A model generated the notes under the pieces. It was not told the origin of the DNA. It searched no databases and saw only the letters and a list, made by a program, of their open reading frames with translations. From the NCBI RefSeq assembly GCF_030286045.1, contig NZ_CP127390.1, positions 1,054,001 to 1,118,000 of the forward strand: 64,000 nucleotides of DNA, read 5' to 3'. The position numbers were made by a program, and so were the translations under genes. Source of the DNA: Propionimicrobium sp. PCR01-08-3 (lineage in GTDB: Bacteria > Actinomycetota > Actinomycetes > Propionibacteriales > Propionibacteriaceae). Positions 1 through 64,000 of this stretch are shown here, in pieces. Every line of letters begins with the position of its first letter. Positions within the stretch are counted from its first letter, which is position 1.

Positions 1-1123
1 CACGGTGCTGAAAGGGCTCACCTGGTCGCTGGCGCTGATCTCGGCGGCACTGTTCTTCGTGAAACCCGACCCGTCCTATCTGTGGTTGGGCCTCGGCCTG
101 TTGGCGGTGGGATCGATTGTCAGCGAGATCGCCGGGGTGAACTACAACTCGCTGCTCGACGAGGTCGCGGGCCAAGCGAACGTCGGCCGGGTGTCGGGAT
201 TCGGCTGGGGGATGGGCTATCTCGGCGGCATCGTGGTGCTGCTGGTGATCTACTTCGGCCTCATTCAGCCCGATGTCGGCTGGTTCGGCATCACCAGCGA
301 CGACGGCATGGATATTCGCGTGTCAATGATCGTCTGCGGTTTGTGGACGCTGCTGTTCACCATCCCAACCTTCGTGAATATTCACGATCGCCCAGCGCCG
401 CTCCGCAAACCGATGCCGGCGGCGAAGAAATTCGCAGGCCGCAAGCCGCGCTTCATCTGGGCGTGGCTGGGTCCGGTAGCGGCCTCATATTCTGAACTTG
501 GCAATACCGTTCTCCGGTTGTGGAAGGCCAGCCGCCACACGGTGTTCTTCCTCGCCGCATCGGCGCTGTTCCGCGATGGGTTGGCCGGCGTCTTCGCTTT
601 CGGTGCGGTGATCGCAGCTGGAACTTTCGGGTTCAGTAGCGGCGATGTGGTGATCTTCGGTGCCGCCGCCAATATCATCGCCGGGCTGTCGACGATCGCT
701 CTTGGCCTGCTGGACGACAAGCTCGGCCCCAAGCGGGTCATCCTGATCTCGTTGTCGGTGCTCGCGGTGACCGGATCGCTGATCTTCGTGCTGCATTCGC
801 ATGGTCCGATGGTGTTTTGGGTCGGCGGTCTGGTGATGTGCATGTTCGTCGGGCCCGCTCAGTCGGCGTCCAGGAGTTTCCTGGCGCGGCTGATTCCCGA
901 AGGCAAATCGGGTGAGGTTTTCGGTCTATATGCCACGACCGGACGAGTGGTCTCGTTCTTGTCGCCGGCTCTGTTCGGTGTCGCGATCTGGCTCGGAGCC
1001 CGTATCACTGGGCAGCAGAACACCCAGTACTGGGGCATTCTCGGCATCGTGGCGGTGCTGATTCTCGGCTTGATAGTGATGATCCCGGTCAAGGAACACC
1101 CCGAATACTCACAGAAGATCTGA
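1..1123 (+). CDS. MFS transporter, UMF1/Atg22-like, 5' end outside window
   Basis: The reading frame is open from the first bases, so the N-terminus is missing; a GTG at 5 is only the first in-window start. About 372 residues remain, with eight or more hydrophobic segments in MFS spacing. A segment near residues 35-55 (SEIAGVNYNSLLDEVA) and the following GRVSGFGWGMGYLGG resemble the UMF1 (vacuole effluxer Atg22-like) branch of the major facilitator superfamily. Substrate unknown; related bacterial proteins are often annotated as amino-acid or small-metabolite exporters. The next gene is a lipoprotein about 100 bp downstream with its own ribosome site, so co-transcription is uncertain. Confidence 0.8.
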   Translation, partial: TVLKGLTWSLALISAALFFVKPDPSYLWLGLGLLAVGSIVSEIAGVNYNSLLDEVAGQANVGRVSGFGWGMGYLGGIVVLLVIYFGLIQPDVGWFGITSDDGMDIRVSMIVCGLWTLLFTIPTFVNIHDRPAPLRKPMPAAKKFAGRKPRFIWAWLGPVAASYSELGNTVLRLWKASRHTVFFLAASALFRDGLAGVFAFGAVIAAGTFGFSSGDVVIFGAAANIIAGLSTIALGLLDDKLGPKRVILISLSVLAVTGSLIFVLHSHGPMVFWVGGLVMCMFVGPAQSASRSFLARLIPEGKSGEVFGLYATTGRVVSFLSPALFGVAIWLGARITGQQNTQYWGILGIVAVLILGLIVMIPVKEHPEYSQKI

Positions 1124-1225
1124 GACCCGAGTGTTGCGTGACAAGCGCGTTGACGCTGGATTATGGGTGTGAAACGCTGGGCCGTAGACAGTGACGTCAC
1201 AGCCTTTCGATAGGAGCCCCTACTG

Positions 1226-1972
1226 ATGCGCTCGCAGCAGAAATCTCACAGGTTGCGGTTCAGGGCGGTTTTGGTGGCCTTTGGGTTGGCGATCGCTACC
1301 GGGCTGAGCGGTTGCGGATCGGGTGGGTCTGCTCCGGCTCATACTCCTCCCTTGGAGGAAGATGCTCTGAAAGCTGCGATTGACGACATCTACGGCGGTT
1401 TCGATGACATCGTGATCGAGGACGAACAAGACTATGAATTCGATCTGCCTGACGCCGGTGTGATCACTCAGATGGCGGACGGATCATATTTCACGTTGAC
1501 GATCAAGGACGATCAGGGGCGGGAGCTGGCGCAGATGGACGCGCTGGACTATGGCCCGCTTACCTTCGGATTGCCGGGCTCCGATTTGGAGAATGCGGCC
1601 AAGGTATCCGTCACGACGCTCGTTCATTTCGAAGTGCTTGTGATGCCGATTTCTGAGTGCCTCGAGCTGGGGGTGGCCAGGCTCGGCAATGCGGGGGAGG
1701 GCGAACGGTGCATGATCTACGGCGGCTTCGGAGAGACGCGGACGATCAGCGGCGGCGACGGCGTGCCGCCGGACGGCGTGGGTACCGAAGTGACCGTGCG
1801 GCAGATCACCGATGGCGCCTCGACCACGCTGCTCGATCAGGCACCGATCAGCGGTGGCAGCTCGGCTGCGGCGTCCATCACGCTTGATCCCGGCCCGTCG
1901 GTGCTGATCGTTGAAGCCAGCACAGGTCAGTTCGAATCCATCGGCCAGTGGGAGATCGATCCCGGAGTCTAA
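1226..1972 (+). CDS. Secreted lipoprotein of unknown function
   Basis: 248 residues. The ATG at 1226 is preceded by TAGGAG at 1211-1216. The N-terminus is basic (MRSQQKSHRLRFR), then hydrophobic, with a lipobox ending LSGC at Cys30, so it should be exported and lipid-anchored. The mature protein begins Gly/Ser/Pro-rich, is acidic (FDDIVIEDEQDYEFDLPD), and its second half is predicted mostly beta. No enzyme motif is visible. It lies just upstream of another lipoprotein gene, suggesting a small cell-envelope locus. Function not recognised. Confidence 0.72.
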   Translation: MRSQQKSHRLRFRAVLVAFGLAIATGLSGCGSGGSAPAHTPPLEEDALKAAIDDIYGGFDDIVIEDEQDYEFDLPDAGVITQMADGSYFTLTIKDDQGRELAQMDALDYGPLTFGLPGSDLENAAKVSVTTLVHFEVLVMPISECLELGVARLGNAGEGERCMIYGGFGETRTISGGDGVPPDGVGTEVTVRQITDGASTTLLDQAPISGGSSAAASITLDPGPSVLIVEASTGQFESIGQWEIDPGV

Positions 1973-2073
1973 GGCTCATGATGTCCGAAACCACCAACAA
2001 GTTCGATGACGCCCGCTATGTCGAGCTTCGTGCCGCGGAAGAAATATCGGCTTCAGCGTCGTAACGTGGGTCC

Positions 2074-2727
2074 ATGAGAAAAACGATGCAGACAGGATTT
2101 TCCATCGCTGCGGCATCGCTTATGGTGCTGGGAGCGGCGGGTTGTTCGTCGTCCGATACGGGCGATTCCGCCTCACCGAGCCCATCCGCGTCCTCCACCG
2201 CGGTGTCGCCATCGGCGTCCTCGCCAATGCCCAGTGAGACCGAATCGCCGGCACCAAGCGCTGAGCCGACTGGGACAGGGGGGCAGGAGCCTGCTCCTGA
2301 AGGCGTCTGTGCCGCCAGCCAGCTCACCGCGAGCGCTGCGACCGCGGAAGGCGGCGGTGCCGCCGGCACCTTCGGCATGACCATCACTCTGACCAATACC
2401 TCCGACATCGAGTGCACGATGAACGGCTTCCCCGGCGTCTCCTTCGTCGGGGGCGGCAACGGGACCCAGATCGGCGCTCCTGCCGAACGCGACGAATCCC
2501 AGCAAGCTGCACCGGTGACCTTGGCCCCCGGTGGGTCGGCCTCCGCCGCGTTACAGGTGGGCCAATTCGGCACCTACGACCCGGATGAATGCGATGCGGA
2601 ACCTGTCGAAGGTTTCCGTATCTACCCGCCTGATCAAACCGAAGCCGTCTTCGCCGAGTACACCGGAACGGCCGGCTGCAAGAACGAAGATATCAAGCTG
2701 CTGACCGTCGGTCCGGTGACCGCATAA
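2074..2727 (+). CDS. DUF4232-domain lipoprotein
   Basis: 217 residues starting at ATG 2074. Signal peptide with lipobox GAAGC (Cys24), then a Ser/Pro/Thr-rich linker to about residue 75, then a DUF4232-like beta domain (about 78-215). Seen in the domain: the start CAASQLT, the central TLTNTSDIECTMNGFPGVSF, and a late GC pair typical of a disulfide. DUF4232 is common in actinobacterial lipoproteins and has no established function. The long low-complexity linker is consistent with reaching through the cell wall. Confidence 0.82.
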   Translation: MRKTMQTGFSIAAASLMVLGAAGCSSSDTGDSASPSPSASSTAVSPSASSPMPSETESPAPSAEPTGTGGQEPAPEGVCAASQLTASAATAEGGGAAGTFGMTITLTNTSDIECTMNGFPGVSFVGGGNGTQIGAPAERDESQQAAPVTLAPGGSASAALQVGQFGTYDPDECDAEPVEGFRIYPPDQTEAVFAEYTGTAGCKNEDIKLLTVGPVTA

Positions 2728-2743
2728 GAGGTTGCGCAACCTC
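2728..2743. promoter_or_regulatory. 16-bp perfect palindrome after the DUF4232 stop codon
   Basis: GAGGTTGCGCAACCTC starts on the base after the TAA (2725-2727). It is a perfect dyad and could be a short hairpin helping termination or mRNA stability, or a repressor site. There is no T-run after it, so a classic terminator is doubtful. The rest of 2744-3032 shows no gene; no fur gene sits upstream of katG here, unlike in many actinobacteria. Confidence 0.4.
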
Positions 2744-3032
2744 AGAAGTCCGGCGGAGCATCGATACGACCTACGGCAGCGTCTCCATCGGGTATTGAGA
2801 CTTTAAGAATCCGCACGAATTCATGGTCTTCGACAGGGTTCTCGCCCATGCCAGGGCGAGCACCCTGTCCATGCGCGGATGCTGTGATATGGCCCTGTCC
2901 ACCTCAAGCCGGCTTGGGGCACAATTCTTGGGTCCGGTCATAGCTCGTCCGCGGGGCGATGGCCCTCAACGTTCCGCTGGTGGTGAATTCGGAACTGCCC
3001 GGCCATTCAACACAACTACGGTGAGGATCGTT

Positions 3033-3077
3033 ATGCGCATTTTTGAAAACAACACCTCACGGAAGGACAAAAGTTGA
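3033..3077 (+). CDS. 14-codon leader ORF coupled to katG
   Basis: The ATG at 3033 is preceded by GGTGAGGA (3020-3027) at good spacing and encodes [14 protein letters not shown], then TGA at 3075-3077. That TGA overlaps the katG TTG start (3074-3076) in the tetranucleotide TTGA. The arrangement fits translational coupling or a leader peptide that tunes catalase-peroxidase synthesis. The ORF has no domain. An upstream in-frame extension to 2823 lacks a good start and is not preferred. Confidence 0.4.
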
Positions 3078-5281
3078 GCGACGAGATGACATGCCCCGTC
3101 ATCGGTGGCGGCGATGAGCCCGAGCACGGCGGCGAATACGGCACGACGAACCGGGATTGGTGGCCCGACCGGCTCAACCTCAAGATCCTGGCCAAGAACC
3201 CCGATGTGGCGAACCCGCAGGGGGCCGACTTCGACTACAAACAGGCCTTCGAGGCGCTCGATCTCGAAGAAGTCAAGAAAGACATCGACGCCGTGCTTTC
3301 CGACTCGCAGCCCTGGTGGCCCGCGGACTTCGGCTACTACGGACCGCTGATCATCCGGATGGCCTGGCATGCCGCCGGCACCTACCGCGTGTTCGACGGA
3401 CGCGGTGGAGCGGGCACCGGCCAGCAGCGGTTCGCCCCGCTGAACAGCTGGCCCGACAACGTCAGCCTCGACAAGGCCCGCCGGATTCTGTGGCCGGTGA
3501 AGAAGAAGTATGGCAAGTCGCTGTCGTGGGGCGACCTGATGATTCTGGCCGGAAACGTCGCCCACCAGCACATGGGCATGCCCGTCTTCGGCTTCGGCGG
3601 CGGTCGTCCCGAAACGTGGGAGCCGGACGACGATGTCTACTGGGGCTCGGAGAAGTCGTGGCTGGGCACCGAAGAGCGCTACACCGGCGAACGCGACCTG
3701 GAGAAGCCGCTCGGTGCGACCACCATGGGCCTCATCTACGTCAACCCGGAAGGCCCGGAAGGCGAGCCCGACCCGGTGAAGGCAGCGATCGACATCCGCG
3801 AGACCTTCGCCCGGATGGGCATGAACGACGAAGAGACCGTCGCGCTGATCGCCGGAGGCCACACCTTCGGCAAGACCCACGGTGCTGCCCCTGATGGTGA
3901 GCATGTCGCCGCGAACCCCGAAGGCGCGCCCCTGGAGAAAATGGGCCTGGGATGGTCGAATGACTACGGCGAAGGCAGCGGTAACGACGCCATCACCTCG
4001 GGCCTCGAAGTGACCTGGACCTATCACCCGACTCGCTGGGACAACGAGTTTTTCCACATTCTGTTCGCCTACGAATGGGAGCTCACCACCGGTGAGGGCG
4101 GCCACTACCACTGGCGTCCGAAAGACGGTGCGGGCTCCGACATGGTGCCGATGGCCCAAGGTGATGGACGCCGGGAGCCGCGCATGCTCACCACCGATTT
4201 GTCGCTGCGAGTCGACCCGACCTACGAGAAGATCTCCCGGCGTTTCAAGGACGATCAGGCAGCCTTCACCGAGGCTTACCGTCGCGGCTGGTTCAAGCTG
4301 ACCCACCGCGATATGGGCCCGAAGTCGCGCTACCTCGGCGCCGACGTGCCCGACGAGGACCTGATCTGGCAAGATCCGATACCGGCTCGCGGCTACGAGC
4401 TGATCGACGCTGCCGACGTCGCACAGCTCAAGCAGCAGATCGCCGGTTCCGGCCTCTCGGTGAGCGAGCTGGTGTCGACGGCGTGGGCTGCGGCGTCCTC
4501 ATTCCGCGGCTCCGACAAGCGTGGTGGCGCGAACGGCGGACGCATCCGTCTCGAGCCGCAGCGCAGCTGGGAGGTCAATAATCCCGAGCAGCTGAACAAG
4601 GTCATCGGCGTGCTGGAAGGCATTCAGGCCGACTTCAATGCTCAGGCCTCCGGTGGCAAGCAGGTGTCATTCGCCGATCTGGTGGTGCTGGCCGGCAATG
4701 TCGGGGTGGAGCAGGCCGCGAAGGCGGCCGGCTACGACATTCAGGTGCCGTTCACTCCGGGCCGCACCGATTCCACCCAGGAGCAGACCGATGTCGAATC
4801 GTTCGGCTACTTGGAGCCGTGGGCCGATGGTTTCCGCAACTATCAGAGCCGTCGCGCGATGAGCAAGCAGGCCGAGTTCCTGCTGGTCGATCGGGCCAAT
4901 CTGCTGACGCTGTCTGCTCCGCAGATGACCGTGCTGATCGGTGGTTTGCGGGTGCTCAGCACCAACTGGGACGGCTCCGACTACGGTGTGCTCACCGATC
5001 GTCCGGGTGCGTTGACGAATGACTTCTTCGTGAATCTGCTGGACATGACACTCACCTGGAAACCACTCGACCCGGGCTCGTACGCGTTCGAGGCCATTGA
5101 CGACGCCACCGGTGAGCGCAGGTTCACTGGCACCCGCGCCGACCTGGTCTTCGGCTCGAACTCCGAACTGCGCGCGGTCGCCGAGGTCTATGCCTCGGAC
5201 GACGCGGCCGAGAAATTCGTCCGCGATTTCGTCGCCGCCTGGGCAAAGGTGATGGATCTGGATCGTTTCGACATCCGCTGA
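3074..5281 (+). CDS. katG: Catalase-peroxidase KatG
   Basis: 735 residues, full family length. It decomposes hydrogen peroxide and has peroxidase activity with a b-type haem in the cytoplasm. The distal-site motif [11 protein letters not shown] gives Arg95, Trp98 and His99; the proximal haem ligand is His263 in [11 protein letters not shown]. Tyr222 and Met248 are at the positions that form the Trp-Tyr-Met cross-link needed for catalase activity. A second, degenerate haem-peroxidase domain fills residues about 420-735. The start is taken as TTG 3074, 7 nt after GGAAGG; ATG 3086 is an alternative. Expression is probably coupled to the leader ORF at 3033. Confidence 0.97.
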
Positions 5282-5283
5282 AC

Positions 5284-5357
5284 TTGGTGAAGGGCTGTGA
5301 TGGTTGCCGACGCAAACCGAAAACAGACGCTTGCTTTCCGGCAACCACGACCGCCCC
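5284..5357. repeat. Palindromic repeat, copy A, downstream of katG
   Basis: About 70 bp sharing most of its bases with copy B at 5399-5473. Arms GGTTGCCG (5302-5309) and CGGCAACC (5339-5346) pair perfectly; outer GGGC (5292-5295) pairs with GCCC (5353-5356). The inner loop carries GCAAACCGAAAACAG, which both copies share. The element starts a few bases after the katG stop, so it may act as an mRNA 3' structure. Confidence 0.6.
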
Positions 5358-5398
5358 TATCCGGAATCAGCTGAATCTTGACTGCAGCCGCTACTTTG

Positions 5399-5473
5399 TC
5401 TGGTGAAGGATGGTGATGGTTGCCGGCGCAAACCGAAAACAGAGGTTTGCTTCCGGGCAGGCACGACCATCCC
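5399..5473. repeat. Palindromic repeat, copy B, downstream of katG
   Basis: Second copy. Outer arms GGATGGT (5408-5414) and ACCATCC (5466-5472) pair perfectly; inner arms GCAAACC (5428-5434) and GGTTTGC (5444-5450) pair perfectly. Compared with copy A, two outer base pairs change on both strands (G-C to A-T and C-G to T-A), so pairing is kept while sequence changes. Confidence 0.6.
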
Positions 5474-5522
5474 AAAACCGAGAACAGCAGATGACCAGGA
5501 TGCTGTAGGTCAGTTCAAGGAA

Positions 5523-5553
5523 TGCCCGTCGTCCAGCAACAGGGCGGCGGGCA
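5523..5553. terminator. Bidirectional terminator between katG and the HAD gene
   Basis: Arms 5523-5534 and 5542-5553 form a 12-bp stem (two G-T wobbles) around a 7-nt loop AGCAACA. The plus strand continues CCTTCTTTA and the minus strand TTCCTT, so it can serve both convergent transcripts. Confidence 0.75.
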
Positions 5554-5559
5554 CCTTCT

Positions 5560-6366
5560 TTACTGCTCACCCAGCAGGCGCAGAATCGTGCGTCCGACCC
5601 CACCCGAGTTGTTATCGCCGGCGATGGGGAAGCCCGCGTCCAGCATCGCCGGGTGACAGGTCTCCATCACGTAGCCGAGGCCGGCCAGATCGAGCATCTG
5701 CAGGTCGTTGGGCATGTCGCCGAAGGCGAGCATCCGCTCGGGCGCAAGCCGTAGATCGGCAAGCAGCTCGCGTAGCGCGAGCGCCTTACTGACCCCCGGT
5801 GCCGACATCTCCAGCATGCCGACCTCGGAGATGTAGCTGAAGGTCACGGTCAGGTGGTCTGCCATCAGCGGAGTGGCGATGGCGGCCAGCTCATCGGTGC
5901 GGGTGCGCGGATCGACCACGAGCAGCTTGACGATCGGCCCTCGTGCCAGCAACGCCTCAAGTGGAGCTTGGAAGTCGGCATCGATCTCGCGGGTAAAGCT
6001 TGCGAAGTCGGGTTCGGTTCCCCAATCCGTCAGGTATTCGGCCGCGAAGACCGCATCGGGTACCCGCTCACGGAGCAGCAGTGCGGCCCGCAGCGTCGCC
6101 TCGGGGTCCATCGGACGAACGTGCGCCACCTGTCCGGAAGCCAGGTCGAAGGTAACGGCACCGTTGGCGGCTATCGCCCAGCCCAGCCCCGCAGTCAGGT
6201 CGTCCAAGACCCCGAACCAGCGCAACGGACGACCGGACGCGAAGACCGTCGGTATGCCACGAGCGGCAGCCACCTGAATCGCGTGCGCGTTCATCTCGGG
6301 AATCCGCTTGGCGTCATCGAGAAATGTGCCGTCCAAATCGGTGGCGATCAGATCGAACGGATTCAT
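5560..6366 (-). CDS. HAD-superfamily phosphatase, Cof/IIB type
   Basis: 268 residues from ATG 6366. Motif I is DLDGT (Asp10 nucleophile, Asp12), motif II is in FASGRP, the Lys motif is near IVKLLVV, and motif IV is LAFGDMPNDLQML. The cap between motifs II and III places it in the Cof-like IIB group, which dephosphorylates sugar phosphates and other small metabolites; the substrate cannot be named. The start is chosen because MNPFDLIATDLDGT is the normal family N-terminus, although the frame stays open far upstream. The ribosome site is weak. Confidence 0.88.
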   Translation of the reverse strand: MNPFDLIATDLDGTFLDDAKRIPEMNAHAIQVAAARGIPTVFASGRPLRWFGVLDDLTAGLGWAIAANGAVTFDLASGQVAHVRPMDPEATLRAALLLRERVPDAVFAAEYLTDWGTEPDFASFTREIDADFQAPLEALLARGPIVKLLVVDPRTRTDELAAIATPLMADHLTVTFSYISEVGMLEMSAPGVSKALALRELLADLRLAPERMLAFGDMPNDLQMLDLAGLGYVMETCHPAMLDAGFPIAGDNNSGGVGRTILRLLGEQ

Positions 6367-6529
6367 GGAGTGCAGGCCGCCGATCCTGTCCGCCTCACGC
6401 CCGGCCGAACACCGGCGACGAGGAGGCCGCCGAGCCAATCGGTCGCCAAGGACCCAGCCGGAGGACACGGCTCTTGCTGAACGCCGGTGACGAGGGGAGC
6501 ATTGAGACCGAACGGATTCATGGCGCTGA

Positions 6530-7516
6530 TCAAAGCCTGGTATTCGCCGAAGTCGGGGGCTGGGTATCGGTAGCCGATCCCTCACCACCGGTGCCCATCG
6601 ACGGTTCCTTGCTGGGGGAGCCATCCTCACCCGGAGAGCTCTCGCCGCCGCTGGCGTCCGAACCGCTGGATTCAGGCGATCCCGAGTCGGAACCCGATTC
6701 TTCGGGCGATCCTGATTCCGAACCAGATTCCTCCGGCGAGCCGGAATCAGAACCCGAGCCGCCTCCGGAGGCACTTTGACTCTGGTTGGTCGGCACCGGC
6801 GGTTGCGGTGACTCGGGGGGAGAATTCTGGAAGAGCAGCACCGCGATCAGCAGTGCCAGCCCACACAAGAGAATCGTCAACGACCAGGACACCGCCAACG
6901 GAACCCAGCCGGTACGGTCGTGGCGGCCCGGCCACACGGCGGGCCAGACCCGCCAGGCTCCCGGACGCGAGTCGTCCAGCCAGTGCAAGCGATAGTCGGG
7001 GCCGGCGGGGCTACCCAACTCCGGGGTGCTCGACAGGTCGACCGAACGCAGCAACCGATCGGCTTCGGCCCTCGCATCTGTCGAGCCGTCGTAGAACAGC
7101 GCCACCCACGGCGCAATCGGGGAATCCTCCGGAGAAACCGGATCATCGGCCTCACTACGGTACTTGTATCCGAGACGGCCGCCGTCCTGCCCGTCGCCGC
7201 CGCGAGCCGCAACCGATTCGGCATGCAGCTTATTGACCTCGCCTGCCAACCTGTCACGTGCCGCAGGATCACGGGAAGCGCCCTCGGCCAGCACGATCAG
7301 CATCACCTCGGGCTGATCATCGGCATGGGCGAGGTAGACCACACCGGACTCGCGGCCGGTGAGCCGGGCGTCCAACCAGAAGTCGCCGATCTTCGGCGGA
7401 TCGCTGACCAGCAGCGGAACGGCCTGCAGCGCCTCGGGTCCGGGCGCGGACGCAGACGCGTTCGGGCCGCGTGCAGGCGACGGGCTGCCGGGTTGATCAA
7501 CTGGCGAATCGGACAT
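6530..7516 (-). CDS. Membrane protein with Ser/Gly/Glu-rich C-terminal tail
   Basis: About 328 residues from ATG 7516 (MSDSPVDQPG); an ATG at 7567 is an alternative. The N-terminal ~180 residues form a cytoplasmic region (KIGDFWLDARLTGRESGVVYLA) with conserved actinobacterial hypothetical-protein character. One membrane segment follows (about 225-247, LTILLCGLALLIAVLLFQ). The rest is low complexity with repeated SGSPEES units, probably extending outside the cell. It is divergently placed from the MoxR operon start (171 bp), so a shared promoter region and a related role are possible. Function unknown. Confidence 0.68.
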   Translation of the reverse strand: MSDSPVDQPGSPSPARGPNASASAPGPEALQAVPLLVSDPPKIGDFWLDARLTGRESGVVYLAHADDQPEVMLIVLAEGASRDPAARDRLAGEVNKLHAESVAARGGDGQDGGRLGYKYRSEADDPVSPEDSPIAPWVALFYDGSTDARAEADRLLRSVDLSSTPELGSPAGPDYRLHWLDDSRPGAWRVWPAVWPGRHDRTGWVPLAVSWSLTILLCGLALLIAVLLFQNSPPESPQPPVPTNQSQSASGGGSGSDSGSPEESGSESGSPEESGSDSGSPESSGSDASGGESSPGEDGSPSKEPSMGTGGEGSATDTQPPTSANTRL

Positions 7517-7686
7517 CGAGCCAATCTCACCACATTTACGGGCTATCCCGAAGTGAAGGACCATCATTCAACCGATCACGCTCCCGGGCCTGGTCTCGGG
7601 CGGGGTATCGTGGCAGGGACGCTTAACCCGGACCCGGGTTCGATGAGATCGCCCACCACGCGGCCACTCAGCCACAGGAGAGAACG

Positions 7687-8745
7687 TTGACGAGCACGCC
7701 AGGCAATCAGCCCCCGCTGTCCACCCAAGATGCCGCGAAGGCTGTGGGGGAGGCGATCGCCGAAGTACAGCGAGTCATCGTCGGCCAGGAGCACATGGTC
7801 GAGCAGTTGATGGCCGGGCTGCTGGCCCAAGGCCACATCCTGCTGGAAGGCGTCCCCGGCACGGCGAAGACGCTGGCCGTGCGGACCTTCGCCACGGTCG
7901 TGGGCGGATCCTTCGCCCGCATTCAGTTCACCCCCGATCTGGTGCCCTCGGACATCGTCGGCACCCGCGTCTATCAGGCGTCCAAGGAAACCTTCGACAT
8001 CGAGCTCGGCCCGGTCTTCACCAACTTCGTGCTGGCCGATGAGATCAACCGCGCGCCCGCCAAGGTTCAATCCGCAATGCTCGAACTGATGGCCGAGAAG
8101 CAGGTATCGATCGCCGGCCAGACCTACCCGATGAAGAAGCCGTTCATCGTGATCGCCACCCAGAACCCGGTCGAATCCGAAGGTGTCTATCCGCTGCCCG
8201 AGGCGCAACGCGACCGCTTCCTGCTCAAGGTCGACGTGCCCTACCCGAAGGGCAACGAGGAGTTCGAGATTCTGCGCCGGATGTCGGTGAGTGCCCCGGT
8301 GCCCCGGCAGATCCTCAATCCGGGGCTCACCTTCCAACTGCAGAACATGGCCTCGCACGTCTTCGTGCACAACCTGGTCGCCGAGTACATCGTTCGGCTG
8401 GTGCTGGCCACCCGCAACCCCGGCGAATTCAACATGCCCGACCTCGAACGGGTGATCCAGATCGGCAACTCGTCACGCGCCACCTTGGGCCTGACCGCGG
8501 CATCGCGAGCCGTCGCACTGATCCATGGGCGCGACTACGTGCTGCCGACCGATGTGCAGGCCATCGCCAAGGACGTGATGGCTCACCGGCTGGTACTCAG
8601 CTTCGACGCCATCGCCGACAATATTTCTGCCTTGCAGGTCGTGGAGCGGATTCTTGCCATGGTGCCCGCGCCGACGCCGGTCTGGAATCAGGAACAGCGC
8701 GCTCAGGCCCGCACCCAGCACCGTCACCAGCCGAGCTACGAGTGA
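7687..8745 (+). CDS. MoxR-family AAA+ ATPase
   Basis: 352 residues, start TTG 7687 with AGGAG at 7676-7680. Walker A is GVPGTAKT, Walker B is VLADEIN, and the sensor region is [22 protein letters not shown], all diagnostic of MoxR ATPases. These are chaperone-like ATPases that act with VWA proteins in metal insertion or complex maturation. It is the first gene of a four-gene operon (MoxR, DUF58, two VWA proteins), a combination widely conserved in bacteria. Confidence 0.93.
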
Positions 8746-8759
8746 GCTTCGGGCGATAG

Positions 8760-9833
8760 ATGAGCGGACCTGATTTCACCGTCTCGAAGACCGGGACCAC
8801 CAAGGCCAACGGACGCCACGATGTGGGGGCGGCCGGCAGCGTGCTGCGCGAACCCACCGGCCCGACCGTCCCGCTGAACAAACTCGCCCCGGAAGCCGCA
8901 TTGCGCCGCTTGGAGCTGACCGTCGTCCGCCGGCTCGAAGGCTTCTTGCAGGGCGACCACCTGGGTCTGCTGCCGGGCCCGGGCTCCGATCTCAACGACG
9001 CCAGGCTGTATGTGCCGGGCCAAGACGATGTGCGCCGGATGGATTGGGCGGTCACTGCCCGCACCACCGTGCCGCACGTGCGCGACACTATGGCTGACCG
9101 CGAACTCGAGGTTTGGGCGCTGCTCGACGCGACCCCGTCGATGAACTGGGGTACTGCAGGCGTGACCAAACGAGACCTCGGCATCGCCGCCATCGCCACC
9201 CTCGGATTCATCAGCCAGAAGATGGGCGACCGCTTCGGTGGCATGGTAATGCACTCCGATTCGGTGAAGCGCTTTCCCGCGAGATCCGGACGACAAGCTC
9301 TCTACGGTTTGCTCGGTAAGCTGCTGGAAGACCCGATCGAAAAGGACAATCAGCCGGCCACGCTCGGCCTGCCGGAGGGCATCGAGGCATTGATCCGGAC
9401 GCAGCGCCGCCGCGGAATGCGGGTCGTGGTGTCCGACTTCCTCGATCCGGGGGACGAAGAACTCGATCCCCAGGCCCCGCCGAGCTGGGAGCGTCCGCTG
9501 CGCAGGCTCGCGGTGCGCAACCAGGTGCTGTGCGTCGAGGTCATCGACGCCGGTGAGATGGAGTTTCCCGATGTGGGCGAGCTGCTGATCCGTGATCCGG
9601 AGACCGACTTCGCCCGGTTCGTCAATACCTCTGATCCGAGGGCCCGCAAGGTGATCGACCGGGCATCGGCGGCCCAACGAGAGCGGACGGCCGCCGCGAT
9701 GCGGCGCGCAGGTGTCGGGCATATCAAGTTGCAAACCGACCGAGATTGGGTGACCGATATCGCACGCTTCGTGCTGACCTACCGGCAGACCGCCGCCGTG
9801 CTGCATCAGCCTCCGCAGGGGGTGAGCAAGTGA
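8760..9833 (+). CDS. DUF58 protein, MoxR partner
   Basis: 357 residues, ATG 8760. It has the DUF58 signature (YVPGQDDVRRMDWAVTARTTVPHVRDT, quoted here in part: GQDDVRRMDW) followed by a VWA-like fold (ELEVWALLDATPSMNWG). It is cytoplasmic, without membrane segments. The unusual N-terminal 40 residues are Gly/Thr-rich. It lies 14 bp after moxR, and its stop overlaps the next start by 4 nt, so it is certainly co-transcribed. DUF58 proteins are thought to pair with MoxR ATPases. Confidence 0.9.
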   Translation: MSGPDFTVSKTGTTKANGRHDVGAAGSVLREPTGPTVPLNKLAPEAALRRLELTVVRRLEGFLQGDHLGLLPGPGSDLNDARLYVPGQDDVRRMDWAVTARTTVPHVRDTMADRELEVWALLDATPSMNWGTAGVTKRDLGIAAIATLGFISQKMGDRFGGMVMHSDSVKRFPARSGRQALYGLLGKLLEDPIEKDNQPATLGLPEGIEALIRTQRRRGMRVVVSDFLDPGDEELDPQAPPSWERPLRRLAVRNQVLCVEVIDAGEMEFPDVGELLIRDPETDFARFVNTSDPRARKVIDRASAAQRERTAAAMRRAGVGHIKLQTDRDWVTDIARFVLTYRQTAAVLHQPPQGVSK

Positions 9834-10810
9834 CCGGCGACACCACCCAGGTCTGGTTGTGGGAGTTCTTCAACCCGGGACGCCTGTGGGCGCTGCTGAT
9901 TCTGCCGGTGCTGATCATCGCCTACATCTTCTTGCTCCGGCTGAAGCGCAACCGCGGCATGCGCTATACCCAGACCGGCATCGTCGGTGCGGTGTTGCCC
10001 CGGCAGTCCCAGTGGCGCAGACATGTGTCGGTGGCGATGGCGTTGTGCTCGCTGGTCGCCATCGGCGGCGCGTGGGCGCGGCCGGCAGGCACCGAGAAGG
10101 TGCCCAGAGAACGGGCGACGATCGTGCTGGCCCTTGATCTGTCGCAGTCGATGCAGGCGACGGACATCGATCCCGACCGGCTGGACGCTTCGAAACAGGC
10201 CGCGAAGGATTTCATCGCGCAACTTCCCGCGTCCTACAACGTGGCGCTGGTCGCGGTTTCCGGCAACTCTAGGGTGCTGGCGCAGCCCACCAATGACCGT
10301 GGTTCGATCACTCGCTACATCGATGCTCTCGAGCTTGAGGATGGCACCAACATCGGCGACGCTATCGTGGCGAGTCTGGACGCGATCGCGCACGCACCCG
10401 GCGAGGAGGGCGAAGACCCCGCCCCGGGCATGATCATCCTGCTCTCGGATGGCGGCAACACCGGCGGCGAGACGGATCCGAATCAGGCGGCCGCGAGCGC
10501 CAAAGAACAAGAGGTGCCGATCAATACGATCGCCTTCGGCACCATGAACGGGTATGTGGACCTCGACGGGCAACGTTTCAACGTGGCCCCCGACACCGAG
10601 CTGCTGAGTTCGATCGCGAGCGAGTCCGGGGGAACCGCGGTGGACGCGAAGTCGGCCGGCGATCTGAACGACGCCTACGATCAGATGAACTCCGATGTCA
10701 CCTATGAAGATGTGAAGAAGGAAGTGACCGCGCGGTGGGCGTTATATGCACTGGCGTTTGCTTTCGTCGCGTCGCTGGGCGCAGTCTCGATGGCAGCTAG
10801 GTGGCCGTGA
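9830..10810 (+). CDS. Membrane-anchored VWA-domain protein (first copy)
   Basis: 326 residues from GTG 9830, overlapping the DUF58 stop (GTGA). Two N-terminal membrane segments (about 15-35 and 60-78), then a VWA domain starting ATIVLALDLSQSMQATDID, which carries the MIDAS motif DxSxS, and a third membrane segment near the C-terminus (LYALAFAFVASLGAVSMA). This BatA-like layout puts the VWA domain on the outer face. The following gene is a clear paralogue, so the pair arose by tandem duplication. Confidence 0.9.
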   Translation: MTGDTTQVWLWEFFNPGRLWALLILPVLIIAYIFLLRLKRNRGMRYTQTGIVGAVLPRQSQWRRHVSVAMALCSLVAIGGAWARPAGTEKVPRERATIVLALDLSQSMQATDIDPDRLDASKQAAKDFIAQLPASYNVALVAVSGNSRVLAQPTNDRGSITRYIDALELEDGTNIGDAIVASLDAIAHAPGEEGEDPAPGMIILLSDGGNTGGETDPNQAAASAKEQEVPINTIAFGTMNGYVDLDGQRFNVAPDTELLSSIASESGGTAVDAKSAGDLNDAYDQMNSDVTYEDVKKEVTARWALYALAFAFVASLGAVSMAARWP

Positions 10811-11772
10811 TGATACCGATGTTGGAGTTCATGCATCCCGGCAGGCTGTGGCTTTTGCTGCTGGTGGCCGCGGTATTGGTCTTTTACCTGATCGTCGGGA
10901 GCAGACTGCAAACCGGCACCAGGCGCCGCGGCAAGACCCGGTTGGATCTGGTGATACCGAAAGACTCCGCACTGAAGCGGCACATTTCTGTGGGGGCGTC
11001 GCTGCTGGCGATGGCCTCACTGGTGTTGGCCTATGCGCAGCCGCAAGACATCACCCAGGTGCCCCGGGAGCGCGCCACCGTGGTGGTCGCGATCGACATT
11101 TCGAGATCGATGAGGGCAGAGGATGTCTCGCCGAGCCGGATCGAGGCGGCCCAGACGGCGGCGAAGGAATTCGTCGATATGGTGCCGGCGAGCTTCAACA
11201 TCGCGTTGGTGACGTTTTCGGGCACGGCACAGATCGCTGCGGCCCCGACAACCGATCACACGGCCGTGAAATCGGCCATCGATGCCATCGAGCTGGAACC
11301 CGCCACCGCGATCGGCGAAGCCATCTACACCTCGCTCGACACGCTGCAGCTCGCCCCGCCCGACCCCGACCACCCGGACGATCCGGCCCCCGGCGCGATC
11401 GTGCTGTTATCGGACGGCTACACCAATATCGGACGCGATTCCGCCGATGCCGCCACCGAAGCGAAGGAACAGAATGTTCCGATCTATGCCATCGCCTACG
11501 GCACCGCCGGCGGCTACGTCTACGAGGAAGGCGTGCGCGTCCCGGTTCCGGTGAATCATGCGGAGTTGTCGCAGATCGCGAAGAACTCCGGGGGCAAGAA
11601 ATATTCGGCCGAATCGATCGGCGACCTGCGCGGGGTCTATCAGACCATCGCCAGCTCGATCGGCTACGACGAAGAACTCGTCGAGGTCACCGATCGGTTC
11701 GCGATGTATGCGCTGCTGCTGAGCGTGCTCGCCGGTGCCGGGGTGATCTCCTTGGCCGCCCGCTGGCCCTAG
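10810..11772 (+). CDS. Membrane-anchored VWA-domain protein (second copy)
   Basis: About 320 residues from ATG 10810, which overlaps the previous TGA by one base and follows TAGGTGG; an in-frame GTG at 10801 is also possible. Same plan as the first copy: hydrophobic N-terminus, MIDAS motif DISRS in VVVAIDISRSMRAED, a Thr and Asp in the later MIDAS loops (LLSDGYTNIG), and a C-terminal membrane segment. Family knowledge: BatA/BatB-like pairs act with MoxR and DUF58. The gene ends one base before the convergent peptidase gene. Confidence 0.9.
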   Translation: MIPMLEFMHPGRLWLLLLVAAVLVFYLIVGSRLQTGTRRRGKTRLDLVIPKDSALKRHISVGASLLAMASLVLAYAQPQDITQVPRERATVVVAIDISRSMRAEDVSPSRIEAAQTAAKEFVDMVPASFNIALVTFSGTAQIAAAPTTDHTAVKSAIDAIELEPATAIGEAIYTSLDTLQLAPPDPDHPDDPAPGAIVLLSDGYTNIGRDSADAATEAKEQNVPIYAIAYGTAGGYVYEEGVRVPVPVNHAELSQIAKNSGGKKYSAESIGDLRGVYQTIASSIGYDEELVEVTDRFAMYALLLSVLAGAGVISLAARWP

Positions 11773-11773
11773 T

Positions 11774-14038
11774 TCAGCGCAGGTTCTCGATCGTCAGGTC
11801 GGGCAGATCGTCCGCGGGAGTGAACCCGAAGATCTGGGCGAGGAAACTGAGTTCGGCAGCCAGCGAGTCGCGCTTCGCGTCAGCGCCGCGGAAGCCATGT
11901 CCCTCGCCTTCGTAGATCCTGATGGCCATCGGCAGTTTGCGGCTTCTGGCCGCCTCGGCGAGCGCCGTCGATTGGCTCAACGCAACGACCGGATCATCGG
12001 TGCCCTGCAAGATCAGGATCGGCTTGTTGAGGCGGTCGAGCGTGTTGATGGGGGAGCGCCGCTCGTAGACGGCCTCGTCGTCGGGCCACGGGCCGATCAG
12101 GGAATCCAGGTAGCGCGCCTCGAACTTGTGGCCTCCCACCAGGGCCTTCAGATCGGTCACACCATAGCGGGTGATGCCGGCGGCGAACCGGTCGCTGTCC
12201 ATCAGGGCGCGCAGTGCGGTGAAACCTCCGGCCGAACCACCGGCGATGGCGATGCGTCCGGGATCGATCAGCCCCGCGTCGATGGCGGCGTCGGCGGCGT
12301 CGATGCAGTCCTGCACGTCGGCCACGCCCCAGTTGTTTCGCAGCCGGTTGCGCCAGTCGCGCCCGAAACCTGCCGACCCCGAATAGTTGACGTCGATGAC
12401 GGCGATGCCGCGTGAGGTCCAGAACTGGATGGTGGGGTAGTAGCCGTTGGTTGCCATCGCGGTGGGCCCGCCGTGTACTCGCAGCACGGCGGGTGGACGA
12501 CGGCCCTTCGGGCCCAGGTAATCGTCGTTCGTGGGCGGGTAGTACCAGGCCTGGACGGCGCCCTGCCGACCATCGAAGCTCAGCGAGCGTCCAATCGACG
12601 TGACGGCGCGATCGGGCCGATCTCCGACCGAATGCACGACCTCGAGCGAGCCGTCAGGCTCGACGTGCACCAGGGCGGTATGCCCGTTGGCACGTTGGAC
12701 GATCGCGTATCCGGCGCCGCCCGAGCTGGCGACCGATTCCACTGCCGAAACGCCCGCAAGCCTCCTGGCAGATTCACCAGCGCGCGAGACGATCTCCAGG
12801 TGGCACAGGCCGTCGTCCAAACGCCAGGTCAGCACCTGGTCGTCGCCGAGCGCAGCGGTGGCATGGTTGCCGAGCACGAACATCGGCAGGTCGTGATCGG
12901 CCGGGCCGGTGGTCAGTTGCCGCACCTGGGCACAGCGCGCCGGATCCTCGGACCATTCATGAAGCTGGAAATGGCCGCTCAGATCACTGGCGAAAATAAG
13001 GCTGCCATCGGCGTTCCAGCGCGGGTGCTGCACGGCGATGCCGTCGAGGCCCGCATCGGGGATGCCTGCGATCAGTTGGATGCCGTCGAGCCGCCACTGA
13101 TCGCCGGAGGCGTCGAGACGAGCGACCTTGAGCTCGGTGGAGTCCCACGGCATTGCGGGCTGATTCCATTCCAGCCAGGCCAGGCGCCCGTGGGATGACA
13201 ATGCGGGGTTGGCGTAGAAGTCGGCCCCCTGGGCGAGGACGTGTTCGCGCACCGGTTGATTCGCTTCCGAACCGGCGAACACCGTGCCTGATGGGCCGGC
13301 GTGCGGTTGGGGCCCGAAGCCCGCTGCATCCGATCTTCCGGGTGTCTCAGCTGACCGGTTGATCGGAGCTTGTCCTTGGACGTCGTTCTCGTCCGGATCA
13401 TCGTCCACCGGCCCGAATGCGCCGGGGTCCGGCCAATGCAGAGCGACCAGGGTGGTCTTCGCGTCGCCCACAACCCGGTGGTCCTCGCGAACTGCCAGCA
13501 CCGCGGCGATCTCGGGATAGACCCGCAGGTCGCCGTAGCGAACGTCGCCGTCGCTTCTGGTGAGGGCAGTAACGGTGCCGTCCGGAAAGCGCAGCTTCGC
13601 CATCTGGTCATTGTCATCGCACCAGGCAAGATATCCGCCGTGCACGTCATAGGCGCCGCCGCCGTATTCGTTGACTCTGGAGCGCACCGATGCGGCGGGG
13701 GTCAGCTGCTCACATCTTCCTGGTGCAGCTCCGTGATCGTCCCTTTGCCGGGGCCGGGTCGACGAATCCAGGACGGCCGGTTGCGTCGCTGAGTCCCGGT
13801 TGTGATTCAGGCCGGTTTCTGGCTGCTGCTCGGTGTCACCGACAGCTGGGGTGATGTCCAGCCGCATCACCGTGGTGCGTCCGTTCTCGTCGGGCAGCGA
13901 CTCGAGCCAGTAGAGCGCGCCCTGATCTGCGACCAATTCACTGATGGACGCACCGCCGGCGATCACCTCGTCCAAGGTGATGGGTGATTTCCACGAACCA
14001 TAAGGGGCAATGATCGGCTGCTGATCGGCGGTGCTCAT
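11774..14038 (-). CDS. S9-family prolyl oligopeptidase-like serine peptidase
   Basis: 754 residues from ATG 14038. N-terminal beta-propeller, C-terminal alpha/beta hydrolase with nucleophile Ser602 in GGSAGG, Asp in GTDDPVV, and His in YEGEGHGF. The oxyanion-side motif RVHGGPTAMA is also present. Cytoplasmic, no signal. Two stretches in the propeller (about residues 68-120 and 210-265) are polar, low-complexity and rich in Gln, Asp and Pro, and look like insertions between blades. It probably cleaves short peptides. A TTG at 14047 is a less likely start. Confidence 0.92.
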   Translation of the reverse strand: MSTADQQPIIAPYGSWKSPITLDEVIAGGASISELVADQGALYWLESLPDENGRTTVMRLDITPAVGDTEQQPETGLNHNRDSATQPAVLDSSTRPRQRDDHGAAPGRCEQLTPAASVRSRVNEYGGGAYDVHGGYLAWCDDNDQMAKLRFPDGTVTALTRSDGDVRYGDLRVYPEIAAVLAVREDHRVVGDAKTTLVALHWPDPGAFGPVDDDPDENDVQGQAPINRSAETPGRSDAAGFGPQPHAGPSGTVFAGSEANQPVREHVLAQGADFYANPALSSHGRLAWLEWNQPAMPWDSTELKVARLDASGDQWRLDGIQLIAGIPDAGLDGIAVQHPRWNADGSLIFASDLSGHFQLHEWSEDPARCAQVRQLTTGPADHDLPMFVLGNHATAALGDDQVLTWRLDDGLCHLEIVSRAGESARRLAGVSAVESVASSGGAGYAIVQRANGHTALVHVEPDGSLEVVHSVGDRPDRAVTSIGRSLSFDGRQGAVQAWYYPPTNDDYLGPKGRRPPAVLRVHGGPTAMATNGYYPTIQFWTSRGIAVIDVNYSGSAGFGRDWRNRLRNNWGVADVQDCIDAADAAIDAGLIDPGRIAIAGGSAGGFTALRALMDSDRFAAGITRYGVTDLKALVGGHKFEARYLDSLIGPWPDDEAVYERRSPINTLDRLNKPILILQGTDDPVVALSQSTALAEAARSRKLPMAIRIYEGEGHGFRGADAKRDSLAAELSFLAQIFGFTPADDLPDLTIENLR

Positions 14039-14111
14039 GTGGCCCAAGTTAGCGCAAAGCCCGACAGAACTCGGGCCGTCAGTGACGGTCCGGTAGGACG
14101 TCTCACCCTAC

Positions 14112-14136
14112 GTACAGATGTGTACGTTACTGTACA
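14112..14136. promoter_or_regulatory. Probable operator of the Phd/VapC-like module
   Basis: Just before the antitoxin ATG (14145) there are three related half-sites: GTACA at 14112, TGTAC at 14121 and the palindrome TGTACA at 14131. The last two start 10 bp (one helical turn) apart. Type II antitoxins usually bind such sites to repress their own operon. Confidence 0.55.
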
Positions 14137-14144
14137 ATTGCCGC

Positions 14145-14435
14145 ATGACGACGATCAGCGCAACGGTGGCCCGCCAGACGTTACCCGCTCAGCTCGATTT
14201 GGTGGAGGCCGGTGAGGAGGTTTCCATTACACGTCATGGACGAGTGGTCGCTGTGTTGGTCAGCCCCGAATTCGCGAGCCGACATCGCGCTCGAGAAGCC
14301 TGGAAACAGGCCGATCAGATCGGCGAGATGCTCGCGCAGGCCCGTACGAGGCCTATAGGCGATGCATCGATCAGTCCCGAGCGAGCAGAAGAATTGGTTC
14401 AAGGCATTTATGCCGACAGGGCCGCGGCGGAGTGA
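14145..14435 (+). CDS. Phd/YefM-type antitoxin
   Basis: 96 residues from ATG 14145 (MTTISATVARQTL); an upstream ATG at 14118 lies inside the operator-like repeat and is not preferred. The N-terminal 55 residues match the Phd/YefM fold: ATVARQTLPAQLDLVEAGEEVSITRHGR (in part TRHGRVVAVLVS). The charged C-terminus should wrap the toxin. Its stop overlaps the toxin GTG by 4 nt, giving fixed antitoxin-first order. It probably represses the operon through the GTACA sites just upstream. Confidence 0.88.
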   Translation: MTTISATVARQTLPAQLDLVEAGEEVSITRHGRVVAVLVSPEFASRHRAREAWKQADQIGEMLAQARTRPIGDASISPERAEELVQGIYADRAAAE

Positions 14436-14854
14436 CCGCCCTCACTGCCTTCGATGCCGACGTGATCATCTATGCAGCGGCACCACGACATGTGCTGGGA
14501 ACGCGCGTACGGCGGCTTATCGAAGCATGCGCTGACGATTCTGCTGGTTGTGGATCTTTGCTGCTGCTGACCGAGGTGCTGGCTAAGCCTCTGCGTCGTG
14601 ACCCTCAGTCGGACGAGCTGAGCATCCTCGCCGACTTGCTCGGCCATCTCGATCTCTATCCGGTCGATGAATCAACCGCGCGATTGGCTTTGACATTCGC
14701 AGTTGCGTACGGGCTGCGGGTGGCAGATGCCACGCATCTCGCCGCTGCGGTGGTCTCCGGTGCCGAGCGCTTCATCACCAATAACCGGAGAGACTTTCCG
14801 AAAACGATCACCGAGATCCAGATCGTCTACCCGGACGAGCTTCCCGCGCCGTAG
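14432..14854 (+). CDS. PIN-domain ribonuclease toxin, VapC-like
   Basis: 140 residues from GTG 14432. The four acidic PIN residues are present: Asp8 (FDADVIIYA), Glu48 (LLTEVLAK), Asp99 (VADATHLAAA) and Asp121 (NNRRDF). PIN toxins cleave tRNA or rRNA when the antitoxin is lost. It is coupled by overlap to a Phd-type antitoxin. Directly after its stop lies a decayed copy of the 3' end of the neighbouring DUF3145 gene, a sign that the module arrived by recombination. Confidence 0.9.
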   Translation: MTALTAFDADVIIYAAAPRHVLGTRVRRLIEACADDSAGCGSLLLLTEVLAKPLRRDPQSDELSILADLLGHLDLYPVDESTARLALTFAVAYGLRVADATHLAAAVVSGAERFITNNRRDFPKTITEIQIVYPDELPAP

Positions 14855-14935
14855 CGCCGCTCAGCCCACTCGGTGCGGCCCAAACGAACCTGCGCGTTCT
14901 CGTCTGCATAACCGAAGTCCGAGTCATCTATTCAG
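14853..14935. repeat. Decayed partial copy of the DUF3145 3' end
   Basis: From 14853 the sequence GCGCCGCTCAGCCCACTCGG matches 14952 onward exactly and stays similar for about 70 bp (to about 14921, matching about 15024). The second copy is the real 3' end of the leftward DUF3145 gene. So the last ~20 codons of that gene are present twice, once intact and once decayed beside vapC. Confidence 0.65.
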
Positions 14936-14961
14936 GCGGCCTTCTCGCGCCAGAGCGCCGC

Positions 14962-15462
14962 TCAGCCCACTCGGTGCAGCCAACGAACCGGCGTGTCCTC
15001 GCCTGCATAGCGGAAGACTTCGAGCTCGTCATCCCACGGTTCGCCGAGCAACTCGCTCAGTGTGTCTTCCAGGCTGATGCCTCCGTGAGCGGCCGTGGCC
15101 ATGGCTGTCCGCAGCCTGTGTTCAGAGATCTGGATATCTCCGTGCGGGCCCGTGACGGCGTGAAAAACACCGAGCTCAGGGGTGAAGGCATAGCGCTGCC
15201 CCTCCTCGGCGGGGGTGGCGTCCTCGGTCACCTCGAACCGGACGCGCTGGCAGGCGCGCAGCGCGCTCGCCAGACCTGCTGAGGCGCCTTGCGGACCTGT
15301 CCAGGAATATTCGGTGCGCAACATCCCGGGTTCTGCCGGCTGTTCGATCCATTCCAGGTTCACAGGCATGCCGACGACCGCGCCGATCGCCCATTCGATG
15401 TGCGGGCACAGCGCGGCTGGCGCCGAGTGCACGAATACGACTCCACGCGACATGGTTCCCAT
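14962..15462 (-). CDS. DUF3145 family protein
   Basis: 166 residues, start ATG 15462 with GAGGAG 5-8 nt upstream; ATG 15453 (MSRGVVFVHSAP) is the alternative. MSRGVVFVHSAPAALCPHIEWA and the C-terminal DDELEVFRYAGEDTPVRWLHRVG (in part YAGEDTPVRWLHRVG) are typical of DUF3145, an actinobacteria-restricted cytoplasmic family without known function. Its presence is a taxonomic marker. It lies in the same orientation as the fab operon, about 440 bp before it ends, without obvious linkage. Confidence 0.9.
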   Translation of the reverse strand: MGTMSRGVVFVHSAPAALCPHIEWAIGAVVGMPVNLEWIEQPAEPGMLRTEYSWTGPQGASAGLASALRACQRVRFEVTEDATPAEEGQRYAFTPELGVFHAVTGPHGDIQISEHRLRTAMATAAHGGISLEDTLSELLGEPWDDELEVFRYAGEDTPVRWLHRVG

Positions 15463-15721
15463 CCCGGCTCCTCTCGCTTCAGGTGTGCCTTCCCCTGCAG
15501 CCTGTGCGAGCGACCTGGTGATGGAACGCGATGTTCGATTTACTTATTGATTCTGCCTCACTTGTGGCCGCGATGCCAGTCCGTCAGATGCAGTCGGTGA
15601 AGCACGTCGTCTTCACTGATGACGATGCGGCGTCTTAACCGATAACAGCGCGGCCAGATACCGGATCAGGAGGTGACGCAACGGTTCGCTGATGAACCTC
15701 TAGCTTTTGCGGTTTCGACCG

Positions 15722-15747
15722 GTCACGACAACCAGTCACGACAACTA
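15722..15747. repeat. 13-bp tandem direct repeat in a gene-free stretch
   Basis: GTCACGACAACCA is followed at once by GTCACGACAACTA. It is the only structure I see in 15463-15846, a stretch without a convincing gene between DUF3145 and the fab terminator. Possible regulator site; no direct support. Confidence 0.35.
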
Positions 15748-15846
15748 GATGCGCCAAGCGGCTGCACTTCAGGGCCCGAATATCAGGGCCAGGCTACGGC
15801 AAATGCGCATTCTGCAACAGCCTCTATTACACGCTGAACAAAATGA

Positions 15847-15886
15847 AAAGGTGGCTCGGCCGGGGATCCCGGGTCGAGCCACCTTT
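15847..15886 (-). terminator. Terminator of the fab operon
   Basis: Arms 15847-15858 and 15875-15886 (AAAGGTGGCTCG / CGAGCCACCTTT) form a perfect 12-bp stem, 20 nt after the fabF stop on the minus strand. The stem ends in TTTT on that strand. Confidence 0.85.
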
Positions 15887-15905
15887 ATCGTCCGATTGAA
15901 CCTGC

Positions 15906-17165
15906 TCAGTCGGTGACGTTGTCGTTGGTCACGGCCAGCGCCACGTTGTGGCCACCGAAACCGAACGAATTGTTGAGGGCTGCCAGCGGGCCGGTTGCGG
16001 GAAGCGCACGCTTCACGTTGCCGGCGATCTGGATCTCGAGGTCGGGCTCCTCGTTGTCGAGGTTGATGGTGGGCGGCGATACGCGCTCGTGCAGCGCCAT
16101 CACGGTGGCGAAGGTCTCCAGAGCTCCGGCGCCACCCAGCAGGTGCCCGGTCATCGACTTGGTGGAGGTCACCACCGTATCGCCGACCGCTGAACCGAGC
16201 GCCTCCGCTATCGACTTCGCTTCGGTCACATCGCCTTGCGGGGTCGAGGTGCCGTGGGCGTTGACGTGCTTGATGTCGCTCGGCTCCAGACCGGCGTTGC
16301 GCAGTGCCTTGTTCATTGCCGACAGCTGCCCGTGGCCGGTGGGCTCGGGCTGCACGATGTCGTGTGAGTCGGCGCTGATGCCGTAGCCACCCAGCGTGCC
16401 GTAGATCTTGGCGCCACGTGCCTTGGCCGAGGCCAGGGTTTCGATGACCATCATGGCCGCGCCCTCGCCGATGACGAATCCGTCGCGGTCCACATCCCAC
16501 GGACGCGAAGCCCGTTCGGGCTCGTCATTGCGGCGGCTGAGCGCCTGCATCTGCGCAAAAGCGGCAATGGGCATCGCGTGGATGACGGCCTCGGAGCCGC
16601 CCACCACAACAACGTCCGCTTCGTCCAGACGCAACATGTTGGCGCCCAGCGCGATGGCTTCGTTCGAAGAAGCACACGCCGACACCGGGGCATGGATACC
16701 GGCCTTCGCATTGACCAGCAGGCCCACATGGGCCGCCGGGGCGTTGGCCATCAGCATCGGCACGGTGAACGGGCTCACCCGCCGGACGCCCTTTTCACGC
16801 TGGATGTCCCACTGGGCAAGAGTGGTGACCAGCCCGCCTATGCCGCTGCCAACCGAAACACCGAGGCGTTCCGGATCGGTCTGGTTGTCCTTGCCCAGGC
16901 CGAATCCGGCGTCCGCCCACGCCTCGCGCGCCGCGACCAGCGCCAGCTGGCTCACGCGGTCGAGGCGGCGGGATTCCACCCGGGAGATCCATGGAGTGAG
17001 GTCGGTGTCTATCTGGCCCGCAATCTGCACGGGCAGATCTTGGGCCCAGTCAGCCTCGATACGACGAATGCCGCTGCGTCCGGCAAGGAGTGCTTGCCAG
17101 GTGCTGGGTGCATCGTTGCCGAGAGGGCTGATGGCGCCGAATCCGGTGATGACGATGTCTGTCAT
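15906..17165 (-). CDS. fabF: 3-oxoacyl-ACP synthase II (KAS II)
   Basis: 419 residues, full length. It elongates acyl-ACP with malonyl-ACP in type II fatty-acid synthesis. Catalytic Cys164 in VSACASSNEA, His304 in NAHGTSTPQGD and His341 in KSMTGHLLGGAG are all present. Last gene of the leftward fabD-fabH-acpP-fabF operon, 37 bp after acpP, with GGAG upstream (minus strand of CTCC at 17170). A strong terminator follows. An independent, more distant ketosynthase is encoded at 56.4 kb. Confidence 0.96.
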   Translation of the reverse strand: MTDIVITGFGAISPLGNDAPSTWQALLAGRSGIRRIEADWAQDLPVQIAGQIDTDLTPWISRVESRRLDRVSQLALVAAREAWADAGFGLGKDNQTDPERLGVSVGSGIGGLVTTLAQWDIQREKGVRRVSPFTVPMLMANAPAAHVGLLVNAKAGIHAPVSACASSNEAIALGANMLRLDEADVVVVGGSEAVIHAMPIAAFAQMQALSRRNDEPERASRPWDVDRDGFVIGEGAAMMVIETLASAKARGAKIYGTLGGYGISADSHDIVQPEPTGHGQLSAMNKALRNAGLEPSDIKHVNAHGTSTPQGDVTEAKSIAEALGSAVGDTVVTSTKSMTGHLLGGAGALETFATVMALHERVSPPTINLDNEEPDLEIQIAGNVKRALPATGPLAALNNSFGFGGHNVALAVTNDNVTD

Positions 17166-17202
17166 AGGAGGCTCCCGAGTGGGTGAAAAAGAAGGTGAGT
17201 GC

Positions 17203-17448
17203 TCAGTTCTGGGCCTTCTCGATGTACGAGACGGCGTCGCCGACGGTCTTCAACGACTTCGAGTCCTCATCGGGGATCGAGATGTTGAAGGCCTCTTCGC
17301 AGGCGTAAATGATCTCGACCATCGACAGCGAGTCGACGTCCAGGTCGTCCACGAAGTTCTTCTCAAGCTGCACGTCTGCCTGGTCTACGCCGGCGACGTC
17401 GTTGACGATGTCGGCGAGCTGGGTGCGGATTTCCTCGGTGGTGGCCAT
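17203..17448 (-). CDS. acpP: Acyl carrier protein
   Basis: 81 residues, acidic. The phosphopantetheine site is Ser40 in DLDVDSLSMVEI. It carries growing acyl chains as thioesters for the Fab enzymes. Strong AAGGACAACC-type ribosome site before ATG 17448, as expected for an abundant protein. It lies between fabH and fabF in the standard actinobacterial order. A second, divergent ACP is encoded at 56.2 kb. Confidence 0.96.
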   Translation of the reverse strand: MATTEEIRTQLADIVNDVAGVDQADVQLEKNFVDDLDVDSLSMVEIIYACEEAFNISIPDEDSKSLKTVGDAVSYIEKAQN

Positions 17449-17572
17449 GGTGGTTGTCCTTTCGATAGGCCTGGATGGTGGATTTGTTAGGTACGCTCGG
17501 CGCTTCGCGCCTTGAACCCGTTGGGCTTCAGCCCCTCGAGCACACTCGGTTGCTCGTTGCCGGATTGATCTG

Positions 17573-18568
17573 TCAGGGGAGGACGACGACCTGCCCGGCG
17601 AAGACCAGCCCGGCGCCGAAGCCGATGACCAGGGCGTTGTCGCCGGACTTGGCCTCGCCCGATTCGAGCAAGGCGTCCATCGCGATCGGTATGGACGCCG
17701 CGGATGCGTTGCCCATGTGCTTGATGTCGCGGCTCACCACGACGCTCTCGGGAAGTTTGAGGCGACGCAGCATGGCATCGGTGATGCGGTTGTTCGCCTG
17801 GTGCGGGATGAAGACGTCGAGCTGATCGGGTCGCAGGCCGGACGCCTCCAGAACCTCGACGGTCTTCTCGACGATGTAGGAGGTCGCCCAGCGGAAGACC
17901 GAGTGACCGTCCATGTGAATCATCGGCTCGAAACCGCCGGCGATACCCGCCTCGAAGTCGTCCGAGTGGATGATCTCTGCGGTGTTGATCTCCGATCCCC
18001 AGACCGCGGGCCCGATGGCCGGGGTATCGGAGGGGCCGATGACAACTGCGCCGGCTCCGTCACCGAAGAGGAAGGCGGTGGAGCGGTCGGTGTAGTTGGT
18101 TTGTTTGCTCAGCACCTCGACACCGACGACGAGCACGTGGTGCGCCGACCCGGTGCGCACCATCGAGTCGGCGAGGCTGATGCCGTAGCAAAAGCCTGCA
18201 CAGGCAGCCGACAGGTCGGCGGCAGCCGGATTGGGAAGGCCGAGGGCCGAGGCGACCTGGGTGGCCAACGACGGAAAGCGGCGGGTGTTCGAGACTGACG
18301 AAACAAGCACCCCGTCGATCTGCTCGGCCGGAACACCGGAGCGCTCGACCGCCTTTCGGGCCGCTGCGATTGCCAGGCTCAGCACGTTCTGGCCGTCGTC
18401 GACCCAGCGACGCTCGATGATGCCGGTACGCTGCTGAATCCATTCATCGGACGAGTCGATGATCGTGCACATCTCTGCATTGTCGACGACCCGGTTTCCG
18501 CGGGCGCCGGCCACGGCGAGGATCCGGGAGTATGTCGCGCCTTGCGAGACCTTGATGGGGGAACTCAT
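17573..18568 (-). CDS. fabH: 3-oxoacyl-ACP synthase III
   Basis: 331 residues from ATG 18568, with GTGAGGAC just upstream and only 5 nt after the fabD stop. It starts fatty-acid chains by joining acyl-CoA to malonyl-ACP. The triad is Cys123 (AACAGFC), His256 (IPHQANNR) and Asn287 (GNASAASIP). The frame is open upstream into fabD but the N-terminus MSSPIKVSQGATYSRIL fits the family. In actinobacteria FabH often prefers branched primers; this cannot be read from the sequence. Confidence 0.95.
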   Translation of the reverse strand: MSSPIKVSQGATYSRILAVAGARGNRVVDNAEMCTIIDSSDEWIQQRTGIIERRWVDDGQNVLSLAIAAARKAVERSGVPAEQIDGVLVSSVSNTRRFPSLATQVASALGLPNPAAADLSAACAGFCYGISLADSMVRTGSAHHVLVVGVEVLSKQTNYTDRSTAFLFGDGAGAVVIGPSDTPAIGPAVWGSEINTAEIIHSDDFEAGIAGGFEPMIHMDGHSVFRWATSYIVEKTVEVLEASGLRPDQLDVFIPHQANNRITDAMLRRLKLPESVVVSRDIKHMGNASAASIPIAMDALLESGEAKSGDNALVIGFGAGLVFAGQVVVLP

Positions 18569-18573
18569 CGTCC

Positions 18574-19509
18574 TCACTTCGCTTCCGAGTGGCGCGCGCA
18601 GAACTCGCGTGCCTCGTTCAATTGGTCGGGGGTGTTGAGATTGAACAGTTCGACACCTTTCAGGTTGCGCTTGGCGATTCCCGTCAAGGTGCCGGCCGGT
18701 GCCAGTTCGAGCAGGCCGGTGACGCCTTCGGTGGCCATCGTGTCCATGCACAGATCCCAGCGCACCGGGTGAGTGACCTGCGCGACCATCCGCTCCAGAT
18801 ACTCGGCGCCGGAAGCAACGACCTGGCCATCGCGGTTCGACACCAGTTCGGTCACCGGACGTGAGGTTGAGATCGAGCGCGCCAGCAGCTCGAGGCGCTT
18901 GGATGCGGGGGCCATATGAACGGTGTGGAAGGCGCCCGCGACCTGCAACGGAATGACGCGGGCACGTGCCGGAGCATTCTCGGCCAGAGCCTTGAGTTGT
19001 TCGAGGGTGCCGGCCGCAACGATCTGTCCGGAGCCGTTAAAGTTCGCGGGGGTCAGCCCGGCTGCTTCGATGGCTGCCAGTACTTCGTCCGGCTTGCCTG
19101 CGATCACTGCCGACATGCCGGTGGGTAGCACGGCAGAGGCGGCGGCCATGCCCTGCCCACGCTCGCGGACGAAGATCATCGCCGCTTCGGGAGTGATCGC
19201 GCCGCTCAGTGCGGCCGCGGCGATCTCGCCGACGGAGTGGCCGGCCACCATGGCAGCGGACCCGCAACCATATTCGGAGTGCGGAAACAACTCGTGTGCG
19301 ATCGCGATCGCCGAAGCGACCAGCAACGGTTGAGCGACCGCGGTGTCGCGGATGGTGTCGGCGTCGGCCTGCGTGCCGTAGTGGGGCAGATCGAGGTCGG
19401 CTGCTGCGGAAAGCCAGGCGAACCGATCGGCAAAGCTGTCGATCTTCAGCCATTCGGACAAGAATCCGGGGGTCTGGGCACCCTGGCCCGGAGCTGCGAT
19501 TACAAGCAC
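18574..19509 (-). CDS. fabD: Malonyl-CoA:ACP transacylase
   Basis: 311 residues, GTG start at 19509 (MLVIAAPGQGAQTPGF). It loads malonate onto ACP. The nucleophile is Ser92 in AGHSVGEIAA, the GQGAQ oxyanion loop is at 8-12, and His194 lies in GAFHTVHMAPA. First gene of the fab operon; the palindrome at 19570-19584 lies about 60 bp upstream, and the FasR-like regulator is the next gene in the same orientation. Confidence 0.95.
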   Translation of the reverse strand: MLVIAAPGQGAQTPGFLSEWLKIDSFADRFAWLSAAADLDLPHYGTQADADTIRDTAVAQPLLVASAIAIAHELFPHSEYGCGSAAMVAGHSVGEIAAAALSGAITPEAAMIFVRERGQGMAAASAVLPTGMSAVIAGKPDEVLAAIEAAGLTPANFNGSGQIVAAGTLEQLKALAENAPARARVIPLQVAGAFHTVHMAPASKRLELLARSISTSRPVTELVSNRDGQVVASGAEYLERMVAQVTHPVRWDLCMDTMATEGVTGLLELAPAGTLTGIAKRNLKGVELFNLNTPDQLNEAREFCARHSEAK

Positions 19510-19559
19510 CCCTTCATCCTGCCTTCTCGATAGGACGACCGGTGCGGTGCAGCGTGACT

Positions 19560-19596
19560 AATTTGTTACACGGACATTGTCCGTACTCTACAAACT
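19560..19596 (-). promoter_or_regulatory. Candidate fab operon promoter with a FasR-type operator
   Basis: ACGGAC (19570-19575) and GTCCGT (19579-19584) form a perfect inverted repeat with a 3-bp spacer. On the minus strand TTGTAG, 17 nt, then TGTAAC reads as a plausible -35/-10 pair, and the palindrome fills the spacer. FasR of Streptomyces binds upstream of fabD, so this is the obvious candidate site. The promoter reading is inference. Confidence 0.5.
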
Positions 19597-19681
19597 GCGC
19601 CGAGTGGTGGCCGCGGCAACTATGAATCCGATACAAACCCGGACCGGGCAACCCAGCCGGGGATTCCGCGCCATCCGAACC

Positions 19682-20890
19682 TCAGGAGTGTTGGCGGCCC
19701 AAAGTGATCGCTAGCCGCAAGACGTAGGCGTCCCGGGCGGCACTGGGGGAGTGCTTGGTGACTTCGGCGATGCGTTTGAGCCTGTACCGCACCGTGTTGG
19801 GGTGGACGAACAGCGCCCGGGCGGTCGCCTCGACAGATCCGCCCTGGTCGAGGAAACTCACGCAGGTTTCGAGCAGATCGCCGCCGGCGGCGACGAGTGG
19901 CTTGAACACCGTCTCGACCAATTCACGGCGAGCCTGGCCGTTGCCCGCCAGGGCCCGCTCCGGCAGAAGATCGCGCGCCGTGAGGATTCTGGGGCCCTCG
20001 GGCCAGGCCTTTGCTGATCGTGCGCCCGAAAGAGCAGCACGTGCCGACTCACTGGCGCGATGCAGCCCGGCAACCAGGGGACCCACGACGATCGCGCCGT
20101 CACCGAAATGAGGGGCGAGCTTGGCGAGCCAGTCGAGGGTGCTCTGTTCGTCGGGCTCGGCGTCCGGTGAGCTGGGGGAGAGCACCACGACGAGTCGATC
20201 GCCGTGCAAAGCCGCCATCGCAACCAGCCCCAGGCGCTCGGCAGCTTTGCGCAACTCCGCAAAGTCGTCATCGCCGGGAGCGGCGCCGACCGCGACCGTC
20301 ACCGGGGCCTGAGTGTGCCAGCCCAAGGCAGAAGCCCTGGACAACAGGTCTTCGTTGGAGTCGGCGCGCACGACCGCGTCCACGATGAGGGCTTCGATCC
20401 GCTCGTCCCAGCTGCCCCTGGATTCGGCGGCCCGGGCATAGACCTCCGCCGAGGCGAAGGCGATCTCGCGTGAGTAGTGCAGGATGGCGGTTTGCAGCAC
20501 GCCGCGGTCACCGCGCGGCATCAGCTTGCCGATCTGCTCTTCGACGATGTCGATGGTGGTGCGGATCAGATCGACGGTCTGGTGCAGGTTGATCTTGCGG
20601 GTCAGCGAGCGGGGTGCGACGTTGAAGATGCGCGCCGGATCGAGTTCGGATGCGTCGTCATCGGCGAACCATTCCACGAAGCCGTTGATGCCTTCGTTGG
20701 CGACCATGGAGACCCAGGAGCGCTCTTCGGCGCTGAGGTTGGTGTACCAGGGGTGCCGGATCTCCATTTCGTTGACGACCGCCGTGCTCATTCTGCCGGC
20801 CTGGGCGGCCAACCGTTTGGCGATGGCGGCCCGGGTGCGGGCAGCAGGCAAGAACGACCGCGCCCCTCCGATCGAGGATTTTGCAGCCAT
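19682..20890 (-). CDS. fasR: PucR/CdaR-type regulator, FasR-like
   Basis: 402 residues from ATG 20890, preceded by a near-perfect AGGAGGT. The C-terminal HTH (about 340-395) reads GGSVEATARALFVHPNTVRYRLKRI (in part VHPNTVRYRLKRIAEVT), the PucR-family HTH. The middle holds a GGDEF-like/CdaR regulatory fold (about 165-280). Position beside fabD and family match FasR of Streptomyces, a transcriptional activator of the fab operon. The gene symbol rests on synteny and domain type. Confidence 0.88.
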   Translation of the reverse strand: MAAKSSIGGARSFLPAARTRAAIAKRLAAQAGRMSTAVVNEMEIRHPWYTNLSAEERSWVSMVANEGINGFVEWFADDDASELDPARIFNVAPRSLTRKINLHQTVDLIRTTIDIVEEQIGKLMPRGDRGVLQTAILHYSREIAFASAEVYARAAESRGSWDERIEALIVDAVVRADSNEDLLSRASALGWHTQAPVTVAVGAAPGDDDFAELRKAAERLGLVAMAALHGDRLVVVLSPSSPDAEPDEQSTLDWLAKLAPHFGDGAIVVGPLVAGLHRASESARAALSGARSAKAWPEGPRILTARDLLPERALAGNGQARRELVETVFKPLVAAGGDLLETCVSFLDQGGSVEATARALFVHPNTVRYRLKRIAEVTKHSPSAARDAYVLRLAITLGRQHS

Positions 20891-20989
20891 CGGACCTCCT
20901 GAACACTTGTTGTTCGCGCACTCTACCGCTCGGCGCCGCGCCGCCAAGGACCTGACTCCGGAGGGGCCCAAGGACCTTCCGAAAAGAAC

Positions 20990-21024
20990 TGGGCTCCGGC
21001 GGGTACGACACCCATCGGAGCCCA
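20990..21024 (-). terminator. Terminator of the sugar kinase gene
   Basis: TGGGCTCCG (20990-20998) pairs with CGGAGCCCA (21016-21024), 20 nt after the kinase stop on the minus strand, followed there by GTTCTTTT. Confidence 0.8.
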
Positions 21025-21043
21025 ATTCGATCAGCGGGACAAC

Positions 21044-22117
21044 TCAGCGCTTGATGCGAGCGTTGCCCTCCCACACCGACCAGATCTGCTCCTCATCGGC
21101 AGGCACCGCGTAGTCGGTGAGGAAGGTGGTGGTGATCGCACCGGACGCCCAGCCGAACTGCAGACACTTCTCCGGCTCCCAGCCCTTGAGCAGGCCATAC
21201 AGGATGCCGCCCACGGTGGAATCGCCGCCGCCGATGCGGTCGAGCACGCCGATGTCGCGCGGCTCGGCGACGTGGAACTCGCCGTCCGCCCACAAGATCG
21301 CGCCCCACAGGTGATGGTTGGCGTTGACGACCTCACGCAGCGTGGTCGCGAACACCTCGACACCCGGGAACCTCTCGTGGGCGGTGTTGATCATGGCCTT
21401 GAAGCCCTCGATCTTCGCGCCGATGCCCTTGCCGCCGGCATCGGGGCCCTCCAGGCCGAGAGCCAACTGGAAGTCCTCCTCGTTGCCGATCAGGATCGAG
21501 CAGTTGTTGGCGATCTCGGTGAACCCCGCGCGCAACTCTTCTTCGCGTCCGGCCCAGAAGGACGCGCGGAAGTTCAGATCGAAGCTGACCGCGGCGCCAT
21601 GCTTCTTAGCCTCGTGAGCGACATCCAAGCAGAACTGCAAGGTCTTCGGGGAAAGCGCTGCGATCAGCCCTGACATGTGGACGATCTTCGCGCCCTCGTC
21701 GCCAAAGATGCGGTCGAAGTCGAAGTCCTTGGCGTCGAGCTGCAGGCCCACCTCACCGGCGCGGTCATTCCACACCCGGGCGCCGCGGTTGCCGTAGCCG
21801 GAGTCGGCGATGTTGAACTGATGGCGATATCCCCAAGCGCCGCCCTGCGGCAGATCGGGGCCTTCGAAAGCCATGAACCGCGACGCCAGGTTTGATTTGA
21901 TCATCATCGAGATCGGGCTGCCCTGCACGAAGTTGGTGAGGATCTTGACCGGCTCGCCGAGGTAGCTGGAGATGGATCCGACATTGCTCTCTGCCGAGGT
22001 GACCTGCATGGTAAAGCGATTCGCGGTCTGCACAGGCTGGGCATCTTCAGGACAGATACGGATTCCCATGCTGGTCGGGATGACGATCGACCACTTGGCG
22101 TCCTCACGGAGTTTCAT
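21044..22117 (-). CDS. PfkB-family carbohydrate kinase
   Basis: 357 residues from ATG 22117 with AAAGGCAGC upstream. Ribokinase-fold features: an early SNVGSISSYLGEPVKILTNF (in part SNVGSISSYLGE) and the C-terminal motif RIGGGDSTVGGILYGL with catalytic Asp299. The usual GAGD is here GGGD. The sequence is closest in feel to KdgK-type 2-keto-3-deoxygluconate kinases, but substrate assignment is not secure. Transcribed alone, divergent from aceE. Confidence 0.85.
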   Translation of the reverse strand: MKLREDAKWSIVIPTSMGIRICPEDAQPVQTANRFTMQVTSAESNVGSISSYLGEPVKILTNFVQGSPISMMIKSNLASRFMAFEGPDLPQGGAWGYRHQFNIADSGYGNRGARVWNDRAGEVGLQLDAKDFDFDRIFGDEGAKIVHMSGLIAALSPKTLQFCLDVAHEAKKHGAAVSFDLNFRASFWAGREEELRAGFTEIANNCSILIGNEEDFQLALGLEGPDAGGKGIGAKIEGFKAMINTAHERFPGVEVFATTLREVVNANHHLWGAILWADGEFHVAEPRDIGVLDRIGGGDSTVGGILYGLLKGWEPEKCLQFGWASGAITTTFLTDYAVPADEEQIWSVWEGNARIKR

Positions 22118-22405
22118 ATGTGCTGCCTTTCGAGATCGTGAACCACGCCGCTTGCGACACGTCGTGAGCATCGCAGCGCCGCGGGCGTATGCCCGGGATT
22201 CTAGCGGCTGCCACTGACGCCGAGGATTTGTTGCCAAGCTCGGCAACCGGCCGAATCATCAGCCGTGCTGTTCTCTGATGGCTGACAAGGGCGGGTATTG
22301 CGTCCGGTAATTGGCGGACCGCTGGCGAAACAGCGCGATTCGGGGGAAGATTGAAAACGATCCTGGTGTTGAAATGACATCTGTCGTGATTTGAAAGGAC
22401 TCAGC

Positions 22406-25150
22406 GTGATTCCTCGCGAGCAACCCGGCCCTCTGCTCAATGGCCTGCCGACCAACCTTCCAGACACCGATGTCGACGAAACCGATGAATGGTTGGAGTC
22501 GCTGGATGGGCTGATTGAATCAGGTGGACGCAACCGGGCGCGTTACGTCATGCTCCGGCTGAACGAGCGAGCCCGTGATCAGCACATCGGAGTGCCGTCG
22601 CTGGTGTCGACCGACTACGTCAACACCATTCCGAAATCGAAAGAGGTCGCCTACCCGGGCGATCCCGAACTTGAGCAGCAAGTTCGCCACATGCTGCGCT
22701 GGAACGCAGCCATTCAGGTGCACCGCCAGCAGCGTCCCGGCGTGGGAGTGGGCGGCCACATCGCCAGCTACGCGTCGGCGGCGACCCTCTATGAAGTCGG
22801 CCTGATGCATTTCTGGCACGGTAAGGACGCCGAGGGCGGCGGCGACCAGGTCTTCTTCCAGGGCCACGCTTCGCCGGGCATGTATGCCCGTGCGTTGCTC
22901 GAGGGCCGGCTGAGCGAGGACGACATGGATGGCTTCCGTCAGGAGTTCAGCCGCCCGATGGGTGGACGCGGCCTGCCGAGCTACCCGCACCCTCGTCGGA
23001 TGCCCGACTTCTGGGAGTTCCCGACCGTGTCGATGGGCATCGGGCCGATCAACGCGATCTACCAGGCGTCCTTCAATAAGTATCTGGACAACCGCGGCAT
23101 CAAGGACACCGGCAACCAGCATGTCTGGGCGTTCCTCGGCGACGGCGAGATGGACGAGGTCGAGTCGCGCGGCGCCCTTCAGCTGGCCGCCAACGAAGGC
23201 CTCGACAACCTCACCTTCGTGATCAACTGCAATCTGCAGCGGCTGGACGGCCCGGTACGCGGCAACGGCAAGATCATCCAGGAATTGGAGTCGTTCTTCC
23301 GGGGAGCCGGCTGGAACGTCATCAAGCTGATCTGGGGTGCCAACTGGGATCCGCTGCTGGAAAATGACACCGAGGGCGCGCTCGTCAATGTGATGAACAC
23401 CACCCGTGACGGCGACTATCAGACCTTCAAGGCCAACGATGGCGCCTACGTACGCGAGCATTTCTTCGGCCAGGATCCGCGCACCGCCGAGATGGTCGCG
23501 GATTGGACGGACGACCAGATCTGGGCGCTGCGCCGTGGCGGTCTCGATTACACGAAGATCTATAACGCCTACAAGGCGGCCACCGAATTCAGCGGTGCGC
23601 CGACCGTTATTCTGGCGCACACCATCAAGGGCTACTTCCTCGGCAGCCATTTCGCGGGGCGCAACGCGACCCACCAGATGAAGAAGCTGGCGATCGATGA
23701 TCTCAAGGGCCTGCGCGACCGTTGCCACATCCCGGTAGCCGACGAGGTGCTGGAGGCCGATCCGTATCAGCCGCCGTACTTTAACCCCGGCTCGCAGAAC
23801 CCGGCGATCCAGTATCTGCTGGAGCGGCGCCGAGAACTCGGCGGGTTCGTGCCCGAGCGCCGCGGAAATCACGGTAAGAAGCTGCAGCTTCCCGACGCGA
23901 AGGTCTATAAGTCGACGCGTAAGGGCTCCGGGCATCAGAAGGTCGCCACCACGATGGCCTTCGTCCGGCTGCTCAAGGATCTGCTGCGTGACAAGGGAGT
24001 GGCACCGTTCATTGTGCCGATCATCCCGGACGAGGCCCGTACCTTCGGCATGGACTCGTTCTTCCCGACGATCAAGATCTACAACGCGAACGGCCAGCAG
24101 TACACCCCGGTCGACAACGACCTGATGCTGGCCTATCGCGAGGCCACCAACGGGCAGATCATGCACGTCGGCATCAATGAGGCCGGTGCCACCGCGGCCT
24201 TCACCGCAGCTGGTACCAGCTATGCCACGCACGGCCAGCCGATGATCCCGATCTACATCTTCTATTCGATGTTCGGTATTCAGCGCACGGCCGATATGTG
24301 GTGGGCGGCCGCCGACCAGCTGACGCGCGGCTTCTACATCGGCGCGACGGCGGGCAAGACCACCTTGACCGGTGAGGGCACTCAGCATATGGATGGCCAT
24401 TCGCACATGCTGACCTCGACCAATGAGGGCATCGTCAGCTACGACCCTGCTTATGGGTATGAGATCAGCTACATCGTGGAGGACGGCCTGCGCCGTATGT
24501 ACGGCGATCAGCCGGAGGACATCTCGTACTACCTGACGGTGTACAACGAGCCGATGGTGCAACCGGCCGAGCCGGAGAATGTGGACGCCGAGGGCATCCG
24601 TCGCGGCATCCACCTGATCTCGGAAGGCAGCCAGGGCGACAAGCGTGCCCAGGTGTTGGCGTCCGGTGTCGCGGTGCCGTGGGCTCTCGAGGCTCAGCAA
24701 CTGTTGAAGAATGACTGGGGTGTCGAATCCGACGTCTGGTCGGTGACCAGCTGGAATGAGCTGGCTCGCGACGGCCGGGCCGCCGACGAGGAGGCTTTCG
24801 CCAACCCGGAGGCCGAGCGCAGGGTTCCGTTCGTGACTCAGCAGCTCTCCGGACATCAGGGACCTGCGGTGGCGGTCAGCGACTTCATGCGTGCGGTGCA
24901 GGACCAGATCCGTCCCTGGGTGCCGACCGACTACTACCCGCTGGGTGCCGACGGGTTCGGCTTCTCGGATACCAGGGCAGCGGCCAGGCGTCACCTGAAG
25001 ATCGATGGCCCCTCGATCGTGGTGCGAGTGCTGCAGGCACTGGCCGATCGTGGTGAGCTGCCACGTGAGGTTGTGCGGCAGGCGATCGATCGCTACGACC
25101 TGAACAATGTCAATGCCGGGGCCTCCGGTGAGGTCGGCGGGGATTCATAG
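22406..25150 (+). CDS. aceE: Pyruvate dehydrogenase E1 component (homodimeric)
   Basis: 914 residues from GTG 22406, with AAAGGA at 22394-22399; the frame opens at TTG 22391 but the ribosome site supports 22406. It decarboxylates pyruvate with thiamine diphosphate and passes the acetyl group to the E2 lipoyl domain. Seen: [14 protein letters not shown] near the start, the ThDP motif [14 protein letters not shown], and [22 protein letters not shown] (in part [13 protein letters not shown]). Length fits the AceE class, not the two-subunit type. DUF3052 follows, as in mycobacteria. Confidence 0.97.
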
Positions 25151-25174
25151 TCGGTCGTTTCGGCCGTTAGAATG

Positions 25175-25218
25175 CACGTGTGGCGCGGGCTCTGATAGCA
25201 GAGTCCGCGCCACACGTG
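25175..25218 (+). terminator. Very strong terminator of aceE
   Basis: Arms 25175-25192 and 25201-25218 form an uninterrupted 18-bp stem with one G-T wobble and an 8-nt loop TGATAGCA, followed by TTTCGC. It is the longest stem in the window. The rest of 25219-25476 shows no gene and probably holds the DUF3052 promoter. Confidence 0.88.
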
Positions 25219-25476
25219 TTTCGCGGACGCAGATGTGGCCGATCTTTCTCGGATTCGCGGGAGGGACCGATATTCGTATGCGTTTTGTTGGGGCGTGGAC
25301 ACCGTTGGCTGATCAGGCGCGGCAGCGAAGACGATGGCGGCTCGAGCGTAAGAAGCCCCGGTGAATGGCTGAAACGTGCAAGAGCTGCGGGCGTGTGTGC
25401 GCCGCGCTTGTACCTCTGGCAATCTTGTATCACACGCCGGTTGGCGTGCCTGGGAGTTGTGTGGTGAAGTGGAGGA

Positions 25477-25896
25477 ATGGTGGTACCCGCTCAGCAGCCT
25501 GGATCAAATGGTGTCGACCAGCTTGGCTTGCACGAAGGAATGGTTGTTCAAGAAGTCGGTTGGGACGACGACGTTGACCAGGATCTACGCGATGAGATCA
25601 TGGACGCAATTGATGGCGAGTTGATCGAGGACGCCGTCGAAGCCGTTGATGTGGTCTTGCTATGGCACCGTGATGATGCCGATGTCGCCGACGATCTGGT
25701 GGATGCACTACGAGATCTGTCGGATACGGGTTGGATCTGCCTGATGACGCCGAAGATCGGCCGTCCGGGCTACGTCGATCCGGCCGATATCGATGAAGGT
25801 GCGCAGGCCGCCGGCCTGGCACAGACCAGCGTGATCGAGGTTTGCCCTGACTGGCAGGCGCGCAAGATCGTGCGTCCCCGGGGCGCGCGACGCTGA
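25477..25896 (+). CDS. DUF3052 family protein
   Basis: 139 residues. The ATG at 25477 abuts GGAGGA; GTG 25480 has slightly better spacing. GSNGVDQLGLHEGMVVQEVGWDDDVDQDLRD (in part LHEGMVVQEVGWDDDVD) is diagnostic of DUF3052, an actinobacterial family usually next to aceE. Cytoplasmic and acidic, no catalytic motif; the central part (VVLLWHRDDADVADDLVDAL) resembles an alpha/beta fold. Function unknown. Confidence 0.9.
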   Translation: MVVPAQQPGSNGVDQLGLHEGMVVQEVGWDDDVDQDLRDEIMDAIDGELIEDAVEAVDVVLLWHRDDADVADDLVDALRDLSDTGWICLMTPKIGRPGYVDPADIDEGAQAAGLAQTSVIEVCPDWQARKIVRPRGARR

Positions 25897-26106
25897 TCAC
25901 TCAGCGCTGACACATTTAATCGGCCCAGGCTCCTTCCTCCAGGCAGATTTTTCTTCATCCGCTCGCCATCGGTAGACATGGCTCGCGGGCGTGCACATCA
26001 CTCACCCGACGACGGTCTGCTGCTGTTGCAACAGGGGCGCACTTGCTTGGGGCGGGCTGCCGAGACTTTCAGCGAGCGTCGTGTGCCAGGTCGGCGCGCA
26101 ACCAGT

Positions 26107-26131
26107 CAGAGGCTGGCATTCAGAGGCTGGC
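26107..26131. repeat. 11-bp direct repeat upstream of the HAIR element
   Basis: CAGAGGCTGGC occurs at 26107-26117 and 26121-26131, 14 bp apart, ending 7 bp before the HAIR element of hsp20. Possibly part of the heat-shock promoter region. Confidence 0.4.
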
Positions 26132-26137
26132 GAAAAA

Positions 26138-26158
26138 GTTGAGTGAAGTCGGCTCAAC
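26138..26158. promoter_or_regulatory. HAIR element (HspR operator) of hsp20
   Basis: TTGAG (26139-26143) and CTCAA (26153-26157) are separated by exactly 9 bp, matching the HAIR consensus CTTGAGT-N7-ACTCAAG except at flanking bases. HspR represses heat-shock genes through this site in actinobacteria. It lies 80 bp before the hsp20 start; TATGAT at 26187 is a possible -10. Confidence 0.72.
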
Positions 26159-26237
26159 TCTGGAATAGGTGGCAGCTCGCTCGCGTTATGATTCCTGTAA
26201 GCGCCGTGGAGGCGCTCAAGAGATAGAAGGAGTTACC

Positions 26238-26705
26238 GTGAGCACTACTTACAATCCGTTCCGTGACATGGATCGTGTATTCACTCAGCTTGCGCGCACT
26301 GCTGCTACTGAGGCACGCACGATGCCCATGGATCTTTACCGTGATGGTGACCAATTCGTCGTGAAGGTTGATCTGCCAGGTGTCAACCCCGACAGCATCG
26401 ACATCGACGTTGATGACCGCACCCTGAGCATTCGTGCCGAGCGGACGCAGGAGAATGTCCACACCGATGAGGAAAACCACAGCTGGGTGAGCCGCGAACG
26501 CAGCTACGGCTCGTATGCACGTCAGTTGACGCTGGGACAGGGCCTGAACCTGGCTGAGATCACCGCCGAGTACACCGATGGTGTGCTGACGCTGACCATC
26601 CCGGTCGCCGAGGAGGCCAAGCCGCGCAAGGTGAAGGTTACCCAGGGCAGCAACAAGGTCGCCGGCGAGGTCGAATCCGAGTCGGAGCCTGTCGTCCAGA
26701 ACTAA
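26238..26705 (+). CDS. Small heat-shock protein, Hsp20 family
   Basis: 155 residues from GTG 26238 with AGAAGGAG at 26226-26233. The alpha-crystallin domain spans about 30-135: MPMDLYRDGDQFVVKVDLPGVNPDSIDIDV (in part VKVDLPGVNPDSIDIDV) at the start and YTDGVLTLTIPVAEEAKPRKVKV at the end (the conserved GVLTLTIP). It binds unfolding proteins without ATP. It is under a HAIR element, so HspR-type heat regulation is likely. Terminator at 26873. Confidence 0.94.
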   Translation: MSTTYNPFRDMDRVFTQLARTAATEARTMPMDLYRDGDQFVVKVDLPGVNPDSIDIDVDDRTLSIRAERTQENVHTDEENHSWVSRERSYGSYARQLTLGQGLNLAEITAEYTDGVLTLTIPVAEEAKPRKVKVTQGSNKVAGEVESESEPVVQN

Positions 26706-26872
26706 GGGAGCGGAGGGTCCTCAAGGCCATTCGGACTGCCCGGCTGCCGCGCGACGATTGCTGACTGCGCCGCGAGCGCTGGATAACTGAATAATGAGGA
26801 TCTTGGCTGCACTCGGCGTACGGCAATCGAGCTGGACGCGAGTGGGAGTTTCTGGATCCGTTCATGAAGTAC

Positions 26873-26918
26873 GTGGTGGCGAGTCGTTTCTGATGAGGCG
26901 GCTCGCCACCACATTTTT
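26873..26918 (+). terminator. Terminator downstream of hsp20
   Basis: GTGGTGGCGAG (26873-26883) pairs with CTCGCCACCAC (26902-26912), followed by ATTTTTAT. It is about 170 bp after the hsp20 stop with no gene in between. Confidence 0.82.
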
Positions 26919-26973
26919 ATGCCCGAATCGGCAAGATCTGCTCGATGGCAAAGAACCGGGCAGCCGGAGCGCA

Positions 26974-27666
26974 CTATGACATCAGGTGTTTCTTGATGCT
27001 GGCGAATATCGCGTCGTAGGTTGCTGCGTCGCCGTTCGCCGGGAGGTTGACCTCGATGTGAACCGATAAGCCGGCGTCGCGTCCAATGCCGTCGGGCTGC
27101 GTGGGCGCGCTTTGAGCCACCGAGGGCGTTGTTGAAGAGATCTGCAGCTTCGCTGGCGCGCTGCAACTCTGAGCACTTGACGTCCGCTTGGCGGCTGGGG
27201 GCGCGCGATGTGGTGACGGTTGCCGATCGGCATGATCCGAGCCGGTTTCAGAAGGCGTCGCCAGCGCGGCAAGGGTCAGGAAGGTCGTCGCTTGGCGCTG
27301 GCCCACCAGGGCTGATGTCTTGTCCGTTCGGCGAAACCACCGCATAAGACTGTCGCGATTTGCAGGGAACGGATCGCTCACCTCGTCGAACAGCTGCCAA
27401 TATGCGGCCCGTACGGCTTTCTCAAGTCCGACCGCGAATACCTCCTCGGATCCCGACAGATAACGACTTTCACTGTTGCGTCGGGACCCGTGGTCGTCGA
27501 TGATGCCGAGGAATCTGAGGATCGAGAGGATGTAGGTCTCATTTGCGGTGGCGATATCGAACTGGCGCAGATAGCCGGCGTTGATCCTTGCCGGGGCACT
27601 CTTGCGCAGCTGGGCAAAGGTCTGCTTGAGAGCTTCCTGGCGCGAAGTGTACGGAAAGGTTGGCAT
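26974..27666 (-). CDS. DUF5343-domain protein
   Basis: 230 residues from ATG 27666 with AGAAGAGG upstream. Residues 1-140 match the DUF5343 pattern (MPTFPYTSRQEALKQTF; later TYILSILRFLGIIDDHGS). This is a winged-helix-like family often found near mobile or defence loci. A polar linker (about 145-195) leads to a short beta/alpha tail HIEVNLPANGDAATYDAIFASIKKHL. The role is unknown. It is 280 bp downstream of the HicA-like pair in the same orientation; joint transcription is possible. Confidence 0.78.
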   Translation of the reverse strand: MPTFPYTSRQEALKQTFAQLRKSAPARINAGYLRQFDIATANETYILSILRFLGIIDDHGSRRNSESRYLSGSEEVFAVGLEKAVRAAYWQLFDEVSDPFPANRDSLMRWFRRTDKTSALVGQRQATTFLTLAALATPSETGSDHADRQPSPHRAPPAAKRTSSAQSCSAPAKLQISSTTPSVAQSAPTQPDGIGRDAGLSVHIEVNLPANGDAATYDAIFASIKKHLMS

Positions 27667-27947
27667 GGAACCTCTTCTGGCTGATGCCGATCACCGTCGG
27701 CATACCGGCTGTGGCGTGAAGCCGGTATCAGCCCAACCGGCTTCTGGGCCGATCATAGCGAGAGATGCCATCGGGCAGCTGTTGGTTGCCGCCCTTGCCG
27801 AACTTCGTCCGCTGGCAACCAACTTGCCCTTTTGGTCGGCTTGGAGCCGGAGAGCCTCACAACGGTTGGACGCCTCTGCGCCAGCTTGGTTGAGCCTTCC
27901 TGGCGCCGCAGTGCCGGCGTCCTTGCCCTGTCCTGGGAAAGTATCGG

Positions 27948-28454
27948 CTACGCGGCGAGCTTGGCGAGCGGCCCAAGATCGGGGACGAGCGCGCGGGCGC
28001 GGAGGAGTAGGTCGGCGGCCGCGAGAACACGTACCCGTTCATCGGTTTCTGCCGCCGTGTCATAGTGCTGTGCGAACCATGTACTGACCGCTGCCCACGA
28101 GTACATCGACCAACCGTCACCAGACAGTGAGGGAGGGAATCTCCCGGGCCCACGTTTGCCGGTCGAAAGGAGTCGAACACTCTCGTAGCTTCGTCCGACA
28201 CGTTCGGCGATCGTCTTGAGTGAGACGAGATCCTCGTCCTCAATGGCAGTAGCCCGAAACCCGGCGGTTTGGATCTGCTCGACCGCTGAGAGAATCGCAT
28301 CGATAAGGTTGTCGGCCTCGCGCGTCACGTGGATCATGGCGCGGCCGTTGCCGATCTCAGGGCTCGAGTCATCGAAGCCGACCTCGTACAGCAGGTCGAG
28401 TTCATCGTCGGTCGGCTGGCGATCCAGGTGGATCGTAAATTCCTGCAGAGGCAT
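27948..28454 (-). CDS. Putative antitoxin / DNA-binding partner of the HicA-like gene
   Basis: 168 residues from ATG 28454, with AAGGAG upstream and 12 bp after the small gene before it. The N-terminal ~70 residues look like a ferredoxin-like sensor (FTIHLDRQPTDDELDLLYEVGFDD). Residues about 78-105 form an HTH (VSLKTIAERVGRSYESVRLLSTG) and the rest is a W-rich tail (SMYSWAAVSTWFAQHY). Toxin-then-antitoxin order and small size suggest a toxin-antitoxin pair. The family was not recognised by name; moderate certainty. Confidence 0.62.
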   Translation of the reverse strand: MPLQEFTIHLDRQPTDDELDLLYEVGFDDSSPEIGNGRAMIHVTREADNLIDAILSAVEQIQTAGFRATAIEDEDLVSLKTIAERVGRSYESVRLLSTGKRGPGRFPPSLSGDGWSMYSWAAVSTWFAQHYDTAAETDERVRVLAAADLLLRARALVPDLGPLAKLAA

Positions 28455-28466
28455 CTCAGGCTCCTT

Positions 28467-28697
28467 TCAGTGTTTGTGGTTGTGCATGAAACGGCGGATG
28501 GCGTCAGCATTGTGTTCGGGCACGCGTGGGGTCGACCAGATCGGGACGGTCATGCCGCATTCGCGGCAGACGACTTTGCCCCAGCGATGACCCTTATGAA
28601 CTTCAACGACTTCGAACCAAGCATCGTTCAGTTCGTAGAGGACCTTGTTGATCGCATTCTTCGGGTGCCGGCCCTTGCTGATCACGAATTCGAGCAT
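28467..28697 (-). CDS. HicA-like small protein, putative toxin
   Basis: 76 residues from ATG 28697; the frame extends upstream but the fold starts here. Seen: a helical start (RHPKNAINKVLYEL), a beta pair ending HKGHRWGKVVCRECG, and WSTPRVPEHNADAIRRFMHNHKH, where HicA-like dsRBD-fold proteins keep a conserved His and a basic end. The CxxC pair may bind metal. HicA toxins cleave mRNA. The usual G-x-S-H of HicA is replaced by GHRW, so activity is uncertain. Followed by a DNA-binding partner at 12 bp. Confidence 0.55.
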   Translation of the reverse strand: MLEFVISKGRHPKNAINKVLYELNDAWFEVVEVHKGHRWGKVVCRECGMTVPIWSTPRVPEHNADAIRRFMHNHKH

Positions 28698-28877
28698 AGG
28701 CGAACTGTTGTGAGTATGCAACACACAGAAAGACTGCGACCGGGGTATTCGCAAGGGCGATCTTGGTGCGGGACGTAGCAACGTTGATGGGCGTCACACC
28801 CGAGCGCGTGTTGCAGTTGGCAGAATCCTCCTGATGTGGCAGTCGCGGGGTGGGTCGGGACGAGGACTGATCCGGGA

Positions 28878-29090
28878 CTACTTCGGGAGATGCGCGGTCA
28901 GCACGAACTGCAACGGCACACGATCGGGGTCGTCACGCAGCCGCCATCCGCGATCATCGTGAACCATCAGGCCGGGCCATGGGCACCACGCGGCATGGCC
29001 GTCCTCTTCGAATGAGTCGAGGACGAGTCCTGCTTCGAGCAGTGCGGAGACGATCTGTCCCAGCGAGTGATTCCGGCTCCTCAGTTCCAT
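28878..29090 (-). pseudogene. C-terminal remnant of a class I SAM-dependent methyltransferase
   Basis: The 70-residue ORF reads SRNHSLGQIVSALLEAGLVLDSFEEDGHAAWCPWPGL, then DPDRVPLQFVLTAHLPK. This is the C-terminal tail typical of small SAM methyltransferases (HxLGEIVSALLxAGL ... DPDRxPLxFxL). The SAM-binding N-terminal two thirds are absent; upstream the sequence passes directly into another gene. It is a truncated relic at the end of the nitric oxide reductase operon. Confidence 0.7.
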
Positions 29091-29263
29091 CCGAACACCA
29101 TGCAGCCGATGCCGAAAAGGATGAGGCCGCCGAACAGCGCCACGCTCAGCAGCGCGCTTTCGAGTTCTCGTGGTGGTGCGTCTTCCAGGCTGGTTTCCTG
29201 CAGCGGGTTGACGTTGGGACGGGTCTCCTCGCCTTCGGAGTTGAATTCGGCGTCCGTGCTCAT
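29081..29263 (-). CDS. Small single-pass membrane protein in the qNOR operon
   Basis: 60 residues from ATG 29263, which overlaps the stop of the gene before it. Acidic cytoplasmic N-terminus (MSTDAEFNSEGEETRPNVNP), then one membrane segment (about 38-57, LLSVALFGGLILFGIGCMVF). Last intact gene of the leftward norB operon. No family recognised; it may be an accessory subunit. Confidence 0.62.
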   Translation of the reverse strand: MSTDAEFNSEGEETRPNVNPLQETSLEDAPPRELESALLSVALFGGLILFGIGCMVFGWN

Positions 29264-29682
29264 ATCATCACCCCCAGCCGAGCCAGATCTGTTGCCAGTG
29301 CGATGGTCAGGATCACAAAGACGACGGTGATGAATGCGGTATACAGCCACCGGTCGCGATGGTCCGACTTCCAGAACCGGCGGGCGCTGACGATGCCGTT
29401 GACGAAGGCCAGCACGCAGAGCGCGAGGCTGATCGGCGCCGCGACCCAGCCGGCAAGGCCCACGATCGGCACCAGCACAGGTATGAGCAAGTAGGTGATC
29501 AGGCATCGGACGCCGGACACGAGCACCGAGATGCGGAAGGCGCGATGCGCGGCGAGACCAGAGCTTCGGTCCAGCTCCCGGACCCGGAGCAGCCGTCGCA
29601 TGAATCGGTCTGCGGCGCCGTCCGATCGGTACGCCGGCGCTTTGGCGGTCTGGACGGCAGCTACCTCGACGGGCACGTTCAT
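29260..29682 (-). CDS. Membrane protein of the qNOR operon
   Basis: 140 residues from ATG 29682, overlapping its neighbours by 4 bp on each side. A basic N-terminal 50 residues precede three or four membrane segments (about 52-70, 72-92, 112-135; LITYLLIPVLVPIVGLAGWVA). No cofactor motif is visible. Complete 4-bp overlaps through 29081-31466 show one transcript with translational coupling. Function unknown; probably works with the nitric oxide reductase or slipin. Confidence 0.68.
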   Translation of the reverse strand: MNVPVEVAAVQTAKAPAYRSDGAADRFMRRLLRVRELDRSSGLAAHRAFRISVLVSGVRCLITYLLIPVLVPIVGLAGWVAAPISLALCVLAFVNGIVSARRFWKSDHRDRWLYTAFITVVFVILTIALATDLARLGVMI

Positions 29683-29972
29683 GACGACGCACCACCCTTG
29701 TTGCCATGCAGGTGCCGCCAGAGGCGGAGACCTCCCACTACCGCGGCCAGGACGCCCACCCCGCCGATGACAATGCCGATGAACAGGCCCCAGTAGATCG
29801 GACTCAGCGTCGTATCGCCGGGCGCCCGCACCATGGAGCCGATGAGGAAGCCGAACAAGGGGGCGATGGCTGCGGTTGCCACGCCCAGCATGGTCGTCCA
29901 GAAGCCCGGCAGGGCCGGAATCAGCCGGACCGGTCGTCCTGGTGCCGCGGACGGAGCTTTCTCTTCACTCAT
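29679..29972 (-). CDS. Two-segment membrane protein of the qNOR operon
   Basis: 97 residues from ATG 29972. Cytoplasmic start MSEEKAPSAAPGRPVRLIP, then two hydrophobic segments (about 26-46 and 58-82, GLFIGIVIGGVGVLAAVVGGL) ending in a basic tail. It overlaps the slipin gene by 4 bp. No recognised family. Confidence 0.66.
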   Translation of the reverse strand: MSEEKAPSAAPGRPVRLIPALPGFWTTMLGVATAAIAPLFGFLIGSMVRAPGDTTLSPIYWGLFIGIVIGGVGVLAAVVGGLRLWRHLHGNKGGASS

Positions 29973-30835
29973 CGGGATCGACCTTCCGCGCGATCATCGA
30001 CCACGGCCAAGTTGTGCTGCTCGGGCGTGGTCTCGGGCATCTCTTTGTTCTCGGCTGCCGTAGCAGGGTGGGTATTGAATTGCTCCGCTGCTTTCACCAG
30101 CGGTCCGACAATGTCCATCGGCAGTGGGAAGACAACGGTGGAGTTCTGATCGGCCCCTAATTCCAGCAGGGTCTGGAGGTAGCGAAGCTGCAGCGATGAC
30201 GGTGCCTCGCTGAGCGTCAGCGCTGCGTCCCGCAGCTCCTTGGAGGCCTGCAGTTCACCGTGTGCGCTGATCACCTTGGCCCGGCGCTCCCGTTCCGCCT
30301 CGGCCTCGCGGGCCATGGCGCGCTGCATGATCTCCGGGATCTCGACGTCCTTGATTTCCACCACAGACACTTCGACGCCCCAGGATTCGGTCTGCCGGGC
30401 GATCGATCGGGCCAGGTCCTCATTGAGGTCGGTGCGGTGTGCGAGCAGGGTATCCAGGTCGGCGCGGCCCACGACGGAGCGGAGCGTGGTCTGGGCGAAC
30501 TGCGATGTCGCGACGGCGTGGTTTTCGACCGACATCACCGATTGCACCGGGTCGGCGACTTTGAACATCACGACGGCATTGACGCGAGCTGTCACGTTGT
30601 CGCGCGTGATCACTTCCTGTGGGGGGATGGTGAGCGTCACGACGCGCAAATCCACCCGCACGATCTTGTCCAGGAAGGGCAGCACGACCACGATCCCCGG
30701 CCCGAGTGCCCCGCGCAGCCGGCCCAGGCGGAATGCGACCACGCGTTCATACTCGCGCACGATACGCAACGACACGACCGCCAAGAGGACGAGGACAACC
30801 CCGATCACGATGGCAGCGATGAATTGACTAGGCAT
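29969..30835 (-). CDS. SPFH/slipin (stomatin-like) membrane protein
   Basis: 288 residues from ATG 30835. An N-terminal membrane anchor (FIAAIVIGVVLVLLAVVSL) is followed by the SPFH domain: VREYERVVAFRLGRLRGALGPGI, then VDLRVVTLTIPPQEVITRDNVTARV (in part IPPQEVITRDNV) and an EAEAERERRAKVI coiled coil. Slipins assemble membrane microdomains and often pair with a NfeD protease; no NfeD gene is here. Instead it sits inside a nitric oxide reductase operon, overlapping its neighbours on both sides. Confidence 0.93.
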   Translation of the reverse strand: MPSQFIAAIVIGVVLVLLAVVSLRIVREYERVVAFRLGRLRGALGPGIVVVLPFLDKIVRVDLRVVTLTIPPQEVITRDNVTARVNAVVMFKVADPVQSVMSVENHAVATSQFAQTTLRSVVGRADLDTLLAHRTDLNEDLARSIARQTESWGVEVSVVEIKDVEIPEIMQRAMAREAEAERERRAKVISAHGELQASKELRDAALTLSEAPSSLQLRYLQTLLELGADQNSTVVFPLPMDIVGPLVKAAEQFNTHPATAAENKEMPETTPEQHNLAVVDDRAEGRSR

Positions 30836-31466
30836 GGTGCTCAGGTTCCCTTCGATCGGAGGCATAGGTGGTGCGGCGGCGCGCGAGAGCAATGGCTGCA
30901 GCCGTCCGGTCCTCGGCATTCTCGTCCACTGATTTCAGCAGGACGCCATGAGGGTCGGCCGGAGTACGACGCAGGTGTGCCCACAACGGCAGCGAGATCA
31001 AACCATTCACCAGGGCTACGGCCAGCAGCAGAGCCTGGCTGCTCCAATGGTCCACGTTGAAGGCGGTGACCAGCGGCCAGAGCACCGCCAGCACCGTGAC
31101 CGCGCACGCGATACCGCGGTGGAATCGTGCCGATTCCGACGCGGGCCAGGTGTCCACTTCACGGCGCATCTCGCGGCCATCGTCGGAGTCGGTGCAGGAG
31201 CCCTTGACCGGGCAGGAGTTGCACACGCTCGGGCTTCCCCGATAGCGCATGACGCGGTTCTGTGGGTCGAAGGACTGCGCCCACAGCCATTGGTCCTCGG
31301 GACACAGCCACGCGTCATGCTCCTTGTGATACTTGAACCCGGGTGCCCGCGTGTCTTCCAGAGTGAGGTGAGCGCGCCGGGAAAGCAGGTCGATGCCGTA
31401 CGCGATGAGGACGAGCACAATGCCATAGCCGGCAGCCAGCCAAGCCATCACTTCCACGCTGTTCAT
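30828..31466 (-). CDS. Cys-rich membrane protein next to qNOR
   Basis: 212 residues from ATG 31466, overlapping the norB stop (ATGA), with AAGGAGG upstream. One N-terminal membrane segment, a soluble loop with Cys residues in CPEDQWLW and CNSCPVKGSC, then two more segments (about 118-160). The Cys spacing resembles the small metal-binding C-terminal ribbon of some transposases, but here it sits in a membrane protein. It could bind zinc or iron-sulfur and sense or handle NO. Role is inference. Confidence 0.65.
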   Translation of the reverse strand: MNSVEVMAWLAAGYGIVLVLIAYGIDLLSRRAHLTLEDTRAPGFKYHKEHDAWLCPEDQWLWAQSFDPQNRVMRYRGSPSVCNSCPVKGSCTDSDDGREMRREVDTWPASESARFHRGIACAVTVLAVLWPLVTAFNVDHWSSQALLLAVALVNGLISLPLWAHLRRTPADPHGVLLKSVDENAEDRTAAAIALARRRTTYASDRREPEHHA

Positions 31467-33853
31467 GGCGCCGGTTCCTCCTTGGCCCCGCTCCGGCGAT
31501 CCGAGGCATAGCCGCTGGATGAGGACTTCGCCTCACCGGTGCGGTCATGGCGGGCCTGCTGGTGTTCTTCGACGAACAGGGTCTCGGGTTCCATCCGGGT
31601 GACGGTCGCCTTGATTCCGTATCGGACGCCGAGCCAGGCGTGCCACAGGAACGGCAGGACGCCGAGGAGGAGGAGCACGTCACCGGGTAGCCGCATCCAC
31701 TCCAGCACGGCATTCCCTGGCTGGGCGATGTAGCCGAGGCTGCGGGCTTCGTAGTATCCCTCGCTCACCGAATGCCACAGCTGCAGGACGCCGAGTGGCA
31801 GCAGCGTTGCGAACACCATCCAGGCCAGGCCGAGGTTCAGTGACCAGAACGAGAACTTGGCGAGGCGGTCGGACCACCGCTCGGGCGGGACGATGTACCT
31901 CAGGGCGAACAGCGCGAGACCTACCGCGAGCATCCCGTAGACGCCCATCATTGCGCCGTGTGCGTGATTGGCGGTCAGTGCGGTCCCGATCTGATAGTAC
32001 GAGACGATCGGCAGATTGATCAGGAAGCCGAAGATGCCTGCCCCGACGAAGTTCCAGAAGCCGACAGCCACCAAGAACATCACCGCCCATCGGTGCGGGA
32101 ACGGGGCCTTGCTGTGGGCTTCCTGCCGCGATCCGAGTTGCAGGAAGGTCCAGGCCTCCACCGTGAGGAAGGTCAGTGGGATGACCTCGAGCGCGGAGAA
32201 GAACGCGCCCAGCGCCATGTGCTCGACCGGCGTCCCGGAGAAGTACAGGTGATGCATCGTGCCGATGACCCCACCCACCGAGTAGAGGATGACGTCGAGG
32301 AAGATGATCTGGATCGCGATCTTGCGCCGTACCACGCCGAGCATGACGAAGATGTAGGCGACCATCACCGTGGTGAACAGTTCGAGGAAGTCCTCAACCC
32401 ACAGATGGACGACCCAGAACCGCCAGAACTCGGCGACGGTGAGGTGGCTGTCGTTCGTGGCGAGTAGGCCGACGGCATAGAAGGCCGGGATTGCCAGCCC
32501 CGCGTACAGGAACAGCCACGGCATGCTGAACTTGGATTCGGTTCGCAGCCGCGATCGGATGGCGCGATAGATCATCAGAATCCAGAGGAACAGCCCGACG
32601 ACCAGCAGGATCTGCCAGAACCGTGGCAGGTCGAGATATTCCCACTGCTGGTCGAAGAAGATGGATCCCTTGGCCCAGTCGGGGCCGAAGGTGCTGATCG
32701 CGGTTCCGGCGAGAGTGCCGCCGACGACTATCGCCAACGCCCCGAGCAAACCGTAGGCCAGCACATGCTGTCGGCGCGGTTCGCGGCCCGAGATGATCGG
32801 GGCCAGGAAGAGTGCGGCGGCAAGGAAGGCCGCTGCCGTCCAGAACAAGGAGAGTTGGACGTGCCAGGTCCGGGCGAGGTTGTACGGCAGGAGTTGGGCG
32901 AGATCCAGGCCGAAGAAGCCGGACAGGTCGGCCCGGTAGTGCTCGACCGCAGCTCCGAGGAGGGCCTGGCCCAGGAATAGCAGGGCGACGACGAAGAAGA
33001 ACCATGCTGTGGCCCGCTGCGTCTTGGTGATTCCGACGGTACCGGGCTGGAGGAAGGAAAGAGTCGGTGCTTCGCTGCCGTGCCAGCCGATGGACTTGCT
33101 CCACCGGCCGTAAAGCGCGAACAGGGCACCGAGGCCCGCAAGCAGGGCGATCAGGGACATCGCGGACCAGACCAGGATGTCTGCTGATGGTCGATTGTCG
33201 ACGCGCGGCTCGGCCGGCCAGTTGTTCGTATATGAGTAGTTGTGGCCCGGACGCTCCGCCGCGGCCGCCCATGCCGTCCACGCGAAGAAGCTGGTGAGCT
33301 CGTGGATCTCCTGTGGGTCGGTGACCACCGACGGGATCAGCCCATGTTCGGTGGTGGGGACGCCGAAGTACTCCGCGTAGTACTCCACGGCCGCCTCGAA
33401 GGCACTGATCTGCTCTTCGGTGAATACCAGGGTGCCGGTCGTCTCGTCGAAGCGGTTGGTGCGCATCATGTCGACGACTGCTTCGGCCGGGTCGGCCACG
33501 CCTTGTTCCCGCAGTGCTGCGAGCACATGTTCACTCGACGTGCGCAGATACTCGGCGGTGTAGTCGGGCCCGAGGTAGGCGCCGTGACCGACGATGGAGC
33601 CGAACTGCTGGAGGCCACGCCGTAGAAAGATCTCTTGGCCTGCGGTGATGTCGTCACCGGTGAAGACCACCTCGCCGTCGGAGCTCACCACCTGCCGCGG
33701 TTGTGGCATGGAGTCGCTGTAGGTGCGGAACGCCAGCACTCCCATCACGAAGAACCCGAAGATCAGTACCAAGGCGACACCTTGAACCCATGCCTTCGAG
33801 ATCGCGATCTCTGCCTTCGAGGGCTGCTGGAGACCCTTGCCGTTGATGCTCAC
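31463..33853 (-). CDS. norB: Quinol-dependent nitric oxide reductase (qNOR)
   Basis: 796 residues, full length for a single-subunit qNOR with fused NorC-like N-terminal extension. It reduces NO to nitrous oxide using quinol in the cytoplasmic membrane. The N-terminal domain has GQEIFLRRGLQQFGSIVGHGAYLGPDYTAEYL (in part GHGAYLGPDYTAEY), and about 13 more membrane segments follow. Candidate haem and non-haem iron ligands lie in ARTWHVQLSLFW, VVHLWVEDFLELF, GTMHHLYFSG and LTANHAHGAMMG. First gene of a six-gene operon. Probably used for NO detoxification. Confidence 0.95.
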   Translation of the reverse strand: MSINGKGLQQPSKAEIAISKAWVQGVALVLIFGFFVMGVLAFRTYSDSMPQPRQVVSSDGEVVFTGDDITAGQEIFLRRGLQQFGSIVGHGAYLGPDYTAEYLRTSSEHVLAALREQGVADPAEAVVDMMRTNRFDETTGTLVFTEEQISAFEAAVEYYAEYFGVPTTEHGLIPSVVTDPQEIHELTSFFAWTAWAAAAERPGHNYSYTNNWPAEPRVDNRPSADILVWSAMSLIALLAGLGALFALYGRWSKSIGWHGSEAPTLSFLQPGTVGITKTQRATAWFFFVVALLFLGQALLGAAVEHYRADLSGFFGLDLAQLLPYNLARTWHVQLSLFWTAAAFLAAALFLAPIISGREPRRQHVLAYGLLGALAIVVGGTLAGTAISTFGPDWAKGSIFFDQQWEYLDLPRFWQILLVVGLFLWILMIYRAIRSRLRTESKFSMPWLFLYAGLAIPAFYAVGLLATNDSHLTVAEFWRFWVVHLWVEDFLELFTTVMVAYIFVMLGVVRRKIAIQIIFLDVILYSVGGVIGTMHHLYFSGTPVEHMALGAFFSALEVIPLTFLTVEAWTFLQLGSRQEAHSKAPFPHRWAVMFLVAVGFWNFVGAGIFGFLINLPIVSYYQIGTALTANHAHGAMMGVYGMLAVGLALFALRYIVPPERWSDRLAKFSFWSLNLGLAWMVFATLLPLGVLQLWHSVSEGYYEARSLGYIAQPGNAVLEWMRLPGDVLLLLGVLPFLWHAWLGVRYGIKATVTRMEPETLFVEEHQQARHDRTGEAKSSSSGYASDRRSGAKEEPAP

Positions 33854-33902
33854 GCCAGATCCACCTTCCGTGCCGACCGACGATGTCTCGCGGTAAGAAG
33901 CC

Positions 33903-33927
33903 GTACTGATTGGGTACCGATCAGCAC
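33903..33927. promoter_or_regulatory. Inverted repeat upstream of norB
   Basis: GTACTGAT (33903-33910) and ATCAGCAC (33920-33927) match at 7 of 8 pairs around a 9-bp spacer, 50 bp before the norB start. It is a candidate NO-responsive operator; the regulator is unknown and no regulator gene adjoins. The rest of 33928-34279 has no gene; it contains an AT-rich tract at 33958-33980 and a GC-rich hairpin at 34215-34232. Confidence 0.45.
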
Positions 33928-34282
33928 ACCTTAAGCCGCCGACGAGTAATTTGCACAGGTTTTTTGGAAAAATAATCTCACCTACCGCGCCGACGGGCAG
34001 AGGTGCCGACCTCCGGCCCGTCCGAGATGGCCGTCACAAAGCCGGGAATTGTTCCGGATCAACCGTCGAGGTCATCCGGAGGGATCCTGGTGAGAGGATC
34101 GGGGCGAGCAGCGGGGAGCCGACAGTTGATGATGAATTGCCAGGCTGCGTCGCGAGGTCGCTTAACGGATGCGAGCGAATGAGATCTTGAAATGACTTCT
34201 TTCGCGTCTGCAGAGCCCGGCCGTAGCCGGGCGTGAGCACAGAGCTCCGCCGATGTCGGTTGTTCGAATAAAGCAATTTTGG

Positions 34283-34356
34283 TGGGCGCAGTCGGACTCG
34301 AACCAACGACCTGCTGCTTGTAAGGCAGCTGCTCTAACCAACTGAGCTATGCGCCC
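34283..34356 (-). tRNA. tRNA-Val (UAC)
   Basis: On the minus strand, acceptor arms GGGCGCA and TGCGCCC pair perfectly, the D arm contains AGCTCAGTTGG, the anticodon stem is GCTGC/GCAGC with loop CTTACAA (anticodon TAC), and the T arm is GGTTCGAGTCC. A CCA follows in the DNA (34280-34282). All standard parts are present. Confidence 0.95.
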
Positions 34357-34369
34357 CGCGCGCTAGATA

Positions 34370-34843
34370 CTAGCCGATGTTGATGCGCGCCTTCACCAGG
34401 GTGGCGACGGTCTTGCCGTCCGCCTGGCCCGCGACCTTCTCATTGACGGCCTTCACGATGCTGCCCATCTGACGCATGGTTGGCTTCGCTCCAAGCTCGG
34501 CTTCGGTAGCGGCCATCTGCGCGTCCACGATCGCGGTCAGTTCCGCCTCACTGAGTTGCTTGGGCAGATAGCGTCCCAAGAACTCTGCCTCGGCGGCCTC
34601 CTTCTCGGCGAGTTCCGGACGCCCCGCAGCGGCGTAAGTCTCGGCGGATTCCGTGCGCGAGTGCTGCTCCTTGGTCAGTACCTTGATCTCCTCGGCTTCA
34701 CTCAGATCATGAGCTTCATCACCGGCGACCTCGGCGTATTGAATTGCCGCCAGGGCCATCCGGATCGTCGACTTCGCGAAATCATCGCGCTGCTTCATCG
34801 CAGTAGTCAGATCCTTGCGCAACTGATTCTTGATATCACCCAC
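34370..34843 (-). CDS. GatB/YqeY domain protein
   Basis: 157 residues from GTG 34843, with GAGGAG upstream. The family start (GDIKNQLRKDLTTAMKQRD) and the tail KPTMRQMGSIVKAVNEKVAGQADGKTVATLVK (in part MRQMGSIVKAVNEKV) are typical. The family resembles the C-terminal domain of GatB and is suggested to bind tRNA. It lies 14 bp downstream of the tRNA-Val 5' end, in the same orientation and further along, so unlinked transcription is likely. Confidence 0.88.
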   Translation of the reverse strand: MGDIKNQLRKDLTTAMKQRDDFAKSTIRMALAAIQYAEVAGDEAHDLSEAEEIKVLTKEQHSRTESAETYAAAGRPELAEKEAAEAEFLGRYLPKQLSEAELTAIVDAQMAATEAELGAKPTMRQMGSIVKAVNEKVAGQADGKTVATLVKARINIG

Positions 34844-35130
34844 GGGTTTTCTCCTCAATCGAGACGGCACCGTCCATTGTTTCACGTTCGATCCCACCCC
34901 GACCGCAGGAGTTCGTTCGAGTCGTGCAGCGGGGGAGCGTAAGCATGACAACAGTCGATGCCTGACCGCAGCCCGGCAGGAGTGCGGGAGGAGGCCTCCT
35001 GGATTGAACCACGTTGCGAGGCGTGACTCGGCTTGCAGCACCCTTTCGTGCTGGTGGCGCGGATCGCCTTGCCGACGTGGTCTGAGAGCCTGACGGGCTA
35101 TGCGGACATTCTCATTTGAGATATACGCCA

Positions 35131-35187
35131 GCTCCCGCACCTTCTACGTGCTCCCGCACCTTCTACGTGCTCCTGGAACTTTTACGT
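35131..35187. repeat. Three tandem 19-bp repeats upstream of prfB
   Basis: GCTCCCGCACCTTCTACGT occurs at 35131-35149 and exactly again at 35150-35168; a third unit at 35169-35187 keeps about three quarters of the bases. Each unit contains GCAC-N7-GTGC at its junction. They end 54 bp before the prfB start. No gene is seen in 34844-35240. Confidence 0.7.
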
Positions 35188-35240
35188 GGGCCAGATCGTG
35201 TACTGGTTGCGGTTATGCGCAGACGGTAGACTTTCGGTTC

Positions 35241-36350
35241 GTGGCAGTTGCAGATCTCCCCGATACCATCCATGAACTCGACCGGTCGCTGACGTCGATC
35301 GAGGCCGTTGTCGACCCCGCGAAGAAGAAGGACGAGATCTCCAGGCTTGAGAAGGAAGCCGCCGCCCCCGACCTGTGGAACGACCAGGCGAACGCGCAGC
35401 GAGTAACCAGCAGGTTGTCCAGGCTTCAGGCCGATGTCGAACGCGTCGAAGGCCTGCGGCAGCGGCTGGACGATGCACAGGTGCTCCTCGAACTCGCCGC
35501 CGAGGAGGGCGACAAGGACTCGTCCGCCGAGGTCGAGCGTGAGGTCGGCGCACTGAAGACGGAGATCGAAGCACTCGAGGTGCGAACGCTGCTGAGCGGC
35601 GAGTACGACGAACGAGATGCGTTGGTGACCATCCGCTCCGAAGCCGGGGGCGTGGACGCGGCAGACTTCGCGTCCATGCTGCTTCGGATGTACGAACGCT
35701 GGGCCGAGCGGCATGACTACTCGACCGAGGTCTACGACATCAGCTACGCCGAAGAAGCCGGCATCAAGTCGGCCACCTTCACCGTGAAATCGCCCTACGC
35801 GTACGGCACACTGTCGGTCGAACAGGGTACCCACCGGCTGGTGCGGATCAGCCCGTTCGACAACCAGGGACGTCGCCAGACGAGCTTTGCGGGCGTCGAG
35901 GTCCTGCCGGTGGTGGAGGAAACCGACCACATCGACATCCCCGAAGCAGACATCCGCGTCGACGTCTTCCGCAGCTCCGGACCAGGCGGCCAATCGGTCA
36001 ACACTACCGACTCTGCGGTGCGCATCACCCATCTGCCGACCGGACTGGTCGTCAGCTGCCAGAACGAGAAGAGCCAGATTCAGAACAAGGCTGCCGCGCT
36101 GCGCGTCCTGCAGGCCCGGTTGTTGGAGAAGGCCCGCCTCGATCGCGAGGCCGAGATGAACGCCTTGAAGTCGGACGGCAACTCGTGGGGCTCGCAGATG
36201 CGCAGCTACGTGCTGCACCCTTATCAGATGGTCAAGGACCTGCGCACCAACTACGAGACCGGAAACGTCGATGCCGTCTTCGACGGAGAAATCGACTCCT
36301 TCATCGATGCCGGCATCCGCTGGCGCCGCCAGGAGGAGAACGCCGCCTGA
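35241..36350 (+). CDS. prfB: Peptide chain release factor 2
   Basis: 369 residues from GTG 35241. It frees finished proteins at UGA and UAA stops. GGQ is at 249-251 and the stop-recognition SPF lies in [10 protein letters not shown]. Unlike E. coli, no internal stop or CTTTGA slip site is present, so RF2 is not autoregulated by frameshifting here. There is no clear ribosome site; TAGACT at 35227-35232 sits where a -10 would place transcription at or near the GTG, so a leaderless mRNA is possible (inference). Confidence 0.96.
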
Positions 36351-36486
36351 TCTATGGCGTGGCGAGTTGCTCCGCGAATACAACCGTTTACACTCATGAC
36401 GTGGACTGAGAGTTTCTCAGGAATTGTGGCATGCGTGCTGCCGGAGAAGTCTCTCGCCTTCCAAACGCTACGAACAGGACGGTCAC

Positions 36487-37173
36487 GTGATCACCTTCGA
36501 GGACGTATCGAAGACCTATTCAGGCCAGACCAACCCTGCTCTGCGGCACATCAGCCTGCAGATCGACAAAGGGGAATTTGTCTTCCTCGTCGGTACCTCC
36601 GGATCGGGAAAATCGACGTTCCTGCGCATGATCTTGCGTGAATACCGGCCGACGTCCGGTCAGATCTTCGTGTTGGGCAAAGACCTCGGACGCCTCCATC
36701 AGTGGAAGGTTCCTGCGCTGCGCCGCCAGATCGGCACGGTCTTTCAGGACTTCCGGCTATTGCCCGGCAAGACCGTTTACGAGAATGTGGCCTTCGGTCT
36801 GCAGGTGCTCGGACGCCCCTCCTCGCAGATTCGCCAGGTGGTGCCCGAGATCGTCGATCTGGTCGGGCTGTCCGGCAAAGAAGATCGTCAACCCGAAGCC
36901 TTGTCGGGTGGTGAACAGCAGCGTGTGGCCATCGCCCGGGCGATCGTGAATCGTCCGAAGATCCTCATCGCGGATGAGCCGACCGGAAACCTCGACCCAC
37001 AGACCAGCGTCGGCATCATGAAGCTGTTGGATCGGATCAACAAACGTGACACGACGGTGATCATGGCCACCCACGATCAGACCATCGTCGACCAGATGCG
37101 CAAGCGCGTCCTCGAACTCGACCAGGGCAACCTGGTCCGTGACCAGGTCCGCGGCGTCTACGGCACCGCCTGA
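36487..37173 (+). CDS. ftsE: Cell division ATP-binding protein FtsE
   Basis: 228 residues from GTG 36487, with AGGACGG upstream. Walker [10 protein letters not shown] (36-44), signature [12 protein letters not shown], Walker [10 protein letters not shown], and a late His switch (MATHD). With FtsX it controls cell-wall hydrolases at division. It is followed at 33 bp by ftsX and then by the M23 hydrolase that is its likely target. Confidence 0.95.
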
Positions 37174-37206
37174 GAGCGTCGATCCATGCAGAGAGAGCAC
37201 TGAAAT

Positions 37207-38121
37207 ATGCGACATACCTTCCGTGAGACGCTGTCGGGCCTGAAGCGCAACGCATCGATGACCATTTCGGTCATCGTGACCATGACCGTTTCGCTCACCC
37301 TTTTCGGCCTGTCCGTGATGACCTTCCAGGAGGTCGAGCGGGTCAAGGGCCGCTGGTACGACAAGATCGAGATCTCGGTCTTCTTGTGCACCCAGGATTC
37401 GGCCGGTACCAGCCAGTCCGGAAATTGCGAGCCGGGGCAGGCAACCACTGACGACCAACGCGACAACATCAACAGTAGGCTCGAATCGAATCCCGAGGTG
37501 CTGCAGGTCTTCTACGAATCCAAGGAAGAGGCCTACGACGAATACCGCAACACCTACGCCGATTCCCCCCTGCTGGACAGTCTGACGGTCGAGCAGATGC
37601 AGGATTCGTTCCGAATCAAGCTGGTTGACCCGGAGAACTACCAAGGCGTGGTGTCCGAAGCGGCCAGTCTTCCCGGTGTGCAAAACGTGCTCGACCTGCA
37701 CGAGGTGCTCGACCCGATCTTCTCGGTATTGAACGGCCTCAAATGGGGGACCATGGGGTTGGCCGTTCTGCTGCTGGTGGCGGCCATGCTGCAGATCGGC
37801 AACACCATTCGGATGTCGGCATTCACCCGGCGCCGAGAAATCGGAATCATGCGTCTGGTCGGCGCATCGAATGTCTACATCATGCTGCCGTTCGTGCTCG
37901 AAGCGCTGTTCGCCGGCATCATCAGCACGATCATTTCGGGCGGAGCGCTGCTCGGTTCCTATGAATTTCTCATCCAACGCAACGCTAAAGTCTCGATCCA
38001 GGCTTTACCTTGGATTACGTGGGGTGACGCCTGGTTTGCTGTCGGGCTGGTTGCCATCGTTGCGGTTGTGCTGTCTATCGTGCCCACGTTGGTCACGACG
38101 CGGAGGTATCTCCGCGTCTAA
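37207..38121 (+). CDS. ftsX: Cell division protein FtsX
   Basis: 304 residues from ATG 37207. Four membrane segments (about 22-44, 180-205, 230-255, 275-298) with a large extracellular loop between the first two that contains two Cys (CTQDSAGTSQSGNCEPG). This matches FtsX of actinobacteria, whose loop binds a peptidoglycan hydrolase. Works with FtsE upstream. The M23 hydrolase gene follows by 32 bp. Confidence 0.94.
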   Translation: MRHTFRETLSGLKRNASMTISVIVTMTVSLTLFGLSVMTFQEVERVKGRWYDKIEISVFLCTQDSAGTSQSGNCEPGQATTDDQRDNINSRLESNPEVLQVFYESKEEAYDEYRNTYADSPLLDSLTVEQMQDSFRIKLVDPENYQGVVSEAASLPGVQNVLDLHEVLDPIFSVLNGLKWGTMGLAVLLLVAAMLQIGNTIRMSAFTRRREIGIMRLVGASNVYIMLPFVLEALFAGIISTIISGGALLGSYEFLIQRNAKVSIQALPWITWGDAWFAVGLVAIVAVVLSIVPTLVTTRRYLRV

Positions 38122-38153
38122 ACGTTGGACGCATAGACAGGGGGCTGAGTGCC

Positions 38154-39656
38154 GTGACTCAAAGTCCTACCCGGACTGCCCGCAAGCAATTAAATATCTT
38201 CCGCAGGTCGAACTGGCTGAGGCGAGGCCTCATCGGGTTGATCGCTCTCGGATCTGTCAGCATGGTGAGTGCTCCGGCGCTCGCAGACGATCTCGACGAT
38301 CAGCAGTCTGATCTGCAGAACCAGCTTCAGCAGTCGGATCAGGCAATCGACTCCCACCACGCCGAGCTCGACGCGGCTACCGCCGAGGTCGTGAATTCAC
38401 GCCAAGCACTCGCGGACGCACAGGCGACGCTGGCCAAGGCACAAAGCGACAGGGACGCCGCCCAGGCCGTCGACGCCCAGAAGGCTGCCGACCTGGAAAG
38501 CGCCGAGCAGGAACTCACCGACGCGCAAAGCGCCGTCTCGCTCGGTAAGGACGCTGTGGAGGCCCAGCAGGCCAAGGCTGCGAACGACATGCGCGTCGCT
38601 CATCAGCAAAACACCGGAATGCTGTCGTTGGGCATGCTCTTCGTTGACGGTCAGGACGCCGGTAGCGTCAGCTCTCGCGTCCAGTGGGCATCGACGCTGT
38701 ACAACGCAAACTCGAACGAACTGAACAGGCTCACCGAGTTGCAGTTGCAGCTGCAGAACGCGCAGACCGAGATGGCGACCCTCGAAGACGGTGCCCGCGT
38801 CGCCAGAGAGGCGGCTGCGGCGCAGCTGAGCGTCACTCAGGCGGCCGAACAAGCCGCCGACGACGCTGCGGGCCAGGTTGCCGGATTGGTGGCGGCCAAT
38901 GAGGCTGCGGAGGCGAACGCCGCGCAGATTCTTGCCGATGAGCGAGCCGCCAACGAATCCATGCAAGCAGAGATGGATTCGGTCACTCAGCAGATTCAAG
39001 AGCGCAACGAGCGCCGGGCCGCCGAAGCGGCAGCGGCGGCTGCGGCAGCTCAGGCAGCAGCTGAGGCTCAGGCTGCGGCTGACGCCCAGGCAGCTGCGGA
39101 TGCGCAGGCGGCTGCGGACGCGCAGGCGGCTGCCGATGCTGCCGCACAACAGGCCGAGCAGCAAAGCTGGTCCGATGATAGCTATTCCGGCGACAGCTAC
39201 TACGAGGAGCCCGCGGCACAGGCAGCGCCTGCCCCAGCAGCATCGAGTTCGGGATTCCCGCTCTATATGCCTGCCAACGGCCCTTACACCTCGCCGTTCG
39301 GATGGCGCACCAACCCGGTGCTCGGATACTCCGAACTGCATGACGGCACCGATATCGGGGCCGCCTGCAACACGCCGGTCTACGCGGCGGCCAGCGGCAC
39401 CGTGACCCAGGCGATTCCCGAAGGCTCGAGCGGTGGCTGGGGCAACAGGGTCGTCCTCGACAACGGCGTGATCGATGGAGTGGCGGTGAGCACCGGATAC
39501 AACCACATGACCAACTACATCGTCGGGGTGGGGCAATCGGTGAGCCGTGGCGAGGTCATCGGGTACATCGGAACCACCGGACTATCGACCGGATGCCATC
39601 TGCACTTCCACGTGTGGATCGATGGCAATGTGAGCGACGCTGCACCGTATTTGTGA
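38154..39656 (+). CDS. Secreted coiled-coil M23 peptidoglycan hydrolase
   Basis: 500 residues from GTG 38154. Signal peptide with cleavage near APALADD (about 44-46), then long coiled coils (about 50-310). An Ala-rich hinge contains tandem AAADAQ units, followed by a LytM/M23 domain (about 370-500). Zinc ligands His396 and Asp400 (HDGTD) and His484 (HLHFH) are present, so it should be active. Layout and place after ftsEX match the EnvC/PcsB/RipC-type hydrolases activated by FtsEX. Confidence 0.92.
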   Translation: MTQSPTRTARKQLNIFRRSNWLRRGLIGLIALGSVSMVSAPALADDLDDQQSDLQNQLQQSDQAIDSHHAELDAATAEVVNSRQALADAQATLAKAQSDRDAAQAVDAQKAADLESAEQELTDAQSAVSLGKDAVEAQQAKAANDMRVAHQQNTGMLSLGMLFVDGQDAGSVSSRVQWASTLYNANSNELNRLTELQLQLQNAQTEMATLEDGARVAREAAAAQLSVTQAAEQAADDAAGQVAGLVAANEAAEANAAQILADERAANESMQAEMDSVTQQIQERNERRAAEAAAAAAAAQAAAEAQAAADAQAAADAQAAADAQAAADAAAQQAEQQSWSDDSYSGDSYYEEPAAQAAPAPAASSSGFPLYMPANGPYTSPFGWRTNPVLGYSELHDGTDIGAACNTPVYAAASGTVTQAIPEGSSGGWGNRVVLDNGVIDGVAVSTGYNHMTNYIVGVGQSVSRGEVIGYIGTTGLSTGCHLHFHVWIDGNVSDAAPYL

Positions 39657-39719
39657 TCGGTTCTCCGCGGGTCTCCTGATTCGATCAGGCATCTGATAGG
39701 CCGCGGCCGTCGGACATCC

Positions 39720-39761
39720 GAGCCCCGTTCAGGCAGTTGGTAGGCTGTCTGGGCGGGGCTC
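39720..39761 (+). terminator. Stem-loop between the M23 gene and smpB
   Basis: GAGCCCCG (39720-39727) pairs with CGGGGCTC (39754-39761); the 26-nt loop can pair further. No T-run follows, so it may be a weak terminator or processing site. Confidence 0.5.
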
Positions 39762-39910
39762 GCGCATGCCCCGCGTCCGAAAACGGGCTGCAGACACGCA
39801 GATCGTGCGGATAGCTGGCAGGTAGTTCCATTCGGACGAGTAAGCGGTCGGCTCGCAGGATGCGCAGTGGGCGGACGTAGACCTAGCAGGCAGGGAAGTC
39901 GGGAGTAGTC

Positions 39911-40390
39911 ATGGCACGGGAGAAGGGCATCAAAGCGGTCGCCCGCAACAAGAAGGCGCTGCATGACTACAACATCGGCGATCGGGTCGAGGCCGGCATC
40001 GTGCTCACCGGCACCGAGGTGAAGTCGCTGAGGGCCGGACGCGCCACTTTGACCGATGCATTCGCCACCGTCGATGACGGTGAAGTCTGGCTGCGCAATG
40101 CGAACATTCCCGAATACGAGTTCGGCACCTTCCATAACCATGCGGCCAAGCGCAATCGCAAGTTGCTGCTGCACCGCAGCCAGATCCACAAACTTGAGCG
40201 CGAACTCGGTGACACCGGACGCACGCTCGTCCCGCTGTCGATCTACTTCAGCGATGGTTTCGCCAAGGTCGAACTCGCTGTGGGCACCGGCAAGAAAGAA
40301 TGGGACAAGCGCCAGACCATAGCCGCCCGCGACATGCAGCGTGACGTCGAGCGCGAGATGGCCGATCGCAGGCGTCGGCACGGACGCTGA
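39911..40390 (+). CDS. smpB: SsrA-binding protein SmpB
   Basis: 159 residues from ATG 39911. [45 protein letters not shown] (in part [17 protein letters not shown]) and the C-terminal [15 protein letters not shown] are diagnostic. It delivers tmRNA to stalled ribosomes. The tmRNA gene starts 400 bp downstream. A hairpin GCTGAGGA/TCCTCAGC overlaps its stop. Confidence 0.97.
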
Positions 40391-40647
40391 GGACGGGTCC
40401 TCAGCCTCATCGCCGGTTTTCGCCTACTGCGCCTCGCCTACGAGGCACACCGACTTCGTCTCCTGCGCTAAGCAGGTCTCCAGCTTGTCCTCGTGCGACT
40501 CGACTTACCCTGCTGGTCGTAGTGGTCATGACACGGGAACTTTATTGAACGAGCCCGGGTTCGTTGAGTCGCAGTGCTAGTCCGTCGCATTTTCCCTTAT
40601 GGCAGTATTATCGCGCTCCTCGGCTGGTGAGCTATTGGTGTGCAAGA

Positions 40648-40730
40648 TCCCGGTTCGCGCAAACATCAGCTGGGCTGAATCGTCATCACTCCAGCATCAG
40701 GCGCAGGCTCCCGGTTCGTGCGAACATCAG
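40648..40730. repeat. Two 22-bp direct repeats between smpB and ssrA
   Basis: Units at 40648-40669 and 40709-40730 differ at two bases only. The second contains the dyad GTTCG-TG-CGAAC. They lie 60-140 bp before tmRNA in an otherwise gene-free 400-bp stretch and could be regulator sites for ssrA. Confidence 0.5.
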
Positions 40731-40790
40731 TAACCCATCGCATGGGAATATTGCGTGGTGCGCTATCGTTAAGAGACTGATAACTCAACA

Positions 40791-41156
40791 GGGGGTGACT
40801 GGTTTCGACTGGGGATGGTAGTTCCAGAAGAAGCGGGTCGAGAATCCAAGGTCAACTCGTAAATGTCCCTTGGGAACCAATAAGTGCCAACGCAAAGAGC
40901 ACTGACTTCGCTCTCGCTGCCTGAGCAGTGACCGAAGGGTCAGCCCGGATGTAGCCTTCCGTCCGGATCCTGGCCTCATTTAGAGGGCTTGCTCATCAGC
41001 TCCAGCTTGGAGGGCTGATGGGGACTTAAACCAGGCTGGGCTTGTCTGCAACATGCTGACGTGAGTGCAGGAGCCAAGCAGAACGTCTAGTCAGCTGCAC
41101 CCGGAGAATGTCTGCAACGCCTCATCAGGACGCGGGTTCAATTCCCGCCACCTCCA
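40791..41156 (+). ncRNA. ssrA: Transfer-messenger RNA (tmRNA)
   Basis: The 5' end GGGGGTGACTGGTTTCGAC and the 3' T-arm GGTTCAATTCCCGCC with acceptor CACCTCC-A are the tRNA-like half. The tag reading frame starts with GCC at 40886 and encodes ANAKSTDFALAA, then TGA at 40922. It rescues stalled ribosomes with SmpB. The acceptor pairing places the discriminator at 41156; encoded CCA is not seen. Its 3' end is a common integration site, and foreign DNA begins here. Confidence 0.96.
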
Positions 41157-41237
41157 CGAAGTCCGAGAGGAGAGAAAGCTTGCTTTCTCTTCCGAGGACA
41201 AGGCAGAGGTTGAGCCGCGTAGCGGCGAACACCTCCA
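41154..41237. repeat. Structured repeat element, copy 1, at the tmRNA end
   Basis: Stem 1: GGAGAGAAAG (41169-41178) pairs with 41183-41192 around a CTTG tetraloop. CAAGG follows at 41199, 20 nt after the loop, and could pair with it. Stem 2: GCCGC-GTA-GCGGC (41214-41226) inside GAGGT/ACCTC. Copies 2 and 3 are at 49.6 kb. Confidence 0.75.
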
Positions 41238-41248
41238 CTTATGTGAAG

Positions 41249-41285
41249 TCCCGCGACATCGTTCAGTGATGTTGCGGGATTTTTC
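41249..41285 (+). terminator. Terminator-like hairpin after tmRNA
   Basis: TCCCGCGACATC (41249-41260) pairs with GATGTTGCGGGA (41268-41279), followed by TTTTT. It can end the ssrA transcript. Its arms share GACATCGTTCA with the direct repeats that follow, so it may derive from an IS end. Confidence 0.8.
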
Positions 41286-41303
41286 GTGTTTTTGGCGCGG
41301 GTA

Positions 41304-41379
41304 TGTTGCGGGTCATCGTGCATGGTTTGGGGTGGGTGTTGCGGGTCATCGTTCACTTGGTGTGTCGGGTCATCGTTCA
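41304..41379. repeat. Three 19-bp direct repeats, IS481-end-like
   Basis: Units at 41304, 41337 and 41361 share CGGGTCATCGTTCA (one base changed in the first). They lie just outside the 3' end of the IS481 transposase remnant and are probably copies of the IS end. Multiple ends suggest repeated insertion or deletion at this spot. Confidence 0.5.
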
Positions 41380-41535
41380 TTTTTTCTTTTGGTAGTTGCG
41401 GGTTGGGTCGATGGTGTGTTCGGCGATGATTTCGCCGGTGGCGCGGTTGATGGTCATGGTGTGGGGGCCGTGTGTGAGGAGGAGGACTCGCGTGTTGGCG
41501 TGGGGTCTGCCGATGGCGAGGTGTCGGAGTTTGGG
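41377..41535 (-). pseudogene. C-terminal remnant of an IS481-family transposase
   Basis: Reads RPKLRHLAIGRPHANTRVLLL, then INRATGEIIAEHTIDPTRNYQKK, the standard IS481 C-terminus (HIGIGRTHAxTRVL ... ATGEILRELTLDPTRDYQ). The catalytic DDE domain is missing: the gene is cut at about 41533 by the left end of the IS3 element. The other part is not seen on the far side. Confidence 0.8.
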
Positions 41536-41601
41536 TCTGATGCAGGAACAGGTGACATTGAACATGGCTAGTCAAGAGCGCTGGCCTGGAAGGATGTCAT
41601 C

Positions 41602-41893
41602 ATGCCCAAGCCGTTCCCCAAGGAGTTCCGTGACGACGTGGTCCGTGTCGCGGAGAATCGTGATCCAGAAGTCACTCTCGCGCAGATCGCGAAAGACTTC
41701 GGCGTCCATGTCGGCACTCTCGACAAGTGGATGCGACAAGCCCGCATCGAGGCCGGTGATCAGCCGGGCGAGACGAAGCAGGAGTCCGTGGAGGTACGTG
41801 AGCTGCGTAAGCGCAACCGGCTCCTCGAGCAGGAGAACGAGGTGCTGCGTCGCGCGGCCGCGTATTTCGCGCAGGCGCATCTGCCGGGAAAAG
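41602..41893 (+). pseudogene. IS3-family transposase orfA, 3' end disrupted
   Basis: ATG 41602 (MPKPFPKEFRDDVVRVAEN). The HTH (ITLAQIAKDFGVHVGTLDKWMRQA-like; here TLAQIAKDFGVHVGTL) and a leucine zipper (LRKRNRLLEQENEVLRRAAAYF) are intact. After LPGKG the frame runs into the inserted IS110 element to a stop at 41970. In an intact element it would shift -1 into orfB here; GGGAAAAG at 41887-41894 is the likely slip site. Confidence 0.8.
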
Positions 41894-41914
41894 GGACGCT
41901 TCTATGCCTCCGTG

Positions 41915-42961
41915 TCAAGCCATCCGAGTCCGAAGTTCTCGGAACAGAGACCTGCAGACGTATCGCTTGAGGCACCGTCGAATCTCGCGCTTGGAGAGCC
42001 CTTCGGCACGCCGGCGCTCAACGTATTCGCAGGTGACGGGGTCGTAGCTCATCCGCGTGCGGACGACGACATCGACGGCACGGTTGAGTTGCCGGTCGCC
42101 CGAGCGGGAGAGTCGGTGGCGACTGGTGTTGCCCGAGGAGGCCGGCAATGGAGCTATACCGCCGAGAGCGGCGAAAGCCGCTTCAGAGCGCACCCGCCCG
42201 TGATGCGAGTACGAGGCCACCAGGATCGCTCCTGTGACCGCGCCGACCCCCGGGATGCTCTGGAGGCCCGGGGCAAGAGTCTCGGTCAGCACGGACAGCG
42301 CCTGGTGGTTCTGCTGAAGTGACCTGGTCTGCTCGATGATCGACTTGGCCAGCCTTCTTCCCTCTTCCCGGAAGACTCGTTTCGATGGCTGATCTCGCCC
42401 GGTTCGCCAGGTCGCGATGGTGGCGATTTGCGCGTCTGTGAGCGGTTTGCGCGCATCTATTCCGACGTCGGTGGTGCGCAGGAGTGCTGTGAGCGCGTTC
42501 TTGTTGGCCGTGCGCTGCTGATCGATCAGTGACCGGCTCGCCAGCAGCACGCGGAGCGCCGCGCGGTCACCGAAGCGACGTGGCTGAGCAAGTTTCTCGA
42601 CGTCCGTGGAAAGCGCCGTTCGAGCGGCTGCTTCTGCATCCAGCGGGTCCGACTTGCCTGTTTGTGCTCGGGAACGGCGGTAGAGAGGTCGGATCTCGGC
42701 CACCTCGATCCCCTCTGTCAGAAGGGCGGTGGTGATGCCGGCACCGTACGAGGAAGTACCCTCCACGGCGGCGAGCACCGGCTTCCCGTGAGTCCTTCGT
42801 CGGATCCAGGTGACTGCACGCTGCATCCCGGGGGCAGTAGTCGGGAACGATCTCGTATCGACCACCGCTCCCGTCCGGGATTCGATGATGCAATACGTGT
42901 GAGTACGCGCGTGGGTATCGATCCCTACGACGTGCTCGTAGCGTTCAGTAACGGTGGTCAT
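41915..42961 (-). CDS. IS110-family transposase
   Basis: 348 residues from ATG 42961. N-terminal RuvC-like DEDD domain: Asp15 (VVGIDTHARTH), Glu67 (AAVEGTSSYG), Asp105 and Asp108 (KSDPLDAEAA). C-terminal Tnp20 domain with the catalytic Ser in PASSGNTSRHRLSRSGDRQLN (part of LPASSGNTSRH). Known members are guided by a bridge RNA encoded in a non-coding end of the element. Appears complete and possibly active. Confidence 0.95.
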   Translation of the reverse strand: MTTVTERYEHVVGIDTHARTHTYCIIESRTGAVVDTRSFPTTAPGMQRAVTWIRRRTHGKPVLAAVEGTSSYGAGITTALLTEGIEVAEIRPLYRRSRAQTGKSDPLDAEAAARTALSTDVEKLAQPRRFGDRAALRVLLASRSLIDQQRTANKNALTALLRTTDVGIDARKPLTDAQIATIATWRTGRDQPSKRVFREEGRRLAKSIIEQTRSLQQNHQALSVLTETLAPGLQSIPGVGAVTGAILVASYSHHGRVRSEAAFAALGGIAPLPASSGNTSRHRLSRSGDRQLNRAVDVVVRTRMSYDPVTCEYVERRRAEGLSKREIRRCLKRYVCRSLFRELRTRMA

Positions 42962-43212
42962 GGTGAGTTCCTCCAGTCGTCAGCACATCAGCGGACTGGC
43001 CCGGGTCGCTCAGAGTCACATCTGTAATGAGTCACGCCCCTGGGGACGGACAGGCTTCTGATCAAGGCATCTGCGCGGAGAGACCGAGCCGTAGCTCAGC
43101 CGAGGACACGTCCTTTTGAAGACATCGCGAACTATTCACGAGTCGGTTCTACCCGGAGTCACTCGGCCGAGCTACGGCTCAGCATCCCAGCCGGCCGCGG
43201 GCCCGCCAGAGG
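42962..43212 (-). ncRNA. Candidate bridge-RNA region of the IS110 element
   Basis: Non-coding end upstream of the transposase. Arms 43086-43104 and 43162-43180 pair over 12 perfect bp (GAGCCGTAGCTC/GAGCTACGGCTC) plus 6 more after one mismatch, enclosing a 57-nt region. In the IS110 group the bridge RNA is made from this end. Exact guide loops were not assigned. Confidence 0.5.
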
Positions 43213-44121
43213 CCATTACAGCTCTACCCGCTCGTGAGTGAGCTCGCCGTGGACGGGATCCCCGTCGTGGTGTCGTGCCGGGTCTTGAAGCTTGCTCGCC
43301 AGCCCTACTACCGCTGGTTGCGTCGTCCCGTCTCCCGGCGGGAGCTGGACGAGGCGTATCGCGCGAACGCGTTGTTCGACGCGCATCGCGATGACCCGGA
43401 GTTCGGGTATCGGCTCCTCGCCGACGAAGCCCGCCAGGAGGGCGAGTCGATGTCGGATCGAACGGCGTGGCGGATCACGTCGTCGAATGGGTGGTGGAGC
43501 GTGTTCGGGAAGAAGCGTGGCAAGAACGGCAAGAAGCCCGGCCCTGCCGTTCACGACGACCGCTGCGTCGTCATCGATGAGGACGGGCGTGAGCGTCACC
43601 AGTTCAGTGCCTCTCGGGTGAATGAACTGTGGCTGACCGATATCACCGAGCACAAGACCGCCGAGGGCAAGCTGTATCTCTGCGCCGTCAAAGACGCATT
43701 CAGCGGCCGGATCGTGGGCTACTCCATCGACTCGAGAATGAAAGCGTCACTCGCGGTCCGCGCCGTCCGAAACGCCGTCCGGATGCGCGGCAACGTTGCG
43801 GGCTGCATCGTCCATTCGGACCGAGGATCCCAATTCCGAAGCCGGAAGCTGCGCCGTGAACTCGCTGCGCACAAACTTGTCGGTTCGATGGGCAGAGTCG
43901 CGTCCTGCGGTGACAACGCGGCGATGGAATCGTTCTTCAGCCTGTTGCAGAAGAACGTGCTGAACCGGCGCTCCTGGGCCACGCGTGAGGAGCTTCGCAT
44001 CGCGATTGTCACGTGGATCGAGCGAACCTATCATCGCCGTCGCCGGCAGGCCCGCCTGGGTCGTTTGACGCCGATCGAATTCGAGACCATCATGAACGAA
44101 GAACTGGCCCTCGCGGCCTAA
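43213..44121 (+). pseudogene. IS3-family transposase orfB, 5' end cut by IS110
   Basis: The frame runs from about LYPLVSELAVDGIPVVVSC to the stop at 44121. The DDE triad is present: Asp in LWLTDITEHK, Asp in IVHSDRGSQF, Glu in GDNAAMESFFSLLQ. The first codons that would join orfA are separated by the IS110 insertion, so a normal OrfAB fusion cannot be made. An internal GTG at 43234 might still give a near-complete OrfB. Confidence 0.85.
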
Positions 44122-44153
44122 CCAGAACTGTCACCTGTTCCTGCATCAGACCC

Positions 44154-45273
44154 TGCCTGCCGAGTGCACCACTTGGTGCCAGTAGGGCAGGAGCTCCGGT
44201 TCACAGGACGGGATGCGGGTGACATCGTCATATCAGTCGGCGACGCATCCAGAACGGCGGTATCCGACTGGTTGCGAATCCGGACAACCTCCCGGCGGAT
44301 CACCACCAATCTGGCGTCGCTTCGCAATGCGCTTGAGACTTCGACGGTCCTCGATGCTGTCGGTGAAGAACTGCGTCCACGCGCTGTCGCTGTCGCCTGT
44401 GCGCTCGCCGAGGAACTGCAGGTGCACGACCTGAAATTGGGCGTCAACGCGAAGCTCAAGTACCCAAAGCTCTTCCTGCAGGTCGACACTCAGCGCCGAG
44501 ACATCTTCATCTCCGAGACCACCAGGGAGGTACCTCACCAACTGACTCCCGCAGAGGAGCGGGATCTTCGAAGGAACCCTTGGAAGATGTTCCCCACTGT
44601 GGACAAGGTGCTGGACGGCAAGCTGCGCCTGACCGTCGACCGGGACGGCTGGAGTTCCCAGGGAGGACGTCAGCGGGACGAGTGGACCGACACTCCAAGC
44701 CGGCCTCTCGAGCACCGGGCCAAGGTGATTGCCAAGGAAATCAAGAAGGGTGTCGTCGATGATCGCGATGCCCGGGAGCGAGCAGAGCAGGCGCGGGCTG
44801 AGGCCATTGAAGAGCGCCAAAGGAAGCTGGACGAAGAACGCCGTGTCTGGAAAGGGATCCAGGCCGAGGCTTGGGAGAAAGCGATCGAGCGACTGCGCGA
44901 GGCAGCCTTCATGGATGCGTTTGACGCCTGGCGTGGAGCGCGAGAGCTTAGGTCCTTTGCCCGGGAGCTGGAAGTTGCCTTGGGTGAGAACGGGCTCGGC
45001 GAACGTGCCAGACTCCGAGAATGGCTGGAGTGGGCGCGCCAGCGGGCCGATGAGATGGACCCGGTGGTCAATCTCGGGAAACTAGACGACAGCGCCCTGG
45101 ACTTCAAACCCTCGGCCGATGAGCTACGCCCCTACATGCAGGGCTGGGACCCCTCCGCACCACACAAGGACTACAGCCTCGTGTACACCAACGGGCAGCA
45201 ACCGGCCCCCACGATGCCAGAGAGGAGACCGTGGCATCCCGGCATGCAAGGCAAGCCAAGTTGGTGGCGCTAG
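44154..45273 (+). pseudogene. Large protein truncated at its N-terminus by the IS3 element
   Basis: The frame is open from inside the IS3 end (44122); the first start is GTG 44164. About 370 residues remain. Seen: TPAEERDLRRNPWKMFPTVDKVLDGKLRLTVDRDGW (in part KLRLTVDRDGWSSQGG), a long charged coiled coil (about 190-290, rich in Glu/Arg/Ala), and a W-rich tail. No family recognised. The original gene probably encoded a longer protein, and its start is lost. Whether the remnant is expressed is unknown. Confidence 0.6.
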
Positions 45274-45373
45274 ATGCATCGACGGGCGCGCCACCTAGAA
45301 GTGCGTGTAATCGGTGATTCGGCTCGCTCCAAGCTGTCCGACCGGATTGTCCGACTGCGGGGCCCGGTCTGCT

Positions 45374-45694
45374 CTATGCGCGAGATGTGAGCACGAGTTT
45401 GCGGTTGCCGAAGGTGGCGGTGACTTCGACGGTGCCGCCGAGGGCTTCGACGTAGGCCTTCAGGGTGGCCAGGCCGGAGCAGTCGAGGTCGCCGGCCTCG
45501 ACCGCGGAGATGGTCGGTTGCGTGAGCGACATCCGGTCGGCGAGTTCCTTCTGGGTCACGCCCTGTTCCTCGCGAATCTCGCGGAGTCGGTAGGCGCGCT
45601 CCTCGGCCTCCATCCGGGCGACATGGTCGGCGACGACGGCATCGTCGACGGGGCGCTTGGCGCGTACGTCGTTCCAGGGAACGGTCTTGCTCAT
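45374..45694 (-). CDS. XRE-family antitoxin, apparently without toxin
   Basis: 106 residues from ATG 45694 with GAGGAGG upstream. The HTH is at about 38-70 (LREIREEQGVTQKELADRMSLTQPTISAVEAG) and the tail resembles HigA/RelB-type antitoxins (LKAYVEALGGTVEVTATFGNRKLVL). The upstream gene that should encode a toxin is reduced to a frame ending RFDDRFDEWLDSEED at 45698-45770, with no start, so the toxin looks lost or truncated. Confidence 0.8.
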   Translation of the reverse strand: MSKTVPWNDVRAKRPVDDAVVADHVARMEAEERAYRLREIREEQGVTQKELADRMSLTQPTISAVEAGDLDCSGLATLKAYVEALGGTVEVTATFGNRKLVLTSRA

Positions 45695-45894
45695 CTCAGT
45701 CCTCCTCGCTGTCGAGCCACTCGTCGAATCGGTCATCGAAGCGGAGACAGGAGGCGCTCTGAGGTCGTGGCAGTCATACCTCGACAATTGGGATGGAGAC
45801 ACGCGGCCACAATCCTCGGTGGCGCGCGTCCTCAATGCTCTGGCCACGCTCACCGCAAGAGGACGAGATGGGTGTTCCCATCGAGGTGAACGCG

Positions 45895-46590
45895 CTAACG
45901 ATTGAACACGGTGAGGATCACGCCGATCATCGTTGCGATAAGGGCGGCCGTTGCAACGCCGACCGTCCACCAGAAAGCCTTGCCCGCGCCATTGTTGCCC
46001 GACTCGATCCGCTGATCGACGCCTTCGATCTTGTCGTTGAGCAGCCGCAGGTTGGCGTCCATGGACTCCGGGACGGCTAGTGTCTTCTCGGCCCTCTCGT
46101 CCTCCATGTCGAGGCGAGCCGCACGAGCCTTCGCGGCCTCGCGCATCGACTCCTCGATCTGAGCGGTGTTCTCACGCATCGTCCGCATCATCTCGATCTG
46201 CGGGTTGGCCACCGGTCCCAGGTCCGCCGGGGCCATCGCTGCTGTGGGGAAGTCTATCTTGGGTACGAGCTGGTCGGAGACCCGGGACGTATCGGTGATC
46301 GCGCTGATCTGCTTGATCAGCGGCTCGTGAAACGTCGTCTGGGCGAGGATCGTTGAACGGAGCGATTCCATGGCGGGCCGCAGCTTCTCCGCCAGCTCCT
46401 TGTTCTGCTGGAGCGCCTCCTCGTGGTGAGGGTGCTCCTCGTCGTCGATCGCCGTCTGCAACTCCCTTAGGGTCGGCCTCCAGCTGATGTCGTCCTGGTC
46501 TTCGACATGCTCGACCGCGAACGCCGAGTCCTCCTCAGGAGCGACGTCTTCGTACTCATCATCTCGGCGGGGGTCGTCGTGATCGTTCAT
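45895..46590 (-). CDS. Coiled-coil protein with C-terminal membrane anchor
   Basis: 231 residues from ATG 46590 with AGGGGAC upstream. Acidic N-terminus (DDPRRDDEYEDVAPEEDS), a helical, coiled-coil centre (about 50-190), then one membrane segment at the very end (about 207-229, FWWTVGVATAALIATMIGVIL). This is a tail-anchored layout. It lies 58 bp after the HEPN-like gene in the same orientation, so the two are probably one operon. No family recognised. Confidence 0.65.
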   Translation of the reverse strand: MNDHDDPRRDDEYEDVAPEEDSAFAVEHVEDQDDISWRPTLRELQTAIDDEEHPHHEEALQQNKELAEKLRPAMESLRSTILAQTTFHEPLIKQISAITDTSRVSDQLVPKIDFPTAAMAPADLGPVANPQIEMMRTMRENTAQIEESMREAAKARAARLDMEDERAEKTLAVPESMDANLRLLNDKIEGVDQRIESGNNGAGKAFWWTVGVATAALIATMIGVILTVFNR

Positions 46591-46648
46591 GTGTTGTCCC
46601 CTTGTGGATCGGTCTCGGTGGCCTTGTGGACGTGGGGTTTGGGAACCC

Positions 46649-47455
46649 TCAGATATGCCTCGCGCCATCCAGTCGGCGGTGCACCATTGAGACGACGTTG
46701 ATGACCTCCAGTAGTTCGTCCTCGGTGATGGTCCGGTTGAGTCTTGGGTCGTGGGCCACCGGGTTCCTGAACATGCCGTTCAGTCCCTTCACGAGGTTCA
46801 CCAGTCCGGTCTGCTCATCGCGCTCCGTCTGGGTTGCCAGAGAGTTGATCGCCAGCAGCGGCGCGCCGCTCTGGCCGAGGGCGAGCGTAGCATCCACCAG
46901 ATTCGCTCCATCGCCGCGCAGCCCGGTCATCGACCGCAGGCGGTCAAAGATGCTCTTCGTGGCCTCCAGGCAGGCGTGGAAGTGGGCCTCCTTCAGGACC
47001 TCGACCGAGCAGTAGCGCAGGACCTCCTCATGGGCACGTCGACGGCGCAGCTCGTCCCGCACCGACGTCGCGATGCGGGTGGCTTCATCGAGCGTGGCCG
47101 CCCTCGGCCCTTTGGCCACTCTCCCTTCGCGGTTCACGTGTAGGCCGACGAACGCGAGTCGCTCGTTGAGCCGGTCCTGGCGAAGTGTGAACAGCTCGGG
47201 CCGGTCGCGGTACCGCACGGGCTCCATCGCGTGAACGATGAACGTGATGATGCGCTTGGGATCGCCCTTGTCCGTGTTGTGACGGGCGATGAACGCCTCA
47301 GCGAGCCGATCGCGCTTCGAGGCGTGTGGTAGCGGGTCATCCATACAGAGCGTTTGCAGCAGGACCCCGATCTCCTTGCCGGTGAGCCCATCGTCTGTGT
47401 CGGCTAGCACCGCCGCGATCGCCTCGTACGTGGCACGGCTCCAACTCGTCGTCAT
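46649..47455 (-). CDS. HEPN/TIGR02391-like protein, putative RNase effector
   Basis: 268 residues from ATG 47455, with GAAGGGGA upstream. The C-terminal half (about 145-260) is all-helical with VLKEAHFHACLEATKSIF and MFRNPVAHDPRL. The latter holds the HEPN RNase motif R-x4-H (Arg230, His235) with Asn after Arg. This matches the TIGR02391 group often seen in defence loci. The N-terminal half has a helical domain (DDGLTGKEIGVLL). Located between IS elements and AbiE. RNase activity is inference. Confidence 0.75.
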   Translation of the reverse strand: MTTSWSRATYEAIAAVLADTDDGLTGKEIGVLLQTLCMDDPLPHASKRDRLAEAFIARHNTDKGDPKRIITFIVHAMEPVRYRDRPELFTLRQDRLNERLAFVGLHVNREGRVAKGPRAATLDEATRIATSVRDELRRRRAHEEVLRYCSVEVLKEAHFHACLEATKSIFDRLRSMTGLRGDGANLVDATLALGQSGAPLLAINSLATQTERDEQTGLVNLVKGLNGMFRNPVAHDPRLNRTITEDELLEVINVVSMVHRRLDGARHI

Positions 47456-47696
47456 TGTGTGTTCCCCTTCTCGCATTCGTCCTCAGCCCCGAAGGTATCT
47501 GGGGTCACCGACAACTGCCGTGGGCTGGATAGCATGAACGAGAGCAGTCCAGGCCAGCACCCTGGCCTCCCGTGGCGGATGGGTACGTATGGCTCCTGTG
47601 GACGGCTACCTTGTGAGACCCCCTCGGCGCAACCGATGGGACTCCCGGCCTTCTTTGCAAGCGCGTGCCGCACCCGTCAGACAGGGCGAAATGCCT

Positions 47697-47730
47697 GGCA
47701 ATAGTATCATGCTTTCGTTATACTATTGCC
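47697..47730. promoter_or_regulatory. 11-bp inverted-repeat operator of the abiE operon
   Basis: GGCAATAGTAT (47697-47707) and ATACTATTGCC (47720-47730) are a perfect inverted repeat with a 12-bp spacer, ending on the base before the abiEi ATG. AbiEi proteins are known to repress their own operon by binding inverted repeats. Confidence 0.75.
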
Positions 47731-48297
47731 ATGGTGAGACTCTTGGCGCGCGATGAGCTGTGGGAGACCGCGTCCGCGCAGTACGGTTTCGTGACGGCTC
47801 AGCAAGCAGCCGAAGTGGGGGTCAGCAAGCAGGCTCTTCAGATGTTGGTGCATCGGGGCACGTTGGTGCGGGCTGCGCATGGGGTCTACCGCTTTCCGCA
47901 GTATCCGGTTGGTGAGTTTGATCAGTTCATGTTGGCGGTGCTCTGGACGCGGGTGCCCGAGGCCGTGTTGTCGCACGAGACGGCGCTCGACGCGTACGGC
48001 ATCAGCGACGTCAACCCGAACCGCATCCATGTCACTGTCGGCAAGGATCGCCGGTTCCGTCGGGAGAGTGGGGAGGACTACGTCGTCCACTATCAGGACC
48101 TCACTCCCCAGCAGGTCGGGTGGTGGCAGGAGATCCCGACGGTGACCCCGGTGACGGCGATTGAGCAGTGCCTCGTTTATGGGACGCCGACCTATCTGCT
48201 TCGGCAGGCGATCGAACGCGGGTATGCCCAGGGCTATCTAAAGACAGCTGAGCGCGATGCGTTGGCGGAAGCGCTGGAGGTGCGCTATGACCGATGA
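47731..48297 (+). CDS. abiEi: AbiEi antitoxin
   Basis: 188 residues from ATG 47731. N-terminal winged helix (about 1-55): ASAQYGFVTAQQAAEVGVSKQALQMLVHRGTLVRAAHGVYRF (in part VSKQALQMLVHRGTL). The following domain, with LSHETALDAYGISD and the RFRRESGEDYVVHY stretch, is typical of AbiEi. It blocks AbiEii and represses transcription. The toxin gene overlaps its 3' end by 11 bp. AbiE is a type IV toxin-antitoxin system that stops phage spread by abortive infection. Confidence 0.92.
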   Translation: MVRLLARDELWETASAQYGFVTAQQAAEVGVSKQALQMLVHRGTLVRAAHGVYRFPQYPVGEFDQFMLAVLWTRVPEAVLSHETALDAYGISDVNPNRIHVTVGKDRRFRRESGEDYVVHYQDLTPQQVGWWQEIPTVTPVTAIEQCLVYGTPTYLLRQAIERGYAQGYLKTAERDALAEALEVRYDR

Positions 48298-49240
48298 CTA
48301 TGTTGGCTCCAAGCTGGCCGCGTTGCTGAGGACGTTGAGGCCTAAGGCGAAGGAACCGGTCTCGGCCAAGGTTCTCAACACCTGGATCGCTCAAGCAGAG
48401 GGCCAACTTGGCGATGAGGCCAAGGGTGGGCGCCTTGGCTGGTTGATCGCTTCATCGGTTGCTGTCGGCGCGGTCCAGCGTGCGCTCGACGAGGATGGGC
48501 GCCAGCTGTTCCTGCTCAAAGGCGGCACTCTGCTTCAGCACCGGCTCAACGCGACCGCCCGCACTACCAAGGATGTCGATGGTCTGGTCCGCGGTGACAT
48601 GGATGCGTTCTTCGCGGTGCTCGAAGAGGTGCTTGATGAGCCGTGGGGGCCGCTGACGCTGCGCCGCGGTGAAGTCGAGGTGATCGATGTCCCGACGAAG
48701 CTCGTCAAGCCACGCAGGTTTGACATTATCCTCAATCTGCGAGGCGTGACGTGGCGGCGTATCCAGTTCGAGGTCTCGCCCGACGAGGCCGGTATTGGAC
48801 GGGAGCGAGAGCTTATCGAGCCGCCTCCGTTGGCAGGCTTCGGGTTGCCTGATCCTGACGCGCTGGTGGGGATCGCGATGCGGTTCCAGATCGCGCAGAA
48901 GCTCCACGCGGTCTCCGACCCGCACGAGCCACCGGGATCGATCAACGACCGTGCACGCGATGTCGTCGATCTGCTCCTGCTCCGCGACCTCGTCGCTACG
49001 ACCGGAGCGCCGACGCTGGCAGAGGTCCGAGAGGCGGCTGTCGCCGTCTTCGAGGCCAGGGCCGCCGAGGCCGCCAAGCTCGGGCGACCGACAAGGAACT
49101 GGCCGCCAACCCTTATCGCACACGCTCACTGGAAGGACGACTATATCCGAGCGGCCGCCTCCGGCGGCGTCGAGTTGTCCCTCGAGGACGCGGTTGGCGA
49201 AGCGAATGCCTGGATCAGGGTGCTCGACGGCGGCCAGTAG
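48287..49240 (+). CDS. abiEii: AbiEii nucleotidyltransferase toxin
   Basis: 317 residues from ATG 48287 with GGAGG upstream. The NTase core is seen in FLLKGGTLLQHRL (KGGT 78-81) and TTKDVDGLV (Asp96, Asp98); a C-terminal helical part has DRARDVVDLLLLRDL. AbiEii-type toxins transfer nucleotides (for related MenT toxins, to tRNA) and halt growth. Full length and no damage, so the module looks functional. Confidence 0.92.
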   Translation: MTDDYVGSKLAALLRTLRPKAKEPVSAKVLNTWIAQAEGQLGDEAKGGRLGWLIASSVAVGAVQRALDEDGRQLFLLKGGTLLQHRLNATARTTKDVDGLVRGDMDAFFAVLEEVLDEPWGPLTLRRGEVEVIDVPTKLVKPRRFDIILNLRGVTWRRIQFEVSPDEAGIGRERELIEPPPLAGFGLPDPDALVGIAMRFQIAQKLHAVSDPHEPPGSINDRARDVVDLLLLRDLVATTGAPTLAEVREAAVAVFEARAAEAAKLGRPTRNWPPTLIAHAHWKDDYIRAAASGGVELSLEDAVGEANAWIRVLDGGQ

Positions 49241-49255
49241 CGAGGTTGGTTCCTT

Positions 49256-49927
49256 CTACTCCGCTGCGGACGAGGGTCGCTTGCGCATGGTGACTCCGCC
49301 GCCGGAGGCGATCCTGGCGATCGTGGCTCGGTGGACTCCGAAGCGTTCCGCGATCTGCTTCACGGGCATCCCGGACGCGTAGGCGTCGAGGAGCTTCTGA
49401 CGTTGCGGGTAGCTCAAACGAGTTTGAGATTTGAGTGCTTGGGTTGCGACTGGGCCGCGCTGATCGCGTCGGGAAGGTCGTTCGGGGCGAGTGGTGGGGG
49501 AGTAGGTCTTGCGTTGACTACGGGTGATGAGTGCTCTGAGTGGGGCGGAGGGGTTTGAGAGGCTTCTACGGAGGACCACGAAGCTCGAGAGAAGAGAAAG
49601 CTTGCTTTCTCTTCCGAGGGCAAGGCAGAGGTTGAGCCGCGAAGCGGCGAATACCTCCACAACGACGAAGGCTGAGAGGAGAATGAACTTGTTCATTCTT
49701 CCGAGACCAAGGAAGTTGTTTTCCGCGCGAAGCGCGGAGACACCTGAGGGGGAAGTGTCGAACTCTATGTTCACCACTTCCCCCGTTTCGTTTGCCTCCG
49801 AGAGGTCGGCGAAGTCGATGTCAGGCCCGCCGTCGAAGAACCACGAGACGATCGTCCTGCTGGCCGGGCCGACAAAGATCTTTGATGAAGTAGTCGAAGA
49901 GCGGTCCCGCGTCGCGCGCGTATCCAT
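49256..49927 (-). CDS. Chimeric ORF: recombinase-like HTH with in-frame repeat elements
   Basis: 223 residues from ATG 49927. The last ~55 residues are a resolvase-type HTH (RLSYPQRQKLLDAYASGMPVKQIAERFGVHRATIARI; key part VKQIAERFGVHRATIARI). The first ~60 (IFVGPASRTIVSWFFDGGPDIDF) are unrecognised. The middle (about 60-118) is translated repeat copies 2 and 3, which stay open in this frame. The frame is also open upstream to about 50029 without a start. Probably a decayed or fused island gene; expression uncertain. Confidence 0.5.
   Translation of the reverse strand: MDTRATRDRSSTTSSKIFVGPASRTIVSWFFDGGPDIDFADLSEANETGEVVNIEFDTSPSGVSALRAENNFLGLGRMNKFILLSAFVVVEVFAASRLNLCLALGRESKLSLLSSFVVLRRSLSNPSAPLRALITRSQRKTYSPTTRPERPSRRDQRGPVATQALKSQTRLSYPQRQKLLDAYASGMPVKQIAERFGVHRATIARIASGGGVTMRKRPSSAAE
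49576..49659. repeat. Structured repeat element, copy 2
   Basis: About 90% identical to copy 1 at the tmRNA end, starting at the same CCACGAAG. Stem 1 GAAGAGAAAG (49591-49600), CTTG loop, then 49605-49614; the wobble of copy 1 is a full A-T pair here. CAAGG at 49621 is again 20 nt after the loop. Stem 2 GCCGC-GAA-GCGGC within GAGGT/ACCTC. Confidence 0.75.
49667..49750. repeat. Structured repeat element, diverged copy 3
   Basis: Stem 1 GGAGAATGAA (49678-49687), CTTG loop, pairing with 49692-49701; four of ten base pairs differ from copy 1 on both strands. CAAGG at 49708 is again 20 nt after the loop. Stem 2 is CCGCGC-GAA-GCGCGG (49723-49737). The outer GAGGT/ACCTC pairing is not kept. Confidence 0.7.
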
Positions 49928-50016
49928 CTTCGCTTCGGCAAACCTTTTGTAGAAGGTGCCGATCGACGCCTCGTATTCCCCCAGCTGGGCCTGTTTCCCT
50001 GTCGTAGACTGGTTGC

Positions 50017-50271
50017 ATGTCGATGACTATGGCTCAGGTTGAAGAGGCGTTTATGGCCTTGGATCGCCGCGAACAAGCGGCGATCCTTCAGCGCGGCATT
50101 CGCAACCTGGACGAACGCTCTGAAGACTTACCGCAGGCCGAGGTCGAGGCCGCATGGCGCGACGAGCTGAGCAGGCGCGTTGACGACATTGGAAGCGGTG
50201 CGGTCGAGCTTCTGGATTTCGATGAGTCCCACCGGCAGATTCGTGCGGAACTGATCGCACGCCGCAAGTGA
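50017..50271 (+). CDS. Addiction-module antitoxin, RelB/ParD-like
   Basis: 84 residues; ATG 50017, with in-frame ATGs at 50023 and 50029 as options. MAQVEEAFMALDRREQAAILQRGIRNLDE and the tail EAAWRDELSRRVDDIGSGAVELLDFDESHRQIRAEL (in part AWRDELSRRVDDIGSG) match the small 'addiction module component' (TIGR02574) group. Its stop overlaps the toxin GTG by 4 nt. It should neutralise the ParE-like product. Confidence 0.88.
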   Translation: MSMTMAQVEEAFMALDRREQAAILQRGIRNLDERSEDLPQAEVEAAWRDELSRRVDDIGSGAVELLDFDESHRQIRAELIARRK

Positions 50272-50579
50272 GACTCCGCAAACGTGAGCATCCCGAAGCT
50301 CACGAAGAACTCCTTGATGCCGCCAGCTGGTATGACGATGAACAGCTAGGACTTGGCGAGGACTTCCTTGATGCCATTGAGGACTCTGTTGCCCAACTTC
50401 TTGACTGGCCAAACATTGCTCGTGTCTACCCTGGATGGAATCGGGAACCGGTTGTTCATCAAAGAACGATGAAGACGTTTCCCTACCAGATCCTCTATTT
50501 TATCGAGGACTCATATCTGGTGGTTGTTGCCTACGCTCACAACCGCCGCAAGCCTGGTTACTGGAAAGACAGAATCTGA
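50268..50579 (+). CDS. ParE/RelE-like toxin
   Basis: 103 residues from GTG 50268. The fold pattern is clear: HPEAHEELLDAASWYDDEQLGLGEDFLDAIEDSV (in part AASWYDDEQLGLGEDFLDAI), then MKTFPYQILYFIEDSYLVVVAYAHNRRKPGYW. The last strand with AHNRRKPGYW is the classic ParE/RelE end. Such toxins act on gyrase (ParE) or ribosome-bound mRNA (RelE); the target cannot be told from sequence. Confidence 0.9.
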   Translation: MRLRKREHPEAHEELLDAASWYDDEQLGLGEDFLDAIEDSVAQLLDWPNIARVYPGWNREPVVHQRTMKTFPYQILYFIEDSYLVVVAYAHNRRKPGYWKDRI

Positions 50580-50855
50580 CCAAGGTCCTGGGCGGGTTTC
50601 CCACCGAGGCTTGTGCTGCCCAGTCCCCGAGTGCGCCTTGGAGTGCACCGAGGGCGGCCTCAATGAGGGGCCATCATGAGCAACAGGTCGTCCATCGCAC
50701 GGAGTTCGACTTTTCTTGTCTTGGCGCGGGTATGGTCTCGCGAGACTTTCCAGTTCTTCGCGTGGATCAGTGCTGCCGGGCGATTCTCTGACGTGGAAGA
50801 CTGCGATCGGACGATCTACATGTGCGTCCGTGCAGATGTTGAAGCGGAGGAATCA

Positions 50856-52271
50856 ATGAGCCAGCCACCCCAGGAAACTGGTGAATATCCGCAAGAATCG
50901 GCGGCTCATCACCCCGGCCCGGATTTCGAGGCTGCCAGATCTGGTTTGCAAGGGGACGAACACGAGCCGGCAGCTCCGGTGGCGGGAATCGCAAGGCGTG
51001 ATCAGCGACCAAGGTCAACCGCCTCCGTCGGACACCCATCAATTGGCGGCCGGGACCATGCAACGGGGGCAGCAAGGCGATTCTCCAAGCGCCTGCTTGT
51101 AGTAATCATCGCCGGGGTCCTTGTTCTGGCATTGGGCATCATCATGGTGCCAAGACTGATCGATCGTCTTGATACGAACAGATGGCATCCCACCGGGCCT
51201 GAGGTCGCCTGGCTCGATGAGGGCTATGCCGCTGGCTTCACACAGTTCGTCCTGCCCAACGGCGTGAAGGCGGTCGCCGCATCTGCGGACCACCGCATCG
51301 TTGTGGGCACGAAGCCGTTCGAGGATGGGGCCACCGGTTTCGATGTCGCGACCGGCGAACAGACCTGGCATCTGGATTACGTATCGTGTGAATCGATCCA
51401 TCCATCCAGGGAAGGTTTCATCTACTGCGTCGGATACACCGGGGGAGCCCGCGACGTCGATCTGTTGAAGATAGATATCTCGACCGGAGAACAAGAATCC
51501 CTCTTCTCAATCTCCGATGCTCCTTATGTCGGTGCGCTCACCTCACGCGGCGAATTTAAGGGCGCCGAGATCCTCACGTGGCAAGAGAGCAACAGCTTGG
51601 TCATTGCCGCGGTGGACGGCGGCAGTGCGACCTGGCAAATCTCGCTGACGACGTGGGAGGGCATTCCGGCGTGCTATTTGCTGGGCTCCCACATCGCCTG
51701 CGATTCGCGCGAGGCCTTCACTGTGCTGGACGCGTCGGACGGGCATGCCTCGGTCAACTCCACGCCGCTCGATGAATCGCAGCGAGTCGTCTGGGCGAGC
51801 GACGGATACGCCGTCGAGCCGTGGCCGCACAGCTACGGTGAATCCAACACGGCCACGCTCTATGACTTCGATGGCGCAGCGCTTGGGCAGTGGAACAATC
51901 TCAGAATCTCGTCTCCCAGTTGGTATGACGCGTTCTTCTACCCGTTGGACGAATTGCAACGCGATCAGATGCCCCTTCTGGTGGACGCCAAAGGCGACCC
52001 GGTGGTCACCGATGGATCCGAATACGGCAAGGTGAGTTTCTCCCAGTCCGGCGTTGAAGCGGAGGCCTACACCATTACCGCCGGTTCTGCCGGCGGTTCG
52101 GTCGTTCTGATAACAACCACGCCGACCACGCAGACTTTGTACTCGGGCAATGGAGACCAGCTGTGGCCCATCGACGGAAACCCGGCCTTCACCACCACCG
52201 TCGATGGGCTCATCGTCGTCGAGGGAGAGGATCTGGCCGCGCCTGACACAATCTTGGTGCCCGTGGGGTAA
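50856..52271 (+). CDS. Membrane-anchored extracellular propeller-like protein
   Basis: 471 residues from ATG 50856 with GGAGG at 50846-50850. A polar, Pro-rich cytoplasmic N-terminus (about 85 residues) precedes one membrane segment (LLVVIIAGVLVLALGIIMV). The outer part has several repeated blades with FDVATGEQTWHL and LYSGNGDQLWPIDG, resembling PQQ/WD-type propellers. Four Cys may form disulfides. Role unknown. It is followed by the ABC/ACP cassette but with a 135-bp gap holding a small hairpin. Confidence 0.72.
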   Translation: MSQPPQETGEYPQESAAHHPGPDFEAARSGLQGDEHEPAAPVAGIARRDQRPRSTASVGHPSIGGRDHATGAARRFSKRLLVVIIAGVLVLALGIIMVPRLIDRLDTNRWHPTGPEVAWLDEGYAAGFTQFVLPNGVKAVAASADHRIVVGTKPFEDGATGFDVATGEQTWHLDYVSCESIHPSREGFIYCVGYTGGARDVDLLKIDISTGEQESLFSISDAPYVGALTSRGEFKGAEILTWQESNSLVIAAVDGGSATWQISLTTWEGIPACYLLGSHIACDSREAFTVLDASDGHASVNSTPLDESQRVVWASDGYAVEPWPHSYGESNTATLYDFDGAALGQWNNLRISSPSWYDAFFYPLDELQRDQMPLLVDAKGDPVVTDGSEYGKVSFSQSGVEAEAYTITAGSAGGSVVLITTTPTTQTLYSGNGDQLWPIDGNPAFTTTVDGLIVVEGEDLAAPDTILVPVG

Positions 52272-52406
52272 CGGGTCTTGCCGCGTACCGCGTGAGGCTT
52301 TGCCTCAGACGCTCCGTGGCACGTGGAGCGGCCTGCAGGGAGCGGGAGAGGACACGCCCTGGAGGAAGCCTTCATCACACGGACCGAGGATGCGGGGGAA
52401 TAGCAG

Positions 52407-52823
52407 ATGTGGATCGTGGAATGGATGCGGATTCTGCTGCTGCACCAGTTCGCGGTCTCGCACGGCATCATCGCGGTCGCGGGCTTCATCATGAATGTGC
52501 TCTATCCCGAGCGCACCGCGGCGCCACTCGGCTGGCCGAGCGGGCCCTTCCAGGTGAAATACGGGTTCGCGCAACTCGGTCTCGGCGTGATGGGCGTCAT
52601 GTCGATCTGGTTCCACGGGAACTTCTGGGTGGGAACCCTCGTCACCCTCTACATCTACGGCATAAGCGGGCTGTGGACGCACACGCAAGAGATCGTTAGG
52701 AAGCGCAAGCAGACCGGCAAGACCGACGGGGTGGGACTGTTCAACATCATTCTCGATGTGATCTACCACCTCGTTCTGACCTGGATGTCACTTCAGATAC
52801 CCGGCGTCTGGTCGTTCGAATGA
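52407..52823 (+). CDS. Small membrane protein, DUF6790-like
   Basis: 138 residues from ATG 52407. Four membrane segments (about 8-30, 48-68, 70-92, 112-132) and conserved-looking HQFAVSHGIIAVAGFIMN and YPERTAAPLGWPSGPFQVKYGFAQLGLG (in part WPSGPFQVKYGFAQLG). It resembles the DUF6790 family (moderate certainty). Its stop overlaps the permease start (ATGATGG), so it belongs to the ABC/ACP/KS cassette, where it may be an exporter subunit or lipid-modifying factor. Confidence 0.7.
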   Translation: MWIVEWMRILLLHQFAVSHGIIAVAGFIMNVLYPERTAAPLGWPSGPFQVKYGFAQLGLGVMGVMSIWFHGNFWVGTLVTLYIYGISGLWTHTQEIVRKRKQTGKTDGVGLFNIILDVIYHLVLTWMSLQIPGVWSFE

Positions 52824-55219
52824 TGGTGAGGCAGATGAATCTCAAGTACGCGCGAAACGACCTCCGCAAGAACAAGGGCGTCAATGCCGCGTTGCTGATC
52901 GTGCTCATCCTGAGCGCCTTCCTGATGGCGACCGGGGCCATGGTGGCAGAACGCATGTTCGGTGCGGTCGATCAGCTCTTCGACCAGGCCGAGCCACCGC
53001 ACTTTCTGCAGATGCACAAGGGCGAGTACGACCAGGCCGCACTGGACGAATTCGCCGATGCGCACCCAGAGATCACCGCATGGCTGATCGAGGACATGGT
53101 CGGATTCGACTCCAGCCAGCTCAGCTGGCAGCGTCCGGCCACCGGGGAATCCGGCGATCTGTCCGAGAGCCTCATCGACAACCTCTTCGTGGTGCAAAAC
53201 GACGAATTCGATTTTCTGCTCGACGAGTCGGGTGGCATCCCCAGGCCCGACGTGGGCGAGGTCTACGTTCCGGTCTCCTATCAGCAGAGCTTCGGGCTCC
53301 AGACAGGTGACGACTTGCAGGTCCGCACCGAGACCGGCGTCCAGAACCTGACGATCCAGGGTTTCGTCCGTGACGCTCAGATGGCGTCGTCGCTGTCGTC
53401 CGCGACCAGATTCGTGGTCTCCGACGCCGACTTCGACACCTTGTCGAACGCGGGAGGCGGAAGTCCGGAGATCATCGTCGAATATCTGTTGTCGGATCCG
53501 GCGCTGGCGTCCGATTTTCAGACCGCCTACGAATCGGACGACGGACTGCCCAAGAACGGTCAGGGCGTTACCTTCGAGATGATCCGGATCATCAATGTGA
53601 TCAGCGACGGGCTGGTCGCGGCGGCGCTCGTCTTCGTGAGCATCCTGCTGATCGCTATCGCACTGCTCAACGTGCGTTTCGTCATCCGGGGCACGCTCGC
53701 CGACGAGGTGCGCGAGATCGGCGCCATGAAGGCGATAGGCCTGCCGAACGCCACGATCTCGGGCCTCTACCTATCGAAATACTCCGTCATGACGCTGGTG
53801 GCCTGCGTCATCGGCGGCATCGGCGCGATCTTCGCGACCGGTGCGCTGACCGCCAAGGTTCAGGTGAACTATGCGAAGGCCCCGCTCGGTGTTGCGAGTT
53901 TCGTGGCACCGATCATCGCGCTGGCCGTGGTCTTCGTCGTGGTCATCGCGATCTGCCGCGGAGTGCTCGGCAGTGTGAAGAGGATTCAGGTGGTCAATGC
54001 TCTGGTGCATGGCAGCCTGCTCAACGACGCTCAGACCGCGCGCTTGGCCAGGCGCCAGGCCCGCAGACTGGGCCGCACCGGCCTCGCGTCGTTCAAAGGC
54101 GGCGACCTGAACCGGCGTTTGGCATTGATGGATCTGCGCGCCGAGTTCAGGCAATGGGTGCTCATTCCGGTGGTCTTTGCGTTGGCGTCGGTGCTGATGA
54201 TCCTGCCGACCAATCTGCTCACCACCTTCCAGAGCCCAAAATTCGTGACCTACATGGGCGCCCCCGAATCCGACCTCCGCGTCGACCTGCAGTTCTTGGG
54301 CGATCTCGACGTGCTCCGCGATGATGTGAGCGCCGCGATGAGCGAGGACGACCGGTTGACCGACATCCGGGTCTTCGCGAATCGACTGGTCGAAACCGAG
54401 GGCGACGAGGGCTGGGAGAGCATGCGCGTCGAGACCGGCGACTACTCCGAAGGCACGGTCGAGTTCATCGAGGGGACGCGTCCCGAGGCCGGCGAGATCG
54501 CATTGTCGGTGCTCAATGCCGACAAGTTCGGCCTGGGCGTCGGCGACCAGATGCCGATCCGGGTCGGTGAGACGACCTCGCAGCTTGCGGTGAGCGGCAT
54601 CTACCAAGACGTCACCAGCGGGGGATACACCGCCAAGATCCAGGGCGAGATCAGCGGCGACGCCGTGGGGTACGTGATTTATGCGGATGTCGCCGACGGT
54701 GGTGGCGCATCGGTGATCGCCGACGAATACGGCAGCGCGTTCCCGCAGGCGAGTGTCGTCGCGATGCGGGCATACGTCGATCAGACCCTGTCATATGTGA
54801 CCGGCGCCTTCTTCAGCGCCGCCGCGATAGCGCTCATCTTCGCGGTGGGTGTCGCGGCGCTGGTCACCGTCCTCTACCTGAATCTGCAACTGGCCCGGGA
54901 TCGGCACCGGATGGGCGTGCTGTCGGCGCTGGGCTTCTCGGGCGCAGAACTGAGCGCCCAGGTGCGGCTCAAGACGCTTGTCAGCGTCGTCGCCGGAACC
55001 GCACTCGGAGTGATCGTCTCTGCGACGCTCGGTGAAGTGGTCGTCGGCGGGGCGCTGTCGGTGGCCGGTATCGGAATCTCGCGGCTGGCCTTCATCGTGA
55101 ACCCACTGCTGGTCTACCTCGGCTATCCGCTGCTGCTCATCGCCGTCGGCTATCTGGGCGCCCGAGGGGTCGCGTCCAGCTTGCGGCGCGGCAACACGAG
55201 TGTCTGGCTCAGGGCATGA
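52820..55219 (+). CDS. MacB/FtsX-type ABC transporter permease
   Basis: 799 residues; ATG 52820 overlaps the preceding stop, ATG 52835 (MNLKYARNDLRKN) follows GGTGAGG and may be the true start. Two FtsX-like halves: a first membrane segment (about 14-36), a large outer domain (40-255), three segments (260-385), then a second set with ends near 760-785. This is the long, two-domain form of MacB-type permeases that move lipids, peptides or antibiotics by a mechanical cycle. The matching ATPase gene overlaps it. Confidence 0.9.
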   Translation: MMVRQMNLKYARNDLRKNKGVNAALLIVLILSAFLMATGAMVAERMFGAVDQLFDQAEPPHFLQMHKGEYDQAALDEFADAHPEITAWLIEDMVGFDSSQLSWQRPATGESGDLSESLIDNLFVVQNDEFDFLLDESGGIPRPDVGEVYVPVSYQQSFGLQTGDDLQVRTETGVQNLTIQGFVRDAQMASSLSSATRFVVSDADFDTLSNAGGGSPEIIVEYLLSDPALASDFQTAYESDDGLPKNGQGVTFEMIRIINVISDGLVAAALVFVSILLIAIALLNVRFVIRGTLADEVREIGAMKAIGLPNATISGLYLSKYSVMTLVACVIGGIGAIFATGALTAKVQVNYAKAPLGVASFVAPIIALAVVFVVVIAICRGVLGSVKRIQVVNALVHGSLLNDAQTARLARRQARRLGRTGLASFKGGDLNRRLALMDLRAEFRQWVLIPVVFALASVLMILPTNLLTTFQSPKFVTYMGAPESDLRVDLQFLGDLDVLRDDVSAAMSEDDRLTDIRVFANRLVETEGDEGWESMRVETGDYSEGTVEFIEGTRPEAGEIALSVLNADKFGLGVGDQMPIRVGETTSQLAVSGIYQDVTSGGYTAKIQGEISGDAVGYVIYADVADGGGASVIADEYGSAFPQASVVAMRAYVDQTLSYVTGAFFSAAAIALIFAVGVAALVTVLYLNLQLARDRHRMGVLSALGFSGAELSAQVRLKTLVSVVAGTALGVIVSATLGEVVVGGALSVAGIGISRLAFIVNPLLVYLGYPLLLIAVGYLGARGVASSLRRGNTSVWLRA

Positions 55220-55254
55220 CGAGCATTCTCAACCCACCAACGAACGGAGAAGAC

Positions 55255-56022
55255 ATGTCGACGGCTTCAGCAGCCCTGGCGGCGGCGGACCTGGAGAAGA
55301 CCTTCTATTCGACCGATCCACCGACGCAGGTGCTCTCACACATCGATCTCGAGGTGGCCACCGGCGAGTTCCTTGCGGTCATGGGAGCGTCCGGATCGGG
55401 CAAGTCGACGCTGCTGTACTGCCTGAGCGGAATGGACAAACCCACCGGCGGAAGTGTCCGGCTCGGTGGTCGCGAGCTGACCGGGCTGAGCGACGGCGAG
55501 ATGAGCCGGGTGCGGCTGACCGAGATGGGATTCATCTTCCAGCAGGCCTACTTCTTGTCGAATCTGAGCGTGCGGGACAACATCCTGCTTCCCGCGCTGA
55601 AGGCCACGCCGAAAGACAAGGCCGGTGCCGGCGCCCGGATCGACGCGATGCTCGAGCGTTTCGGCATCGCCCACGTCGCCGATCACGGCATCACCCAGGT
55701 GTCAGGCGGGCAGCTGCAGCGGGCGTCGATCTGCCGCGCGCTGGCCACCGAACCGAGCGTGCTGTTCGCGGACGAACCGACGGGCGCCCTGAACTCGGCC
55801 ATGACCACCGAGGTGATGGACGCACTGTCCGGCGTCCACACTGAGGGCACGACCATCATGATGGTCACCCATGATCCGGGCTGCGCGGCCCGTGCCGACC
55901 GCGTCGTCTATCTGCGCGACGGCGGGGTCGTCGATGCGCTCGCGATGGGCACCTGGACACCCGGCGAGGCGACCCGGCGTGAGGACGAACTGCTGAGCTG
56001 GCTGCGCGGCCACGGGTTCTAG
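55255..56022 (+). CDS. ABC transporter ATPase, MacB/LolD type
   Basis: 255 residues from ATG 55255 with GGAG at 55246; an ATG at 55216 overlapping the permease stop is an alternative with 13 more residues. Walker A MGASGSGKST, Q-loop IFQQAYFLSN, signature VSGGQLQRASICRA, Walker B VLFADEPTG, and H-loop MVTHD are all intact. It powers the FtsX-type permease before it. Confidence 0.94.
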   Translation: MSTASAALAAADLEKTFYSTDPPTQVLSHIDLEVATGEFLAVMGASGSGKSTLLYCLSGMDKPTGGSVRLGGRELTGLSDGEMSRVRLTEMGFIFQQAYFLSNLSVRDNILLPALKATPKDKAGAGARIDAMLERFGIAHVADHGITQVSGGQLQRASICRALATEPSVLFADEPTGALNSAMTTEVMDALSGVHTEGTTIMMVTHDPGCAARADRVVYLRDGGVVDALAMGTWTPGEATRREDELLSWLRGHGF

Positions 56023-56098
56023 CCGGGCCGGGCCAACCATCGAACCGGCGCCGGACCGCCCTGGTGCTGCGCCGAGTCGGCCCGAACCAACCACCTGT

Positions 56099-56132
56099 GT
56101 ACCGGACGCCGTCAGCCGACGGCATCCGGTGC
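56099..56132 (+). other. Hairpin between the ATPase and ACP genes
   Basis: GCCGTC (56108-56113) pairs with GACGGC (56118-56123) around AGCC, and GTACCGGA (56099-56106) pairs with TCCGGTGC (56125-56132) with one wobble, one mismatch between. No T-run follows. Likely a processing or attenuation point that lets ACP and KS be expressed differently from the transporter. Confidence 0.5.
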
Positions 56133-56170
56133 GGCAAGAAATGACAGATACCGAGAGCAAAGGAAAGACG

Positions 56171-56407
56171 ATGACAGAAGAGCAGTTCAAGGAAGCTATC
56201 GCTGAGTTCGCCGACAAGCCGGCGCACGAGCTGACGATGACCGAGGCGATCGACGCCGTCGGCATCGACTCGATAAGCATGTTCGAGTTCCTCATGAAAC
56301 TGGAGGACATCATCGGAGAGCACGACGTTGACGTCACTCCCCAGATCGTCACGTTGCAGGATCTCTACGACGCCGTGGCAGATGGCGCCGACAGCAACGC
56401 AGCCTGA
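56171..56407 (+). CDS. Stand-alone acyl carrier protein
   Basis: 78 residues from ATG 56171 with AGGAAAG upstream; ATG 56141 is an option. The attachment Ser34 lies in VGIDSISMFEFLMKLED, a GxDS site with Ile after Ser in place of the usual Leu. Different from the housekeeping acpP at 17.2 kb. It should be loaded by the PPTase two genes later and used by the adjoining ketosynthase. Confidence 0.88.
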   Translation: MTEEQFKEAIAEFADKPAHELTMTEAIDAVGIDSISMFEFLMKLEDIIGEHDVDVTPQIVTLQDLYDAVADGADSNAA

Positions 56408-56427
56408 GCCGGCACTGATACCTGATC

Positions 56428-57663
56428 ATGGAACGTGCGGTCATCACAGGGATGGGCGTGGTCAGCCCGATCGGCAACTCCCTGAGCGAATTCGAGACGA
56501 ATCTGTTCGCCGGGCACCACGGCATCGTGCCCATCGACCATTTCGATGCAAGTGACATGGGGGTCAAGGTGTATGCGCCGGTGCGCGACCTCGGCGCGTC
56601 CCGGACGATCCCCGAAAACGAGTTGCGCCGGCTTGACCCGTATTGCGTCTTCGGGCTGCTCGCCGCACGCCAGGCAGTGGGCCAAGCGGGACTTCGAGGC
56701 CACGTCGATCCCTACCGGCTCGGGGTCTTCATGTCCAGTGGTCTCGGCGGCACCGAGACGCTGCTCGGCGAGGTCGAGACGATGCGGCAACGTGGGCCAC
56801 GGCGGGTATCGCCCCTGTTGTTGCCGAAGTGGATACCGAACATGATCGCGGGAATCGTGTCCATCGATATGGGCGCCCACGGAGCGTCCATATCGCACAA
56901 CGCCGCCTGCGCGTCGAGTGCGGTGAGCATCGGGGAGGGCCTGCGGCTGATCCGGCACGGCTACGCCGACGCCGTGATCTGCGGCGGCGCCGAGGCCATC
57001 GCGCAAAAGGTCGTGATGGCCGGCTTCCAGAACATGCGGGCGCTGAGCACGGCCGGCGATCCGGATCGGGCCAGCATCCCCTTCGACCGCGAGCGCAAAG
57101 GCTTCGTCCTGGGGGAGGGAGGCGCGGCCATCGTCCTGGAGAGCGCCTCGCATGCCGGCGCCCGGGGCGCGCGCAGCTTTGGCGAGATCACCGGCTACGG
57201 CGTCACCAGTGATGCCTCGCACATCACGGCACCGGCCGCCGACGGCGAGGCGATCGTCAGATCCATCGAGTTCGCGCTCCGAGAAGCGAACGCGCTGCGT
57301 CCTGAGAGCGGAGACGAACCTATCTACGTCAACGCCCACGGCACCGGCACGGTGCTGAACGACCGAACCGAAGCCACCGCGATCTCCCGCACGCTCGGTG
57401 ACCGCGCGCTGGTGTCGTCGACCAAATCGATGACCGGCCATCTGCTCGGCGGGGCAGGAGCTGTCGAGGTCATCGCCTCGGTGATGGCTATCCGGAAAGG
57501 CCTGGTGCCGCCGACGGTGGGTACGGCGCAGATCGATGACGACATCGATATCGACATTGTGACCGGCGCCGCACGCCGTGCGCCGTTCAGCCGCACGCTG
57601 TCGCTGTCTTTGGGATTCGGCGGGCACAACGTCGGCCTGGTGATCGATGCGCCCGAAGACTGA
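56428..57663 (+). CDS. Beta-ketoacyl-ACP synthase of the accessory cassette
   Basis: 411 residues from ATG 56428. KAS I/II type with Cys161 (NAACASSAVSIG), a His in NAHGTGTVLNDRTE and a His in KSMTGHLLGGAG, so the condensing triad is intact. It is clearly different from fabF at 16 kb. It lies 20 bp after the ACP gene. No ketoreductase, dehydratase, enoyl reductase or acyltransferase is present in the cassette, so it would have to borrow these or make a short ketoacyl product. Confidence 0.93.
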   Translation: MERAVITGMGVVSPIGNSLSEFETNLFAGHHGIVPIDHFDASDMGVKVYAPVRDLGASRTIPENELRRLDPYCVFGLLAARQAVGQAGLRGHVDPYRLGVFMSSGLGGTETLLGEVETMRQRGPRRVSPLLLPKWIPNMIAGIVSIDMGAHGASISHNAACASSAVSIGEGLRLIRHGYADAVICGGAEAIAQKVVMAGFQNMRALSTAGDPDRASIPFDRERKGFVLGEGGAAIVLESASHAGARGARSFGEITGYGVTSDASHITAPAADGEAIVRSIEFALREANALRPESGDEPIYVNAHGTGTVLNDRTEATAISRTLGDRALVSSTKSMTGHLLGGAGAVEVIASVMAIRKGLVPPTVGTAQIDDDIDIDIVTGAARRAPFSRTLSLSLGFGGHNVGLVIDAPED

Positions 57664-58486
57664 GGAGTCCCAGGCGCCAGGCACGATGGGGGACGCTCGC
57701 GATTCCGCTTGGCTACCCGAGTTGGACGTGCTGATCGCACGGGCGGCCCTGATCGATGAGACAGGCTTTCGCCGCATCCGGGCGGGTCTTCCTGCTGAGC
57801 GACGCGAGCGCTGCGATGCCTATCATCATGCTCGCGATCGCTATGCGAGCGCGGTTTGCTTTGCCTTGCTCCAATTTCTGTGGCGCGAACGCCGGGCGGA
57901 ACCGATGCCGCCGCTCGAGCGTGGCTCACACGGGAAGCCGCGATATCCACCTCGGTACGGGATGGAGTTCAACTGGTCGCACGATGCCGCGGCCTGCGTG
58001 TGCGCCATCGGCGCTTCTCCGGTGGGCATCGACGTGCAATCCAGGGTGCCGTTCGATGCAGGCCTGTTCGAGCGAATCGCCACGGCGACCGAACGGCCAT
58101 TGCGCAATCGCTTTGCTCAGGCGGACGACCTCAGCCTGCTGTGGAGCAGGAAAGAAGCCCTGATCAAGCGCACCGGCCTCGGTATGAGCGCATCGCTGAC
58201 GGGCGTCGACACCATCGGCGAGTCATCGCTGGTGAGCTTCAGCAGCGATGAGGTCGCCGCGGTATTCAGCGCGAGCATCGACGGCATGTCGCAGAGCGGC
58301 TTCTGCCATCGGGCACGGGTCCGGATCGCAGAACTGCGTCCGGACGACACGTCACCGGCCGCCGACGACCTAGCGGTCGCACCGGCGAGTGACCTGGCGG
58401 CCACACCGGCCGATGATCCGTCTACATCGGCGGCGTGGCGGGCACGGCCGCTTGCTGTGACGATCTGCTCGATGCCCGCCGGCTGA
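57647..58486 (+). CDS. Sfp-type 4'-phosphopantetheinyl transferase
   Basis: 279 residues from ATG 57647, overlapping the ketosynthase by 17 bp; ATG 57686 is an option. Motifs: FNWSHD (108-113), GIDVQ (Asp129) and WSRKEALIK (Trp166, Glu170, Lys174), which bind CoA and magnesium. The length and early motif place it in the Sfp/HetI group, which activates specialised carrier proteins. The C-terminal 50 residues are Ala/Asp/Pro-rich repeats. It should activate the ACP of this cassette. Confidence 0.9.
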   Translation: MRPKTEESQAPGTMGDARDSAWLPELDVLIARAALIDETGFRRIRAGLPAERRERCDAYHHARDRYASAVCFALLQFLWRERRAEPMPPLERGSHGKPRYPPRYGMEFNWSHDAAACVCAIGASPVGIDVQSRVPFDAGLFERIATATERPLRNRFAQADDLSLLWSRKEALIKRTGLGMSASLTGVDTIGESSLVSFSSDEVAAVFSASIDGMSQSGFCHRARVRIAELRPDDTSPAADDLAVAPASDLAATPADDPSTSAAWRARPLAVTICSMPAG

Positions 58487-58488
58487 CC

Positions 58489-59439
58489 TCAGACCATCGG
58501 ACGCTCCCAGCCACCCTTGGTGTCGACGCCCGTCTCGGCCGCCAACTGTTCCATCTGCGCGACCTCCTCGCCCGACAGCTGCAAGGCGGCCACGCGCGCC
58601 TGAGAATCAACATGCGCGGGCTTGGTGACCCCGATCAGCGGCTTGGTCTGCTTGGCGAGCGCCCAGGCCGTCGCCACCTCGGCGATGGACGCGCCGCCGT
58701 GTGCCTCGCCGATCTTCGTCAAACCGGCGTTCAGTTTCGCCAACTTGGGAAGCGACTTGTTGTAGGTGGCGGCGCGATCGCTACCGGCGGGCAGCGGATT
58801 GTCCGGCCCGTACTTGCCGGTCAGGGCACCTTGTTCGAGCACCATGTAGGCGTAGAAGTCGAGGCCGTTCCGGGTGCAGTAGTTCACAATCCCGGCATCC
58901 TCGGACGACCGGTAGAGCAGACTGAAGTGATTCTGGATCGCCGACAATTCGACTCCGCCTGCGGCGAGGATCTCGGTGGCCCGTTTGATCTGAGCGAGAT
59001 TGTGGTTCGAAACACCGACCGACCTGACCTTGCCCGACTTGACCAGCCCGATCAGCTGCGGCGTCCATTTCTCGACGTCTTGGGGATTGTGAATCCAGTA
59101 GACGTCGACATAGTCGGCGTGCAATCGCTTCAGGCTCGCATCGAGCATCAGCTCCATCGCGTTGTCCTCGGAGCCGGCCAACCCGGGAGTGAACTTGGTC
59201 GACAGGAAATAGCTCTGCCGGTCATAAGGGGCAAGGAGATTGCCCAGAATCGTCTCGGAGGTGCCCTGCCCATATACCGGCGCGGTATCCCACAGATTGA
59301 GTCCCTTGTCCATCGCCCGCTCGACCACCGGTTTCAGGTCGTCCTCGGTGAGGTGGTTGCCGAAGACCCGGTCGCCGCCGACCGCTCCGGATCCCCAGGA
59401 CCAGGTGCCGAGCGCGATTGCAGGAAATGATGTGTTCAT
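58489..59439 (-). CDS. Aldo/keto reductase
   Basis: 316 residues from ATG 59439. The TIM-barrel tetrad is seen as Asp51, Tyr56 (NLWDTAPVYGQGTSE), Lys82 (LSTKF) and His117 (YWIHNP). The NADPH site follows in KSGKVRSVGVSNH and later GVTKPAH. It is convergent with the PPTase gene (2 bp apart) and thus on a separate transcript. Substrate unknown; a link to the neighbouring acyl cassette as ketoreductase is possible but unsupported. Confidence 0.93.
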   Translation of the reverse strand: MNTSFPAIALGTWSWGSGAVGGDRVFGNHLTEDDLKPVVERAMDKGLNLWDTAPVYGQGTSETILGNLLAPYDRQSYFLSTKFTPGLAGSEDNAMELMLDASLKRLHADYVDVYWIHNPQDVEKWTPQLIGLVKSGKVRSVGVSNHNLAQIKRATEILAAGGVELSAIQNHFSLLYRSSEDAGIVNYCTRNGLDFYAYMVLEQGALTGKYGPDNPLPAGSDRAATYNKSLPKLAKLNAGLTKIGEAHGGASIAEVATAWALAKQTKPLIGVTKPAHVDSQARVAALQLSGEEVAQMEQLAAETGVDTKGGWERPMV

Positions 59440-59631
59440 CGTCGTGACCCTTTGCTAGCTCGTCGTTTCTTCGTGCATGGCATGGTGTGATGCATTGCAG
59501 GCTGTGGCCATCTTCTGCCAACCGTCACCTTCGACGGTAACGGTGGCAGGTTGCCGTTGCAGGGCTATCGGATAGTTGAGGATCGAAAGTTCTGGCAGAA
59601 GCTTGCCCGGTGATGGGACAATCGAATCGTG

Positions 59632-60195
59632 ATGTCTGTCGAACCGCCTGCTGCCGGAGAGCTCTTGGTCTCGACTTCAGGGCGCGGTGCGGACTTCTTC
59701 GATCAGTCGGTCGTGTTGCTGTTGGATTGCGACCAGGACGGTGCCTTGGGCGTCACGCTGAATAAGCTTTCGACGACTTCGCTGGATTCCGTGCTGCCGC
59801 AGTGGACGCAGCTGGTCGCGCCGCCGCGCGTCCTGTTTGCCGGGGGGCCGGTGTCGCCGCAGGGCGCGGTTTGCGTGGCAAAGCTGAGCAATCCGAGTGA
59901 GGAGCCGCCCGGTTGGCGGCCGGTGATGCGCGATGTCGGTCTGCTCCATCTCGACACGCCGGTCGAACTCGCCACGGGTGGCTACACCGATCTGCGTATC
60001 TTTGCGGGCTATTCGGGTTGGGCGCCCGGCCAGTTGGACGATGAGTTGGCGCGCGGGTCTTGGTTCAGGATGGACAGTCGCGACGAAGACATCTTCACTG
60101 CGCAGCCGGCCGGTTTGTGGCGGCGGGTGCTGCGGCGGCACGGGGGCGCCCCGGCCCTGCTGTCAACCTGGCCGGCGGATCCCGAACTGAACTGA
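59632..60195 (+). CDS. YqgE/AlgH family protein (DUF179)
   Basis: 187 residues from ATG 59632, with an in-frame GTG directly before it. AGELLVSTSGRGADFFDQSVVLLLDCDQDGALGVTLNK (in part SVVLLLDCDQDGALGVTLN) and YSGWAPGQLDDEL are diagnostic of this family, whose function is unresolved despite wide conservation. It lies about 200 bp upstream of mtrA in the same orientation. Confidence 0.92.
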   Translation: MSVEPPAAGELLVSTSGRGADFFDQSVVLLLDCDQDGALGVTLNKLSTTSLDSVLPQWTQLVAPPRVLFAGGPVSPQGAVCVAKLSNPSEEPPGWRPVMRDVGLLHLDTPVELATGGYTDLRIFAGYSGWAPGQLDDELARGSWFRMDSRDEDIFTAQPAGLWRRVLRRHGGAPALLSTWPADPELN

Positions 60196-60393
60196 GTAGG
60201 GTAACCGTCGCCCGTTGCCAGGGTCGCTAAGATGGCAATCAGTGACTGCACGGATAGGCTCAGGTCGTCTGGACCGACCGGCTGATGCCTGCAAACGAAT
60301 GGCCCGGATTCAATGGGCGCGCCGCCGAGCAGACTCGACGGACGCGACGGCACAGCGGTGGATTCAGGTTCGATTGATGCGCAACGAGGGGGC

Positions 60394-61119
60394 ATGAGAA
60401 GCAATTCTGCGGGCCCGGAGGGCCGCAAGATCCTGGTCGTTGACGATGACGCCGCCCTGGCGGAGATGCTCCAGATCGTGCTGCGTCAGGAAGGCTTCGA
60501 GACCGAGTGGTGCGCCACGGGCGATCAGGCACTCAGCGCGTTTTTGCAATACCAGCCGGCTCTCGTGCTGCTCGACGTGATGCTGCCCCGCATCGACGGC
60601 ATTCGGGTCTGCCGGCAGATCCGGGAGATATCCGGCGTCCCGATCATCATGTTGACCGCGCGGACCGACACCACCGACGTGGTGCGCGGGCTTGAGGAAG
60701 GCGCGGATGACTACGTGTCGAAGCCTTTCAAGACCAAGGAACTCGTCGCCCGCGTCCGCACCAGGCTGCGAGCCAAGACGAATCCGGAGGCATCGGCTCC
60801 CGAATCGTTGCGCATCGGTGATCTTACGATCTCCACATTGAGCCATGAGGTGACCCGTGGTGGCAGGCCCATCAGCCTCACCCCACTCGAATTCGATCTG
60901 CTGGCCACGCTCGCGAAGCGTCCCAAGCAGGTGCTGACCCGCGAGGCCCTTCTCGAAGAAGTATGGGGATACCACCATGCGGCCGACACCAGGCTGGTGA
61001 ACGTGCACGTGCAGCGGCTGCGTTCCAAGGTCGAGCGCGACCCGGAGCATCCGCAGATCGTCGTCACCGTGCGCGGGGTCGGCTACCGGGCCGGCGAGCA
61101 AGACCCGGGCGATGAATGA
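60394..61119 (+). CDS. mtrA: Two-component response regulator MtrA
   Basis: 241 residues from ATG 60394 with GAGGGGG upstream. Receiver domain: acidic pair in VVDDDAAL, phospho-acceptor Asp61 in LLDVMLP, Lys110 in DDYVSKPF. OmpR-type winged helix in the C-terminal half (TPLEFDLLATL, VHVQRLRSKVE, VRGVGYR). In actinobacteria it controls cell-wall and division genes, often including ftsI and ripA-like hydrolases. Partner sensor MtrB follows at once. Confidence 0.95.
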   Translation: MRSNSAGPEGRKILVVDDDAALAEMLQIVLRQEGFETEWCATGDQALSAFLQYQPALVLLDVMLPRIDGIRVCRQIREISGVPIIMLTARTDTTDVVRGLEEGADDYVSKPFKTKELVARVRTRLRAKTNPEASAPESLRIGDLTISTLSHEVTRGGRPISLTPLEFDLLATLAKRPKQVLTREALLEEVWGYHHAADTRLVNVHVQRLRSKVERDPEHPQIVVTVRGVGYRAGEQDPGDE

Positions 61120-61125
61120 TGCCCG

Positions 61126-62916
61126 ATGAACTCACCGCACCCTGAACCCGAGTTCACCGGCGGCCCCCGCAGCGGGGGTCGCCACGCGGGTGCTCATCGC
61201 GCTCATCGCGCTCACCGAACAGACCGCCGCCGCCCGGAGAAGACAACCGCGCCTGTGCTCGGTTCGGCGAAGCCACCGGATGCCTCGGCGGATCACCTCA
61301 CCGAGCAAGGCGGCACCCCCGGCCGCGAACTACCGCCGTGGATCGCGCGCCCCACCCGGGCCGTCCGCAGGTTTTGGGGCTCGTCGCTGCCGCTGCGGAT
61401 GATCATCATGACCATGGTGGCGTCCGTGTTCGTTCTGGTGCTGAGCGGATATGTGTTCATCACCCAAGCCAGAAACGACCTGGTGGAGTCGAAGAAACAA
61501 GCAAGCATCATCGAGGCCAGCAATGTCCTTCGCCGGATGCAGACCCAATTGGACGACACCGATTTGGGTAGCGATTCGCTACAAGAACGACTGGGTCAGC
61601 TCGCCAGCGAGATAGGCAGCCAGCCCAGCCAGTTCAGCGTGATGATCGAGAGCGCGGCCAGCATCTTCATGTCACGCGGATTGCAGGCCGATAGCGTTCC
61701 CGATGACCTGCGCCAGAAACTGGACGCAAACTCCGAGGGCAGCTACGTCACGCTTACCGAGGTGAGTTACACCGACAACACCGCAGAGCCGGCCGTGGTG
61801 ATCGGAGGACATCTGTATGCCCCGTCAGGGCAGGTCTTTCCCGTCTACCTCATCTTCCCGGCCGGCAACGAGCAGCAAACCCTGCAGATGCTGCAGCGAG
61901 ATCTCGTCTCGACCGGCCTGTTGCTGATGGCATGTCTGGGCGCCATCACCTACTTCGTGGCCCGCGAAGTCAGCAGGCCGCTGCGTGCCGCCGGAAAGAT
62001 CGCAGAACGCATCGCTTACGGCGACCTCGACCAACGGATGGCGGTCAAGGGCTCGGACGAACTGGCGAGGCTGGCCACCTCGATGAACAATATGGGCGCC
62101 GAACTGCAACGTCAGATCGGGCAACTCGAAGACCTGTCCCGGGTTCAGCAACAGTTCGTCTCGGACGTCAGCCACGAATTGCGGACGCCGCTGACCACCA
62201 TGCGCATGGCAACCGAGGTCCTGCACGACTCCCGCGACCAGTTCAGCCCCGAACTTGCGCGCAGCGTCGAACTCCTGCACGGCCAGGAGGAAAGGTTCGA
62301 GTCGATGCTGGCCGATCTGCTCGAGATCTCGCGGTTCGATGCCGGAGCCGCACAACTCAGCTGCGATGACATCGACCTCGGCGATCTGGTGGCGGCCGAG
62401 ATCAGTGCCCAGCAGGCGGTGGCCGCTTCGGCCGGCAGCGAACTCAACCTGCACCGAAGCGGGCCGTGTGTCGTTGAGGCTGACGCCAGGCGGGTGCAAC
62501 GGATCGTCCGGAATCTGCTCAGCAACGCTCTGAATTATGGCGAGCATCGCCCGATCGATGTGCAGGTCGCCGGTGACTCCACGGCTGTTGGGTTGACGGT
62601 CCGCGATCACGGTGCCGGCTTCGAACCCGGGCAGGCCGAGCAGGTCTTCCTGCGATTCTGGCGTGCGGACGAGTCGCGGAACCGTGTCATCGGCGGCACC
62701 GGATTGGGGCTCGCCATCTCCTTGGAGGACGCCCGGCTGCACCACGGATGGCTCGACGCCTGGAGCCGGCCCGGAGAAGGCGCACAGTTCCGGCTGACAC
62801 TGCCACGAACTCAACAGGTCGTCCTGGATCATTCACCGCTGCCCGCCCGCCCGGCCGATTCGAGCCCCGAGAGCACCGAACCGGCATCAGGCCACGAAAC
62901 CGGAGCTGACCGATGA
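61126..62916 (+). CDS. mtrB: Two-component sensor kinase MtrB
   Basis: 596 residues from ATG 61126. A Gly/His/Ala-rich tail comes first (GAHRAHRAHRTDRR), then membrane segments at about 88-110 and 262-285 with an extracellular sensor between, a HAMP domain, the H-box FVSDVSHELRTPLTT with His350, and the ATPase domain (NLLSNALNYG, GTGLGLAIS). It phosphorylates MtrA. Its stop overlaps the lpqB start by 4 bp, making mtrA-mtrB-lpqB one operon. Confidence 0.94.
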   Translation: MNSPHPEPEFTGGPRSGGRHAGAHRAHRAHRTDRRRPEKTTAPVLGSAKPPDASADHLTEQGGTPGRELPPWIARPTRAVRRFWGSSLPLRMIIMTMVASVFVLVLSGYVFITQARNDLVESKKQASIIEASNVLRRMQTQLDDTDLGSDSLQERLGQLASEIGSQPSQFSVMIESAASIFMSRGLQADSVPDDLRQKLDANSEGSYVTLTEVSYTDNTAEPAVVIGGHLYAPSGQVFPVYLIFPAGNEQQTLQMLQRDLVSTGLLLMACLGAITYFVAREVSRPLRAAGKIAERIAYGDLDQRMAVKGSDELARLATSMNNMGAELQRQIGQLEDLSRVQQQFVSDVSHELRTPLTTMRMATEVLHDSRDQFSPELARSVELLHGQEERFESMLADLLEISRFDAGAAQLSCDDIDLGDLVAAEISAQQAVAASAGSELNLHRSGPCVVEADARRVQRIVRNLLSNALNYGEHRPIDVQVAGDSTAVGLTVRDHGAGFEPGQAEQVFLRFWRADESRNRVIGGTGLGLAISLEDARLHHGWLDAWSRPGEGAQFRLTLPRTQQVVLDHSPLPARPADSSPESTEPASGHETGADR

Positions 62917-64000
62917 GACGTCGTGCCGTGATCTCGTTGCTGGTGCTGCTGGGCGTACTGTGCGGCTGCGGGAACTTCCCGACCTCGGGCCCGATCGAGA
63001 CGGTCGGCGACACCGGCAGCGGCGACCGCACAGCAGGCATCGACGTGGCAGCCCAGCCACCGGCGCCCGGGGCGAGCCCGGACGCAATACTGGAAGGCTT
63101 CTTCGCGGCGTGTGAATCACCGGCCGATGGCTACGGCGTGGCCAGACAATATCTGACCGACGAGGCGGCCGGCGAGTGGCGTCCCGAAACCGGTATCGAG
63201 GTATATGACCCCGCCGGCCATTCGCAGGTGATCACTTCGGACGGATCGGCCGTGGTCAAGGCGTCGCTGGTGGGCCACCTAGGCGCCGACCGTGTTTTCA
63301 CCGCGCTGCACGACGAGCCGTACGACCACAATTTCGAGCTCACGAAAGTCGGCGACGAGTGGCGAATCAGCAATCCGGGCGACGGCATCTTGATGTCCCG
63401 GCAGCGATTCCAGCAAGGGTTCGAAGGCGTGCCGGTCTATTTCTGGAGTTCTTCCGGTGATCGGCTGGTGAGTCAGCAGGTCTTCTTGAGGCAGCTGGAT
63501 TTCGGTCCGACAACGCCCGACGGGTTGGTCCGTGCCGTCATTCGCGGTCCCGGCGACTGGCTGCGTCCCTCGGTTCTGGAGGTGATACCCACCGACGCGA
63601 CCTCCAACGGAACCTGGGTCGACGATGACGGTATCGCCCACGTGTCGTTGAGCGCCGAGATCGAGGCCCTGAGCGCCGATCAGCGATTCCAGGCCGCCAC
63701 CCAGCTGTTGTTCACCCTCGCCTACTTCGACCAGATCACCGGGGTGCAGCTCAACGTGGGCGGGAATCCTTTGTCGATCAACGGGGCGGACGATGACGGG
63801 GTCGTGCATCTCGGCGCAGTTGCCAAGTATGACCCGCAGCGAGCCACTGCTTCCCGAGACCTGTATGTCGTGCAGGACGGTGGCGTCGTGCGGATTCCGG
63901 AATCCGATAACGCGGCGGCGCCTGTCCCGGTCGCGGGAGCGTTGGGTGCAGGCTGGGACGAGGGCATCGCCTCGATGGCGGTGTCGTCGTCCAGCGACGA
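62913..64000 (+). CDS. lpqB: MtrAB-associated lipoprotein LpqB, 3' end outside window
   Basis: Starts at ATG 62913 (MRRRAVISLLVLLGVLCGCGN) with lipobox LCGC. About 362 codons are visible and the frame is still open at the end. A GerMN-like domain (about 170-290, FGPTTPDGLVRAVIRGP) is seen, and the beta-propeller has begun. LpqB interacts with the outer part of MtrB in mycobacteria and modulates it. Position in the mtrAB operon makes the call secure. Confidence 0.94.
   Translation, partial: MRRRAVISLLVLLGVLCGCGNFPTSGPIETVGDTGSGDRTAGIDVAAQPPAPGASPDAILEGFFAACESPADGYGVARQYLTDEAAGEWRPETGIEVYDPAGHSQVITSDGSAVVKASLVGHLGADRVFTALHDEPYDHNFELTKVGDEWRISNPGDGILMSRQRFQQGFEGVPVYFWSSSGDRLVSQQVFLRQLDFGPTTPDGLVRAVIRGPGDWLRPSVLEVIPTDATSNGTWVDDDGIAHVSLSAEIEALSADQRFQAATQLLFTLAYFDQITGVQLNVGGNPLSINGADDDGVVHLGAVAKYDPQRATASRDLYVVQDGGVVRIPESDNAAAPVPVAGALGAGWDEGIASMAVSSSSD

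Follow-up and report, generated by a model that had tools for sequence, protein, structure and literature searches.

Architecture of the six-gene block

The window analysed here is a 64,000-nucleotide stretch of Propionimicrobium sp. PCR01-08-3 (NZ_CP127390.1, positions 1,054,001–1,118,000). Six genes on the + strand fill positions 52407–58486 of the window in tight packing. They encode a DUF6790 membrane protein (52407–52823; PF20589, 72.1 bits, profile positions 30–152 of 158), a 799-residue ABC permease with two FtsX domains (52820–55219; FtsX, 51.3 bits, in two stretches), the partner ATPase of this permease (55216–56022; ABC_tran, 110.7 bits), a stand-alone ACP (56129–56407), a FabF-like ketosynthase (KS; 56428–57663; ketoacyl-synt N and C, 163.2 and 102.9 bits), and a PPTase (57647–58486; ACPS, 38.9 bits, Pfam cut-off 25). 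The Pfam matches quoted for the six genes are all over the Pfam cut-off, including the weak match of the ACP (PP-binding, 24.6 bits, cut-off 20.8). Neighbouring genes overlap by 4 nt at the first two junctions and by 17 nt between KS and PPTase, and gaps of 106 nt and 20 nt separate ATPase from ACP and ACP from KS. The ATPase may start at 55255 instead of 55216, and the ACP likely starts at an internal ATG at 56171; numbered from this ATG, the serine of its intact DSI motif is Ser34. The KS retains Cys161, His304 and His338, which are invariant across four cassette KSs (alignment A1). Coordinates and Pfam matches agree with the initial annotation, which had listed six tightly ordered rightward genes of these identities with ACP Ser34 and the KS Cys-His-His triad intact. 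There is no acyltransferase or acceptor gene within the block.

The window also contains the housekeeping fatty-acid locus fabF-acpP-fabH-fabD (15906–19509, − strand; fabD read from the sequence), presumed to be the source of acyl- and malonyl-ACP chemistry. The block KS is not the housekeeping FabF, which is encoded in that locus (15906–17165, − strand): the six intact cassette KSs group in a single clade with support of 100/100, apart from the housekeeping FabF clade.

The PPTase had been called Sfp-type and dedicated to the ACP. Sfp enzymes bind metal through the motifs D-x-E and KEA. The block enzyme contains RKEA, and the motif after the conserved Asp is GIDVQ, as compared with GVDIS, GVDIA or GVDIQ in relatives. 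We infer an enzyme of the Sfp kind, but its activity is unsure because the first motif keeps the Asp and not the Glu of D-x-E. Its NCBIfam matches are all below cut-off and its C-terminal tail is unlike those of relatives. The window genome holds two PPTases in total and two carrier proteins over the PF00550 cut-off, a third PF00550 match being far under it and containing a stop. The block PPTase thus likely has almost no other client in this genome, as the dedicated role would have it.

The FtsX exporter and the DUF6790 protein

The window permease is 57–60% identical to the permeases of three cassette relatives. A low-confidence structure model (pLDDT 56.5) suggests that it has two extracytoplasmic domains, and its profile weakly matches YtrF (E 0.00017) and a second PDB transporter (E 0.0054). 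The ATPase is LolD/MacB-like, yet it falls far under the NCBIfam MacB and LolD cut-offs (MacB, 189.7 bits against 966). The earlier label of a MacB-type exporter is right in that an FtsX permease and an ATPase are present, but it is a loose one because the two FtsX domains of the permease sit on a chain of their own. In the MacB macrolide exporter, ATPase and FtsX permease share one chain, and we rejected this identity on these grounds and on the missed MacB cut-off.

The window DUF6790 protein lacks about 24 N-terminal residues that five cassette relatives have. The missing segment corresponds to the first predicted helix in a structure model of one relative. A fold search against the PDB returned no match (best E 1.1), and we found no paper in the open-access literature that names DUF6790. 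Ten other DUF6790 loci, inspected by eye over short neighbourhoods where gene calling is poor, share no common partner.

The block ends a hybrid NRPS-PKS cluster in three related genomes

ACP, KS and PPTase genes of the cassette kind are found in at least seven of 198 family genomes. Seven is a minimum, as loci were available for 30 of the 42 KS matches; the other 12 all score 342.6 bits or less, one having been seen in an earlier search and 11 left out. The same six-gene order occurs in five other genomes, including G026, where the KS is split over two frames. A second genome of the genus, G002, has ATPase-ACP-KS-PPTase only. The genes thus co-occur elsewhere, the test proposed for them earlier, and do so beyond chance. 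The intact cassette KSs are 58–76% identical to the window KS, that of G002 being 76%. The G002 block lies at a different genomic place without the permease and DUF6790 genes, and its PPTase is in two frames in a draft assembly with 6% contamination. The sole condensation-domain match of G002, on contig C11, belongs to a different small system, and the NRPS there (25–32% identical) was rejected as a cluster relative.

We found that in G019, G043 and G576, three of the seven, the block forms the end of one conserved hybrid NRPS-PKS cluster. The megasynthases (5429, 5308 and 5255 residues, respectively) share the domain order C-A-T-KS-AT-T-C-A-T-KS-T-C-A, each with an N-terminal condensation domain. 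An AT-less KS, a carrier protein, a class-III aminotransferase, a membrane protein, a thioesterase and an MFS exporter follow, and then the six block genes. Given this membership, the proposal of a minimal self-standing pathway that lacks tailoring enzymes is not supported: the window copy is the set of genes present where those for megasynthase, aminotransferase, thioesterase and MFS exporter are lacking. The many carrier domains of these three clusters also provide a natural reason for such a PPTase. A search of the open-access literature turned up no paper on the hybrid cluster or on the six-gene block.

Other genomes hold partial versions. In G186, one frame joins an NRPS condensation domain to the latter half of the membrane protein gene, and the locus continues as thioesterase-MFS-DUF6790-FtsX-ATPase; no KS was matched there. 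The KS of G148 is in pieces over several frames and its PPTase contains a stop, and in G026 the megasynthase is absent from the 20 kb upstream of the block. These versions resemble steps in the decay of a cluster, with the exporter persisting longer than the synthase. The FtsX permease is present in 35 of 197 family genomes, and 22 of the 35 neighbourhoods were examined (13 left out). The exporter pair is also found without the ACP-KS-PPTase cassette; 16 further permease neighbourhoods, two of them too short to judge, showed no intact cassette. KS homologues at 44–47% identity (genus g16, G667) were rejected as possible cassettes after locus inspection: 11 fetched loci showed no ACP, FtsX, ATPase or PPTase match within about 1.5 kb. 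The neighbourhood of one such homologue, in G173, reads as an ordinary fatty-acid synthesis (FAS) locus, and G182 has an ATPase-like match (36.6%) about 4 kb from its KS homologue.

Genomic setting and selection in the window strain

The window genome has no PF00668 condensation-domain match at E ≤ 1e-10, and hence no NRPS with a starter condensation domain to take an acyl group. Upstream of the block, the window contains no megasynthase, AT-less KS, carrier, aminotransferase, thioesterase or MFS gene, only KS and AT cross-matches, among them one at 30.8% between the fabD frame and the acyltransferase region of the G019 megasynthase. The peptide upstream of DUF6790 matches MFS C-termini no better than shuffled sequences do (best p 0.042 of seven), and a search for a thioesterase remnant beside the block gave no match. 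With neither remnant in evidence, a deletion scar is unproven and gain of the tail alone is possible.

The block lies in a strain-variable region bordered on the left by ssrA (tmRNA; 40791–41157, + strand; placed by synteny with G003) and on the right by a YqgE-like gene (59629–60195, + strand; 83.5% identical in G003), which we take to be yqgE. In G003, yqgE lies 6.5 kb after ssrA and the cassette is absent between them. In the window strain, the region holds an IS110 transposase gene, an rve-type (IS3-like) gene and toxin-antitoxin genes. No attachment-site repeat of ssrA was found, the longest match being 12 bp, which we take as chance. A search of 52000–58700 for sigma70-like promoters, a weak test for this organism, found 0 where 0.6 is expected by chance.

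On the window branch, the KS (w = 0.19 [0.11–0.33]) and the ATPase (w = 0.20 [0.09–0.43]) are under purifying selection, and the interval for the ACP spans 1 (w = 0.42 [0.15–1.21]). KS and ATPase have diverged deeply from those of G002 (dS about 0.7 for both), and the window KS branch does not exceed the G019 branch in length. Purifying selection and KS branch length accord better with a cassette still in use than with simple decay. If the megasynthase was lost only after the split of the window and G002 lineages, the selection may reflect earlier use.

Discussion

We consider it quite probable that the block is an orphan, left from the 3′ end of a hybrid NRPS-PKS cluster; the megasynthase was not found in the window genome. 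In the intact relatives, the PPTase would activate the megasynthase carrier domains, and the ACP and FabF-like KS would draw on the enzymes of housekeeping fatty-acid synthesis to produce an acyl-ACP of their own, which probably provides the starter unit for the N-terminal condensation domain. Misprimed carriers would be cleared by the thioesterase, and the FtsX/ATPase pair together with the MFS protein would carry the product out of the cell and probably also give the producer protection. Of what the window strain has, the exporter would be likeliest to remain of use, in efflux or self-protection, and ACP, KS and PPTase are intact yet without their known client. We also infer loss of the missing genes rather than gain of the tail.

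A different fate after megasynthase loss would be domestication into a working stand-alone system, in which the PPTase activates the ACP, the KS and housekeeping FAS build a special acyl chain, and the FtsX/ATPase pair moves a simple envelope or secreted lipid outward. The intact reading frames and KS residues, the low w of KS and ATPase, and the retention of ATPase-ACP-KS-PPTase in G002, whose only condensation domain belongs elsewhere, speak for it. The block has no acyltransferase or acceptor, though, its DUF6790 is truncated, the ACP interval spans neutrality, and the constraint may predate the loss; G002 itself lacks the permease and has its PPTase in two frames in a contaminated draft. 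We regard domestication as unlikely. The mobile elements of the variable ssrA-yqgE region and the absence of predicted promoters would instead suit an acquired, non-expressed island fragment without function of its own. All six frames are open, however, KS and ATPase have been constrained along a deeply diverged branch, and no attachment-site repeat was found, which leaves this reading unlikely as well. A purpose-built ACP-KS-PPTase-exporter pathway with no relation to NRPS-PKS clusters would account for the lack of a megasynthase in the window genome, but three genomes have these genes, identically ordered, at the end of such a cluster, and the intact cassette KSs are one clade; we hold it to be very improbable. 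Read as an orphaned cluster end, what seemed a new minimal pathway points to a hybrid NRPS-PKS cluster in this family of actinobacteria, and it raises the question of whether leftover KS, ACP and PPTase can keep a job of their own.

Comparison with known systems

FtsX/MacB-type ABC exporters include MacB, LolCDE, YtrF and HrtBA. The block resembles these exporters in its FtsX-domain permease and LolD/MacB-like ATPase, and differs from them in having two FtsX domains in one chain, a separate ATPase, and no MacA/TolC-like gene within the block. Rhizobial NodF and NodE are a dedicated ACP and FabF-like KS that use housekeeping FAS and are encoded next to the NodIJ ABC exporter. The block KS aligns over 88% of its length, at 36.7% identity, with a protein annotated HsnB, which we take to be NodE. 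Unlike the Nod system, the block has no NodABC-like genes, has another type of exporter and includes a PPTase.

Discrete genes for a FabF-like KS and an ACP that supply the acyl starter are described for the calcium-dependent antibiotic (CDA) and cystargamide clusters (PMC9136287, PMC7804268); fabF3/fabH4 of CDA, and ctmA/ctmC with the ACP gene ctmD of cystargamide, lie beside the NRPS and draw on primary FAS enzymes (PMC9136287). The block differs in having no FabH-type KS and no acyl oxidase or epoxidase, in including an exporter and a PPTase, and in that the megasynthase of its relatives is a hybrid that includes KS modules and was not found in the window genome. It shares with both systems the discrete FabF-like KS, and with cystargamide the discrete ACP; their acyl-starter enzymes are the closest precedent for the KS and ACP pair of the block.

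Organization of the six-gene block

The block (52407–58486) comprises six rightward genes encoding a DUF6790 protein, a double-FtsX permease, an ATPase, an ACP, a ketosynthase (KS), and a PPTase. All six ORFs lie at the coordinates and on the strand reported in the initial annotation, and each Pfam domain (DUF6790, FtsX in two stretches, ABC_tran, PP-binding, ketoacyl synthase N and C, and ACPS) scores above its curated cut-off, confirming the observation of the block. The KS is FabF-like, with 469.7 bits to TIGR03150 (cut-off 493.75) and 462.7 bits to PRK07314 (cut-off 387), and its Cys161, His304, and His338 are identical across all four aligned KSs of the cassette (the ACP, KS, and PPTase genes). 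The block ACP contains the DSI motif, and the window DUF6790 protein lacks the first helix found in its relatives. ORFs overlap by 4, 4, and 17 nt, with a 106-nt gap ahead of the ACP; this layout is compatible with a single operon.

The 3.29-Mb genome (two contigs) contains two PF00550 matches over the cut-off, the housekeeping and block ACPs, and a third far below it that contains an internal stop. There are two PF01648 matches, the block PPTase and one elsewhere. KSs related to the block KS (E ≤ 1e-3) number three: the block KS, the housekeeping FabF (15906–17165), whose fabF-acpP-fabH genes lie inside the window next to a fabD assigned by reading the sequence, and a lone KS at 2618884. This lone FabF-like KS (G000:C1:2618884–2620092; fetched locus L009:6852–8099) neighbours two genes identified by eye, one for a TetR-type regulator and one NmrA-like, and no ACP was seen beside it in the locus. 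A search of the whole genome for condensation domains (PF00668, E ≤ 1e-10) found none.

The block as the probable tail of an NRPS–PKS cluster

The initial annotation read the block as a minimal, self-contained acyl and export pathway. In four related genomes (G019, G043, G576, and G579) the block is immediately preceded by genes for an MFS protein and for a free-standing thioesterase, by inference type II (PF00975, 108.9 bits in G043), a stretch that is interrupted by a contig end in G579. Farther upstream in the first three are genes for a membrane-type protein (6–7 hydrophobic stretches in the two proteins tested; no Pfam match in G019), a class-III aminotransferase (PF00202, 180.7 bits in G019), a carrier protein (in G576, in the same reading frame as the KS), a KS without an acyltransferase, and a megasynthase. 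The megasynthases of 5429 (G019), 5308 (G043), and 5255 (G576) residues have the common order C-A-T-KS-AT-T-C-A-T-KS-T-C-A (C, condensation; T, carrier; AT, acyltransferase), as located with seeds taken from the G019 protein. A final T was detected after it in G019 and G043, and a partial C-terminal C by seeds in G043 and G576 and by PF00668 in G019. Over the longest aligned pieces, the G043 and G576 proteins are 74–75% (aminotransferases) and 54–55% (megasynthases) identical to those of G019. The window block is most probably the tail of such an NRPS–PKS cluster and not a minimal pathway; what holds of the first reading is that the block is conserved in other genomes and that its PPTase looks dedicated.

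Distribution of the cassette and exporter

The KS alignment matched 41 of 198 family genomes (E ≤ 1e-100), and neighbourhood checks placed an ACP, KS, and PPTase of the block kind in at least seven (G000, the window's own; G002, of its genus; G019, G026, G043, G576, and G579), a minimum count that leaves aside 11 weak KS matches. The KS of G026 and the PPTase of G002 are each split over two frames, possibly by sequencing error, because both genomes are drafts. At class level (E ≤ 1e-110), 23 of 394 genomes matched, the window's included; the cassette was absent within ~1.5 kb in the 19 other KS loci fetched, three further places not being among them. Six cassette KSs form one clade (support 100/100) separate from housekeeping FabF, and the window and G002 KSs pair at 94/97.

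Partial forms also occur. G026 has the MFS gene and all six block genes; its upstream 20 kb gave no match to the megasynthase or aminotransferase, and the 18 kb surrounding the block gave none to the thioesterase. In G186, the first condensation domain (44.9% identical) shares a reading frame with the latter half of the gene for the membrane protein (L143:3780–5378), apparently after the rest of a megasynthase was deleted; TE-MFS-DUF6790-FtsX-ATPase follow, and KS, ACP, and PPTase matches are all absent at the locus. A sensor kinase gene lies upstream in both genomes, joined by a response regulator in G026. An eighth genome, G148, retains part of DUF6790, the permease, and the ATPase, followed by a KS broken into pieces across several frames and a PPTase interrupted by a stop, and G575 retains MFS-FtsX-ATPase.

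The permease was found in 35 of 197 family genomes (E ≤ 1e-30); of these matches, 21 exceed 800 bits, a further close one (G558) is in two parts, and the remainder fall below 480 bits. Six of the 22 genomes with a close permease have the cassette; no intact one was seen in 16 further family permease neighbourhoods, where the contigs of G577 and G614 end too early to judge. The permease occurs in five of 394 class genomes, the four besides the window's having no nearby match to ACP, KS, PPTase, or DUF6790, and in seven of 396 phylum genomes, the other six being distant (31–34% identical in five compared). Because exporter-only forms occur and are intermixed with cassette-associated ones in the permease tree, the exporter seems to be useful independently of the synthase, most simply in efflux or self-protection. 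In another actinobacterial family, a cassette-free exporter pair (L084:7934–12244) adjoins a Peripla_BP_2 lipoprotein gene; a siderophore link would be a guess.

Genomic setting and selection

No thioesterase or MFS match was found beside the window copy. In G003, of the same genus, a gene that we take to be SmpB-like, ssrA, a YqgE-like gene, a response regulator, and a kinase are collinear with the window, and the ssrA–yqgE interval holds 6.5 kb of different genes versus 18.5 kb in the window. This strain-variable interval (41157–59629) carries the cassette, an IS110 transposase gene, an rve-type gene (presumably IS3-like), and AbiEi/AbiEii and ParE-type toxin–antitoxin genes. The G002 copy occupies a different site, the window's flanking genes being unmatched around it (only 3.5 kb of contig precede). 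An aldo-keto reductase gene adjoins the cassette or exporter in five genomes (window 58489–59439; L037:7345–8427; L047:11265–12107; L087:1130–1987; L146:2339–3181); those of L037, L047, and L087, the three compared, are only 28–32% identical to the window's.

Along the window branch since its split from G002, w obtained by simple counting on three sequences (500 bootstraps) was 0.19 (0.11–0.33) for the KS, 0.20 (0.09–0.43) for the ATPase, and 0.42 (0.15–1.21) for the ACP. The KS and ATPase values indicate that both genes were under selection during much of that branch. That the block is a leftover retained by selection as a stand-alone acyl-building and export system after megasynthase loss is, in our estimate, improbable.

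Proposed roles in the intact cluster

In the most likely scheme for the intact cluster, the PPTase would activate the carriers, and the KS and ACP would build a dedicated acyl-ACP with the reductases and dehydratase of primary metabolism. The putatively starter-type N-terminal condensation domain would take up this acyl-ACP, the thioesterase would serve in editing, and the MFS and FtsX/ATPase proteins in export. Alternatively, the KS and ACP may supply a beta-ketoacyl group to the aminotransferase within the same cluster. The acyl-ACP route has a precedent in CDA and cystargamide: the hexanoyl-ACP of CDA is reportedly made by FabF3 and FabH4 in concert with enzymes of primary FAS, and homologues of these two, alongside an ACP gene, occur in the cystargamide cluster (PMC9136287). 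A second source states ACP-bound delivery to a starter condensation domain for CDA and A54145 (PMC7804268).
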